NCBI RefSeq assembly: GCF_032854445.1
Contig: NC_088303.1
Location: 3,109,501 to 3,173,500, forward strand
Length of the DNA stretch: 64,000 nucleotides
Direction of reading: 5' to 3'
Source of the DNA: Liolophura sinensis
Taxonomy: Eukaryota; Mollusca; Polyplacophora; Chitonida; Chitonidae
Position 1 is the first letter of the stretch. Each line of letters begins with the position of its first letter. The notes under the pieces are model-generated. The model was given only the letters and a program-made list of their open reading frames with translations. It had not been told where the DNA came from and did no database searches. The position numbers and the translations under genes were made by a program. Shown in pieces: positions 1 through 64,000 of the stretch.

Positions 1-3000
1 GCTTTGTTTCTTTTAGATCAAACACGTTCATTCGGGCAGTTCCGGAACTTTCTATTTTTTTTACACATAATCCTTCCCATATGAATGTACATGATTTTGT
101 CTGTAGCATGCACGGTTGCAGACAGAAACAGGTGTGGTACATCTCAGGCATGTTTTTGATACATTGAATTTGTTATTAACGGACAAAGGTCCCCATGTAA
201 ACACTGACAGTATTCACTGTAAGAGTCTGTACCAGTGAGCCGACATCCGGGAGCTCTTAGGGTGGGATAACCACATCATTCTTCACACAATGGGAGTGTT
301 CTTCCAGGAACTCGGGCCCGGGTGGCAAATATAACCTTACTTGGCAGCTCAGCAGGGGGATGTCTCGGAATGTACTGACGTCTGTTAGCGTACTTGAGCT
401 CAGAGGTTGACACGCCAGACAAACACAACTACAAAACTTCTAGACAGGTACTACGTCATCGTTTGTTCATTAATCAAGCGGTTTTACAGGCATTTTTAAA
501 ACCCATGCATGAAACGAATGGGCCAGCACATGGTCTTCATGGCACAAATGTTTGTGTTACCATTATATCTTATAAGAGAGAACGAAAGTGACAGGGTATG
601 CATTGATGGAGTCACGTTTTGAATGTGTGGTGTTGGTTTAGCAGAGGACTGAATCGGCAATGTTTTTCTCCCGACATTTTCCGACAAAAAAATTGAGTTA
701 GCTACTCGCTAATGTTATCCGCAACCAAGATTTATTTAAACAACAGCTTGGCCGCATCACAGGAAGTGAGACCATTTTGTATCATGCAGCTAAAGACTGC
801 AAACATACAACACTAAACTTCATTGTAAAAAAAAAAGACATAATTTGACCTGTATTTTATGAAGTAAGTATTGTGCTTCACAATAGCGATGCTCTAGGCG
901 GGTTTACAAACCCCAATAGAAGTAAACCTCAATGAGATGCTAAAGCACACTGCGTCAGCACTGTATAAAACTGGAACTATTTTGGTAAATCGGTAACAAT
1001 TGCCAACACCTCAAAAATGCCGTCATAGAACTCCGTCCACTTCGCTTCCCGACCCCAAAAAGATTTCATATAATAAACGATTAGTTTTACATGTATAAAT
1101 ACTTGTACATCAGATCATGTAATTTTAAGTAAAAACGGTGCGACTGAACATTATTCTCATTTCAAGCGATGCCAGAATCGAAGGTTTATGCACGTTGCCA
1201 TACAACCCATGCATTCTCCGCTTTTTTTGTTCATATTCCATAACTTGAGGGATAATTGCATAGTGTATAATTGCATGGCCCCCTGAAAAGGAATTCTTTA
1301 TTTGTTGATGATTTCTGACTTTTTTATTTTGATTTAACTTAAGAATATTTCAAACGGCAGTCAGGTTTATAGGTGGAGTACACATGGGTGCATGCCGAGT
1401 ACACATGCAGCCGACCTTTATATAGCAAGTACTTGTAAATGACGACATTTCAAACACGTGCCACCCAAACTACTACACTGATGGAAGGCACTCATCTCCA
1501 AAAAAACCATGTTATTGTCCACTTATTAACTATCATACAAGCGCTGTACATATCGACCAACGGCCGGAGAACAGTACAGAAAGCGGGTCAATGGGATGAA
1601 ACCCGGTCCGGAAGGTTTCCTGTAGATGAGTCGGATTTGGAAGCTCAGGTATCGCGTAGCTTTAAATATAAACTTTCTACATTTTAGCTCAGGGTAAGCT
1701 GATTTTTTGATGAAATCAATCTGCTTTTTTTTTCTCTCCAGCATAAAGAGAGTATAACTAGTCTTACAAATGAGTCTGAGGACCACCCGACTTTGGGATC
1801 AAGTGACTTTTGCAAACCGCTCTACCCTGATATACTTACACAAATCGGTCTGAAGAGCACAGGAACTGGAGAAAATCAAAATAAATAAACCTAGTTACTT
1901 AGGAGAGCAAAGGATCAAAGAGCTACTATCAATTGGAAAATCTATTTCCCCTACAGATGCCTTGGTACTGGGCTTTGGAAGCACCTGGCTGACACTTCAT
2001 CCGGATTTACCTACATGAGTGGGCTTTGGCAAACTCAAGGAAACCACTTTACCCATGCAGGAGCGTGTACATATTTTTAGCTGGTAAATCTCCACTACTC
2101 GGCTTTGGGAACAAGACATTAGAGAAAGCACCTGGACGTGGTAAACCTGCACAACTGGGCTTTAGGGACACGTGAACACAGGACACCGAGGAAAGCACCT
2201 TATCTAGATATATCTACACAACTCGGCTTCCCAACGCGTTGTTATTTTGGGAGGAACTTCCACGAAACCAAGCTGACCTAGACATATGACGACGCCACAA
2301 TGTGCCGAGATCAAAAACCTTAAGGAAACCATATTCGCCGCGAGCTTCCAGGATGGAGACAGCACTTTGTGGGGTGCAGAAATATTTATTATCGCACCTT
2401 ATAAGCTGCAGAGGGTGCACGAGCCAAATTATACACAAGATGTCCATCAGCGTTATCTCCCCTTGCACCAGGTTTGTCGCTGAAATCCTTAGCTTTCCAT
2501 TTAGGATGGCAGATCTCGACGAGCTAAACTCTTATTTTGCATTGATCATCAATTCATATCGTGGATAACGACGAGTAACGTTTAAGAAATACCATTCTTT
2601 ACAGTACGGTGTTGTAAGGCATATTAACTCAACAGATAAACGTGTGGACACTAGTTCGAGAAAACCCGAGCCTGGCCTTCACCTTGGCGACGCTTTCCTC
2701 CTTCATGTAAAACTTTGTCGTCTTCTAATAGCAAAAGGCAGCCTTGTACACACAGGTGGTCACTGTAGCACACAAACTGTATTTCACTTTCCTAAATTAG
2801 TTATCCACAACCTCCCTATTTATTAATCTCACTCTTTCAGACCCCTTAAACAAATTCCAACTATGTGAATTGAAGAAAAAAAGAAAAAATAAGCTACAGA
2901 GTACCTGGTATTCTGATTTTATTTCTGTAATAAGTGTGGTCTCAAATACTGGATTCTTTAGATTCACAACATGTAGTTATACATCGGCGACAAGCCTTCA

Positions 3001-5100
3001 ACGGAGAACTATTTCATCGGAATAAGCATCGCCCAATTCTGCTGTACATTTCCGACCTGTCTGAACCTACGGGGAGTATACGCAGTATTGAGCGATGTGA
3101 TTGTGGTTTGCGTACATGGTCACTGCGCTCAACCCAAGTAAGTATTACCACAATGGCTTCATCAGGTGACATTCCAATGACATTACCCGTGGTTTGAATA
3201 GACGTAAAATTTAGCCAGGTCAGATTTCATAGACGGTAGCATTTAGACTGCACCTTTGCTAGTTCTCATAACGGATGTAGCATGGCAGCAATTCGCCTAT
3301 TCAAAAAAGGCATCTTTATATACAAGAATTTCTATATAGCAGCTTCTAAATCAGCCTAACTCTCTAGGGTCGCTATATTCACCTACTCTAACGGTGCAAC
3401 TGTTCGTGGGTCATTAGGTACATTGTTACGATATTTTTTCTAACTTATGCATAGTGCAATAAAAAAACCATACAATCGATACTAAAGTATCCCACCAGCT
3501 ACTAGAAATATGTTTTCTCAGAATTGTTTTGTAAAATTTTCATGACTCAGCTTCAGCAGATCCTGGAAATCTGCCTACCTGCTAAGGCTGCATGTTAGCG
3601 CAAACTGGAACTACCATAACAGATCTGTCACATTAGTCCCAGGTGAAATACAGATGTAGCACTATCCTGCGTAGCATGCGTATCCTGGCACTGACAACAT
3701 AACGTATCAGTTGAAGTCTTCTCAGTAAGTGTATAACGTAAGATCACTCAATATCCCTGCTCCAGTGTTCAGACATTTGTCCACGATATCCGTACACATG
3801 TACATGGTCTTGTATACCACGGTTTAATATGCACCAAAGTCTTCACAAAAAAAAGACATTAACATCACATAGCACATATTACATGCCGGTTTTGATGGTA
3901 CAGCCGCTCTCTCTTTCATTGTTCATGTTTGGTATAATTCTTAGGTATCCCTATGTGGGTTTGGAGAGAGACTTGCCTCCTAAGAAATAAATAATACGCA
4001 AGTGATGAAATTGTAAAAAGGACAGGGAAAATGTGACAATGCTAACCAAATGGAAAATTTTTTCTATTCACACACATTGATAGTTTTCAATAATCAGTAA
4101 ACTAACATGACATTATTACAAACAAGAGCACTAGCAGCAAAAGAAAATGGTTAAATAGTTTAATTCAGCATGAAGTGCTGGTACTGTGAGAGAAACTCAT
4201 TCGGTATACAGGTGCAGTCATATTTTTGCTGATTTTCACACAAAACTAACCCTGAAATGGTACTACTTTTATACTGTAACAAAGAGTAAACATGCTAAAT
4301 ACCCCATTCAATGATCTTTCTCAAATGTATTAGTAAAGACGACATCATGTTAATACTTGACCCTACAGCTGACAAGACAATATCCAGCCATACTAAAACA
4401 TCTCTCTGTACTTTCACAACACACAAGTACAGTGATGAAATACTGAGACTGTAAATTATGCCTAGTCCAAAACATAATTGTTATATTTCAACTACAAACT
4501 ACTACCTACATTAACAAGACAAATCACGATAACATACGTGGACAATCACAAGATGGAACATTGACTGAGCAGTTTCTGGTGTACCAGTTCTAACTCGGGG
4601 TTTCTCAACTTATCACTACCCATCTTAATCAGTCAGCAACTTTCAACCCTGCACAAACTCATCCATTGACTGTTCATAAATTCAATTTCAGTATGATCAT
4701 TCTGGCTCCGTACAGTGTAGCCAACTCCACCAACAGCTGCCATTTTGTAAGTAGCAGTATCTAAGAGTGCTTTCCACAAATACATGTATTATACACATCC
4801 CAGGTGTAATACCTGCCATGGGCACCGTTTGAACAAAACCTTCTACAACTGTGTAGGCGGTAATAATGAGATTGCCTCACGATTTTGTAACCAGGCATGT
4901 ATACATGCTTTGCCAAACATTACAATATAAATACATACATACATACAAAACCACAGCTGTTTTGTAAAACTCCACTCACTCTACTTCATAAAAAATGCGA
5001 AATTTGCTAACAGCCAACATCTGATTTTATGTGGAGTCAAAAGTTGCGTATGATTTACAAAGGCTGATAATGCAATATCTGAAGTCAACACTGATTAAGT
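1..5100. other. No recognised gene; AT-rich flank
   Basis: I see no convincing coding exon on either strand. The open frames are short, overlap each other and have no recognisable motif. The right part (about 4400-5256) lies directly downstream of the stop codon of gene A and probably includes its 3'UTR. A short (ATAC)n microsatellite lies near 4928-4946. Confidence 0.6.
1940..2340. repeat. Degenerate tandem repeat, about 60-80 bp spacing
   Basis: The motif GGCTTTGG or a close variant, followed by AAGCACCT-like or GGAAACCA-like text and then a TACACAACT-like stretch, recurs every 60-80 bases (near 1970, 2022, 2099, 2159 and 2222). The copies are strongly diverged. This is a by-eye call and the unit boundaries are uncertain. 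Confidence 0.35.
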
Positions 5101-5104
5101 TATT

Positions 5105-5110
5105 TTTATT
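5105..5110 (-). terminator. Candidate poly(A) signal of PEPCK gene A
   Basis: AATAAA on the minus strand, about 150 bases after the gene A stop codon. A second AATAAA lies inside the last coding codons (5263-5268). Which one is used cannot be told from sequence. Confidence 0.35.
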
Positions 5111-5256
5111 TCATCTTTCAGGAATCTTGTGATTCCAGTCGTTTGTTTTCACTTTTCAAGGTCCTTATAACATGAGCTAAAATCTGGTCTCAGACATTAA
5201 ATGACCTCGACAATCAGTGTGGCATCAACGTGTCAAGTGTCAGATGGCTTTGAATT

Positions 5257-5444
5257 TTACATTTTATTGATCCTCTCCTCCTGTTTGCTCAGTTCCTCTG
5301 CAATGACCTTGGGAAGATCGCAGCCAACCTGATCACGGAAGAATGCCTTACTCTCATGGATGTCATCCAGCCAGTAATCTTTGGGCACACTGAAGAGAGT
5401 GTCCCAGTCAACTGGCTTCTCCAATCCATCTAGCTTCATTGAAC
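5257..5444 (-). CDS. PCK1-like: PEPCK A exon 13 (C-terminus)
   Basis: The acceptor AG is at 5445-5446. The first two bases complete a Gly codon begun in exon 12. The exon encodes residues 573-633, including [19 protein letters not shown], and ends INKM-stop, as in other animal PEPCKs. Confidence 0.92.
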
Positions 5445-8400
5445 CTTAAACAAGAGGAGTGTACACTAATTCTCACTGATCAGTACATAGCAAGAGAAGC
5501 ATAAACAGTGGGGTTAACGAAGTATCAGTACGTTTCTTAAATGTCTAGATTACTGTAAAACATTACAAAAGAAAGGAAAAACAAATATTACCCCACATAT
5601 TTTACTAAATAGTTTTTCCAACCTCAAAACAAAACATATATATATCTAAAGACCATAGACATCACAACCATAAAAGGAATAGCTACAATATATGTATGTT
5701 ACTAAGTATTGCCAAAGCACATTTTTACACGGTGTACATGTATATCCATTCCTATAAAAGACAAATGACAACCGCAAAGTAGTTTTGGCCGGGGTCCACC
5801 TCGTTCGTTGTAATATAGTTATAGCTACATTATCAAAGAGGTGACAGTATAGCTACATGTATATCTAAGCGCACAACCTCTTTGGGATACCCATCAAGTC
5901 AACAGATCATATATATGTTGCGAAACTGTTAACTCAAAGTTAATGAGCATTTTGAAAAAAAGGATGTGTCATTTAAACACTTCTAGCAAGAAAACTATGA
6001 ATTGTAGCTCAAATACGTTACAGAAACGGGTGTCTTGGGCTACAATTTAGTGAAAGTTTCTGATTTCTAGCTACCAAAGTTCTCGAGTTACATGTACAGT
6101 CCACTGAACTTACAGGCTAAATTTAGCTTTTTGATTGTATCTCAAAAAGTTACAAAGATAGACACAAAATAAAACCAGATTCAGATTCAGCATACCCAAA
6201 ATACACCAGAGTACTTTAAAAAATTTAAAAACTAGTATTGACGTCAAAATTTAGACGAATGGCGAACTTTCACAATTTTTACCTAACGTCAGCGATTTTG
6301 TCAAACATCAACAGTCTACCTGCATATCAAATTTCAGAACAATCTGTTCAGTGGTTCTTGAGAAGAAGATGTTTAAATGATCTCATAAAATGCAACAAAC
6401 CACATGACCTAGAAAAAAATCGGGCTCCATGGTGCACAGCATCAGGTATCAGGGGGAATAATACGGTAAAATTTCAAGCCAATCCGTCAAGTGGTCTAGG
6501 CTGCAGGTGGCAGACAAAATCCAATATGATTTAAATGATTTCAACAGGTGTCTCGCAGAACTACCTGTGTGGATCCCTAATAATAATGATCCAAATGATT
6601 TCAACAGGTGTCTCTCAGGACTACCTGTGTGGGTCCCTAATAATAATGTTCCAAATGATTTCAACAGGTGTCTCTCAGGACTTCCTGAGTGGATCCCTAA
6701 TAATAATGATCCAAATGATTTCAACAGGTGTCTCTCAGGACTACCTGTGTGGATCCCTAATAAAAAACATCCAAACGATTTCAACAGGTGTCTCTCAGGA
6801 CTACCTGTGTGGATCCCTAATAAAAAACATCCAAACGATTTCAACAGGTGTCTCTCAGGACTACCTGTGTGGATCCCTAGTAATAATGATCCAAACAATT
6901 TCAACAGGTGTCTCTCAGGATTACCTGTGTGGGTCCCTAATAATAATGATCCAAATGATTTTAACAGGTGTCTCTCAGGACTACCTGAGTGGATCCCTAA
7001 TAATAATGATCCAAATGATGTCAATAGATGTCTCTCAGGACTACCTGTGTGGATCGCTAATAATGATGATCGAAACGATTTCAACGGGTGTCCCGCAGGA
7101 CTACCTGTGTGGATCCCTAATAATAATGATCCAAACAATTTCAACAGGTGTCTCTCAGGACTACCTGTGTGGATCCCTAATAATAATGATCCAAACGATT
7201 TCAACGGGTGTCTCTCAGGACTACCTACGTGGATCCCTAATAATAATGATTGAAACGATTTCAACAGGTGTCTCTCAGGACTACCTGTGTGGATCCCTAA
7301 TAATAATGATTCAGATGATTTCAACAGGTGTCTCTCAGGACTATCAGAGTAGATCCCTAAAAATAATGATCCAAATGATTTCAACAGGTGTCTCTCAGGA
7401 CTAGCTGTGTGGATCCCTAATAATAATGATCCAAATGATTTCAATACGTGTCTCTCAGGACTACCTGTGTGGATCCCTAATAAAAAACATCCAAACGATT
7501 TCAACAGGTGTCTCTCAGGACTAGCTGTGTGGATCCCTAATAATAATGATCCAAATGATTTCAACAGGTGTCTCTCAGGACTACCTGAGTGGATCCCTAA
7601 TAAAAAACATCCGAACGATTTCAACAGGTGTCTCTCAGGACTACCTGTGTGGATCCCTAATAATAATGATCCAAATGATTTCAACAGGTGTCTCTCAGGA
7701 CTACCTGTGTGGATCCCTAATAATAATGATGCAAATGATGTCAATAGATGTCTCTCAGGACTACCTACGTGGATCCCTAACAATAATGATCCAAATGATT
7801 TCAACAGGTGTCTCTCAGGACTACCTGTGTGGATCCCTAATAATAATGATCCAAACGATTTCAACAGGTGTCTCTCAGGACTACCTGTGTGGATCCCTAG
7901 TAATAATGATCCAAACAATTTCAACAGGTGTCTCTCAGGACTACCTGTGTGGATCCCTAATAATAATGATCCAAACGATTTCAACAGGTGTCTCTCAGGA
8001 CTACCTGTGTGGATCCCTAATAATAATGATCCAAACAATTTCAACAGGTGTCTCTCAGGACTACCTACGTGGATCCCTAATAATAATGATCCAAATGATT
8101 TCAACAGGTGTCTCTCAGGACTACCTGTGTGGATCCCTAATAATAATGATCCAAATGATTTCAACAGGTGTCTCTCAGGACTACCTGTGTGGATCCCTAA
8201 TAAAAAACATCCAAACGATTTCAACAGGTGTCTCTCAGGACTACCTACGTGGATCCCTAATAATAATGATCCAAACAATTTCAACAGGTGTCTCTCAGGA
8301 CTACCTGTGTGGATCCCTAATAATAATGATCCAAACGATTTCAACAGGTGTTTCTCAGGACTACCTGTGTGGATCCCTAATAATAATGATCCAAACAATT

Positions 8401-11400
8401 TCAACAGGTGTCTCTCAGGACTACCTGTGTGGATCCCTAATAATAATGATCAAAACGATTTCAACAGGTGTCTCTCAGGACTATCAGAGTGGATCCCTAA
8501 TAATAATGATCCAAATGATTTCAACACGTGTCTCTCAGGACTACCTGAGTGGATCCCTAATAATAATGATCCAAATGATTTCAACAGATGTCTCTCAGGA
8601 CTACCTGTGTGGATCCCTAATAATGATGATCGAAACGATTTCAACGGGTGTCCCGCAGGACTACCTGTGTGGATCCCTAATAATAATGATCCAAACAATT
8701 TCAACAGGTGTCTCTCAGGACTACCTGTGCGGATCCCTAATAATAATGATTCAGATGATTTCAACAGGTGTCTCTCAGGACTATCAGAGTGGATCCCTAA
8801 AAATAATGATCCAAATGATTTCAACAGGTGTCTCTCAGGACTAGCTGTGTGGATCCCTAATAATAATGATCCAAATGATTTCAACACGTGTCTCTCAGGA
8901 CTACCTGAGTGGATCCCTAATAAAAAACACCCAAACGATTTCAACAGGTGTCTCTCAGGACTACCTGTGTGGATCCCTAATAATAATGATCCAAATGATT
9001 TCAATACGTGTCTCTCAGGACTTATTGAGTGGATCCCTAATAAAAAACATCCAAACGATTTCAACAGGTGTCTCTCAGGACTACCAGAGTGGATCCCTCA
9101 TAATAGTGATCCAAACGATTTCAACAGGTGTCTCGCACGACTACCTGTGCGGATCCCCAATAATAATAATCCAAACGATTTCAACGGGTGTCCCGCAGGA
9201 CTACATGTACCTGCGTAGATCCCTAATTATAAATGTCTGACCACACAATGTACAACTGACTGTAATACAGCGAGCATCAACATGGCGCACTACTGACTGC
9301 AGAGCAGCCATAGATTTAACATTTAACATAAAAACTTCCACAGACTTCTCCACACAGGCCAGCTATAGGATCACCCAATGATCTTACCCTTCTTAGGCAG
9401 GAGGCCTATGGGAGAAGGGACAGCGATGTCCTCGCCGTCACAGCGCCGCAGGATCCAGTCCAGCACACGGATGTTCTCACCAAATCCAGGCCACAAGAAC
9501 TGACCATCCTCGTCAAGGCGGAACCAGTTAACATGGAAGATCTTTGGCATCTGAGGAAGGCAAAACCAAAATCTTTAGTCCTTGTATACAACGGTAATTT
9601 TTTCGTTTTCATTGTATAGCTTTAGAATGAATTGCTTGATGTCAAATCTACAGTACAACAGACAAAACCTGGCATATTTGCATTTAGACAACCAGGATAT
9701 CAATTCAGGCAGGAAAGAAGTCAGAAATTATTAAACTGGATTTAAATTTGGCTCTATTGTTGCTAAATGCTGTACAAGAAATGTTTGCTATGGTGGTAAT
9801 TTTATTGGTTCAGGAAATCTGAGTGCCCGCAGTAAAAACCAACTTTTGGCAAGTTGATGAGGAGTTCTACCCTTTGTACAAGCTTGCATGCCATACTGGT
9901 GAAAGACAAGTAGTCTTTAACTCATTCACTCTCGGGAGCGGCTTTAGCCGCAGCCTAGCCATACCCTTGGTCCTCGCGAGCGGTACTTCATTTCCCCTCA
10001 AGCGGCTTGAGACGCATAAAAAAACTCTGACTGGTCAATTTTTGCAGGGAAAATGGGATTTTTTGGGAGCTAAACCAGTCAAATACTGCCTCATTAGACC
10101 CTATGGATGCCACACGAACCTTGTTTGTAGATTTTCAATGGTTGTAAGCGATAAAAAGGCGCGAAAAAATGTGGAGAAAATTCGACGACTTTCGTTCAGG
10201 CGTTTGCCGAAATGGCGGCCTCAAGTACAGCCGACGATTTCCAGGGCTTTATAAATAAAGACATTTGAGACGATTTCGATTCGGATATTTCGGTTTCACA
10301 TGTTAGCAGCGACATGGAAGAGTCTTCTGACAAAGAGGAATTAATTTTAGGTCAACTGCGCTCCAGAATTAACAAGAGACGCGAACTTGAACTATCGGAA
10401 ACTGTACCGGTAACAACAACAACGCGAACTATGGAAACGCAATTTTTACTCAAATCGAGTGATACATTGTTCTAATAAAGTGATTAATTTTATGTTTACA
10501 CGCTTCACAGAGCAAAAAAACCAACTGCCACCGAATATCTGATGGTGGAATTATCCAAAAATCATAAAACAAAAACTTCTAATTTTTTTAGTGCAAAATT
10601 GTATTTCTGCTGTGGCCTGCTGGGGACCAAGCGGTGAACAGGGTTGCAGTAGTGAGGGCTGTATGACGTTGTGGTAGCAAATGAGATAAATGGTCTAATA
10701 TACAGTGTAAGCACAATATTGTTGTAGTCATAGTTAATGAACATAACACTGTGCAAACGAGGAGCTAGATTTGAACAACTGATCCATTGTCTCATTACCG
10801 ACTAACTGTTCCTTGTGACAATGCTGAGACTGTAAGTGGAGTGTTCTTCAGCTGATGTCTGCCAAGTTTCACTGTACAGGATGTGACAGAGACAATTACA
10901 AGCGACAACTTCCAATCTTGCTAACTGCATCAAACACGCAGGAGAAGATATGTAGCTATCAAGAGCAGTGTAATGCCACACACAGGTGCCTGTGGATTAC
11001 CTTGTGAGGAGGTCTGTTCAGGCCCAGCCAGTGATCCAGGTACTTGCCAAAGTTGTAACCCATGAAAGGTCTCATGGCCATAGGATCATGCATGATCTTT
11101 TTCCCTGCAATGACAATACAAGATATTCATCACTACATTCCGCACAAACAGACTGATGCATTACACATTAAAATTTTCAGGAGCTTTTGGTCCACAAGGC
11201 TTAAACAATGAATATCCATTAAATATTAGGTTACGAAGCAATAATATAAAACAATATAACTCTTAAATTAGGACTCCAGCCAATAACGCCTTTTGTGAAA
11301 TTGTCCCAAGATCAAAATAATTTTTCTGTACACCACTTTATCATCTTGATTTCAAAGGATTCTGTTCAACTCTACACTCCAATCTCATGGATATTTAATA

Positions 11401-14400
11401 CATCGAGGAAGTGAGAAGAGACGCTTACTCCAGTCTCACTAATGTAGGCATGGGAAAAGTGGAAGGAGAAACCACCTTCAGTTTTATGGGTAAGGAAGTG
11501 GGAATGGAAAAAAAAAAACACTTCCTGCTCCACCATGCCAACATTTTAATATTACTCCAGCCAATCAAGTGAGAGATTATTTTCCCAGGCACTGGTGGTT
11601 TTCAATAATAACCCTTCAAACCACACATTTAAAACAAATTGCGACCTACTTGAATCAAATGCTTACAGCCAGCATTAAAAGACAGATGGACAGGTGTACA
11701 GCTACACAGCAACTCTATACTGTAGGGTTGAGACACAACCTTCTCACCTTTGAACTCTGCTGCAGCTGTTGCCTCAGACTTGACACAGGCTCCCAGCATC
11801 ACTCCATGCTCCCAGCTGTTAGATTCTATCACCAGTGGCACACCTGAGGAAAATGAACAGTAGGTGAGATACAAGCACATCAAAGGCTCAAGGAATGACA
11901 GGGAATATTTTTGAGTACTGCACCAAAAAAACCTGGTCTAATAAAAAACCACTGATGGCAGTAAGTAAATCTACACTGAAGTCATCTTTTCTGTCACAGG
12001 CAGAGAAATCGACAGATCAGCGGCCATGTTCACAAGTTATGCCTATAAGGGAACATGATAAAATAGTTTAGTCAGGTTACCTATAAGGGAAGATGATAAA
12101 ATAGTTTAGTCAGGTTTGTGAGTTTGTATGCTCAGCAACCCATAAAACAGCTCTCTGCAGTGGGAGATTTCCTTGAGACAAACCGTCGCTCCTGTGAGGC
12201 CTGTAACACCAATATTTCTGATGCTCGGTTTCCCGATTGCTTTGCCGGTGGAGTTTCATTTAACCTACATAAGTAAACAACTGGGCTGGCATCCTGATCA
12301 CTTGCATCACCTCTACAGTGTGAAAGGGACAAGAAGAGACAACCACTCACTGGTTTGTTTACACCAAAGTAGATATCAGATCTACAAATAATCTTGTAGA
12401 TTCCAAATTAAGACTGCTGAATGTGAATCATGCTGCTGTATCTGTCCTTCACAGAACCCTGACAATAGCACTGTTAACAGATGTATGACAAATGTTAATT
12501 AGGTCATATGGGATATGTCAACTGTCTGCTGTTGATCGGTCAATGGGCAGAGATGTACAAATAATATCAGGTTTGAGAGAAAAATGGCACAATGAGCATC
12601 TGGAAAATTTTAAAACTCTCATAAACCATTTTTTTTTTAATCTGGGAAACAGTAAGTAGACAATTTTGAATGTTTCAAGTGTTGAACTAGCATTGAAAAT
12701 CTAGGCAGAAAATACATGTCATGTTCTCTTCACCTGTTGGTCGACGCCCACCAAAAATGATGGCACTGATTGGCACCCCTTTAGGATCCTCCCACTTGGG
12801 GTGAATGATGGGGCATTGACTAGCTGGGGCACAAAATCGAGAGTTGGGGTGGGCTGCCAATCCTGGGTCCCCAATTCTCCACTTTTCACCAAGCCATGTT
12901 GTGATGCTAATATGCTGCACAAGAGAACAAGAATTAGCCAAAAATTACAACAGAAATACACAAGCCCCCACAACACCTTGTACTGGATGGTATTTCAAGA
13001 AATGATCTTACAATGACTAGCATGTCTAGAATTTGTTACCTATTTTGCATTCACCACTATGGCAAACTTTCCAAGCTTAAACAATACATGAAAAGGATTT
13101 ATAAAAGAAAGACTACGTCTGTATGCCAAATGAAGAAAATTATCCCCTGGAATTATTGTTAAAAAGATTTCACTTTGACTTATCCCACTGCTGCCACTGC
13201 CTCAGGCCTGTTCCCCTGAGTTATATATACGGGGATGTGCTGCATGGCTACATAGCTCACTTTGTCCACTTCATCTTCCATCCCTTCCCAGAAGAAGCCA
13301 CCATCAGCTGTCTCAGCCACATTAGTGAAGATGGAGTTGCTCTGGAATGTCTTCATGGCATTGGGGTTGGTCTTATAGTTAGTGCCTGGTGCCACGCCAA
13401 AGAAACCTGCTTCTGGGTTGATGCCATGGAGGACGCCATTCTCATCAAACTTCATCCAGGCTATATCATCACCTACACAAAGGCCACAACAATGGGCACA
13501 TCTTATAGGTCAACTTACTTGTTCTACACCAAACTCGAGAGTCTAGATCAAGTAAATGGAGGAAGAATTACGTGATCCTATGAAATCCTGTGACATTTCA
13601 TCCATCATGTAACTTACTTTTAAACAATTTATTTTTCAACAATATCTTTACCTTGTTTATTGTAATATCACTTTAAACAATATTTAGCTCACATAATGAC
13701 AGTATCTTCCTTGCACCAGACCAATCCAAATACAGACATATTTACTGGGCACTATGACTAAAATGATATGCAGACAACACCACATGACACCACAACGGGT
13801 GCCACTTGCAGTAAATGACCCCCAAACTTTTCCCGTGACTAAGACGCACATGAATAATTTTTCATGGTTGATTATTATCCTACTGGGAAAATGTAAGTTT
13901 TATTACCAAAAGTAATATTTTGTTACATTTATTTGACTTTAACAAATGCACTTTTTTGTGAAGTATTTGAGATCATTTGCATGTAAACATATGTTTAATC
14001 ATTAATTTCTACTGCTGGTGTTGTACCATGTACTCAGGACTGACTGTCTTACAGGACAGTAGGCAGATTTATGGGTGGAGGAAACCAAGTTAAGGCCTAA
14101 GAAAACCAGATTAAGACTGATGGAAACCACGATAATAAAGCCTAAGGAAACCAGGTTAATAAAAGCCTCAGGAAACCAGGTTAATAAAAGCCTAATAAAC
14201 CTGGTTAAGGCCTAAGGACACCAGGTAAATAAAGGCCTAAGGACACCAGGTTAAGGCCTAAGGAAACCAGGTTACAGCCTATGAAGACCAGGTTAAAAAA
14301 TACCTGAAGAAAGCAGGTTAAGGCCTAACGAAACCAAGTCGATGCCTACATGTACATGTGCTGACAGGTATAATCAGACTCACCCACACAGCGGACCTGA

Positions 14401-17400
14401 TACTCGGGTAAGGTGGCTTGGATCATTGCTAGGTTGGTCTTGCCACAGGCGCTGGGAAATGCAGCAGCAACAAACTTCTCTTCCCCTTTCTTATTTGTGA
14501 TGCCCATAATCTGTAATGGCCAAAAGCAATTCAATTTTTGTATGTTAGTTACAACTTTGGGTACACACAAATAAATAAAATATAAACTAAAAAAATCTAT
14601 ATATTATTCCCCCCTCCCCACCCCCCGATAAAGCAACTTTGAAAGCATTTAAGGTAATGAAATTATTTTATATCACAAATGTTTTTTCTGGCAATTCAAG
14701 CTCTACAACATCTCTTAATTATCTTCAACTTTCTGTAAGAAGAATGCATCAAAATGACAACCTATACACAAGTAACGTGTGTAGGATGACAACCTGCAAA
14801 GACCATTCCTACCTTTGACTGTAATTTTTCAGCCAAAATCAATATTTCACTTACACGATGGAGGTCATGCTCATGGCTGGAGGAACCTCCATGCCCTGGA
14901 GGAACCTTGGCTCCTCATGCAGATTTAGGTCACTATTAACATTCTTTGACATACTAAGGCTTTTTTATTGTTTTTTTTTTTAAGCTACTCTGCCCAGTGG
15001 TTTCTTGCACTAGTGGAAGCCTTCTTGTACTAACCAACATGTGTTCTGCCATCCAGCCTTCATCTCTGGCAATTGCACTGGCAATTCGTAGAGCAAAGCA
15101 CTTTTTTCCGAGCAGGGAATTCCCACCATACCCGCTACCATAAGAGGCAACCTTTCGCTCTTCTGGAAATGTGCAATCAAGATCTTCTCCGGATTACATG
15201 GCCAATGGTTTACTACTTTGACTTCAAGGAAAAAAACAATTCAATGGTTAATAAGGCAGCAAATATTAAAGCATCAGAAATTTATATCCATACTTTGCAA
15301 AAAATATTTACAGATTTCAAAAATCTGCAAAATGTATAAAGGGACATTCACATTCAAATGGACCTTCCAATGACAGGCATTTCAGAAATTTGAGCGCACC
15401 ATGCATAACATTTCAACATGCATTTTTAAAACATTATTAGATAATTATCCTTTCTGTGGGCATTGTACTGTTACATGGTAATGCCAATTTGTTTTTGTGT
15501 AACTCTTCTGTCTGGCTCGCTACATTTCTCAGCCAGCCACTCAAGATTAGCTGGTTTCGCCACAAATCCCTAAAACTTTTCCCTACATAATCCCCTGTGA
15601 AAGATGCGCCATGAACAGTGTAAGTTCACTGCATATATAAGGTGTAAAATTTGTGTTTTTTATGCATGTACTTCTTCCTGCACAATTTTCATTCTTTATA
15701 ATGTAAATGACTCGTAGGTCTGCATACTGTAACTCAGCGCTGCAACAGCTATGCAATGTTATCCTTGATTTAAATGCACGGATACGTAAGCTGTAATAAC
15801 GGCACTGTCACTGTTCTCTGACTTGTTTTGATTCTTACTGTTGTTAAATGAGATAGTTTGTTTAAGTTTTATGCTCCTTTATTGCCAGTACATTTATAGA
15901 TTTTCGGCCGTGTAAAATGCATGTTGTCTCTGTTCAAAATTAGTAGTGTAGCCCGTATACTTTGTGACACATTGGACATTTCTACTCAGATTCCTCTACC
16001 TTTTCTTTTTCTCTCACCTTTCATACAAATGGTATAATGGTTCTTTTCTTTTCTTTGACCTGTAGGTTTTTACCCTAATTACACTCTTTGGAACAGTGGA
16101 GGGTCTTCACCCAGATAAATAAAGTTTTGTCACTCATCCAGTGTGCTGATAGAAAAGGAAGGCCCGGGGTTAACTAAACTGCTACATTACTCCAGAGTTG
16201 ATGCAGTACAGACATATAAGCACTGAGTACTGATAATCTGTACGGTCATATGAACAACAACTGTGGCTGCATGTTTTGGTACAGCATTACAAGTCAACAC
16301 AGATCCTCTCTGTGGACACAACATATAAGCACTGAGTACTGATAATCTGTACGGTCATATGAACAATAACTGTGGCTGCATGTTTTGGTACAGCATTACA
16401 AGTCAACACAGATCTTCTCTGTGGACACAACATATAAGCACTGAGTACTGATAATCTGTACGGTCATATGAACAATAACTGTGGCTGCATGTTTTGGTAC
16501 AGCATTACAAGTCAACACAGATCCTCTCTGTGGACACAACATATAAGCACTGAGTACTGATAATCTGTACGATCATATGAACAATAACTGTGGCTGCATG
16601 TTTTGGTACAGCATTACAAGTCAACACAGATCTTCTCTGTGGACACAACATACAAGCACTGAGTACTGATAATCTGTATGGTCATATGAACAACAACTGT
16701 GGCTGCATGTTTTGGTACAGCATTACAAGTCAACACAGATCTTCTCTGTGGACACAAAATATAAACACTGAGTACTGATAATCTGTACGGTCATATGAAC
16801 AATAACTGTGGCTGCATGTTTTGGTACAGCATTACAAGTCAACACAGATCTTCTCTGTGAACACAACATATAAGCACCGAGTACTGATAATCTGTATGGT
16901 CATATGAACAATAACTGTGGCTGCATGTTTTGGTACAGCATTACAAGTCAACACAGATCCTCTCTGTGGACACAACATACAAGCACTGAGTACTGATAAT
17001 CTGTATGGTCATACGAACAATAACTGTGGCTGCATGTTTTGGTACAGCATTACAAGTCAACACAGATCTTCTCTGTGGACACAACATATAAGCACCGAGT
17101 ACTGATAATCTGTACGGTCATATGAACAATAACTGGGGCTGCATGTTTTGGTACAGCATTACAAGTCAACACAGATCTTCTCTGTGGACACAACATATAA
17201 GCACCGAGTACTGATAATCTGTACGGTCATATGAACAATAACTGTGACTGCATGTTTTGGTACAGCATTACAAGTCAACACAGATCTTCTCTGTGGACAC
17301 AACATATAAGCACTGAGTACTGATAATCTGTATGGTCATATGAACAATAACTGGGGCTGCATGTTTTGGTACAGCATTACAAGTCAACACAGATCCTCTC

Positions 17401-20400
17401 TGTGGACACAACATATAAGCACCGAGTACTGATAATCTGTACGGTCATATGAACAATAACTGTGGCTGCATGTTTTGGTACAGCATTACAAGTCAACACA
17501 GATCTTCTCTGTGGACACAACATATAAGCACCGAGTACTGATAATCTGTACGGTCATGTGAACAACAACTGTGGCTGCATGTTTTGGTACAGCATTATAA
17601 GTCAACACAGATCTTCTCTGTGGACACAACATATAAGCACTGAGTACTGATAATCTGTACGGTCATATGAACAATAACTGTGGCTGCATGTTTTGGTACA
17701 GCATTACAAGTCAACACAGATCTTCTCTGTGGACACAACATATAAGCACTGAGTACTGATAATCTGTATGGTCATATGAACAATAACTGTGGCTGCATGT
17801 TTTGGTACAGCATTACAAGTCAACACAGATCTTCTCTGTGGACACAACATATAAGCACTGAGTACTGATAATCTGTATGGTCATATGAACAATAACTGTG
17901 GCTGCATGTTTTGGTACAGCATTACAAGTCAACACAGATCCTCTCTGTGGACACAACATATAAGCACTGAGTACTGATAATCTGTACGGTCATATGAACA
18001 ATAACTGTGGCGGCATGTTTTGGTAGAGCATTACAAGTCAACACAGATCTTCTCTGTGGACACAACATATAAGCACTGAGTACTGATAATCTGTACGGTC
18101 ATATGAACAATAACTGTGGCTGCATGTTTTGGTACAGCATTACAAGTCAACACAGATCTTCTCTGTGGACACAACATATAAGCACTGAGTACTGATAATC
18201 TGTATGGTCATATGAACAATAACTGTGGCTGCATGTTTTGGTACAGCATTACAAGTCAACACAGATCTTCTCTGTGGACACAACATGTAAGCACTGAGTA
18301 CTGATAATCTGTATGGTCATATGAACAATAACTGTGGCTGCATGTTTTGGTACAGCATTACAAGTCAACACAGATCCTCTCTGTGGACACAACATATAAG
18401 CACTGAGTACTGATAATCTGTACGGTCATATGAACAATAACTGTGGCGGCATGTTTTGGTAGAGCATTACAAATCAACACAGATCTTCTCTGTGGACACA
18501 ACATATAAGCACTGAGTACTGATAATCTGTACGGTCATATGAACAATAACTGTGGCTGCATGTTTTGGTACAGCATTACAAGTCAACACAGATCTTCTCT
18601 GTGGACACAACATATAAGCACTGAGTACTGATAATCTGTATGGTCATATGAACAACAACTGAACACAACATATAAGCACCGAGTACTGATAATCTGTACG
18701 GTCATATGAACAATAACTGTGGCTGCATGTTTTGGTACAGCATTACAAGTCAACACAGATCTTCTCTGTGGACACAACATATAAGCACTGAGTACTGATA
18801 ATCTGTATGGTCATACGAACAATAACTGTGGCTGCATGTTTTGGTACAGCATTACAAGTCAACACAGATCCTCTCTGTGGACACAACATATAAGCACTGA
18901 GTACTGATAATCTGTATGGTCATATGAACAACAACTGTGGCTGCATGTTTTGGTACAGCATTACAAGTCAACACAGATCCTCTCTGTGGACACAACATAT
19001 AAGCACTGAGTACTGATAATCTGTACGGTCATATGAACAATAACTGTGACTGCATGTTTTGGTACAGCATTACAAGTCAACACAGATCCTCTCTGTGGAC
19101 ACAACATATAAGCACCGAGTACTGATAATCTGTACGGTCATATGAACAATAACTGTGGCTGCATGTTTTGGTACAGCATTACAAGTCAACACAGATCTTC
19201 TCTGTGGACACAACATATAAGCACCGAGTACTGATAATCTGTACGGTCATATGAACAACAACTGTGGCTGCATGTTTTGGTACAGCATTATAAGTCAACA
19301 CAGATCTTCTCTGTGGACACAACATATAAGCACTGAGTACTGACAATCTGTACGGTCATATGAACAATAACTGTGGCTGCATGTTTTGGTACAGCATTAC
19401 AAGTCAACACAGATCTTCTCTGTGGACACAACATATAAGCACTGAGTACTGATAATCTGTATGGTCATATGAACAATAACTGTGGCTGCATGTTTTGGTA
19501 CAGCATTACAAGTCAACACAGATCTTCTCTGTGGACACAACATATAAGCACTGAGTACTGATAATCTGTATGGTCATATGAACAATAACTGTGGCTGCAT
19601 GTTTTGGTACAGCATTACAAGTCAACACAGATCCTCTCTGTGGACACAACATATAAGCACCGAGTACTGATAATCTGTACGGTCATATGAACAACAACTG
19701 TGGCTGCATGTTTTGGTACAGCATTACAAGTCAACACAGATCTTCTCTGTGGACACAACATATAAGCACCGAGTACTGATAATCTGTACGGTCATATGAA
19801 CAATAACTGTGGCTGCATGTTTTGGTACAGCATTACAAGTCAACACAGATCTTCTCTGTGGACACAACATATAAGCACTGAGTACTGATAATCTGTATGG
19901 TCATACGAACAATAACTGTGGCTGCATGTTTTGGTACAGCATTACAAGTCAACACAGATCCTCTCTGTGGACACAACATATAAGCACTGAGTACTGATAA
20001 TCTGTATGGTCATATGAACAACAACTGTGGCTGCATGTTTTGGTACAGCATTACAAGTCAACACAGATCCTCTCTGTGGACACAACATATAAGCACTGAG
20101 TACTGATAATCTGTATGGTCATATGAACAATAACTGTGGCTGCATGTTTCAGTGAAGCATTACAAGTCAACACAGATCTTCTCTGTGAACACAACATATA
20201 AGCACCGAGTACTGATAATCTGTACGGTCATATGAACAACAACTGTGGCTGCATGTTTTGGTACAGCATTACAAGTCAACACAGATCTTCTCTGTGGACA
20301 CAACATATAAGCACTGAGTACTGATAATCTGAACGATCATACGAACAATAACTGTGGCTGCATGTTTTGGTACAGCATTACAAGTCAACACAGATCTTCT

Positions 20401-23400
20401 CTGTGGACACAACATATAAGCACTGAGTACTGATAATCTGTATGGTCATACGAACAATAACTGTGGCTGCATGTTTTGGTACAGCATTACAAGTCAACAC
20501 AGATCCTCTCTGTGGACACAACATATAAGCACTGAGTACTGATAATCTGTACGGTCATATGAACAACAACTGTGGCTGCATGTTTTGGTACAGCATTACA
20601 AGTCAACACAGATCTTCTCTGTGGACACAACATATAAGCACTGAGTACTGATAATCTGTATGGTCATATGAACAATAACTGTGGCTGCATGTTTTGGTAC
20701 AGCATTACAAGTCAACACAGATCCTCTCTGTGGACACAACATATAAGCACTGAGTACTGATAATCTGTATGGTCATATGAACAACAACTGTGGCTGCATG
20801 TTTTGGTACAGCATTACAAGTCAACACAGATCCTCTCTGTGGACACAACATACAAGCACTGAGTACTGATAATCTGTACGGTCATATGAACAATAACTGT
20901 GGCTGCATGTTTCAGTGAAGCATTACAAGTCAACACAGATCTTCTCTGTGAACACAACATATAAGCACCGAGTACTGATAATCTGTACGGTCATATGAAC
21001 AACAACTGTGGCTGCATGTTTTGGTACAGCATTACAAGTCAACACAGATCTTCTCTGTGGACACAACATATAAGCACTGAGTACTGATAATCTGTACGGT
21101 CATATGAACAATAACTGTGGCTGCATGTTTTGGTACAGCATTACAAGTCAACACAGATCTTCTCTGTGGACACAACATATAAGCACTGAGTACTGATAAT
21201 CTGTATGGTCATACGAACAATAACTGTGGCTGCATGTTTTGGTACAGCATTACAAGTCAACACAGATCTTCTCTGTGGACACAACATACAAGCACTGAGT
21301 ACTGATAATCTGTATGGTCATATGAACAACAACTGTGGCTGCATGTTTTGGTACAGCATTACAAGTCAACACAGATCTTCTCTGTGGACACAACATATAA
21401 GCACCGAGTACTGATAATCTGTACCGTCATATGAACAATAACTGTGGCTGCATGTTTCAGTGAAGCATTACAGGTCAACACAGACATTATTTTCAGTCTT
21501 TTCTTCCTGCTTGAAGGCCATACAGGTAAGATGGATGTGAGTCACTTACACTGATGAGGTCTGGGGCATCCCATGGAATGAAGACACTGGACGAACTCCC
21601 CGTTACCGAGCGCCTCCCACACATGAAGTGACACACGGGTCATTATCCTCATGCACAGCAGCACGTAGTTAGAGTCCGTCAGCTGGACGCCGATTTTACT
21701 GAGAGGAGAGCCTATGGGGCCCATGCTGAATGGGATGACATACATCATACGACCTGGTCAGAAAAAACAAACAACTAAAGCACCTGCCATAAATAAGTTG
21801 TTATGCTGGTTTCACTTTTCGCACTTGCATACCATCCATATTTTATTGCTCTATTCAACAACTTATTTATTTATTTGATTGGTGTTTTATGCCGCACTCA
21901 AGAATATTTCGCTTATACGACGGCGGCCAGCATTATGGTGGGTGGAAACCGGGCAGAGCCCGGAGGAAACCCACAGAGAGGAAGCCAGCAAGAGCTGGAC
22001 TTGAACTCACAGTGACCGCATTGGTGAGACTCCTGAGTCATTACGCTGCGCTAGCGCGCTAACCAACTGAGCCACGGAGGCCCCCACTCTAGTCAACAAA
22101 CTTTCACTTACCACTATACCATCACTTTGAAGCAGTGTGTGTTGTCTTTCAACTGAAACAGATCTGCTTCCAGTTCCCCTGACAGTAATAGATTTTATGA
22201 GATTTATTTTCTGACCTTAAGAAAAATAGCTTCTGAAAAAAAAGGTATAAAATCAGGACTGTCCAGCAAACACCAGTCTCACCTACGATACAGGATCAGG
22301 GCTGTCCAGCTAACACAGGTCTCATCTGTGATAAAGAATTAGGACTGTCCAGCCAACATTGGTCTTACCTCCCATACAGTCGGGACTGTCCAGCTAACAA
22401 CAGTCTCACCTGCCACACATGGTCAGGACTGTCTAGCTAACATTGGTCTCACCTGCCACACATGGTCAGGGCTGTCCAGCTAACAACAGTCCCCCCTGCA
22501 ACACAGTCAGTACTGTCCCCCTAACAACAGTCTCACCTGCCACATATGGTCAGGACTGTCCAGCTAACATTGGTCTCACCTGTGATACATAGTCTGGACT
22601 GTTCAGCTAACAACAGTCTCACCTGCCACATATGGGCAGGACTGTCCCGCTAACATTGGTCTCACCTGCCACACATGGTCAGGGCTGTCCAGCTAACAAC
22701 AGTCCCCCCTGCGACACAGTCAGGACTGCCCAGCTAACAACTGTCTCACCTGCCACACATGGTCAGGACTGTCCAGCTAACATTGGTCTCACTTGCCACA
22801 CATGGTCTGGACTGTCCAGCTAACAACAGTCTCACCTGCCACACATGGTCAGGGCTGTCGCGCTAACAACACTCTCCTCCCTGCAACACAGTCAGGACTG
22901 TCCAGCTAACAACAGTCCTCCCTGCGACACAGTCAGGACTGTCCAGCTAACAACAGTCCCCCCTGCGACACATGGTCAGGACTGTCCAGCTAACAACAGT
23001 CTCACTTGCCACACATGGTCAGGGCTATCCAGCTAACAACTGTCTCACCTGCCACACATGGTCAGGGCTGTCCAGCTAACAACAGTCCCCCCTGCGACAC
23101 AGTCAGGACTGCCCAGCCAACAACAGTCTCACCTGCCACACATGGTCAGGACTGTCCCCCTAACAACAGTCTCACTTGCCACACATGGTCAGGACTGTCC
23201 CCCTAACAACAGTCTCACTTGCCACACATGGTCAGGACTATCCCGCTAGCAACAGTCTCACTTGCCACACATGGTCAGGACTGTCCCCCTAACAACAGTC
23301 TCACCTGCCACACATGGTCAGGACTGTCCTGCTAACAACAGTCCCCCCTGCGACACAGTCAGGACTGTCCAGCTAACAACAGTCTCACTTGCCACACATG

Positions 23401-26400
23401 GTCAGGACTGTCCCCCTAACAACAGTCTCACCTGCCATACATGGTCAGGACTGTTCCGCTAACATTGGTCTCACCTGTGATATATAGTCTGGACTGTCCA
23501 GCTAACAACTGTCTCACTTGCCACACATGGTCAGGACTGTCTAGCTAACAACAGTCTCACCTGCAACACATGGTCAGGACTGTCCAGCTAACAACTGTCT
23601 CACCTGCCACACATGGTCAGTACTGTCCAGCTAACAACAGTCTCCCTTGCCACACATGGTCAGGACTGTCCCGCTAACACTGGTCTCACCTGCCACACGG
23701 TGAGGACTGTCCCACTAACACTGGTCTCACCTGCCACACATGGTCAGGATTGTCCCGCTTACACTGATCTCACCTGTGATATAGGATCAGGACTGTCCCG
23801 CTAACAACAGTCTCACCTACCACACAGTCAGGACTGTCCAGCTAACACTCACCTGCCATACAGCCAGGGAACCGCTTGTCCATCTCTTTGGCCATGTCTT
23901 CAGGAGACATCCACTGGCCCATGATTCCCTTCACTCCTTCCTTCACATGAGGGACAGTGTCGTATTTCTCTTTGGTGGTAATCCAGGTCTTTGACTCCAC
24001 CCTGGCCACATCTGCTGGATCAGTGCGGCAGATATAACTGAAAGAAAAAAAAAAAGAGTCTTCACGCCTTGGAATTAAGCGACTGGCTCATAAAATTACC
24101 CCCATACAGCTGTCCATACACTGCATAGAACATACTGATGTTCAACACAAGAATAAATGATTAAGTCTTAACACCAATTTCCATCTTATCATGGAGACAG
24201 AAACAAAGACTAGCACACAGGTGACTTAAACCCAGTTAGTGCTAGGAGATGCCCATCATTTGTGATAGGAGTAACTATTGAACATGTGATAAGAGGAACT
24301 ATTGAACATGTGATAAGAGGAACTACTGAACATGTGATAGGAGTAACTACTGAGCTTGTGATAGGAAAGACTACTGAGCTTGTGATAGGCGTGACTACTG
24401 AGCTTGTCATAGGCGTAACTACTGAACTTGCCATAGGCATAACTACTGAGCTTGTGATAGGAAAGACTACTGAGCTTGTGATAGGCGTGACTACTGAGCT
24501 TGTCATAGGCGTAACTACTGAACTTGTGATAGGCGTGACTACTGAGCTTGTGATAGGCGTGACTACTGAGCTTGTGATAGGCTTGACTACTGAGCTTGTC
24601 ATAGGCGTAACCACTGAGCTTGTGATAAGCATAACTACTGAACTTGCGATAGGCATAACTACTGAACTTGTCATAGGCGTGACTACTGAGCTTGTGATAG
24701 GAGTCTACTGAGATTGTGATAAACATGACTACTGAGCTTGTGATAGGTGTGACTACTGAGCTTGTGATAGGCATGACTAGTGAGCTTGTGATAGGCGTGA
24801 CTACTGAGCTTGTGATAGGAGTAACTACTGAGCTTGTGATAGGCATGATTACTGAGCTTGTGATAGGTGTGACTACTGAGCTTGTGATAGGAGTAACTAC
24901 TGAGCTTGTGATAGGCGTGACTACTGAGCTTGTGATAGGAGAGACTTCTAAGATTGTGATAAACGTGACTAATGAGCTTGTGATAGGTGTGAATACTGAG
25001 CTTGTGATAGGCATAACAACTGAACTTGTGATAGGAATAATCTGCCCCCAATTGCTGTTGATGTGCAAGACATCCAATTACAGCACATTTCAATATGGAC
25101 CAGACCTAGCTGCATTTATTGTCTTGACCTAGGCGCATTTATGTGCAGGCCTTGTGCCATTTATAGTCCAGGCCTTGTGCTATTTATGGCCCTAGCCCAG
25201 CTACATTAACTGCCCTGGCCTAGTTGCAGTCATGTTCCTGAATTTGGTGCTGACCAAGCTGTATTTATGGTCCTGACCAAGCTGTATCTATGGTCCTGAC
25301 CAAGCTGTATTTATGGTCCTGACCCAGTTGCATTTATGGTCCTGACCTAGCTATATTTATGTTCCCGACCAAGCTGTATTTATGGTCCCAACCCAATTGC
25401 ATTTATGATCCTGACCCAGTTGTATTTATGGTCCTGACCCAGTTGCATTTATGGTCCTGACCAAGCTGTATCTATGGTCCTGACCAAGCTGTATTTATGG
25501 TCTTGACCCAGTTGCATTTATGGTCCTGACCAAGCTGTATTTATGTTCCCGACCAAGCTGTATTTATGGTCCTGACCCAGTTGCATTTATGGTCCTAACC
25601 AAGCTGTATTTGTGGTCCTGACCTAGCTGTACTTATGGTTCGGACATAGCTGCATTGATGGTAATGAACCCAGTTGCACAGAGCTAGTTGTATTTATGGT
25701 CCTAACCTAGCCGTATTTATGGTCTTGACCTAGGCGCATTTATGGTCCTGACCCAGTTGCATTTTTGGTCCTGACCTAGCTGTACTTATGGTCCTGACCA
25801 AGCTGTATTTATGGTCCTAACCAAGCTGCATTTATGTTCCTGACCAAGCTGTATTTATGTTCCTGACCTAGCTGTATTTATGGTCCTGACCTAGCTGTAT
25901 TTATGGTCCTGACCAAGCTGTATTTATGTTCCTGACCTAGATGCATTTTTGGTCCTGACCTAGCTATGTACGCAGACATAATTGCATTGATGGTAATGAA
26001 CCCAATTTCACAAAGCGGGGTAACACATTTCTTTATTGTACATTGGTCGCATGAAATTTTGTACGTCACTATTACCGAACCATTGTCCTATATGTGCAAT
26101 TATCAACATGACATCTTTGTGAAACTGGGTCTTGACCTAGCTGCAATTATGGTCCTGGCCTAGCAAGATTTATGAAGATTCCTAGTAGCCTCCAGTCATA
26201 TAAAGACATGCATAAATACACTGCCTTTTTTCAGACTTCTCAAACAAAATGTTTAAGCGGCAAACAAACACATCTCCATGCATATCACTGACCGATCCAA
26301 ACAACATACATGTATTAAGCACTACGGAATTTCATAGGCCTTAGATGTCACTGATGTGCTGAAATAAGTATTCTTGAAAAAAAAAAAAGCAAAAAAAACA

Positions 26401-28814
26401 TTTAGGGTCTTAATGAATTCAGGAACTTGGAATTCACTGCTCAGAAAGGCACTGGTTCAAATCCTCCACACGTAGTCCTCTCACTGTCACCGCTCAGAAA
26501 GGCACTGGTTCAAATCCTCCACACGTACTCCTCTCACTGTTACCCAGTCAACCACTGTACCACTAAAATGACTAACTCTTTTGAAAAGCGTTAAAGAGTA
26601 GCATTTACAATGGCACCCTTTCAAGATGATATTAGTCAGAATCTGTCAAACAAGTATTTTATGTGAAATCATTGAAAACTTAAACACTGCTTTCCTACGC
26701 ATAACTGACCAGTTATTGTACTTGGTTAGCCGACTCAGTGTTCCTCTCTCCAGCAACTTGTGGATGACTTCCTCTGCCTCCTCGTGCGACCCATCACAGA
26801 TATAAATACCACGGGGCCGACACAGCTTCACCTGCAATCAAAAATACAGGTGTGAATAACAGGTAAATCAAGCATCACCTGAAACCAAACTTAAACACAT
26901 GAACAAGTAACTCAATTGTCACCTCGGTCAAGTGCAGGACAAACTTCACCAAATGATACTATAGTTGTGCTATAGGGTGCTGGGTCAAAATGTCATGTAC
27001 TAGTTATTATAATAATTAAATAACAGCCTTAATTCCTCATCCTTCAGTGCAACTTAAGAGAATTTTTAACTTGATTACATTTGATTTCTTTGGAATTTCA
27101 AGGCTTCACAAAAAGAATAGTTTCACCAGTCAGAGTTTTACCAGTGATTTTTTTTTTTTTTTTTTTTTTTTTTTGATTGGTGTTTTACGCCGTACTCAAG
27201 AATATTTCACTTATACGACGGCGGCCAGCATTATGGTGGGTGGAAACCGGGCACAGCCCGGGGGAAACCCATGACCATCCGCAGGTTGCTGGCAGACCTT
27301 CCCACTTACGGCCGGAGAGGAAGCCAGCATGAGCTGGACTTGAACTCACAGCGACCGCATTGGTGAGAGGCTCCTGGGTCATTACGCTGCGCTAGCGCGC
27401 TAACCGACTGAGCCACGGAGGCCCCCCAGTGATTTTCAAACCCTTTGCAGATATGCAAAAGGTAAATGCAGCACTATTCTTTGTATATCAGACATGATTG
27501 TGGTGAACCAAGAAAATAGCTGAAATTTACTATCATAGCCCAAAAAGGCCGGGGTCCAGGGGCCGCCTAGGCCCCGGAAGCTAGAAAAATCTGCGTGGCT
27601 GAAAATGGATTTTGGGACGTTTTTGGCTATTAAAATCAAACTAGAATCCTGTAAAATATGAAGAAAACCAACACTGTTTTCCGACTTACAGATTTTCCCA
27701 TCTGCTTTGTCCCCACAGAACTCTAATCTTCTGGACAGAGAGAAGAATGCATTTTTGTACCAAAGCCAAAATTTAATACATGTAACAGATTTTTTCTGGT
27801 TCAGACATTGTTAGTTGTGTACAGGTCATTTTCAGTCAAATGTTTAGATTGGCATGTTATGGCACAGAATACAACTGTCCAGTTTTTCATTCAATGGCAC
27901 CATGGTGTTCCACTCTGGCTTTCTTGGCTGCCTTTTGACACAACTCCTTGGCTTTCCTTTTCGTCAAAGTGCTCTGTGCCCTAATGTCCAGCTGTTTCTG
28001 TTTTTCTGTGGCAACTGATTTCTTCTCTTCAAGAATGGCCTTATACTGGCTGAATGATCGTTTGACATTCCTCACAAGAGTGTGATCAACCTTATCATGG
28101 AGATGGTCCCTCTTCTTGAAATACTCCACAGCAGATTTACCAGAAGCTTTCAAACTATATTTTATGTTTTGTATGGCTTGGTAGGTTTCAATGTTGAGTC
28201 TCCCAGATTTGGCATCAAAATCTTTATCTGATCGATCCACGATACTCCGAGATGTTGCCGCCATTTTTGACCGGGCTGGCTCTGCTCCTGCCTTCGAATA
28301 ATGGTATCTTGTTCCCGATTGGTTGAAACAGTTCGGCTTAACGAAACACACGATCTGACTGGACAATAGACTCCATTCAGATAACATTATAACCTCCGGC
28401 AATGCCAGATTTCGGTAGCCATGCATCGGCAAATTGACAGAATCTTCGACTTAATTTTGAGGAAATAAATCGGAACTTTACAAAATGTTACTACACAGAA
28501 AAAAAACGGAAAACAGGTAAATTAATCGAAACTGAACAAAGAAAAAGCGGAATTCCGCTAAAAAGCGGAAAAAAATCATGTCTGGTATATTCAGACAGAA
28601 GGTTCTAAATTAATCTTTTATGCAAACAATTTTACATACTGCTAAGATTACAAAGTATAGTGTTTTTTTTTTTTTCACTTACGGACTGAGCAATGAACCT
28701 CTGCACTTTTATTGGTAATCGCTGGAAGTCTCCTTTTGCAATGGGCACCGATCCCAAATGTTTGATCCGTACCTCGTGGATCTCGAAGAAATCTTGATCT
28801 TCATCAACCTCCAT
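5257..28814 (-). CDS. PCK1-like: PEPCK gene A: GTP phosphoenolpyruvate carboxykinase, cytosolic type (12 coding exons, one frame break)
   Basis: The enzyme converts oxaloacetate plus GTP to phosphoenolpyruvate, CO2 and GDP, the entry step of gluconeogenesis. Twelve minus-strand exons with GT-AG borders and matching phases give about 633 residues once one missing base in exon 6 is allowed for (animal cytosolic PEPCK is about 620-640). Family landmarks: DVAR substrate loop in exon 4; [15 protein letters not shown] in exon 6; the P-loop [12 protein letters not shown] with Cys299, Lys301 and Thr302 in exon 7; GDDIAWM (metal-binding Asp) at the start of exon 8; HPNSRF around residues 412-417; and the guanine-binding FHVNWF in exon 12. 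The N-terminus ([10 protein letters not shown]) is acidic and does not resemble a mitochondrial presequence, so a cytosolic location is inferred. Odd points: Phe481 replaces the usual His of the active-site lid (AAAEHKG); the introns are filled with minisatellites; exon 6 has a 1-base deletion. The gene may therefore be functional with an assembly error, or decaying. Confidence 0.93.
6531..9224. repeat. 60 bp minisatellite, about 45 units, in the last intron of gene A
   Basis: About 45 head-to-tail units of exactly 60 bases, differing only by substitutions; I see no indel inside the array. On the plus strand the unit includes TTTCAACAGGTGTCTCTCAG, a GGATCC site in almost every unit, and TAATAATGATCCAAA. 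Variant blocks (TAAAAAACATCC, ACCTACGTGG, ATCAGAGTGG, CAATAGATG) recur in clusters, suggesting local re-duplication. Because 60 is a multiple of three, long ORFs (up to 651 codons) stay open in several frames on both strands. I treat these as arithmetic by-products, since the array lies between two PEPCK exons. Confidence 0.97.
9388..9550 (-). CDS. PCK1-like: PEPCK A exon 12
   Basis: Starts [10 protein letters not shown] after acceptor CTCAG and ends PKKG before donor GTAAGATC; phase 0 in, phase 1 out. It holds the guanine-binding NWF (residues 525-527) and [13 protein letters not shown], which are diagnostic for GTP-type PEPCK. Confidence 0.95.
9917..10490 (+). mobile_element. Possible piggyBac-like fragment
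   Basis: A TTAA (9917-9920) begins a block that differs in composition from its surroundings. It has a GCGGCTTTAGCCGC palindrome at 9939-9952 and, from about 10212, a reading frame starting [13 protein letters not shown]. That frame has a stop after INKDI and then continues as an acidic, serine-rich stretch ([20 protein letters not shown]). An acidic N-terminus beside a TTAA end recalls piggyBac transposases, but no catalytic domain and no second terminal repeat are present. It lies in intron 11 of gene A. Confidence 0.28.
11001..11104 (-). CDS. PCK1-like: PEPCK A exon 11
   Basis: Encodes [19 protein letters not shown] then [13 protein letters not shown], after acceptor TTGCAG and before donor GTAATCC; phase 1 in, phase 0 out. 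Gene B has this segment fused with the next two in a single exon. Confidence 0.94.
11748..11843 (-). CDS. PCK1-like: PEPCK A exon 10 (active-site lid)
   Basis: 96 bases, the same length as the gene B counterpart. It encodes [20 protein letters not shown] then [11 protein letters not shown], followed by a split Gly. The lid carries Phe481 where gene B and vertebrate PEPCKs have His, and Lys472 where they have Arg (MRSEA). Confidence 0.94.
12734..12914 (-). CDS. PCK1-like: PEPCK A exon 9
   Basis: Starts [12 protein letters not shown] after GTGCAG and ends GGRRPT plus a split Gly before GTGAAG. It includes [16 protein letters not shown]. The 5' border (after DEVDK) is not shared with gene B, which has its intron inside HPNS/RF instead. 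Confidence 0.94.
13261..13472 (-). CDS. PCK1-like: PEPCK A exon 8
   Basis: Begins with the second and third bases of a Gly codon and then [12 protein letters not shown]. It continues through [17 protein letters not shown] and [16 protein letters not shown] and ends DEVDK before donor GTGAGC. The first Asp pair includes the metal ligand of the family. Gene B has an intron inside this region, after VAPG. Confidence 0.95.
14080..14340. repeat. Imperfect about 25 bp tandem repeat in gene A intron 7
   Basis: Eight to ten imperfect units built on GGAAACCAGGTTAATAAAAG followed by CCTAA. The array ends about 45 bases from the donor of exon 7. Confidence 0.8.
14384..14510 (-). CDS. PCK1-like: PEPCK A exon 7 (kinase/P-loop)
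   Basis: Encodes [20 protein letters not shown] then ACGKTNLAM, the PEPCK P-loop with the reactive Cys. It runs from acceptor TTACAG to donor GTGAGTC; phase 0 in, phase 1 out (CVG split). Confidence 0.96.
15035..15221 (-). CDS. PCK1-like: PEPCK A exon 6, with a 1-base frame break
   Basis: 187 bases, against 188 in the homologous gene B exon. The first part reads [18 protein letters not shown] in one frame. The rest reads [20 protein letters not shown] through EGWMAEHML in the next frame. The switch falls at a C run near 15165, where two C's stand in place of the three needed. Splice sites on both sides and the flanking exons fit the family exactly. Either a real frameshift or a homopolymer error in the assembly. 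Confidence 0.9.
16203..21480. repeat. 109 bp minisatellite, about 48 units, in gene A intron 5
   Basis: Head-to-tail units of 109 bases, each with AGCACTGAGTACTGATAATC, GGCTGCATGTTTTGGTACAG and CAACACAGATCTTCTCTGTG. One unit near 18655 is shortened by about 51 bases. Rare variants recur at exact multiples of 109: CGGCATG...GTAGAGC at 18011 and 18447 (4 units apart), and TTTCAGTGAAG at about 20141, 20904 and 21449 (7 and 5 units). This shows multi-unit duplications inside the array. Confidence 0.97.
21550..21753 (-). CDS. PCK1-like: PEPCK A exon 5
   Basis: 204 bases, as in gene B. It encodes [20 protein letters not shown], then [10 protein letters not shown] and [15 protein letters not shown], between acceptor GACCAG and donor GTAAGTG. 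The surrounding codons are split at phase 1 on both sides. Confidence 0.95.
21863..22085 (-). mobile_element. tRNA-derived SINE, internally deleted copy
   Basis: Read on the minus strand, it starts with a tRNA-like head (GGCCTCCGTGGCTCAGTTGG, A-box-like; GAGTTCAAGTCC, B-box-like). It ends with the CGGCATAAAACACCAATCAA tail and an ATAA-rich 3' end. About 40 bases present in the copy at 27148-27427 are missing. An imperfect target duplication (TCAACAACTT / TCAACAAACTT) flanks it. Confidence 0.85.
22258..23852. repeat. 43 bp minisatellite carrying decoy 5' splice sites, abutting exon 4 of gene A
   Basis: About 37 units of roughly 41-43 bases. On the gene A sense (minus) strand, a typical unit contains TGTGTGGCAGGTGAGACTGT followed by TGTTAGCTGGACAGTCCTGAC. 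The real exon 4 donor region reads TGTATGGCAG/GTGAG and continues TGTTAGCTGGACAGTCCTGAC. So the unit matches the exon-intron junction, including the last exon bases. By eye about 18 units keep an exact CAGGTGA; others have CAAGTGAG. The array probably arose by amplification of this junction. Confidence 0.9.
23853..24037 (-). CDS. PCK1-like: PEPCK A exon 4
   Basis: 185 bases, as in gene B. It encodes [18 protein letters not shown] through [20 protein letters not shown] and PGCMA plus a split Gly, so the reading continues [14 protein letters not shown]. The acceptor is CTTTCAG and the donor GGCAG/GTGAGTG. DVAR carries the substrate-binding Arg of the family. The donor touches a minisatellite built from the same sequence. 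Confidence 0.95.
24250..25045. repeat. 24 bp minisatellite in gene A intron 3
   Basis: About 33 units of GACTACTGAGCTTGTGATAG plus GCGT, with variants CTTGTCATAGG and GAACTTG. The period is a multiple of three, which opens spurious ORFs of 130-270 codons on both strands. It lies about 210 bases upstream of the exon 4 acceptor. Confidence 0.95.
25083..26165. repeat. 23 bp minisatellite in gene A intron 3
   Basis: About 45 imperfect units of TTTATGGTCCTGACCAAGCT plus GTA, with variants CCCAGTTGCA and CCTAGCTGTA. It follows the 24 bp array almost directly. Between about 25960 and 26130 a non-repeat insert interrupts the units. Confidence 0.93.
26425..26530. repeat. Two-copy direct duplication, about 51 bp
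   Basis: CAGAAAGGCACTGGTTCAAA followed by TCCTCCACACGTA and CTCCTCTCACTGT-like text occurs twice in tandem, nearly identical. Confidence 0.8.
26710..26831 (-). CDS. PCK1-like: PEPCK A exon 3
   Basis: Encodes [20 protein letters not shown], then the helix before TKYNN, ending with two bases of a Cys codon (NNC). Acceptor TTGCAG, donor GTCAGTT. Gene B has no intron at the 5' border. Confidence 0.92.
27148..27427 (-). mobile_element. Full-length tRNA-derived SINE with target-site duplication
   Basis: On the minus strand it begins GGGCCTCCGTGGCTCAGTCG (A-box-like), has GAGTTCAAGTCC (B-box-like), and ends in a tail containing ACGGCGTAAAACACCAATC and a run of about 26 A's. CCAGTGATTTT lies on both sides (27141-27151 and 27426-27436), the mark of target-primed insertion. 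It is the most complete copy in the window and lies in intron 2 of gene A. Confidence 0.93.
27887..28432 (-). CDS. Unidentified 125-181 codon ORF inside gene A intron 1/2 region
   Basis: The likely start is the inner ATG at 28264 ([17 protein letters not shown]). The frame is open to 27887 and gives a Lys-rich, helical protein ([20 protein letters not shown], then a charged coiled-coil-like tail ending in a Lys/Arg-rich stretch). The composition looks like real protein, unlike the repeat-derived ORFs nearby. It lies on the same strand as PEPCK A, between exons 2 and 3. I do not recognise the family. It may be a transposon-derived tail, a retrocopy or a nested single-exon gene. Confidence 0.4.
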   Translation of the reverse strand: MPMHGYRNLALPEVIMLSEWSLLSSQIVCFVKPNCFNQSGTRYHYSKAGAEPARSKMAATSRSIVDRSDKDFDAKSGRLNIETYQAIQNIKYSLKASGKSAVEYFKKRDHLHDKVDHTLVRNVKRSFSQYKAILEEKKSVATEKQKQLDIRAQSTLTKRKAKELCQKAAKKARVEHHGAIE

Positions 28815-28815
28815 T
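28683..28815 (-). CDS. PCK1-like: PEPCK A exon 2 with start codon
   Basis: After acceptor ACTTTCAG, one base precedes ATG (28812-28814). The frame reads [20 protein letters not shown] through KVQRFIAQS before donor GTAAGTG. If exon 1 at 36503 is joined here, the start context becomes GCAGAATGG (purine at -3, G at +4), and no earlier ATG occurs in exon 1. Confidence 0.88.
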
Positions 28816-28996
28816 CTGAAAGTACACGTACAAATTTAAACTAACAGGGGACAGGTTAGACATTAGACATCTAAATACAGCTAAATAGCTCCATGGATCA
28901 AATATGTAAGAAACTTTTCCTCACTTCCAAAAAAAGAGCCAAAACATAATTCTGCATCAGTATTGAACCATATAAATGTACTTTGGGAAGTCGACT

Positions 28997-29029
28997 GGGG
29001 TGAGGGGGTGAGGGGGTAAGGGGGTGAGG
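28997..29029 (+). other. G-quadruplex-type run
   Basis: Four G4-5 runs separated by TGA or TAA spacers (GGGGTGAGGGGGTGAGGG and on). They lie on the non-template side relative to gene A, about 200 bases upstream of exon 2. The motif fits the classic G4 pattern; folding is inferred. Confidence 0.7.
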
Positions 29030-29341
29030 CAGGTAAGAGTTGGTTACACCAGTACAATGCTTACAGATATGTACAGGGGATTACTTTTAAGAAAAACACT
29101 TCAAAACCAAGAAGTGACTTCAAAAGCACAAATCTCGGTCACGGCTACATGTAAATGCGCAAATTCCTGCACAACATGTATAAAGCGAAAATAATTTACA
29201 TTTCTTACATATCTGTCAGAACTAACAGTTACTTCTCAAAAAACATTTTATTGCTATTGCAAGAGAGGTATGAAATGAAGGTAATCAACATGCTAGGTGG
29301 AGTCCAGTACACAACTGGCTGGTCAAAGTGCATTTCATACC

Positions 29342-30800
29342 TGATGTGGAGTAGGTCGATGTGGAGTAGGTCGATGTGAAGTTGGACGATGTGGAGATGG
29401 ACGATGTGGAGATGGACGATGTGGAGCAGGATAATGTGGAGATGGACGATGTGGAGTAGGACGATGTGGAGATGGACGATGTGGAGTTGGACGATGTGGA
29501 GTAGGTCGATGTGGAGTTGGACGATGTGGAGTAGGTCGATGTGGAGTAGGTCGATGTGGAGTAGGACGATGTGGAGTAGGTCGATGTGGAGTAGGTCGAT
29601 GTGGAGTAGGACGATGTGGAGTAGGACGATGTGGAGATGGACGATGTGGAGTAGGACGATGTGGAGATGGACAATGTGGAGTAGGACGATGTGGAGTAGG
29701 ACAATGTGGAGTAGGTCAATGTGGAGTAGGACAATGTGGAGTAGGTCAATGTGGAGTAGGACGATGTGGAGATGGACAATGTGGAGATGGACAATGTGGA
29801 GATGGACAATGTGGAGTAAGACGATGTGGAGTAGGACAATATGGAGTAGGACAATGTGGAGTAGGTCAATGTGGAGTAGGACAATGTGGAGATGGACAAT
29901 GTGGAGTAGGTCGATGTGGAGTAGGACGATGTGGAGTAGGTCAATGTGGAGTTAGACGACGTGGAGTAGGACGACGTGGAGTAGGACGACGTGGAGTAGG
30001 TCGACGTGGAGTAGGACGACGTGGAGTAGGTCGACGTGGAGTAGGTCGACGTGGAGTAGGACGACGTGGAGTAGGACGACGTGGAGATGGACGACGTGGA
30101 GATGGACGACGTGGAGATGGACGATGTGGATTTGGACGATGTGGAGTAGGTCAATGTGGAGTTGGTCGCTGTGGAGTTGGATGATGTGGAGTTGGACAAT
30201 GTGGAGTAGGACAATGTGAAGTTGGAGGATGTGGAGTAGGACAATGTGGAGTAGGTCGATGTGGAGTAGGTCGATGTGGAGTAGGTCGATGTGGAGTTGG
30301 ACGATGTGGAGTAGGTCGATGTGGAGTAGGTCGATGTGGAGTAATGTGGAGTAGGTCGATGTGGAGTAGGACGATGTGGAGTAGGTCGATGTGGAGTTGG
30401 ACGATGTGGAGTAGGACGATGTGGAGTAGGACGATGTGGAGTAGGTCGATGTGGAGTAGGTCGATGTGGAGTTGGACGATGTGGAGTAGGTCGATGTGGA
30501 GTAGGACGATGTGGAGTAGGACGATGTGGAGTAGGTCGATGTGGAGTAGGTCGATGTGGAGTTGGACGATGTGGAGTAGGTCGATGTGGAGTAGGACGAT
30601 GTGGAGTAGGATGATGTGGAGTTGGACGATGTGGGGTAGGACGATGTGGAGTAGGTCGATGTGGAGTTGGATGATGTGGAGTTGGACGATGTGGAGTTGG
30701 ACGATGTGGAGATGGACAATGTGGAGTAGGACGATGTGGAGTAGGATGATGTGGAGTTGGACAATGTGAAGTTGGACAATGTGAAGTTGGACAAGTGGAG
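29342..30800. repeat. 15 bp minisatellite, about 97 units, in gene A intron 1
   Basis: Units of GATGTGGAGTAGGAC with variants GTAGGTC, GATGGAC and GTTGGAC. A block at about 29955-30115 uses GACGTGGAG instead of GATGTGGAG, showing local homogenisation. One short unit near 30332 breaks the register. It is purine-rich on the plus strand. The multiple-of-three period opens Ser/Thr/Tyr- or Trp/Ser/Met-rich ORFs that I regard as spurious. Confidence 0.97.
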
Positions 30801-31528
30801 TAGGACAGTGTGTACAGTACACTATGGTATTGTTCATTAGATGGATTAGAGCACTTGCAATGGAGAAAACAATTGCCCCTTAAGCAAAAAAAAAATTCAT
30901 TCTGATGCTAAGTCATGGCTCCAGAATCTGTATATTATCAGGGTCTGCGGGAATTAGGCTCCTGTCCACACTCAGGTCACCTTACATGTATGTACTTGCT
31001 CAGAAAATGTTGAACTAATACCTAATGAATCTTGAAAAAGGAACTTGTGAGAGGTGGCGGTAAAAATTTAAGATCGCTGATGTAGTACTCATTTTGCAGC
31101 CACGCTATTTAACACAAACCAAAAAACAATGTCCAGTTTTGCTGAAATACCTAGTTACCATTGGAAGGAGCACAGAATTCATAATGCAACTAATAGAATA
31201 ACATAGTGAGCTCACAGGGGTGACAAAAAAAAGGTGCAACACACACGGTTGAAGCCCATTTTTGTTATAAATCAGCCAATAACTGAAAGGCATTATTACT
31301 TCCAGTAAAAGATTTGATGCATATCGGTCATGAAAATTGAAGGACTTAATTTAGTTGTTCCTCTCTAAAATTGTCAAAATTTGAATTCCAAGCGCCTCAA
31401 ATACTCACAACATGAATGGTGTTTACTGGTACTTGTATATGAGCTATGTATAGCTTCATGCAAAGTCTTGGTTCTTAACTTGCAATAAACTATTGTTTTA
31501 TTAGTAAATATTTGTGCTGATGTACTTA

Positions 31529-31570
31529 GGCTGTAGGGAGCTGTTCAGCTTGCCTACTCACCTGTTCTCA
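31529..31570. repeat. 42 bp direct repeat, copy 1
   Basis: Identical to 32399-32440 (it starts GGCTGTAGGGAGCTGTTCAG and ends CACCTGTTCTCA). On the minus strand both copies contain the donor-like ACAGGTGAGT. The second copy sits at the left edge of the hAT-like pseudogene. Confidence 0.85.
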
Positions 31571-32440
31571 TGAGGTGGTCTACATAAACACAGGTCACCA
31601 GATTCTGCACTGGAAACTAGGGGGTTTTTTTTATTCTTCTGACCGTCTAATTATGTAAACCATTATCTCCTATTACACTTCCTCCAATTCATACTCACAT
31701 TATTATAAGTAGGGTATCATGGTCTTACAACTCAGCAAAATACTTCATCAATTTTCTTCGGTTGTTTTTATTTTTTTAACACACACATGTTTAGAGTCTG
31801 CAAATGTGGTGTGTTTTCACTTCATTTTGGCCTTTCCATACCATGATAGGGATCTACCCACCATAATACCACAGTGCTGAAGACTCTTCTGTTAGTCGAT
31901 AACCACAGGTGAGTAAGGTGCTAGTGTCAGTAGCATACCTGTACATGGCCTCATGGTAGGCTACGGACACAGACAAGTTAGCTCACTAAACCAGACAGTC
32001 CTGAAGACAATGATTATGCGCTGAATATTTCCACCTGGATAGGCTTACAACCATGCAGGTGTGCATATGAATACACACAAATCTGTAAATGATCTGAACC
32101 ATGATCCACACTAGAGTACACCCAAATCTGCAGTGGAATGAGGACAGGGGGTCACTCTGACTTCCACATCTGGAAGGCACACTGACCTGTCAAATCTCAG
32201 CGCACTGGCCTAAACATAGACTGACTCCTGCATGAGCTGGTTCACAGGACAATCCAATGGAGGTGAAAAGACTGAACTGTGATGTATTAACTGAACAATT
32301 CTGATCCAAACTTCCTAAATCACTTGATACTGTTTGAAATTCACAACCAGAATCCTAGAATGACGCTTGTCATTATGTTTCCTACATAAAAAAAATTGGG
32401 CTGTAGGGAGCTGTTCAGCTTGCCTACTCACCTGTTCTCA

Positions 32441-33327
32441 ATTTTTGTACATTCAAAAATTGACAAAAAGTGGAGGTATGAAACTGACATACGAAAGAGA
32501 GTATTTCAAAATAAATGGTTGGAGGAGTTTGCTTGGCTGCAATTTGACGGAGAAAAAATGCCATGTCGTGTGTGCACAGCATCACCCATCATGGCAGACT
32601 CGAAAAGATTTCCAATGGATAGTTGATATGCAGAAACAAAACGGGCTGAATTTAGGGAACAATTATTTGCACAGCAATGGCTGTAAAATGTCTGTTGGCC
32701 AGATTTCACAGACGTATGGCAATGACAGCATTAGTGAATTGATACAGCATTATGAATCTGTGTTGTCAGCTGACTGCCAAGCTGCTTGTGTGCAAGAGTG
32801 GCCACAGCTAAAAATGATGCTTACAGAACACAGAAATGATCAGTCTTTTCGCTTGTACACTGGCCTTATACTCCAGCAATCTCAAGCCAATGACAAGGCA
32901 AAAAATCATGTGATGTTGGCAAAAATCAGGTTGACTGTCAGCCCCAGTACAGCAGGTTGTGAAAGACGATTTTCAACTCTTAATCAGATAAAGACAAATC
33001 TCCGATGTAGTCTGTCCCCAGGAAAGCTTGAGACAGCTTGTTCTTGTCAGCACTAAGCAGCTTGACGAAGATGAACAGAAAGCTGTGGTGGAGGAGTCTG
33101 TGAAAAGGTGGCTGTCTTTTGGCCCCAAACATGTCAAAGGACACAAGTTACCTGGCCCACGCCAAAAACCTACTCAGCCTGATCCAGAGCCAAACCTTAT
33201 GATGATTGAACAGGAGGAAGCTTTAGACAACACAGTACAGTCTGTGGGCCATGAAACCATTTGTGATTCACCAAGCTCTGACCATGATCTTCAGAACACT
33301 GACAGCAGCGACTCTGTTCAGTGGTAA
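32441..33327 (+). pseudogene. Broken hAT transposase / ZNF862-like gene
   Basis: The first part reads KIDKKWRYETDIRKRVFQNK then WLEEFAWLQFDGEKMPCRVC, which resembles the N-terminal zinc-finger segment of ZNF862-type hAT-derived proteins. After a frame change comes ISELIQHYESVL and then MLAKIRLTVSPSTAGCERRF then STLNQIKTNLRCSLSPGKLE, the hAT C-terminal dimerisation motif. A further frame change leads to QLVLVSTKQLDEDE and a Pro/Glu-rich tail ending at 33327. Most of the catalytic middle is missing and at least two frame changes are needed, so this is a decayed fragment. It lies antisense in intron 1 of gene A. Confidence 0.7.
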
Positions 33328-34477
33328 ATTGTTTAAGATGATGTGGATTATGACAGTTGATCTGAACTGTTAAAAACTCTGGCGAGCAAATTTCATGTAA
33401 CAGTGTTTACATACCAGTTGGTATTAATATTAAACATACTATCATAAAATAAATACATACTCGGTATTTATTTTAATTATTTATTATTTATTTCAGGGGG
33501 GGTGGGTGGGGCAACCTAACAGCTTGGGAGCAACCTTGTTTTTGATCCTAGGTTGCCCCCACAGGCAAGTTAAAAAATCAGTAATTTTCAGGACCTGAAC
33601 TGGACATGAATAGACACCTGACTGTGATAAAGCACGATTACATTGATATTACAACTGTTCAGACCCTCAACCACTGAAACAAAGGACAAAAACATTGGTA
33701 GTAGCTGAACAATTACCTGACTGAGGTTTACAACCTAGCTCAGTCATTTATGTGACTGTGGTGAAGTTTATGAGTCCAAGAGTCCAAGGAGCGTATCACA
33801 GCAACAACAAATCCTCAGCCTTAAAGCTGCAGCCAAATCTAAGCTTGAACGTAGCTCTTTGGACAGTACCCGACATGTTAGCTCATTGTTATGGATATGT
33901 TCATATAAACACTCATATACCTCACATCCTATGCTGTCAAATTCTGCATGGTGGTGGGTCAATGTGCACAATTTCAGGCTTCAATAAAGTCGTGCCGACA
34001 GTTTTACGCCTGACCATTTTGAAAGGCTGTTTATATTCCGGCTTGCTAACCAGCAGCAGCTTAGCTTGAGTGACTCGTCATAATGTGCAAGATGTGGACA
34101 ATCCATTCCAGACAGCCATGATAGCTAGCAATGGTTCAGGCAAGAATGAGAGGTGAATGTATTCTCCTTTTTACCTATGGCAAATGACTACCACTTTGTG
34201 TAGTTCACCTGGCAGGAGCTGGGTAGATCAATAGAGAGAGAAACTGCCAAAAGTGTCTCGGATTTGGATATTCTTTAAAACCATGTCTATTTTGAGAAAC
34301 AATCTTGATGAACTTTCACATGCTATTTTGAGACGCTGTGCATCTCCCAACACAATCTGCTAACTGAACAAACTGCACTGTCAACCTCATTTGATGCAGA
34401 AGGTTCTTATTATGTGTATTAGAACAATGGAGGATGCTTACCAGCACTCATTTATTTGATAAGCTTTTATTTGTTTA

Positions 34478-34683
34478 TTATTTATTTGACTTGTCTTTCA
34501 TGCTGCACTCAAAAATATTATATTTATAAGACAGTGGCCAGCATTATGCTGGGAGAAAACCAGGCAGAACCTGGGAGGAATGCCTGACCATCAGTAGGTA
34601 GGTGCCATGCCTTCCCACACTGTTGAGGCTCCAGAGTCAATTTGCTGCACTAGCACGCAAACCACTAGGCCATGAAGGCTGAT
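34478..34683 (-). mobile_element. Old, diverged SINE copy
   Basis: Same order as the full SINE (ATTTATTTGACTTG, CACTCAAAAATATT, GGCCAGCATTATG, CTAGCACGCAAACCA) but with many substitutions and a shortened centre. Confidence 0.7.
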
Positions 34684-35599
34684 CAGGTTTTATGCAATAA
34701 TTAAAAATAATTGACCTACATGCTTATACAGCAGGTCAATTTTCCCCTGGAGGAAACTGCAATTTGGAGTAAAATATTGAAAAATTGTCTTTTTTCAAAA
34801 AAGTCTTTGACCTCGCAAAGTACAGTTACTCCATGCAATTTATAACAGTTCATGCACCATTGCAGAACAGTCTTTTTCCTTTCGTACAGTAGCTTCCATT
34901 GTCTTAGTGCAAGTACCTACCTAGAACTGCTGTACTATATCATTCGATGTTTTGGATAGTTCTTTCATTTCTTTGTAAAGCCCCAAATCCAAATACAAGG
35001 AGCTCTGACAAGAACCAGCCAAGCCGTTAGACATCAGAGCCAGTGTAAATTAACAAAAAGGGGCCAAAGAAAAATAAATGTGATTAGGCGAGACTCAAAA
35101 TTTGGATGCCCAGAAGCAGTGAATGTAGTGAAGGTTTAGCAATGATTTTTTTGTACTGTTTTAATGATGTACCGATATAAAGGCCTGCATTGTATGCAGA
35201 AATAGACCCAGGATTAGAAACTGGCACACTATTTTGGCGGATAGCATCAATATACTGCCATGGCTACCCATCAGATGCATCTCCACGGCCTGAAGTTTGC
35301 AAACACTTGTACTTCTGATCTTCCCGTCTGTCGACGCATCACAAGCAAAACTCGATTGATTATTTCCTAATCCTAAGATTCTGTGATGATGCCTTAAGCG
35401 AACAGGTATACGAATACCCTCAAAATATTTAACAGGGTCAGGTAACTGCATCGGGCTTTTAAATGGAGTGCACGGACGTTGGTTTAGGGCCATCCTTGGC
35501 GAAACGTTATGTGTAAGCAATCTCAGACTAAATGTAGGTCTAAGGCTGCAGAATGTAACTCTAAAATTGACCAAAACGAGGTGTTGAGAGAGTTTCAGG

Positions 35600-36027
35600 G
35601 AATGAGTGCTTCTAATGCAGGGATCAACGGTAAGCCACATTTACTGCATCTTCACGTCACATGATCAATGTGAGCGCAGACAAAAATATGGCTGTTCAAG
35701 GGAGATAATACTTATGGCAATCATTACAGTAACACCAGGCAAGTCTCGTCATCCATTTGGCTGGTCCACTCCCCATAGTCAGCTTCAGTCTCGCAGGTGA
35801 TCAAAATGGTTACACAGCTTGCGGCAACATTGGGTGTAGTGTCTGAAACTATTTATTTTGTGAATCTGTGTGGTTGTCATGGGTCCTTCTTGGTTCGGCG
35901 AGACTGAACAGGTTAGTTGATTATAAAGAGCATCGGTTTGCTAAGAAAGCTTAATGCGCGTGTGAAGATGCAGTGAAGATGCAGTGAATGTGGCTTACCG
36001 TCCATACGACACATTAGAAGCAGTTAC
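35600..36027. repeat. Inverted repeat with about 50 bp arms
   Basis: GCTTCTAATG...GGTAAGCCACATTTACTGCA then TCTTCAC near 35609-35658 is mirrored by the reverse complement of 35971-36022 (GTGAAGATGCAGTGAATGTG then GCTTACCGT). About 310 bases separate the arms. Each arm contains an ACGGTAAG donor-like site pointing inward/outward on opposite strands. It resembles a small foldback element; no family is recognised. Confidence 0.6.
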
Positions 36028-36502
36028 TCCCCCAACACTTTGTGTTGTTTGATTTCACAGTTACGTTCCGCAAGTAGTACGTGTACTGTTTTCGTATATT
36101 CACTCTGGACTCTCAGTACAGCTTTCGCTTTGCAGCACTGCCTATTTTGGAAGATATTTACCGATATGTGTTCTAAATCAGATAGTAGACTTTTTAAGAA
36201 GGCTTTCGCATTGTAACTCTCATGGCTGCGCCGCTCGACAGGCTGATGACAATACCATATAAATTTTTCTACCATTCTTCAAACAGAAATAACATCGATG
36301 AGCATCGGGAATCTAAGCGTAATGGAGTATTTCACTGGCACACTTATGGCCAACAAAACGAAAGTAAAAACATGCCAGTCGGTAAAATAGACAGTGACAA
36401 TCCCCGAATATGCTACAAAAAGACTGCTTCACCACTCACAACATGGCACCGTACACACTGATGAAGAGAGAACGCTAACTCAGTCCTATTTACCGAACTC
36501 AC

Positions 36503-36590
36503 CTGCCTAATGCTGCTTCTCCCGGCGAGTGTCGCTGCAGTCTGGCGTCCTTGTTCAGCTGCGCTTTAACGAGGTATAACCTTGACAGAC
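36503..36590 (-). other. PCK1-like: Probable 5'UTR exon 1 of PEPCK gene A
   Basis: About 88 non-coding bases lie downstream of a TATA box and end GGCAG before a strong donor GTGAGTTC (36503/36502). No ATG occurs in the exon. The start near 36585-36592 is placed about 30 bases from the TATA box. Joining to exon 2 (a 7.7 kb intron) is inferred from strand, order and the absence of another receiving gene. Confidence 0.6.
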
Positions 36591-36613
36591 ACCGCACTCG
36601 CACATTTCCCGCT

Positions 36614-36713
36614 CTTTTATAGCGGTATAACAGGAGGAAATGAACGAGTTGGCCTACGTGATGCGGTGACCTCTACAGTGGTTGACCGGTCGTGACCGCT
36701 TTGCATTTGACCC
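36614..36713 (-). promoter_or_regulatory. TATA promoter with four TGACC-type half-sites
   Basis: TATAAAAG at 36614-36621 (minus). Upstream, four hormone-receptor-like half-sites lie in one orientation: AGGTCA (36667-36672), CGGTCA (36683-36688), CGGTCA (36693-36698) and GGGTCA (36708-36713). The middle two form a direct repeat with a 4-base spacer (DR4-like). An ACGTGA core lies near 36656. Nuclear-receptor control is known for vertebrate PCK1; its use here is inferred. Confidence 0.55.
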
Positions 36714-36981
36714 CCGAGGTTTGTTTACAAGGCAGAACCGCACGTGTGCCAGTGTTTTGTTTACACCGCGAAACTAGACTGATCTAGAAGATGTTCATTA
36801 TTCTGTGCATTCTTGGCAAATCCAGTTGAATGGTGTTTTGGGCAGATCTTCGTCACTGTACCATGAATGACAACAATCTGGGAGTAATATGACTCAGAGC
36901 AACAGTTCATAGTAATTGTGAATGACATCACATGTGGCGTGTATAGCACGAATTACTCCCATTGCAGGGACCTCATATTAT

Positions 36982-37166
36982 CAGTTACATGGTTACTCTC
37001 TGATTGATACGCAGATATATGGTGTAAATAATCCTCATGTTTGGCGAGGCATCAGCCGAGCTCAGTATGAGGATATATGGTCTCAATAGTCCTATTCATC
37101 CGAGTAAAATATGAGAATTGTTGATACCATATATTTGCATATCCTATCACTGAGTAACCTTGTAAT
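36982..37166. mobile_element. MITE-like foldback element
   Basis: Two inverted arms of about 60 bases (GGTTACTCTCTGATTGATAC against the reverse complement of the right end, GGTTACTCAGTGATAGGATA) are roughly 75% alike. A second nested palindrome, CCTCAT...ATGAGG, lies at 37033-37072. It has no coding capacity. It is about 370 bases upstream of the gene A TATA box. Confidence 0.65.
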
Positions 37167-37169
37167 GAA

Positions 37170-38880
37170 GTTATACTGCAAAGACTCATCAATTCAGTGA
37201 AGAAGACTGACGTAAAGGTGAATCGCTACAGCAATTTTCACAACCAAACAAAAGTAAATGCATTGTGGCCTACTCAGGAGACAAATTGACGTCGACTGCA
37301 GGATTCGAGAACATATCTGTACCCACGTGACCGTTGTTGCGCAATGAAAAGCGGAGTATTTTGTCTGATGCGGGATAAATAACGTTACGTTTAAACTTTA
37401 GACAATTCCGTGAAAGATATGTAAGGTCTCGAAAGCCCAGACATTTCAAAATAAATACTGAACAAATGTCAAACAATTTGATTCCTTCTGCAGACAGCAG
37501 ATTGATTTGTAAATTATTTCAGATACTTGATCACAAAGCAGTTCAAGCAAATATAGTTGTACGTACAACGTCATGAATGTAAGCCTGTGTACTTCTCCGA
37601 AACGGAAATAAATGCCAGCAAAATTTTAGGTAATGAATTTCTGATTCTAATCTTGGAAAAGGAGGGTCAGTTGATATTTTGCAAAAGTACGAAGATTAAT
37701 GGCAATTAGACCACGATTATACAGCGCCTGTCTGGAAACTAATAGCTAACATTGCCTTTTTCATGATCATAACTATCATATAACTTGCAAGAGACGATAA
37801 CTTCAAAATCTTGCTATGTAAATAAGCCCTATTGAAAAAAACAAATTAACTTTCCATGCGGTGGACTATTTTTTGGATGATGGAAATCTTTTACATCATT
37901 TAAACTTATTCAAGATTGGTGACGAGCTGAATTGATATCAATCTATTCATTCAGTTGCGGCTACCAATAAAAACACTACACGCCCCAGAACCAGCCTTAT
38001 ACATCTGCTGGATTCCACTATATCGGTGCATAGGGTGAAGTTCTGTTTCCTCAGGTCCCACCAACATTTGACAAGTTACTGAAAAACTTTCCCATCTGTA
38101 GGGTACTGACAAACATCATTTTGGTGATAGGCCACTGCTAGGATTGAACCCTGATTTTTACTGTACTGCAGGTTTCGTAATCAAGCAACTTATCAAGCCA
38201 CATCAGGCTCCTGAAAACAACATCTTAACTGAAACACTAGTTGAACACAAGTTGCAGGAGGTATGACTGATAATAGTAATTTATTCTGCATAGATATATA
38301 AGTTTGAATTATCAACATTTTTGGTACTTTAACATCACAGGTGGCACAATTGTTTATTTTATGAATTTGTCAGGGATCTTCTTTTTTTCTTTTCTTAAAT
38401 GACAAAACAAAAAAACCATTTTATCCCCCACAACTGTCTCCATACATCAAATTTCAGACAGTTACAACCTATATAAAGAAAATGAGCAATAACAATATTG
38501 ATGGTGGTACCAGACCTAGGACCTCTCCCATATACTGTTGACCACAAAACAGATACACATACACAAGTAGAGAGCATGTAAACATTTTTGCAAAAATAAA
38601 ACTCCAAAAAGGTATGAGACAAGAAACTTTCTTTGAACAACTTTTTTGTGATGTTCACATTCATAAATACAAGCATTTTTTGTTCATACCACAAAATGTT
38701 AAAGCTGTCGGAATATGACAGAAATATGCCATGCATAGCAAATATTTCATTTGTGTTTTTCACTAAGTAATTCCTCTGATGCTGTGTTATCAAATAATAA
38801 CCAAAAAAAGAAAAAAAAAAACTAAAGGAAAAAATTACACAGGTAATGTTTTTCAACAAGTAGTTTTGCCTACAAATTTT
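37170..38880. other. Intergenic, AT-rich; no gene recognised
   Basis: No supported exon. Around 38035-38205 there is a diverged SINE-like stretch (TTTGACAAGTTACTG, CACTGCTAGGATTGAACCCT). A 154-codon minus-strand ORF at 38395-38859 is Phe/Tyr-rich, matches the AT bias and is not credible. Confidence 0.6.
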
Positions 38881-38898
38881 TTTTCAATTGCTTTAACA

Positions 38899-38904
38899 TT
38901 TATT
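38899..38904 (-). terminator. Weak candidate poly(A) signal of PEPCK gene B
   Basis: AATAAA on the minus strand, about 970 bases after the gene B stop. I saw no AATAAA nearer. A variant hexamer closer in could be the real signal. Confidence 0.2.
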
Positions 38905-39872
38905 AGTAACATTATACATATATATATATACAGGTTTTTTTTTTAATGCATCTGTTAACGGTTAGGATGAAGTAGATAGTTCCTACAGCCTTGACAGCAG
39001 TGTTTAAATTGGAGTACAACACTTGGATAGGTGAATGATTACGACAAGTGCATATGTAAGTATTAAGAATGCCTTAAAAATCAATTTGAATATAAAAATA
39101 TATTAACACTAATAAAAAAATTTGCATATATATAGTACTAAGATTATGAGCCATCTTTGTTGGATCTAATGCAAATTTTTAGAATTTATAATTTGTAGAT
39201 GTCTGAGCGAGAAGTATGTTTCGTTGTTAAACATGAAGGGTGTGATGACAAATGGATTTCACAAAACTGTTAAGAACGACATTTCATGACATATCCACAT
39301 AGTTAAAAATTTCATTAGGCTTTCCACTGACCCATTATATATAAATAGTGAAAGATCTGTACACATACATGGAATACAGATTTGACTATAGCAAAATATA
39401 TAATTAATCCTTTGTAAAAAGTGACCAGAGTTACAAAAATGTTGGAAAGAGTATGTTTTTCAAACAAACCCAAAGATGCCAAAGCTTGGGATATAAGATA
39501 AATGGCAAGTAATTTTTAGCATAAATTGCATGAATTTATCATACGTGTGGATGATTTTATGTGTGGATGATTTTATGTGTAGTAACTTAGACAAAGATTA
39601 CAACAGTTGCATTGGTCCACACACAGGCACTACATGCACAAAGCTTCCCTCCCATGCATCAGCACGCTGTTCACAGCTGATATCCAGTAGTCCAGTCTCC
39701 TATCTGAAAAGTCCCTTATGCATTTACTTACACAATGAAGCACCCAGACCCCTAAAACAGCGCATGTAATTATATAAGCACCAGCTTAGATTCAAGTCAC
39801 TGGAAGTCAAGGCACAAAGACATTTCAACAACTGAAGTTCACTTAAATAGAAACATCTACAGCTGGACTGTG

Positions 39873-40336
39873 CTACAATTTCTCTGACTCCACACGCGTG
39901 TGCAACTTCTCCAACTCCTCCCAGATCTCATCTGGGACGTCTTCATTCACCTGTTCCTCAAGATATTTCCTGATGTCCTTGACTTCCCGTTCCCAGAACT
40001 CTTTGGGCAGATCAAAGAGGGCTTGCATGTCGACACTTCCTTCCAAGCCCTCCATGAGAAGGGAGTTTGGTTTGGGCACATAACCGATCATGCTCTTCTC
40101 GGCAATGTCCTCCCCGTCAACTCTGCGACAAATCCAGTCCAACACACGAGCATTCTCCCCAAAACCTGGCCAAATGAACTTCCCCTGATCATTCTTGCGG
40201 AACCAGTTAACATGAAAGATTTTTGGCATGGTCGCATTAGGCCGTTTCTTCAAACACAGCCAGTGCTTCATATAATGGCCAAAATTGTAACCGAAGAAAG
40301 GCCTCATGGCAAACGGGTCGTGCATGATGACTTTAC
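39873..40336 (-). CDS. PCK2-like: PEPCK B exon 10 (C-terminus)
   Basis: 464 bases from acceptor ATTTTAG to the TAG stop. It reads [19 protein letters not shown] through [27 protein letters not shown] and [18 protein letters not shown] to ESEKL-stop. It corresponds to exons 11, 12 and 13 of gene A without their two introns. Confidence 0.97.
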
Positions 40337-43300
40337 CTAAAATTTCAAGACAGAAAAATATTTATTTTTTCAGTGGCATTGAAAAAACAGTGCTGAAGAA
40401 TTTTTCACTCCTATGACCGCAGTGGTTTATGGGTGGAGGAAACTGAAGTGGATGTCACCAGGTACATGACAAACTTCTGACAAATGATTTGAACACACCA
40501 CCTCATTGGTCAAGAGCCTGACTGTTGCAGCAAGCCAGAGCTTTAAACCTCTAGGCCTCTAGACCTTGTGGTCTTTACGAATCAAATAGCTCAGAACAGC
40601 TTAGTTGTTAAGACTTGGCTGTTAAAAAGTTGATTGAGAACCCCAAAATGACAATCGTAGCTCAAACCTACAATCAACACCATTCTTGCACTAACGAGTT
40701 ACAATCACAACAGAACATTTAGTTGATTAAAATACCTTCAGATCGCATTGCTTAGTGCAAGTTTGTGGTCGGTCATTAAATTCTGCCTCACCTTTGTGTT
40801 CGGCAGCAGCCGTGGCCTCTGATCTCATACTGGCCCCCACAAATACACCATGATTCCAGTCAAATGACTCGTACACCAAAGGTACACCTGCAACAGTAAA
40901 ACGTACAGCTATCAGAAGTCAACCAACAATCTGGGTTTATTTTGTCCACAAAATTAAGCCTGCATTGAACATCTAAATATATACACAAATTGTAAGAACG
41001 TTGTATTGAATTGTAAATTAATAAACAGCTGTCGAACATTGGGAAGTTGAACAAAATACGCTTCTCTGCTTTATGGCACACACTGAGAAACATGCCGAAG
41101 TGTTATTCCCATAGCTCAGACTAGTGCGGTCGTTATATTGTGGCTTTTGTGTTTAAATGCCATCCCTGATCACAGAGAAATTTACTCTACTGAACTTCCT
41201 CACACTAACAGTGACTTACATAATGTAGAACTATTAAAAACATTTGCAATGTGCCCTTTAAAATTCAACTTTTTCATGGACAAATATTTTAAATTTTGCA
41301 TCCAAACCTGATTCTGCCTCAGACAATATCATTAAACCAGTATTACTGTAACAAGGTTTTAGGATTTGGGTTTGATCTCTGCCAAAGGGGTGTTTGTTGT
41401 GTAACCTGATACTACTGAACCTTGTTTCATACCAAGTTACACAGCAGGCACAACGACAAAGATTTTAAAATTCTGCCCCCCTAAAATGAAGGGAAAGTGG
41501 AAAGAATGGCAAATTTCCCATGGCTATATTCTTTCACTCCCACTGCAGAGCTCATGAATCTATAGAGACCAATCTATGGCAAGCTGAGCACTTGAGCCAG
41601 ATATTTCAAAGCTGCATTAGAAGAAAACACCTTTCTCAATGAAGCAAATCCCGATATTTCCCCTACATATAAATCAAAAAACAAATCAAAAACTGTTTGA
41701 AAGTTTCGTCTCTATTTTGTAAATTTGTACATGGCCCATACCTGACAGCAGAGTATGAATTAATGATATTCAATCAATGTCTCAGCCTTAATACTGATCA
41801 CTTAAAAATCTGAAAAAATAGAATGTAGAATGTATACCTTCAGGTCTCCTGCCTCCAAAAATGATGGCTGAGATTGGCACTCCAGCAGGGTCCTCCCAGT
41901 GATCATCCATGATTGGACACTGACTAGCAGGGGTACAGAATCTGGGCAGGCAAAAACACAGACATCATATTTTATTGCTGTTTACATCATGCTCATGACA
42001 ACATTAATATGATAGATTAATATAGCTATAACAGAATAATACAGAACAGTACAAAGACAATATGCCTGTACAAGCCATCACGCTTATGACAGCGCTGAAC
42101 AAGCTCTTTCACCCAATGCAAGGGCTAATTCAGTACAAGGTAAGGCATCGTTACAAGTCTTCAGTAGCTCAACTGGTTGGTGAAGTGAGTGAAACAGGTC
42201 TGTTACAGCCAACATAAAACTTGTTTTATGTACATAACCACATGAAGACTTGCACAAACAATTTAATACTTACCAAACCAAATATTTTTAATTTCACATC
42301 TCGTTATTATAATTTGTATTACCACTCCTTCTTTGGGCACCCAAGCCGTGGATGCCCAAACCCTATAATGGGCTTCAAAATCGGCTTGGATCAAATCCAG
42401 TTGTGTCACATAAGTTTTATCTGAACAATTACTTTGGCCACCAGCACTTCCATCAAATAAGACAGTTCAAAATGGCCAACGTGTCCTCACTTACCTGGAG
42501 TTGGGATGAGCTGAATTTTTCTTGCTCTCAGGTGACCAGTCACTGACCCCCAGCCAGGACTTGATGGAGACAAATTTGGGGATTTCTTCTTCTAATCCCT
42601 CCCAGAAGAACCCACCATCACTGGTCTCAGCCACATTTGTGAATATTGTGTTCTTCTTGATTGTTTCCATTGCATTTGGATTTGTTTTAGCAGATGTGCC
42701 TGGAATGAATCATTGTTCATTGCTTAAGAAAGACAAGACAATCATGTACAGTGTACAGCACAGACACTTCATTACCAAATTTAAAGGAAAGGATCTCTAA
42801 AAATTGAAGTAGGCATCACTAAATAGATCACTTAAAACTATGCATAAATATACTTTCATTTTTTTTACATTTTTGTGAAAAGAGTTCTAGGCACTCAAAC
42901 ATCTGAATCCTAAGGTGGGCTTTATGGACCATACTATCAGAGGTTAGGAGTTTATCCAACTGTAATCAGGACACTGAATGTTGGAATAACTCTTTACCCA
43001 TGAGAAAAAGATAACTGAAATAACTTTCCCCAAATATTCCTTCTTTCTAGTGAAGTTCAGGAAAAAAAAAAGGTTGTGTGACGTCAGAGTTCCTAGATAC
43101 CGCCAGTATGGCCCAAAAACTCTACCACTGTATTCAAATATTTGAATGCCTTTGAACACTCTTAAAAACAATCTAAAAAAATTAATGGTGTTTTTATGCA
43201 CAGTTTTCAGTATGATGAACCCTACTACATAGTTTGGCTTTCTATTACTTTAAGAAACAACAATTGTGGAGGCCAAGTTTAAGCATAAGGATTCCACTTG

Positions 43301-46300
43301 TAATACCATGACAGCTAATCTAACTTATGTGAAGTTCAGAGAAGGGATTCATTTTCAATGCTCCTAAGCCATAATTAACAGTATACCAGCCCCCCCCCCC
43401 CCCCAAAAAAAAAAATGCTCTACTCCAAGTTATGGCCAACAAAGAGCTTTGGAGTATGGCCCAGTATGTTGAATTTGTCCTTACAATCTTTAATTAACAA
43501 ATATATGAAGTACACAACATCTGGAGAATTTAACATCAGAGTAGACCTACCTGGAGCGACTCCAAAGAAGCCAGCTTCTGGATTGATGGCTCTCAACTGT
43601 CCGTGCTCGTCAAACCTCATCCAGGCAATGTCATCTCCCACACAGGTGATCTTGTAGCCTGGCAGCGACGGATTCATCATGGCCAGGTTCGTTTTCCCAC
43701 AGGCACTGGGAAAGGCTGCTGCCACATACTTCTTCTCTCCTTTAGGATTCTCTATACCTAAAATCTGCACATGTAAATGAGTTGGTACGTTAAAAACCTT
43801 GCCTGGGTAGTTTTCTGTTTCTGCTGTAGGAATATTTGGAATGGAAAAGGAGACAAAACTGTCAGCTGTGAAAAAACTGTCAGCTGCAAAAAAAAACTGT
43901 CACCTGTGAAAGTGTGAACTAGCTGAGCACATTTCCTACAAACAAATGATGCAGTAAATGGGCCATGTGGTCCAATGGATTACATGAGTTGTCTCCCTTC
44001 GAAAAGGACCATGGCGTAAACCCTGTCATATTATTATCTCTGTTTACATATGGAGTATAGGCATTGAACCCACCAGCATGTGTTCTGCCAACCATCCCTC
44101 ATGCTTTGCCATAATGGACCCTAAGCGCAGTGAGAAACATTTCTTGCCCAAGAGTGAGTTTCCTCCGTAACCGCTGCCGTACGAGCAGATCTCATTGGTC
44201 TCTGGAATGTGAGCGATGATGGTTCTTTTGGGGTTACATGGCCAGTTGTTCACAAGGCCCTCTGAAACAGGCATACACAGCGACATTTTAAGGTTGTATT
44301 GACAAGGCCTTATGCAGGCATTTCTTTTCCTCATGCCATCCTTAGCCTGCTTCTGTACAAACTACACACAACCACTTGATATTGCTTTTAATAGTTTTCA
44401 TGGAGAATAATGTTTGAAGTAGTAGTAACTTAATACATAGGAATCAAACACTTATACTTAAACTACTAAGAGCAAATATTTCACAAAATATAATAAAATA
44501 TATAATTTCTTCGGAAAGAGCAATTTGAAATGCATGGACCAAAATGTTCTCGAGTCATCTGTAAGGCATATCATGGGATATAAGCCGGCAAATCAAGACC
44601 TATCTTCAAGCCCATAAAATCTGAACAATGGATGTATATTGCAGAAGATTTTAAAAGGGGTAAAAAGGAAATAGTAATGTAATATGCTGAAGCACTTAAT
44701 TTTTAATATAAAATCAAGATAGTACAATCAAAACAAATTTCACTATTTGTTAAAAGACAATGATGGGCAAGATTGTGTGCATTTGTACAGGCTTTTCCAA
44801 CACTAGTGGAGTCTATTTTGTACCTATTTTGATCTTGTTCCTTATTCTTATAGTTGGCCCATTTCAATTATTTTTTTCTTCTTTTGCTTGCTGGCTAGTG
44901 TTATGGTGAACAATTTCGCAGCCATGTCACAGCCAAATATATATTAACACACACATAAAGATAGGCCAAAAGTCTGTTAACATATACTATGTATGTGTCC
45001 ATACATTAACAAAGACAACAGTCAGCATCGGCAGAAACCAACGTTTGGGTCATCATTCGACTGGGCATACGACACAATGAGCACATGTGAAACCAAACAT
45101 GGATTTGAAGTGTTTTAGTACATACAACATTCACAGAAAAAAACACATGATAATATTTCGATATCACACAATTCAATATTCATGGTCTGCAATAAGTGCT
45201 AGGGTCCACAGGTTCCTGCACCAAGTATTTCACCAAGTTTATTTTACCAGAACCAAACACCATCACTATACAAAACATGCCTTATTTAAAATGTGAACTA
45301 CATGTAGGTGAGTGAATTTACTACACAGGGTTTGGACAGATAGACAACACATTTATCCCCCCTCTACCTACTGTTTGGGGAACGTGATCTGGATGATTTT
45401 ACTATAGAGCGGGAAAACAAATAAAAAACATGAACTGAGGAAGTCAAAAAACAAATGTAGCGAAAAAGGAAGTTGTAAGATATAAAAGAAAATGCAAAAC
45501 AAAAAAAATCAACAAAACTCAAATTTTAATTACAGTAATTCGCTGACTATTTCGACCAGCAGGTGTCAAGCCACATCTGTGTGCCAATCCATGAAATTTG
45601 CCACTTTTAGATCGAATGATCGAAACTTAAAACAGTGCCGCAATGGTTGGGTGGGTTATTTTCTCGCCTCAATCAATGGCTAGACAAACAATGACACGGG
45701 AGTGTGCTGCTCATAATATGCGAGATGAAAGTAGTCCGATGGATATACTCTTGAAAAATTCCACAAGACCTTTATTTTTATCCAAGAATTAAAATGAAGA
45801 AAGTAGCCACAGTTGTTTACAAACCTGTAAATTCTGAACCTGTTGCACAGCATGTTCTTGTCAAACTGGCAAGCTAAGTAACGACTGCTTCTCCAGCTGT
45901 CAACTACACTGCATCGGTGAATGTGTTATACAGGGAACAGCATGAAAATGCATTTCAGCGATAAAGACGTGACTGACAAGTATCTGCCCTTAAGCTCCGG
46001 TAAAACACAGGAGGGAAGTTTTGCAAGCCTTGCGCATGTGGTGTATCATCATTCCATCTTAGAAGCGATCTAGGTTTCTGCCATTTCATTTCGAAAACTG
46101 TCAGTTATACATGTAAACATGGGGCGAAGTTTCCTAATCTAACACATGTTCAAACCTCGTTCTCGCATGATTATAAGCCGACTGCCATGTCTGTACATAA
46201 GTAAATTTGTAATCTCCAGACATTCCCGATGTCACAAAATGGCGATCACAAACTCAACATGCACAGATTAAACACTGTGTGTGCATGTGTGGATATGGAT

Positions 46301-49300
46301 GCCCACTACCCACTTCATATTACAACAATTGTAAACACTGTGTTAATGCAAGGCTAAATCTATTCCTACTCATATTTTCTGGAAACTCAGTCACTGCATA
46401 AGTTTCACATGTAGCTAACCGACAGCTTACAGAATTGGCTATATGAAAATTTACCACGGCCTGAATTCCAAACAATTACCGAAACAGGTGGTTGGATTGG
46501 GTCCCTGCTATGATGGACAGGCCCTACAAACAATGTCGGAACTTCAAAGGCTATACCCAGAGCTGGGCGAAGTAGCCATTTGGATATCAATATAACTTGG
46601 CTGTTTATATTTGAATACACTGTCAGTTTTAGACTGACCCTTCCTCCCCCAAATTTACTCACAAATATATCGTAAGATATGAAAGCCTCCATTGGTAAGG
46701 TGTGAAGACTTACGTATGTTTTTATGCAAACAAAGTGGGTGAAAATAGATTTTCTTACAAGAAAAACATGAGTCAGACTGATTATAGCGGGTGGATAAGG
46801 TTACCCGCAACAGTCAAATAATTTCACCTAACATTGTATCGGCTGACATGTTATTGAGAATGACCCCCGTCTGAGTAGAAATTCAGTGTCTCACCGACCA
46901 GCTAACATATGTTCCCTTTACTCGCCCATGTATTGTTGGTTTGCTTTTCAAACACTTACAGATGAACTTATATAATATATTAAGTTGTGTAATAGGCTAT
47001 TGAACATCTTGGCAGTCCGTCATTGCCCGTAGTGAACAAATGATAGTACACAAAAGACGATGTGGCTTGGGAAATCACCAATACATTTTTGGCCTGCATT
47101 TTTGCCTTGTGTGTTAACTCAGACTGACCGCCCAAAGCATACGTTGCCCCTTCACTGGCGAGAGTGTATCCATGCAAACCGCCCACCAGTTGACACAAGC
47201 AGACTTTCTATATTGTCTATAGTTATATGGGTGAGAATCATCAAGGGGAAAGGCGAGCTATTCAACTTTTCTGATCAGACTCCCCTTCAGCCCCTGACCC
47301 TGTTTTGTCAACTTTCTCTCAAGCATTCCGACCATGAGTGCTGCTCAGCTGGTCGAAAAGGTCAACGAATTACGGCATCTATGTTCATGACAAATCTGTT
47401 CTGAATAGAATTCCAGTGATTTTGTCAACTCAAGTAAGCACTGTAATGTCTGCAGGAAACCAATAACTAAATATATTCACTTTATTCAATGAAGTTCAAT
47501 TTTTTCAATCAAAATACCACAGTGTATATACCACAAAATATGACAATGACAGTAGTTCATGCTCAAATTAAACCAAAGCAAGCTGATCAAATTGTATATT
47601 TTTTCAGGTCTGTAATAAGGTGGAAAACTTTTAAAATAAAAAGAGTATGTGGTGGAGATCATCTAACTGCACTTACTGCTAGTGGGTAACGGCACCCCAA
47701 CAGAATGAAGACATTTGACAAAGTCGCTATCTCCAAGGGCATCCAGTACTTGTGCACCCATCCTGGTCATCACCCTCATGCTGACCACTACATAGGCTGA
47801 GTCTGTCAGTTGAACACCAATCTTGGATAAGGGGGACCCCACAGGGCCCATACTGAATGGTATCACGAACATTGTGCGTCCTGTAAAACAATGTAGTCTA
47901 CAGATACACTGTGTTCACAAATATATCTTCATTCATGTTCATCCAACTTGAATATTTTGTCATTTCGTAATGAGATACAAAGAATTTATTTACTTCAAAT
48001 ATTTTGGTCCATCGTCATTCAGAGTGTCATGATACATTTATGTTGTTAATTTATCTATTTGATTGGTGTTTTACACCGTTCAAGAATATTTTACTTCTAC
48101 AGCGACGGCCAGCATTATGGTGGGGGAGCCCGGGGGAATCCCACGACCAATTTATAATGATATAGATCATCTACAAACGCATCATGTGAATAAGACACTA
48201 TTCTGAGTGTATTTCTTCCAAATAACCTGCCTTTATTTGATCACCACTTCGTTTTAAATGTCATTCTATATCACACAATTCCTTATTTACATGAATAACA
48301 TCTTAAAATTCAAGTTTCAAAAATAAAACAACTGCATAAGCCAAAACTGAATTTTACATTGATTAAATGTCCAGTTCATACCAACCTTAGTTAAAAATTT
48401 GCAGGAAAAAAAGGAAGAATGGGCATAAACTAGCAACAGCAGTAAGCAAAATGTTACCTCTCATACAGCCTGGGAACCTCATATTGAGCTCGGAGTCCAG
48501 GTCATCAGGGGCAATCCAGTTCCCAAGCTGCCCCTGCACACCTGTTTTGGGGATAGGAATGGAGTCTCTCTGGTAATATGTGGACATGAATGTTTTACTC
48601 TCCACACGGGCAACATCAGATGGGTCAGTCCGTGCAAGCCAGCTGAAATCACACCAAAACTGCTGATTCACTTGTTAAATTCTACCTGTTATCCCAGTAT
48701 GTTTAATAAAATCTTCCACTTTTTTATTTACATCTACTCACATCAGGGTCAGGCACCAGTTGATTTATTGATAAATTTTCTGAAGTCCACCGTCTCAAGG
48801 TTTGGTGGGAACAACCATTAAACTGAACAAACCTACATGTGATCGTGTTACTTTTTCCATACAATGCAAATTTCAACCGGTTTTATCCAATTTTGCTATT
48901 CCTAAAAGTCAAAAACAAGGATAATGGAAATGGAATGTTGTCGGGACAAAACTTTCAAAACTTTGTTCTACATGTTCATGATGACAATCTTCAACACTGA
49001 GGCAGAGATCAAATCCACTGTTAAAAATCTATTTCTCGTACCAGTTTTCATATTTCCGTAGCCGTTTGATGAGCCCATCCCTCTGCAGCAAGTATAGCAA
49101 CATTTCATTCTCCTTTTCAGAGCCATCACAGACATGAATATTTTCAGGCTGGCACAGCTTGGCATTCTCCTCCACATAATGTCGCACGTCTGGGGTCAAT
49201 TTGTTCAGGTCCCCATATATCATGTTGAAAGCTCGACTCTGAGCAGTGCAGTATAGGGGAATCTTGGAGCCATTCTGGAGAAGTCGGCATGACCTGAAAA

Positions 49301-52300
49301 TGTGCACAATACTTTTAGTATTTATTTGATTTGTGTTTAACACTGTACTTCAGACTTCTTCACTACAATCACATGATCAATTTTATGGGTGGGGAGAACT
49401 GGAGCCTAGAGCCTGAAGTAAACCACCACTCTTTACATTACAGGTACCTAAAAAACCTCATGGTGAAGTGAACAAGTCAGAGTTAGATTAAACCGCATTA
49501 CCACATTGGTCAAAAGCCGGAGCACTGTTGCTGACCAGAGGGGGGACATTTATTATAAATGAATCCACTGTCAAACAAAACAATGACGTATTCCACAGTT
49601 TGACTGTAATACTCGTACAGTGCAACAGCAATGAGCTTTCTGGACCATTTAATTGATCACTGATTTTAAAGAATAATTCAGGCTGTAAGTGTGACATAGT
49701 TCAATAATTCTTACTTAGGCAACTATATGTTCCATACAAGATATAAGGCAAAAACATTGCACAGCCAAAAACAAATCAACTCTGTAGGACTTGCTCTGAT
49801 TCTCCATCATGTTCATGTTTTGTCTACAACGCAACAATAAAATACCTAACGCAGCCATAAAATACCTTGTTTTGCAGAAAACTGGAAATTGCTTTTTTCA
49901 CAAGCTATAGAATTAGATATTTGTTGCTGAATTGCTGAATGTTGAAAGTGTGTATAATTTACAATTATATCTTCACCACTGACTTTAAAAAGGTATTTTG
50001 AGGTTTGCTTGGAAGATGGGACAATTTTCAAGAAATGTTTATTTCAGCACCAAAAGCAATATTTTGACATTTCTTTGCCACCAAAAAATCACTTATTTCG
50101 GCGAACTTTTAGGGCACTTATTTACTGTAATTACATAAGTAGATACATCAGTATCAGCCACAAAGCCACAGGATGCTTCCCTTTCCCCAACCAATGCAAC
50201 CACATAAGCTTCTCTCCATTCTCCATAATCTTATTAAGTTGCAAATTCAGTGCAACTCCTGTCCACAGAAATATTTTTAAGATCCTACAAATGAGACAGA
50301 AAGGATCAAACTGGATTATGTAATATATTTAAGCACACACCAGGTCTGAAAACACCAGGTCTGAAAACACCAGGTAGCCTGCTAGCCAATCTACAAACCA
50401 GATATTAGCTAACATAGCCAAAAAACAATTCTGGCAAAGATCCTCTTTAAAACTGGACTCACAGAAGATATGCGCAGTATAAAGTAAAACTACATGTAAC
50501 ACAGAGTTTACATTGGTTTACAAAGCTCAATTTGCACTAAAGAATTTAATGTGTGGTGGAGATATCTTGCATACACATGAAGCTATTTATAATGCATTAT
50601 CATATTATTTATATACATGACTTTTCTCAGTGATTAACCCATGTATAATTCCCGCAGAGCTGCATGATAGCAGTCTTAGCCAGAGGGTGTCTTTCCCTCC
50701 TGGAGACGTTCTATTTTGATGAATTTTACATGGACACACGGAGAGGGTATTTGTGTAAAAAGTATAGTCCCATTTCTGATTTTGGGAACTTCACAGATCT
50801 TCAGTCCAAATAACATGCAATATGAAATATAATCTCTTATCTTAAACTTGTGCAAGGGTTTGTAGCAGAACAGTTACATGAATGTCAAACTCTGAACGAA
50901 CTCATTTCAAGCAGAGACCCTAAACATTCTCGCTGTCTTGCATGAATATTTCCACGAAGACAACATCTCTGTAATATATTGCTATGTATTACTATGTCAG
51001 GACAACCTTTCACATCCTCCAAAATAAAATAGCCCCATAAAGCAGTCAGAAGAAACACATGAACAATGGTATTCAAGCAAGACTTGGAAAGTCAACGCAC
51101 CTTAGAAGCCTGGTGCAGATGTTAAAGCTTTAACCTTTTCAACAACTAAAGGACTTTTTTCAGTGAAAGTTATGCATACAATTATTACCAAAATAACGCT
51201 AAAAAATATTTGTTTGTGTTAACTCATTAAAGATATAAGCTTCATAAAACTATGTAAATTATTTCTCTGCACCCCATAGTTCTCTCAGAATGTTTCATAG
51301 CGCTGGTTACAGAGGTGGTTAACACGGTTAGAAAATTAGGGTACCATCTGTAGGAATCTGCTTCATTATTACAGTGAATTGTATTTACTACATAAGAATT
51401 TATTTTTCAGAAAAGACAGTACACACATACATAAGTTCCCTTCCCATAGAATGTCCAGGGTCAGAGAAACTGTATTGTGAAATTTTCCATCACATTTAAT
51501 GATGCAGATACACACTGATTTCAAAGTTCTCACACCCACTCAGACTTTTGCAGTTAACCAGTATAAAATACTGCCATGCTATCAAATGCTATATACACAA
51601 ATTACACATGATATATACATGTATTTTGAGTTACAATGTACATGGTAGTAACAATGTACATGGTAGTAAAGAATCAAAGACATCTGTACAAAACATCAAA
51701 TTTCAGGAAAACTTTCCAAAACCTTTAATAACTTGATCAGTACATTTCCACTACAATGACCTCAGATAAGAAACTCTGATATCACAAAGGCATTAGAGAT
51801 AAGTTAACCTTCCAGAGATGTGCAAGGTGGCAAGAGTGCGGGGGAAAGGAGCAAAAAATAGTGACTTGTACATAGATCTTAACCTGAACACCCTCAATCC
51901 AACAGTTCAGATTTCATTCTTCACCTCTTGCACAGGTGTCTTAATGACCGATATTCTGGTCTCACATATGTACACTGTGTTGGTATGATACACCAATCAA
52001 GCCAAATGTCAGGTTCCAATGCTCTTTCCATGATCCTGACAACTTCACTTGGCATTTTACTTGACCCAACTAAAAGGAAGTAAATAAAAAAGGGTGGCAG
52101 ATAGAAGTCGAGATGGATGGTGATGGGAAACAAGCAATTTTCTTACCCCAAATTTACAAAGTATAAAATTTAAGGACTACTGGGTCCAGTGGTAAAGAAT
52201 GACCATTTATACAGAGCTAAAAAGTCTGGGACGAGTAAAACGCCTTATTTATTCAAACTTGTCATATGATTTAACCATGTCTTGTCACATACACAGGCTG

Positions 52301-54687
52301 CCTCCATGTCAAGCCAGTGCACCTGACAGAAGGCCACCAAGCCTTGTGCAAACAGAGACCCTGGTAAACTTGAATCAGTGGATGCTATCCCAGGTTGAGC
52401 ATTTCCCTCTCCAGATCTGACATGCAGTCTGTTGGGACTAACTGGGTCACCCACTCTATCTGTAAACTTCTGTGTGTGTCACCAGGTTAAAAGGCTGTGG
52501 AAAGCCTTGTCTGCATTTTTTGATACTTATCTTTATGGAGTAACCTTTACAATGCCCATGTACTGGTTAACACGAATCCCAGCGGGTTAAACTATAATTA
52601 GATTCAGGTTACATGTGAACTTATACCTACACGTCTACCTTTATCGAGTGTAAAGTGTCCAAATGAGGGAGTACAAATAATCACCAGATCAATAATCTAC
52701 TAACAGCTGGAAATGTAAAGTAGGAGTGTAGTACAGAGAACTTTGAAGGACATTCTTCAACAAAAGATGTCATCTGATGACCTTTCCCTACCTTAACAGA
52801 GTTCATATTAATTTGAATTTTAATATTAACATGAACTAAGAGTCCATCAGCACTCACCAATCATAACGACAGTTTTGGAACGACAGTCATGCAGGTTTTG
52901 TTTCACTACACCAGTAATATTAGGCATAGCAATGGTGTCCTCAATTGTGTAATCCAGTCTTCATTTTCTCCACAACTAGGAGAAAGAATAGTTTTGCGGC
53001 ATACTACTGATGTAATTCTTTGATGTGTTTCATTCTTTCTTAGGTCAATACAGCAAATGGGCAATATAATGATCCTGGTCGTGACTGCATGGTTAAGTCA
53101 CTTGTCTTTCATTATTGCTATAAACGCAAGATGCCAGTTCAATACTGGCCTTGGTCTGGGAATATGTGTACATGTATTTCCTTGCTCTTTCAGTTCACAG
53201 GGCCTTGCTGACATGAATAAGCATTACATGCTTGTGCGATCTAATATTAATTTCCGAACACTTGTCTTTCCCACTATTGTTAGTATATCTGTGAGTCAAA
53301 CATGAATAAGTTCATCAGTAACATGCCAAAGGTCGTTAGTTTATCCAGGGCACCCAGGTCTCCTCCATCCATGAAGCTGACTGCCGCTGTGAAAGTGACA
53401 TATTCTTGAGTAAGGCGATTGAAAAATATAAAGAAATTTGCTACAACCGACACATTACAATTAAACTTAGCCCCGAAAGATTCCAGCTCTTTTGCTTACT
53501 CTGGTTTAGCGTCGTTGGAGTCGACGTTTACAGTGTACGCTCCTCAGCAACTGCCGCCACATTGAGCAGCTATACGCATCTCCTGCTTCATAGTGGAGGA
53601 TATACCGTGCAGGCCTTTATGGCCATAAATTATAATAAATCTGTTATAAATCGAGTAGGGACGTACAGTTGCAGCACAATGTATTTCACTTTTCGTGAGA
53701 CTTGTTCCATAACAAAGACAACTGGCCTGGAACTTCTTTGAGTACGAAATTAATACATTTTGTAAGCATCAAGACTCCGACGCCGCTAGGCCAGTATAAG
53801 AAAAGAAGTTCGAGTCTTTCAGGCCTAAATTAAATTTAAAATCTGCCAATTTTATCACTTCATTCCTAACCATTTTTTCTTTACGCTCTGTTTTTTTTCA
53901 AGTGGAAGTAATAATTAATGAACAAAAATTTTAAAGTTGAGGTTTCTGTCAGGTGGTGACTTCAATTAATGGATGAACCAGGTTTTCACAGTAAACATCT
54001 GATTAGGGGCTAACTAAAGGATAAACCTCGTCTTTACAGCTGCCTCATGCATTTAATACGGTTGTGCAAATGCACACTGTCACACAACCGAACGGTAATG
54101 GCAGACCAAGCTATTCGATCCTTTCCACAAATCATATCATACTTAACTACTATATGTGAATAGAATTTAACGTAATACACAGTATGTTCATACAACATGT
54201 AAACAACAACTACAACATGTCACTCACAATGAAAAATACACTCAAAGCCAGAGAAGAAAAGTTATATTAAAAAAAAAAAAAATAGGGCAATGGTAGTGAA
54301 ATTGATCAGTTGACTTTCGCCCGTTTTGGATTGGACATGGGAAGATTAAGCAATACCAAAGACTTTGAAAAATTTATGTAGGCCTATGTCAGGCGAGAAT
54401 AAAATCGACGAAGTTAGTTTTCGATGACTGAAAAACAACATGGCCAGGATATTCGCACGTTAATGTTTGTCCGGGACAAAATTTCACCAGTTTCCGTGTC
54501 TCTCCACGTACGACTCCTGCAGTCTAAGGTCATGCGCGTGTGCCGAGGTCTGCTCATATGCCGGTATGTTGAAATTAAGGTAAAACTCAGGAAATACAAA
54601 ACGACCCCACCCAATATTTACAGTGAAAAGAAGATCACCGGTAAACTTTTGAACTCACCGTAAAATTTTTAGTCCTAGACTGGCCAT
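39873..54687 (-). CDS. PCK2-like: PEPCK gene B: GTP phosphoenolpyruvate carboxykinase, mitochondrial type (10 coding exons)
   Basis: Same reaction as gene A, but the protein starts [20 protein letters not shown]: basic and hydroxylated, with no acidic residue before Asp38. That is a typical mitochondrial targeting peptide, so import into the matrix is inferred. Ten minus-strand exons with matching GT-AG sites and phases give 646 residues with no frame break (human PCK2 is 640). Landmarks: CDGSEKENE and KYENCWLARTDP early; [31 protein letters not shown]-loop [12 protein letters not shown] with Cys308, Lys310 and Thr311; GDDIAWM with Asp330/331; the lid [11 protein letters not shown] with the usual His491; and FHVNWF with WPGFGEN. 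It stands about 3.3 kb upstream of the gene A promoter in the same orientation. The last exon equals three gene A exons. Its introns contain no long satellite array. Confidence 0.96.
40411..40565. mobile_element. Diverged SINE-like sequence
   Basis: GGTTTATGGGTGGAGGAAAC, a CACCTCATTGGTCAAGAGCC block and a Leu/tRNA-like end (CAAGCCAGAGCTTTAAACCT) resemble an old tRNA-derived SINE of a second family. A related block lies at 49325-49560. By-eye call. Confidence 0.4.
40792..40887 (-). CDS. PCK2-like: PEPCK B exon 9 (active-site lid)
   Basis: 96 bases encoding [20 protein letters not shown] then [11 protein letters not shown], with split Gly codons on both sides. It has the standard lid sequence with His. 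Confidence 0.96.
41838..41941 (-). CDS. PCK2-like: PEPCK B exon 8
   Basis: 104 bases reading [20 protein letters not shown] then [14 protein letters not shown] plus a split Gly. The first base completes the Arg of HPNSR. This 5' intron position is absent from gene A. Confidence 0.95.
42495..42699 (-). CDS. PCK2-like: PEPCK B exon 7
   Basis: 205 bases reading [20 protein letters not shown] through [20 protein letters not shown] and KKNSAHPNS plus two bases of Arg; phase 1 in, phase 2 out. Confidence 0.95.
43551..43764 (-). CDS. PCK2-like: PEPCK B exon 6 (kinase/P-loop)
   Basis: 214 bases reading [20 protein letters not shown] then [30 protein letters not shown] and GFFGVAPG. It has the P-loop and the metal-binding Asp in one exon; gene A splits these between exons 7 and 8. 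Confidence 0.97.
44074..44261 (-). CDS. PCK2-like: PEPCK B exon 5
   Basis: 188 bases, frame intact: [20 protein letters not shown] then [20 protein letters not shown] through EGWLAEHML. It serves as the reference that shows the single missing base in gene A exon 6. Confidence 0.97.
44262..47676. other. Gene B intron 4; nothing recognised
   Basis: 3.4 kb of AT-rich intron. No coding exon, long repeat or intact mobile element was seen on either strand. Confidence 0.6.
47677..47880 (-). CDS. PCK2-like: PEPCK B exon 4
   Basis: 204 bases reading [30 protein letters not shown] and [15 protein letters not shown], plus one base of Lys. Acceptor TTTACAG, donor GTAAGTG. Confidence 0.96.
48052..48150 (-). 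mobile_element. Truncated SINE copy (3' tail only)
   Basis: TTGATTGGTGTTTTACACCG, TCAAGAATATTTTACTTC, GGCCAGCATTATGGTGG and a GCCCGGGGGAATCCCACGAC end. The tRNA-like head is missing, as in 5'-truncated SINEs. Confidence 0.85.
48458..48642 (-). CDS. PCK2-like: PEPCK B exon 3
   Basis: 185 bases reading [20 protein letters not shown] through [20 protein letters not shown] to RFPGCMR plus a split Gly. The first base completes the Cys of KYENC. Confidence 0.96.
49042..49293 (-). CDS. PCK2-like: PEPCK B exon 2
   Basis: 252 bases. After acceptor TTTTCAG, one base completes Arg10, and the exon then reads [20 protein letters not shown] (rest of the targeting peptide). The mature N-terminus follows: [20 protein letters not shown] then [11 protein letters not shown] to KYEN. 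Donor GTACGAG. Confidence 0.94.
49325..49560. mobile_element. Diverged SINE-like sequence
   Basis: TTTGATTTGTGTTTAACACT, TTTTATGGGTGGGGAGAACT and CCACATTGGTCAAAAGCCGG are in the same order as tRNA-derived SINE parts, but heavily diverged. It lies at the start of gene B intron 1. Confidence 0.4.
51921..52074 (-). CDS. Unidentified terminal exon, nested in gene B intron 1
   Basis: After acceptor CCTTTTAG the frame reads [20 protein letters not shown] then [20 protein letters not shown] and SLRHLCKR-stop. Amino-acid usage looks like real protein. The first two bases complete a Val codon begun by the exon at 52852-52970. I do not recognise the family. Confidence 0.45.
52852..52970 (-). CDS. Unidentified internal exon with a possible 1-base frame break
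   Basis: Between acceptor TTTCTCCTAG and donor GTGAGTGC. The main frame reads [20 protein letters not shown] then [13 protein letters not shown], with one leftover base matching the phase of the exon at 51921. The first bases read VEKMK in another frame, one base out of register, so this is either a frameshift or the exon starts differently. The right-hand end is approximate. Confidence 0.4.
53325..53398 (-). CDS. Possible upstream exon of the nested gene
   Basis: After CTTTCACAG the frame reads [20 protein letters not shown]. It could join, phase 1 to phase 1, to a short ATG exon near 53560 ([10 protein letters not shown] before a weak GTAAAC donor). No good downstream donor was found, so the 3' limit is uncertain. 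Confidence 0.25.
54659..54687 (-). CDS. PCK2-like: PEPCK B exon 1 coding part (start of mitochondrial targeting peptide)
   Basis: 29 coding bases: ATG in an excellent context (GCAAAATGGCC) gives MASLGLKIL plus CG, then donor GTGAGTTC. Together with the first base of exon 2 this makes Arg10 and continues SCRLLQ in the PEPCK frame. The exact phase match and targeting-peptide character support this as the true start. Confidence 0.85.
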
Positions 54688-54820
54688 TTTGCCAAAGCTG
54701 CTCGAGCGTGTTTAATTCCTTAGCGATCAGCTGTTGACTTCCATTCGAGCGCCGCGCTAAATAAGCAGGGGATCCGCGTATTAGCGCGGAGTAATATCTA
54801 GAAACGTCACAACACGTCAA
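54688..54820 (-). promoter_or_regulatory. 5'UTR/promoter region of PEPCK gene B with a 5-codon uORF
   Basis: No TATA box was seen. A short uORF (MEVNS-stop) occupies 54727-54744, ending about 40 bases before the main ATG. Two TGACG half-sites (54805-54809 and 54815-54819, minus orientation) lie upstream. These are CRE/ATF-like; function is inferred. The transcription start is not defined. Confidence 0.4.
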
Positions 54821-56050
54821 ACACCACCAAAGTCAATAGAACGTCCGTTTCTGGTTTTACTATACATCAAAACCAAATGCTCTTCTGAACACAATATTGA
54901 CAAAGGCATGAGAGCAAGCTTTTATCATGTTGGAACTATATTAAGGAGCACCGGGATACAACCAAAGCGACCAAAATCCCATGCCGGGGGTGTGTCACAA
55001 ATGGCTTCCGCTGGTTGGTCAAAATTGAGAACAGCGGGTCGCCGTCAGAACAGGATTTGGAAATCGATTCGGGTTGAAGACGTGTCATAAACTGAGTTGA
55101 TCTATTTTTAGCCAAATGGGTAACCTTGAATTGTAATCAAATCCACTATATACGCAGGTCTACCTTTGAAATTATTTTGTGACAACGCAATTTATAAATC
55201 CGGTAGCTAGATGCATCCAGACAACCCATCTTATAGGACCTATACCTAGCTACCTCTGCGTTATTTATTTATCTAGGGCTATATATTTATTAGATCGCTA
55301 GGTTACATGCGATGTTCTTATAGAACTTTTTTTTTAGTATATTAACTGCATACAAACATTCTCAAAGCAAGATTCTATAATTGGCTTTTTTCAGACACAA
55401 GAGGTAAAGATGCACGAAATATTATTCTCTTTCTTTGCGTGTAAGCCTATAAATGTATTTAGAACAGAAACACATAGCTCGCCACGATATGGCAGAGATA
55501 TTGCCCATGTGGCGTTAAGCCACATTCATTCATTCATTCATTCATTCATATTATAGACATGTCCTTGCATGTCAGCTTAGTTAATTGTGACGAAGGCCTA
55601 ATTAGGCCCATAGGCACCGACAACACCAACATTAACAGCACCAACACCTAATTAATAATCGGCTTAAAACTACCGGCACGTCTTATTCTGCAAAATGGGT
55701 ACATCCATATACAATTAAAACTTGAAATACTGAAATTTTGATAAAATTTGTTGAAATAAATATCGAGGATCACAATATTAATATGTGAATACTGAGTATA
55801 ACTTCATTTTCTATTAAGTATTCAGGCATCCAAAGGAAACTTTTGCTGTTTTTATCCTCCTCAAAACTCAATTAAAAGTACTAAAATCACATCAGTCTGT
55901 ACTCATGCAGATGTAATTACAATTTATTAACACATGTAGACTCTATATGGCATGTATACAACCACTGAATGCACTGACAACTACAACCACTTTCTATAAA
56001 CTCCCGTGATATCCAACCATGTGCAGTCTATATATACATATATGTTTAAG
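54821..56050. other. Upstream flank of gene B; nothing firm
   Basis: No supported exon. A (CATT)n microsatellite lies at 55523-55548. The short plus-strand frames have no recognisable motif. Confidence 0.55.
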
Positions 56051-56057
56051 CACTCAC

Positions 56058-56107
56058 CATTCTTTCTTTTCTTTTGTTTCCTCAACAACGGTGTCTTGTT
56101 GAGGCAT
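56058..56107 (-). CDS. Candidate first coding exon, gene unknown
   Basis: ATG at 56105-56107 opens MPQQDTVVEETKEKKE plus two bases, followed by donor GTGAGTGC. It is charged and acceptor-free upstream, as in a first exon. No downstream exon of matching phase was identified, so it may belong to the nested gene at 51.9-53.6 kb or to nothing. Confidence 0.25.
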
Positions 56108-56871
56108 GATAAATCCCGGCCTACACTATTCTCTCAATATCTGTATATCAGGCAACTCGGTTGTAGTTCACAGAAAAGGTTATCTGTAAAACCTAGAGTA
56201 GAAACTAGCTCTGCTCTCAACTCCTTAAATCATAAACATATAAAGAGTCGATCCAGTGATCACCACTTCTGCTGCTGTGTGTGTGGAAATCCGTTTCGAG
56301 AATTGCGCTATTTATGAAGATTGGACAGTGCACCTTTTGGACATTGGGAGAAGACGATTGGTTGATGCGGTGTATATATATTTATACCTATAGTATACTC
56401 TCACGTCACAGTGGTCTATGTCGAAACTTGCGCTGAAATGGTTTCACAGAAAGAAAACAAAAACTTAACCTTGACTTTGGTCGTAAAGGTTGACCCTGCT
56501 TTGTGGAATTATGTGCGTTTGGTGTTCGAATATCCGGTAACTGAGTCACCTAGTATATATAATTAAACACTGTCTGTTGTCTAAGAAGCCATTTAGCCAC
56601 TCCCCAGCATAGAGGTTGTAGGCCTACATTAGAATATATATTTAGTGAGGCTGCCTGGATATCCCTTGTTTGTGTACAGTGTAAATGCGCAGATATGTTT
56701 TTCAGCCCGTATCATTTGTCTTCTGTGATTTATAAGGCTTTGGTATAACCCATATATATGAATGATTCCGAATATTCTAGCTAATGCGAATATATATGCT
56801 GAATGACGAACTTAGAGGCGATAAAAACATCTGCCACAATGCCGACTATGACGTAATATGTACATCATTTG

Positions 56872-57140
56872 ATTTATTTATTTATTTGATTGGTGTTTTA
56901 CGCCGTACTCAAGAATATTTCACTTATACGACGGCGGCCAGCACTATGGTGGGACAGACACAGGGCAGAGCCCGGGGGAACCCACGACCATCCGCAGGTT
57001 GACCTACGGAAGGTCTTGGGTTTCCCCGGGGCTCTGCCCGGCCTCCACCCACCATAGTGCTGGCCGCCCTCGTATAAGTGAAATATGCTTGAGTACGGCG
57101 TTAAACACCAATCAAAGAAATGAATAAATAAATAAACAGC
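56872..57140. mobile_element. Tail-out inverted SINE pair (foldback)
   Basis: The left arm (56872-57005) runs ATTTATTTGATTGGTGTTTT to GACCATCCGCAGGTTGACC. The right arm (57006-57140) is its near-perfect reverse complement, ending AACACCAATCAAAGAAATG and AAATAAATAAAC. Both tRNA-like heads are missing, so two 5'-truncated copies meet head to head. The transcript would form a hairpin of over 110 base pairs. Confidence 0.9.
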
Positions 57141-57390
57141 TGACGCCGTGGTTCTCACACTAATAAGCCCAGCACTAGCGTATAAACAGCGGGCACCTTG
57201 GTTCTCATACTGGTGTGTCCAGCACTAACGTATAAACAGCTGACACCGTGGTTCTCACACTGATGTATCCAGCACTAGCGTATAAACAGCTGACACCATG
57301 GTTCTCACACTGATGTGTCCAGCACAGCACCGACGCATATACAGTTAACGGCAAGATTCTCTTACTGATGTATCTTGCACTGGCTAGTAA
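57131..57390. repeat. 50 bp tandem repeat, about 5 units
   Basis: TATAAACAGCTGACACCGTG then GTTCTCACACTGATGTGTCC and AGCACTAGCG repeat with a 50-base period from the end of the SINE foldback. The last units are diverged. Confidence 0.85.
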
Positions 57391-57399
57391 AGAGCTGAA

Positions 57400-60220
57400 T
57401 TCTGTGATGGGTTTAGGAATGGTATACTGGCAGGATATCCTGAAGAATTCACCTGTACACAATCTTTGTGAATATTAATCGTTAATCATTTCCATCATAA
57501 AATTAAAACATTTCAATGAATGTAACTTTCTAAAATAAAAATAATAAAAATAACTGAAAGTTAACATAAGTATACATATAGATTCGTTAAGTGATATGAG
57601 TTAGAAATACGTTAGCGCGCATACCGGTACTCTTGTTCTGTCCTGAATTCTGCAAGCACTCATAAAGGATATGAACGAAACGTTTCGTTTTCATTTTATA
57701 ATATGCACTTTGGGATGTGCGATAACATATTATAAAACAGTGCAGCCTTCCTCCTGGTGGGTGAGGGGGATGTTTTTGGTCAATCTGGAAATTGAGTACC
57801 CTGCAGTGATGACGTCAACGATAGCCGCTCTCACTGAAACAACTCCGCGGGGAAGACAGAATGGGTGTGTTAAGCTGTCTGCTGAATCACATCTTCCAGC
57901 GGTTTCGGACTTTACATTGGTCTATGTCCAGTGTAAGCAAGCTGTCAGGTGCTCAGACACTGCATGACTCGAGGGGGCACCTGATGCCGTCGGATACCCC
58001 AACAGAGTTGTTTTCACAGCTGTATTGTCCTCAAAGTCATCACTGCAGGCTACGTAGACTGCACTTTTAGGCCATTTCAGCACCAGAACCCAAAGATGCC
58101 GGGGGGGGGGGGGTGTATCTTTGTTTCTGTTATATGTTAAACGAAGCGTTTTATGTTTCCTTTAAAGCAATTACAGAAGGTTCAGAAGAATACCACAGCT
58201 TTGGGCTGTATAGGAGATATGTTGATTTTTGCAGATTTCTTAAGCTTAAAGAACTACAGGGCAATGAAACTGTCATATTTGAAAGTTAGGCACATTCTGA
58301 TTACTTTTCCAGAAAAAAAATTCTTACCTAAGAGCTATTTTTCATTATTCATGTTAAAACCCTATTTAAGGCCTATCTCATGTGAGTTAAACTCGGTTTG
58401 GATTCACCCCCAGCACTTTAGTCACAGGACTAAAGAGTGTGCTGATGACTGCCTCAGTGAAGCTATGACATCTCTTCAAAACTATGAATTAATATACCTG
58501 CGAGAACAGTGTAAAATATTTTAAATTCATTTTTTCATATTTGGTAAGAAGATGTATATGTTACAGCGTAGGCATCATTTCCGTGCACACTGGACTCAAT
58601 TTACTTTAGTTTTTTTTTAATTTAGCCTTTTGAAATCGTTTAAAATCCTTGTCTTTAGAAATCATTTAAGATGTTGGTATATAGCAATGACGTCTGTGTA
58701 TTCAGGTTCATGCCAGCAACAAACAATCAGTAGCAGTGTCAGCACCTTGACCTTTGTACCTCACGCGGAATAGGACAAATGCATGTCTGACCGAATTAAA
58801 ATGCTTGTGCCCCGGATGTTTACAACGCAAAGGAGGTTCTCATAATTCGTTCAGTTCCACCAGAAGCTTGACCTTTCCGGGGATCACGTAGACATGCATA
58901 CACCGTCTTTTTCTTTCTACACTCCATCGTATATCGTTTAATATATGCAGACCCATTCATATTTATGAATGCAGAAAAGGAACTTTCTTTTACATCTTTT
59001 ACACTAGTATCTTAATACATACACAGGACACGTAGCTAAACGTTTCAATGACGTCACTCAAGCCACAACTGAAACATAATTCCTTGTTTTCAAAGTTCAT
59101 TATGGATGTGTAAATTTGTACACGCTTCTTTATAGAGGGTATGTACTGGTCATTATGATAAAGAACCAGTGATGCATATGAATATATCCTTTGTGGGTGG
59201 AGAAACGGCATCGGCACAGATATATAATGTTCGAGCCACAGAAATATATACATATATGCAATAAGCAGTGCTGTGAACGGTGATCGATGTGCTGTTATTA
59301 AAAATCATCAGGCAGTGGAAAGTCCCGGTGCTATCAGACAATATTGGTGAGCGAAAGGGGCCGAAAAACGGATCGATATTGCCTATGTTGTTGTTTCGCC
59401 ATTAATTGCTATCGAGCATATTTTACCCCCAAATCACCGTACCCCCGATAACCCTTAACACGACGATGTGCAGGGAGATATTTTTTTACACTAGCACTTC
59501 TACGTCTAACGTGAAATAAATTTACTACATACACCGCATAATTCTCACTTCAGCTACATCCCATTCTGTAAGCCAGATCGGAAACTAGAGACCACGTGAT
59601 CTCCTTAGTAACAAACGGCGTGGCGGAAGGAAACGGTCCTCCCAACGTTATTGCAATGGGATGTTTTTCAGCGATCTTGCATCCGTTGGATTTGTATAAT
59701 TTTCAGCTTTCCAGATAGTCTGAGTATTTTTGCATATGTTTCATGACGTTACTTTGCTCAACTATAGCCTTATGGTCACTAGCGAAGTAGCAAAAAGTGA
59801 CCTTTTCCACAATGCTTTAACACTGGGCGGCCATTTTGTTTTAGACACGAAAGGGAAACTTCTGACCCGTCTTACAGAATGTTGTTTAGAACTCCTGTCA
59901 TTGTCCATAACTAAGGTGGAATCGGATTTTACCATGGATCATGCATATTTATGAAGGACAGCTTAGGGCTTTGGAGAGTTAATATGGCTAAGTAAATCAA
60001 GGTAGGCCTAGATGATGTCGGAATCGGTGGCTTAATTAAACGAAGATGGAAGGATGCAGGAAAAATATTATATCAACAGGAGTATCAGTATCATATATAT
60101 CGAAGTACACGCAGTTCAGTAAACGCTATACTAATGTTCCTCCTCAGTTGAACTGAATGAAAGGGGGCAGACTAGAAACATCACGTTATCGATATATTTA
60201 CTGCAGAACTGGCGTGCTTC
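57400..60220. other. No recognised gene
   Basis: No supported exon. A perfect CRE palindrome TGACGTCA lies at 57810-57817, and a run of about 13 G at 58099-58111. A 123-codon plus-strand ORF (58153-58524) has no recognisable motif and is left uncalled. Confidence 0.5.
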
Positions 60221-60281
60221 TGACGTCAGATGAAAAATATTGACCGTGAACCTCATGTGAACAATGCACGCAGGTACAAAC

Positions 60282-60360
60282 GCGGGTCGAGGGCCACGGC
60301 ACGAGAACGGTACTATTCGTGCGCGATTTGCTCCGCCTCGTGCCGCGGGCCGCGACCCGC
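60282..60360. repeat. GC-rich hairpin, 24 bp arms
   Basis: GCGGGTCGAGGGCCACGGCA then CGAG (60282-60305) pairs with 60337-60360 across a 31-base loop, with about three mismatches. It is strikingly GC/CpG-rich within AT-rich DNA. A TGACGTCA palindrome lies just upstream, at 60221-60228. Confidence 0.75.
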
Positions 60361-61243
60361 GGGCCGAGATGTGCTCATCAGGCTTCCATACATAAGTATA
60401 TATAAGTGCAACTGAAATAATAACATCTCAATGATCTTTTTACTCCAGTATTTCTACATGAGGAGATCGACGATGCTGTGAATGATTATGACGATATGGC
60501 ATTTTCATACATTACACTGTCATCAGTATATTTTCGCTTATTTCTGTCAAAAGAATGTTGTCGGTTTAGGGAACAGTATACCATAGGTATACTGACACGA
60601 TCACTAAAGAGTTACAGTATATATATGAGAGTCCTGTAACGTTAAGGACCGCGTTTTGAGTTCATATACCTGCATGGTGTGATGCAAAATTCTTTATGTG
60701 TGTCTTCCCAGAAATGTTCCAGTAAAGTTATTGCTACACGACGATTAGTCTCTATCATTTCTAGAAATGTGGAATCTAACATTTCCTTATATATTTACAA
60801 TGGTTTCAGATTGATATCAGGTCGTTTTTGTGATTCTCGTTGCCCATTTCGCACCTTTGGCATTCTGCTCAAATGAGGCTCTATCGCAAATATTTCCGAC
60901 ATTCATGTTCTTCAAAAGGTGCTTGCCCTTCTCATCTCTTTTGGTTATTATTTGACAAAGAATGCACGAGTTCCTCCATTAAATCAATCACGAATCAAGA
61001 CAAACGCTTTCAAAAAATAGCCACAAAAAATTGCACAAAACATATCCCTCATCGAGGATAGACTGTGTATTAAACTAGAGAGCCCAGGCAGGCAACGAGG
61101 CGCCTTGTTAAAAAGGCGCTTCTTCGAGACGAGAGAGTAAAAGAATAAAATCATTACGACAGGTAGTTGTAACAAGCAGTTAATATGGACATGTGGGTCC
61201 TATTCATCACATCACAAAAACTTTGACAGAGCTATATATAAGA

Positions 61244-61395
61244 TTATTTATTTATTTATTTATTTTATATTTCATTGGTGTTTTACGCCTTACTCAAAAA
61301 TATTTCACTCTTACTCATGGCGTTATGATGGGAGGAAACGGGGGCAAACCTACGACCATCCACAGACTGCTGACAGACCTTCCGACGGAAGGGTA
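61244..61395 (-). mobile_element. Truncated SINE copy
   Basis: A (TTTA)n stretch, TTCATTGGTGTTTTACGCCT, ACTCAAAAATATTTCACTC, GGGAGGAAAC and ACCATCCACAGACTGCTGAC match the SINE tail and body. The head is missing. It abuts the fucosyltransferase-like pseudogene. Confidence 0.85.
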
Positions 61396-61399
61396 CCAA

Positions 61400-62185
61400 T
61401 AATCCTCATTGGTGAAGAGTTTGGATCAGGTGGACCCAGCCCGGGGGTAATCTTTGTAATACAGCCCTTTTCCTCCGGCCAGTAAGGCGGCCTACCAGCC
61501 GAACGAACAGTCATAATGGTGTGAATTGTATAGACAGGACAGCTAGATCCACCTCGTGCGGGTTGCCAGCACCTAGATAAAACACATCATCTCCCATTAA
61601 ATTCCTCCAGCACCAGGCCACATCATTGGATGCTACAATTAATACGGAGTGACGAGGCCTTTGTATGTCGGAAGTACGCCATGGACCTGGCTAAATGGAC
61701 CTCCCTACTGACCGCCACGTACCCATAGCCCATTAGGTCATGTTTCCCCAACCTGGACACAGATCAAACTTAGTCTTCTTGGAATTTTTCCCGAATTTCT
61801 TAGTTAAATGGTATAATAGGTTCCTGGCTCTTCTCAACACGACCTGATGAAACGCAAACTGCTGGCGAAGATCTTTGTCTACATTGCCGAAGTAACGCCA
61901 TGACTGGAAGTAACCATTCAGAATAACATCGGAATTTCCAAGTTTGGTTACCTTGAGAGTCCAACGAGCATCCTCTCTCCTCCTTGTATGTATGCTACGG
62001 CGCCCAGCCACGACTGGAAAGGGATGAGCTGGCCCAAGGATGAAAGATTTTGTTGATGTTGCTATCGGTCTCTGTATATCTCAGGTGTGAAATTGTTCCC
62101 TTGTGCTATACCAACGAGAGAGACGTATGGGAACATAAGGTTCCCCCAACGACTTTGGAATACAACACTAATCCTGTGCGCCATG
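61400..62185 (-). pseudogene. Pseudogene of a GT11 alpha-1,2-fucosyltransferase (FUT1/2-like)
   Basis: In order on the minus strand: RISVVFQSRWGNLMFPYVSL (counterpart of the N-terminal GDP-fucose-site motif), with a stop soon after; then, in another frame, VILNGYFQSWRYFGNV and a basic helix (about 61890-62011); a degraded counterpart of the HVRRG motif ending GNMT near 61740; then LIVASNDVAWCWRNLMGDDV and GNPHEVDLAVLS (about 61540-61645); then SFGW-stop-AALLAGG and GLYYKDYPRAGST-stop. Motif order and spacing fit family GT11, which adds fucose to galactose in the Golgi. At least three stops or frameshifts make it non-functional as read. It has no visible introns. Confidence 0.78.
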
Positions 62186-62189
62186 CCTG

Positions 62190-64000
62190 TAAAGCGTCTT
62201 GATTCAGTGGTGGAGGTGTGGTTTCACCCATGAACTGGGTGGACGTGATAGGTGCATGGTGTAAGTAAAAGTGACGACCAAGAACTGGGCGGCATTTGAT
62301 TTACAAACAGCTCCACGACGATCATATCCGAACACTAAAGACAAACCCACAACCAAATGTTCCACAAATCTGGCTGAAATCTGAAAATCATAAATCACAG
62401 AATTATGTTTGGCTATTTTTTGGTATTAAAATGTCTGCAAATGGCTTGCACTGGCAACTGTGTCGAATGAACATTCCTTCTTTGACTCGGGCAAAATTAT
62501 TCCAATGTTTGCATATAGTTTAAATGGCCTATTTATGACGATAAACGATAAGTATTAGATTTGTTTTGGCAGAATCAGGGATCAGTAAATATTGCAAAAC
62601 CTGCTATTCACAACAAATATCGAAAGTGTAAAACACTTTCAGTTTGTCATTCACGACAAAATGATGTCATAAAGTACTGACATTTCAAACTTAGCAAAAA
62701 AACATGCTTATCTTTTTTAATAGCTCTTTTACTTGGTATAATTGTTCAGATATAAGAGGGTGGGCCAGCTAGCTGTTGTGTGGGTGAAACATTTGCTTAA
62801 AACTCTTGAAATAACTTCCTTTATATCCATTGTAAAATATCAAAATCTTCATTTCCTACATAACTGGTTTATAGTTTGAGAATAGTATTCCGGAAATTCG
62901 CTTACAGGAAACGTTCGAATTTCAGTGTCACGTACTATGGAAACCGGATTTAGCCATCATGATACCATATACCATGGTTCCATCACCCGGCGCTATGCGA
63001 TGGTGGCCTTATTCGGCTTCCATAACGTAGTCCCCTAAGAAACTTTCCTTTCAAGTTAACGAGTATTCCCGAGAGATTCCGAGTACGTAAGAGTTTGTAG
63101 CAATACGCACCTTTGGACCAGCTTCGGGGAAATCTCTTGCACGTACTCATGTCTAGGGAAATATCATCTCCACATAGTGGGCACAATGTGTTTCTGGCAT
63201 TTTTCTTCAGCATTTTCTCCTTTTCAAATAGCAACATGTGCTGATGTAGAATGTGAATGGCAAAGCTTGGGTTCTTGAAACAAAATGATATATGCAATAT
63301 TTATAATGCATGCTGCATCATTTCAGCATATTGCAGGAAACACAGGCTTTGACCAGGTAACTTAGCTCTACACAGGTCGCTCACATCACACTTAGCCATA
63401 GTACTGTCTACATGCCATCCTGTTTGCTGTCCATGTTGTCTCCCTGGAGCATTATTGCCATAAGTCATTGGTACTTGCTGCTTGCTCGTCAACAGTATCG
63501 ACACGTACCGCGCTATAGATATGGCAAAACTGTCCAAATGCCACCGTGTTTATAGCCCATGCTGCCTCACTGAAACATCACATAGCTTGCACTGGACCTT
63601 GCTCCACCAAAGAACACTGACACCACGCATCTTGACAAATGGTATATTGTCACCTTATATATTACACAGGTTGCCTATTTATAGTTTTCGTACGTGAGAA
63701 GGTCTTCCAGCAGGTCGTGGGTTTCTCCAGCGTTTTGCAATGATGTCATAGCCACTCTGAGCCAATCATCATCACAGTTTGGTCTAAAATATAGGTTATA
63801 AAACAAACAAGAAAAAAAATCATCTGAATACATCTATACTTCAACAATGACAGTTTCACTGCCCTGTAGTCCTTTACAGGACTCAAAGATCAGCATTTAG
63901 CCCACTTAGCTCCATGTTATTTTCCTTTCGAGGAAGCCAGATTCTCGACACTATGAATACTGAAGCATCTTGCCGAGGGCACAGGGCATGAGAAATCATG
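62190..64000. other. No gene recognised at right edge
   Basis: Open frames such as 62983-63297 (minus; contains a CPLCGDD segment) are possible fragments, but I could not link them to a family or to splice partners. Exons of a gene continuing beyond the window cannot be excluded. Confidence 0.45.

Follow-up and report, generated by a model that had tools for sequence, protein, structure and literature searches.

One of two neighbouring GTP-PEPCK genes of Liolophura sinensis carries, directly abutting a coding exon, a minisatellite with that exon's own splice donor inside its tandem unit. The array lies on the minus strand at 22253..23847 of the 64,000-nucleotide stretch of DNA that was analysed (the window). 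It is probably a product of the exon-intron junction itself, tolerated since the copy attached to the complete exon would retain the real and strongest donor, the decoy donors being mainly bystanders. A segment of ~40 bp across the boundary would have been tandemly duplicated and then amplified through unequal exchange or conversion; the extra copies would sit within the intron and hence be spliced away, and occasional low-level use of a near decoy would lead to an in-frame stop at +9 and a non-productive transcript. Array anatomy, unit-junction homology, the absence of a second locus from the genome search, a paralogue without an array, the stop codon and arrays at other genes are shown by the sequence and speak for this account.

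The host, PEPCK gene A (5272..26831, minus strand, 11 exon matches), has a tandem paralogue, gene B (39894..49178, minus strand). The exon that seeds the array at its 3' end (23853..24037, minus strand) matches human cytosolic PEPCK by phmmer (1khb_A, E 1.5e-14) and is also placed by tblastn with the gene B exon and by junction contexts; the latter two comparisons put the next gene A exon at 21550..21753 (minus strand), joined through a phase-1 codon, G|GT. A sequence-only reading of this DNA had named the seeding exon exon 4; its number is uncertain, this being the second gene A exon that PEPCK_N matches in the window. The homologous exon of gene B ends at 48458 (AGAG|GTAACA), and TRF finds no array following that junction in the window.

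Read from the donor outward, from high to low coordinates, the array comprises 37 units of 41/43 bp (38 anchors in the unit list, the 38th running into unique sequence); the TRF call for the interval has period 43, 37.5 copies and 82% matches. A unit consists of ~17 nt of exon and ~24 nt of intron, the exon part copying codons P-G-C-M-A at 23853..23869 (minus strand; unit list and exon-tail comparison), and the common unit, judged by eye on the unit list, has GACCATGTGTGGCAG|GTGAG at the donor. TRF starts the array at +6 of the intron. The array had been described as ending exactly at the donor; it does abut the real donor, but its homology begins ~17 nt inside the exon. Likewise, the unit had been said to match the junction and its next ~20 intron bases, and the intron head is indeed there, but after GTGAG the units carry six extra bases, ACTGTT, that the real junction lacks. 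Other minisatellites are abundant in PEPCK gene A and in the loci fetched from elsewhere in the genome.

The relation of unit to junction extends well beyond a splice consensus. Unit 34 can be aligned, at the cost of one gap, to the final 18 nt of the exon, a fit equalled by 1 of 2000 shuffles, and unit 0 to the final 16 nt (equalled by 13 of 2000); the common 41-bp and 43-bp types are equalled in their match to the exon tail by 10 and 51 of 2000 shuffles, respectively. With CAG excluded, 11/14 exon-tail positions agree in units 0 and 34, a level reached or exceeded with a frequency of 5e-5 in the minus-strand background of the same window. The similarity thus runs 14 nt beyond CAG into conserved codons and also into the intron head, past the 6-base difference. 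It bears out the earlier proposal of an amplified exon-intron boundary, with exon tail, donor and intron head together in one unit. The notion that an intronic satellite merely resembles a donor and ends there by chance can appeal to the shortness of the donor consensus and to the 9/37 units without GT; it is rendered very improbable by this extended similarity and by 8 other loci at which the exon tail matches the unit, in register, at 11 to 13 of 13 positions, and coincidental similarity was rejected on the exon-tail homology. The exon part encodes PGCM, which human cytosolic PEPCK and gene B share; therefore the direction of copying is from exon to array, and the converse, array to exon, was rejected on the same ground.

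The unit is essentially confined to this place. A genome search with its 22-mer, allowing <=3 mismatches, places 27/29 matches inside the array and 2/29 outside it, both with 3 mismatches (the reversed control gives 1 match), and a DNA search with the unit returns 6 matches, all in the array (one candidate place scored). A dispersed or genome-wide satellite family was rejected, no second locus of the unit having been found in the genome. Recursive splice sites (ratchet points) have a pyrimidine tract directly before CAG|GT; the common unit, by eye, has none, and this identity was rejected. So was a coding repeat, 41/43 bp not being a multiple of 3 and TAG standing in frame at +9, as well as an RNA gene, since neither a tRNA nor an Rfam match at gathering scores turned up in the window.

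The true 5' splice site, CAG|GTGAGT (23847..23855, minus strand; last exon base 23853, +1 G 23852), forms a U1 duplex of -14.1 kcal/mol. All units were scored in the same way: the decoy positions of units 36 to 0 (22282..23816, minus strand) reach -11.1 kcal/mol at best, and the real donor is stronger by pairing energy than every decoy. On the minus strand GT is kept at the donor position in 28/37 units and lost in 9/37; NAGGTRAG occurs in 21/37 and exact CAGGTRAG in 18/37, in agreement with the sequence-only estimate of about 18 units keeping CAGGTGA. Any transcript using a decoy donor runs into a TAG that lies in frame at +9 to +11 (23842..23844, minus strand); therefore a lengthened exon could give only a premature-stop transcript. 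Reading frame and pairing strength together suggest that the donor at 23852 is the one in use.

A functional reading is also conceivable. The donor copies might bind U1 snRNP or compete for splicing, with copy number setting the output of productive PEPCK-A mRNA and decoy products lost by nonsense-mediated decay. GT kept in 28/37 units, strong donors in 18/37 and a stop that makes all decoy products unproductive speak for it, as does the lower mismatch of the nine donor columns of the focal array (0.078 vs 0.111 elsewhere). Precedent is offered by the human ABCA7 intron 18 VNTR, for which the excerpted text (PMC5954066) gives retention of one unit in ~2% of transcripts, rising when decay is blocked, and expression that falls with VNTR length; VNTR length at that gene is indeed tied to changes in splicing and expression, a counterpoint, by analogy, to the view of decoys as bystanders. 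Against a functional decoy array stand the loss of GT in a quarter of units (9/37), the lack of an array in gene B, the possible frameshift in gene A and, from the same excerpt, the finding that one-unit retention at ABCA7 is unchanged with VNTR length. Column conservation across arrays is mixed: in arrays picked by exact donor words, mismatch is lower in the nine donor columns than in the other columns in 10/13 and lower in the GT pair in 7/13, but pooled GT columns mismatch more often (48/390) than the others (545/6515), a mixture that could reflect that very choice of arrays and so speaks neither for nor against selection. A functional decoy array is judged unlikely; tuning by copy number and U1 titration are hypothetical functions.

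Gene A itself may complicate the picture. An apparent one-base frameshift in an exon near 15065-15210, downstream of the array, means that gene A may be a decaying copy, or that the assembly may err there, and it counts against the junction-birth reading. If the gene were losing function, arrays in and beside its exons would no longer be selected against and the junction array would be uninformative about working genes; tandem arrays do take up 11,306 of the 21,560 bp of gene A (52%) and <1% of gene B. Yet the other gene A exon matches are open, domain matches reach the protein end, the frameshift is possibly an assembly error, and similarly built arrays adjoin conserved exons of other genes (as judged at the exon level). 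Decay of gene A is considered quite improbable as the explanation.

The other loci bear on whether junctions merely tolerate arrays or favour them. Similarly built arrays stand at unrelated genes: among the arrays listed for donor words, 8/26 have a unit derived from the end of the open exon next to them, and for 5 of these 8 a family or structure match supports the exon. Unit length is a multiple of 3 in 3/9 (the focal array and the 8 others), equal to the chance prediction. Arrays abutting an exon in the expected sense number 8/26 for donor words vs 2/20 for an acceptor word, among the arrays listed, an excess that could mean a donor-specific cause. Donor arrays were inspected by eye over the ~210-240 nt that precede the first exact motif, and the array start was re-examined for L001, L010, L014, L015 and L037 only; control arrays were checked by protein family only, with the exon-tail comparison applied to one, L025, which had a family match and turned out to be itself a junction array, with donor AAG|GTACGT and an exon tail matching at 7/13. 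Control loci L019-L021 resemble copies of one another.

Genome-wide, CAGGTGAGT in triplicate gives 673 overlapping hits vs 28 for the reversed word (673/10120 vs 28/2743 relative to single occurrences). AAGGTAAGT gives 127 vs 68 (127/7553 vs 68/10249) and CAGGTAAGT 264 vs 158, each <2-fold. The arraying of CAGGTGAGT far exceeds that of the other donor words, a bias not expected if arrays were simply tolerated at any donor. A donor-specific mutational hotspot, with CAGGTGAG-like exon ends prone to tandem duplication so that junctions are favoured and not merely tolerated, would account for this and for the exon-abutting excess; recombination-core-like sequence and R-loops are candidate causes. 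But the counts are overlapping hits dominated by large arrays (one array contributes 42 rows listed for CAGGTAAGT) and are unscaled to word frequency at the genome's real donors and acceptors, the excess for CAGGTAAGT is small, and the acceptor word TTTYCAGG is enriched in triplicate as well (713 vs 134 reversed). The motif triples are, for the dominance of large arrays and the <2-fold ratios of AAGGTAAGT and CAGGTAAGT, not taken as proof of a genome-wide class, and a hotspot appears rather unlikely beside junction birth followed by tolerance. A wider proposition can be offered only tentatively: that donor-biased mutation has repeatedly given rise to minisatellites at splice donors, CAG|GTGAGT in particular, so that dozens or more genes carry arrays with a unit of exon tail, donor and intron head, generating natural competitions among near-identical 5' splice sites genome-wide, some of which may set output by copy number.

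The sequence-only reading knew of no named system of this kind; that statement does not hold, donor-bearing minisatellites being known, from published excerpts, in two human genes, IFI6 (6-16) and ABCA7. In ABCA7 the exon 18 splice donor is part of the VNTR unit, and the array lies immediately beside the exon; splicing from the next unit's donor yields an out-of-frame transcript, and the VNTR is polymorphic, its length being associated with the skipping of exon 19 and with expression (PMC5954066, in the part excerpted). The donor inside the tandem unit and the array flanking the exon are common to both; the ABCA7 unit, however, is 25 bp and starts at GT, with no copied exon tail described in the excerpt, whereas the PEPCK unit of 41/43 bp includes 17 nt of exon and is known from the DNA of one assembly. 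The IFI6/6-16 minisatellite provides multiple splice donors, and two downstream repeat units are used (PMC4526556, as excerpted); these give protein isoforms, whereas the PEPCK-A decoys all meet a stop codon. In human segmental-duplication genes, internal tandem repeats at exon-intron boundaries alter splicing, with 27 intron modifications recorded in the excerpt (PMC2812944, 2009). Minisatellites at exon-intron boundaries are the shared feature; those repeats, as far as that source goes, are defined by paralogue variation and kept in or spliced out, not by donor copies. Zhuo et al. (2007), to go by the title, reportedly traced human introns to tandem arrays, another link between arrays and splicing; there arrays would give rise to introns, whereas in PEPCK-A an existing junction would have given rise to an array. 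The novelty lies in the recurrence of such arrays at several genes within a single genome. The arrays also show that minisatellites can be seeded by a donor junction next to conserved exons. In each of them a single exon is followed by many near-identical 5' splice sites, which makes a good natural test of site choice and not a new type of system, one in which the spliceosome's choice among nearly equal donors, and any effect of copy number, could be read from RNA at several genes instead of at the one disease locus, ABCA7.

The focal array, a 43-bp minisatellite at 22253-23847 with units of 41 or 43 bp, sits in the intron starting at 23852 of gene A, one of two neighboring GTP-PEPCK genes, beside the minus-strand exon 23853-24037. 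On the minus strand, this exon ends in TTCCCTGGCTGTATGGCAG and the intron begins with GTGAGTGTTAGCTGGACAGTCCTGA; the first array unit reads TCCTGACTGTGTGGTAG followed directly by GTGAGACTGTTGTTAGC. The repeat unit consists of exon tail, donor and intron head, with the 6-base ACTGTT as the difference from the junction. Leaving the CAG aside, an ungapped comparison of units 0 and 34 with the exon tail gives 11 of 14 matching positions for each; matches of at least 11/14 have a background frequency of 5e-5. The mean over 37 units is 7.5/14 (background mean 3.3), lowered mainly because the common 43-bp type has 2 extra bases that put it out of register in an ungapped comparison. In local alignment, shuffled exons did as well in 1/2000 trials for unit 34 and 13/2000 for unit 0 (10/2000 for the 41-bp type, 51/2000 for the 43-bp type). 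The copied codons, PGCM, are common to human PEPCK and gene B, which argues that the exon is the source of the repeat and the array the copy. The array would have been born by tandem duplication across the exon-intron junction and, in the view that we favor, would be tolerated because the copy beside the exon still gives correct splicing. A 22-mer of the focal unit, searched genome-wide with up to 3 mismatches, has 27 of its 29 matches in the array, the other two having 3 mismatches; the reversed 22-mer control has 1 genome match.

Among the 37 units, 28 retain GT and 18 the exact CAGGTRAG. The true donor pairs with U1 at -14.1 kcal/mol, and the donor-like sites in the units (decoys) at -11.1 at most. 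Reading on from the exon brings in a TAG at +9, so that decoy use would not yield an extended intact protein. Divergence from consensus is among the highest near both ends (0.19-0.25 at units 1, 3 and 34-36), with inner units reaching 0.21, and unit-to-unit identity has a weak peak for units five places apart (0.879 vs 0.838-0.872).

Counted over the whole genome as three occurrences of a word spaced 15-45 bp apart, with the reversed pattern for comparison, CAGGTRAG gives 2880 vs 630, CAGGTGAGT 673 vs 28, CAGGTAAGT 264 vs 158, AAGGTAAGT 127 vs 68, the acceptor word TTTYCAGG 713 vs 134, and CAGTGRAG, with G and T swapped, 919 vs 722. As single words, CAGGTGAGT outnumbers its reverse 3.7-fold (10,120 vs 2,743), and AAGGTAAGT is outnumbered by its own (7,553 vs 10,249). 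Large arrays weigh heavily in these counts because hits overlap, and individual loci were therefore inspected.

The 26 donor-word arrays fetched comprise 15 among the CAGGTRAG matches listed (100 of 2880) and 11 further arrays, from 14 among the CAGGTGAGT matches listed (100 of 673). In eight of the 26 (L006, L011, L014, L038, L039, L042, L044 and L046), the first donor marks the end of an open exon. At these strong loci, with the junction picked by eye at each, the repeat consensus agrees with the exon at 11 to 13 of the 13 positions from -16 to -4 (shifted upstream by one base for L011 and L046), and at no more than 8 in other registers. Part of this agreement follows from defining the array by its own repeat; what stands independently of that is the position of the first unit within a coding exon. 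A family or structure match identifies the adjoining exon at five of the eight: an SNF2-related domain at L011 (Pfam E 5.2e-6), iron hydrogenase at L038 (Pfam E 1.6e-11), 2-oxoglutarate dehydrogenase at L039 (PDB E 2.2e-16), an ABCC transporter at L042 (E 1.9e-13) and an SPT3 homologue at L044 (E 1.1e-4). Pfam gave nothing significant for the L006, L014 and L046 exons, and for L006 a PDB search gave no match either. The consensus unit of L014 (C1:4344932-4349932; 51 bp) has no GT at the donor position; the exon's frame stays open as it passes into the first unit, so some of the array may be coding. Unit length is a multiple of 3 in three of nine arrays (focal and strong loci).

Elsewhere among the 26, L037 has a weak fucosidase match (E 5.4e-5, below the Pfam cut-off) and an exon tail that is not copied in the unit (4/13); L010 (7/13; no Pfam or PDB match) and L040 (5/13) are exon-like by eye and match the unit weakly; L007 has what looks by eye like a small exon; and inspection by eye of the stretches around the remaining 14 revealed no exon. 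L047, picked for the donor in its unit, has an open exon matching at 8/13, no better than the best other register; this exon, which we take to resemble deoxyribose-phosphate aldolase, has no Pfam or PDB match.

As controls, 20 of the 22 arrays among the CAGTGRAG matches listed were fetched, and 19 were scanned singly with Pfam, the L035 stretch being too short. One of the 19 has a Pfam match, to the peptidase M24 family: L025 (C1:19589648-19591448), taken as a control, is itself a donor-junction array, beginning at the matched exon, whose donor is AAG/GTACGT. The mechanical longest-frame rule used for the controls yields a Pfam match in 3/26 donor arrays, a difference from 1/19 that is small by itself. 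No family came out of a packed three-frame scan covering the 20 controls, so that L025 was missed there as well. Of 20 acceptor-word arrays fetched (from 22 among the TTTYCAGG matches listed), two end, by eye, at an apparent exon start: L056 (tetraspanin, E 0.0042, below cut-off) and L058 (open frame only). These are mirror-image candidates, whose unit holds acceptor and exon start.

Donor conservation was assessed over 13 arrays (focal, seven of the eight strong loci, L010, L025, L037, L040 and L047), L014 being left out because its consensus lacks a donor match. Pooled mismatches are 48/390 cells in the GT columns, 159/1755 in the nine donor columns and 545/6515 in the other columns; taken one at a time, 10/13 arrays have a lower mismatch rate in the nine donor columns than in the remaining ones, and 7/13 have a lower rate in the GT pair. 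Given the choice of exact donor words and the shared ancestry of units, these counts show neither selection nor its absence.

The 609-Mb genome carries, in the window (C9:3109501-3173500), two GTP-PEPCK genes in tandem on the minus strand, gene A with 11 exon matches (26831 to 5272) and gene B with nine (49178 to 39894), their matched pieces being 36 to 81% identical in protein. With nine arrays counted, repeats cover 11,306/21,560 bp across gene A (about half) and 57/9,285 bp across gene B (almost none). In the gene A exon near 15065-15210, the frame of the match to gene B shifts, an apparent one-base frameshift that would reflect either decay of this copy or a fault in the assembly. In gene A's last intron lies a 60-bp array of 44.7 copies (6526-9208) with open frames of 666 aa (minus) and 621 aa (plus), which go with a period that is a multiple of 3. 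A 109-bp array (16212-21484; about 48 copies, 96-97% matches) ends 65 bp from the next exon's donor, of which no copy was seen by eye in its unit. A 15-bp array of 98 copies at 29343-30806 has strong GC skew. At 21860-22090 lies a short tRNA-like repeat, presumably akin to a molluscan SINE, in which ARAGORN called no tRNA; by eye, a similar piece lies near 48030-48130 in gene B. By that SINE likeness the animal would be a mollusc, perhaps a bivalve.

Among the matches listed in a literature search that covered few subscription papers, none describes donor-junction arrays in molluscs or as a class recurring across a genome. To the extent of the text available for each source, human repeats occur at exon-intron boundaries (PMC2812944), and earthworm metallothionein genes have large intronic minisatellites that are not described there as donor copies (PMC12783039). 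Repeat units serve as donors in IFI6 (PMC4526556, available text). In ABCA7, the exon 18 donor is part of the VNTR; according to the available portion of that report, retention of one unit occurs in ~2% of transcripts, unchanged with VNTR length, and a longer VNTR is associated with increased skipping of exon 19 and reduced expression (PMC5954066).
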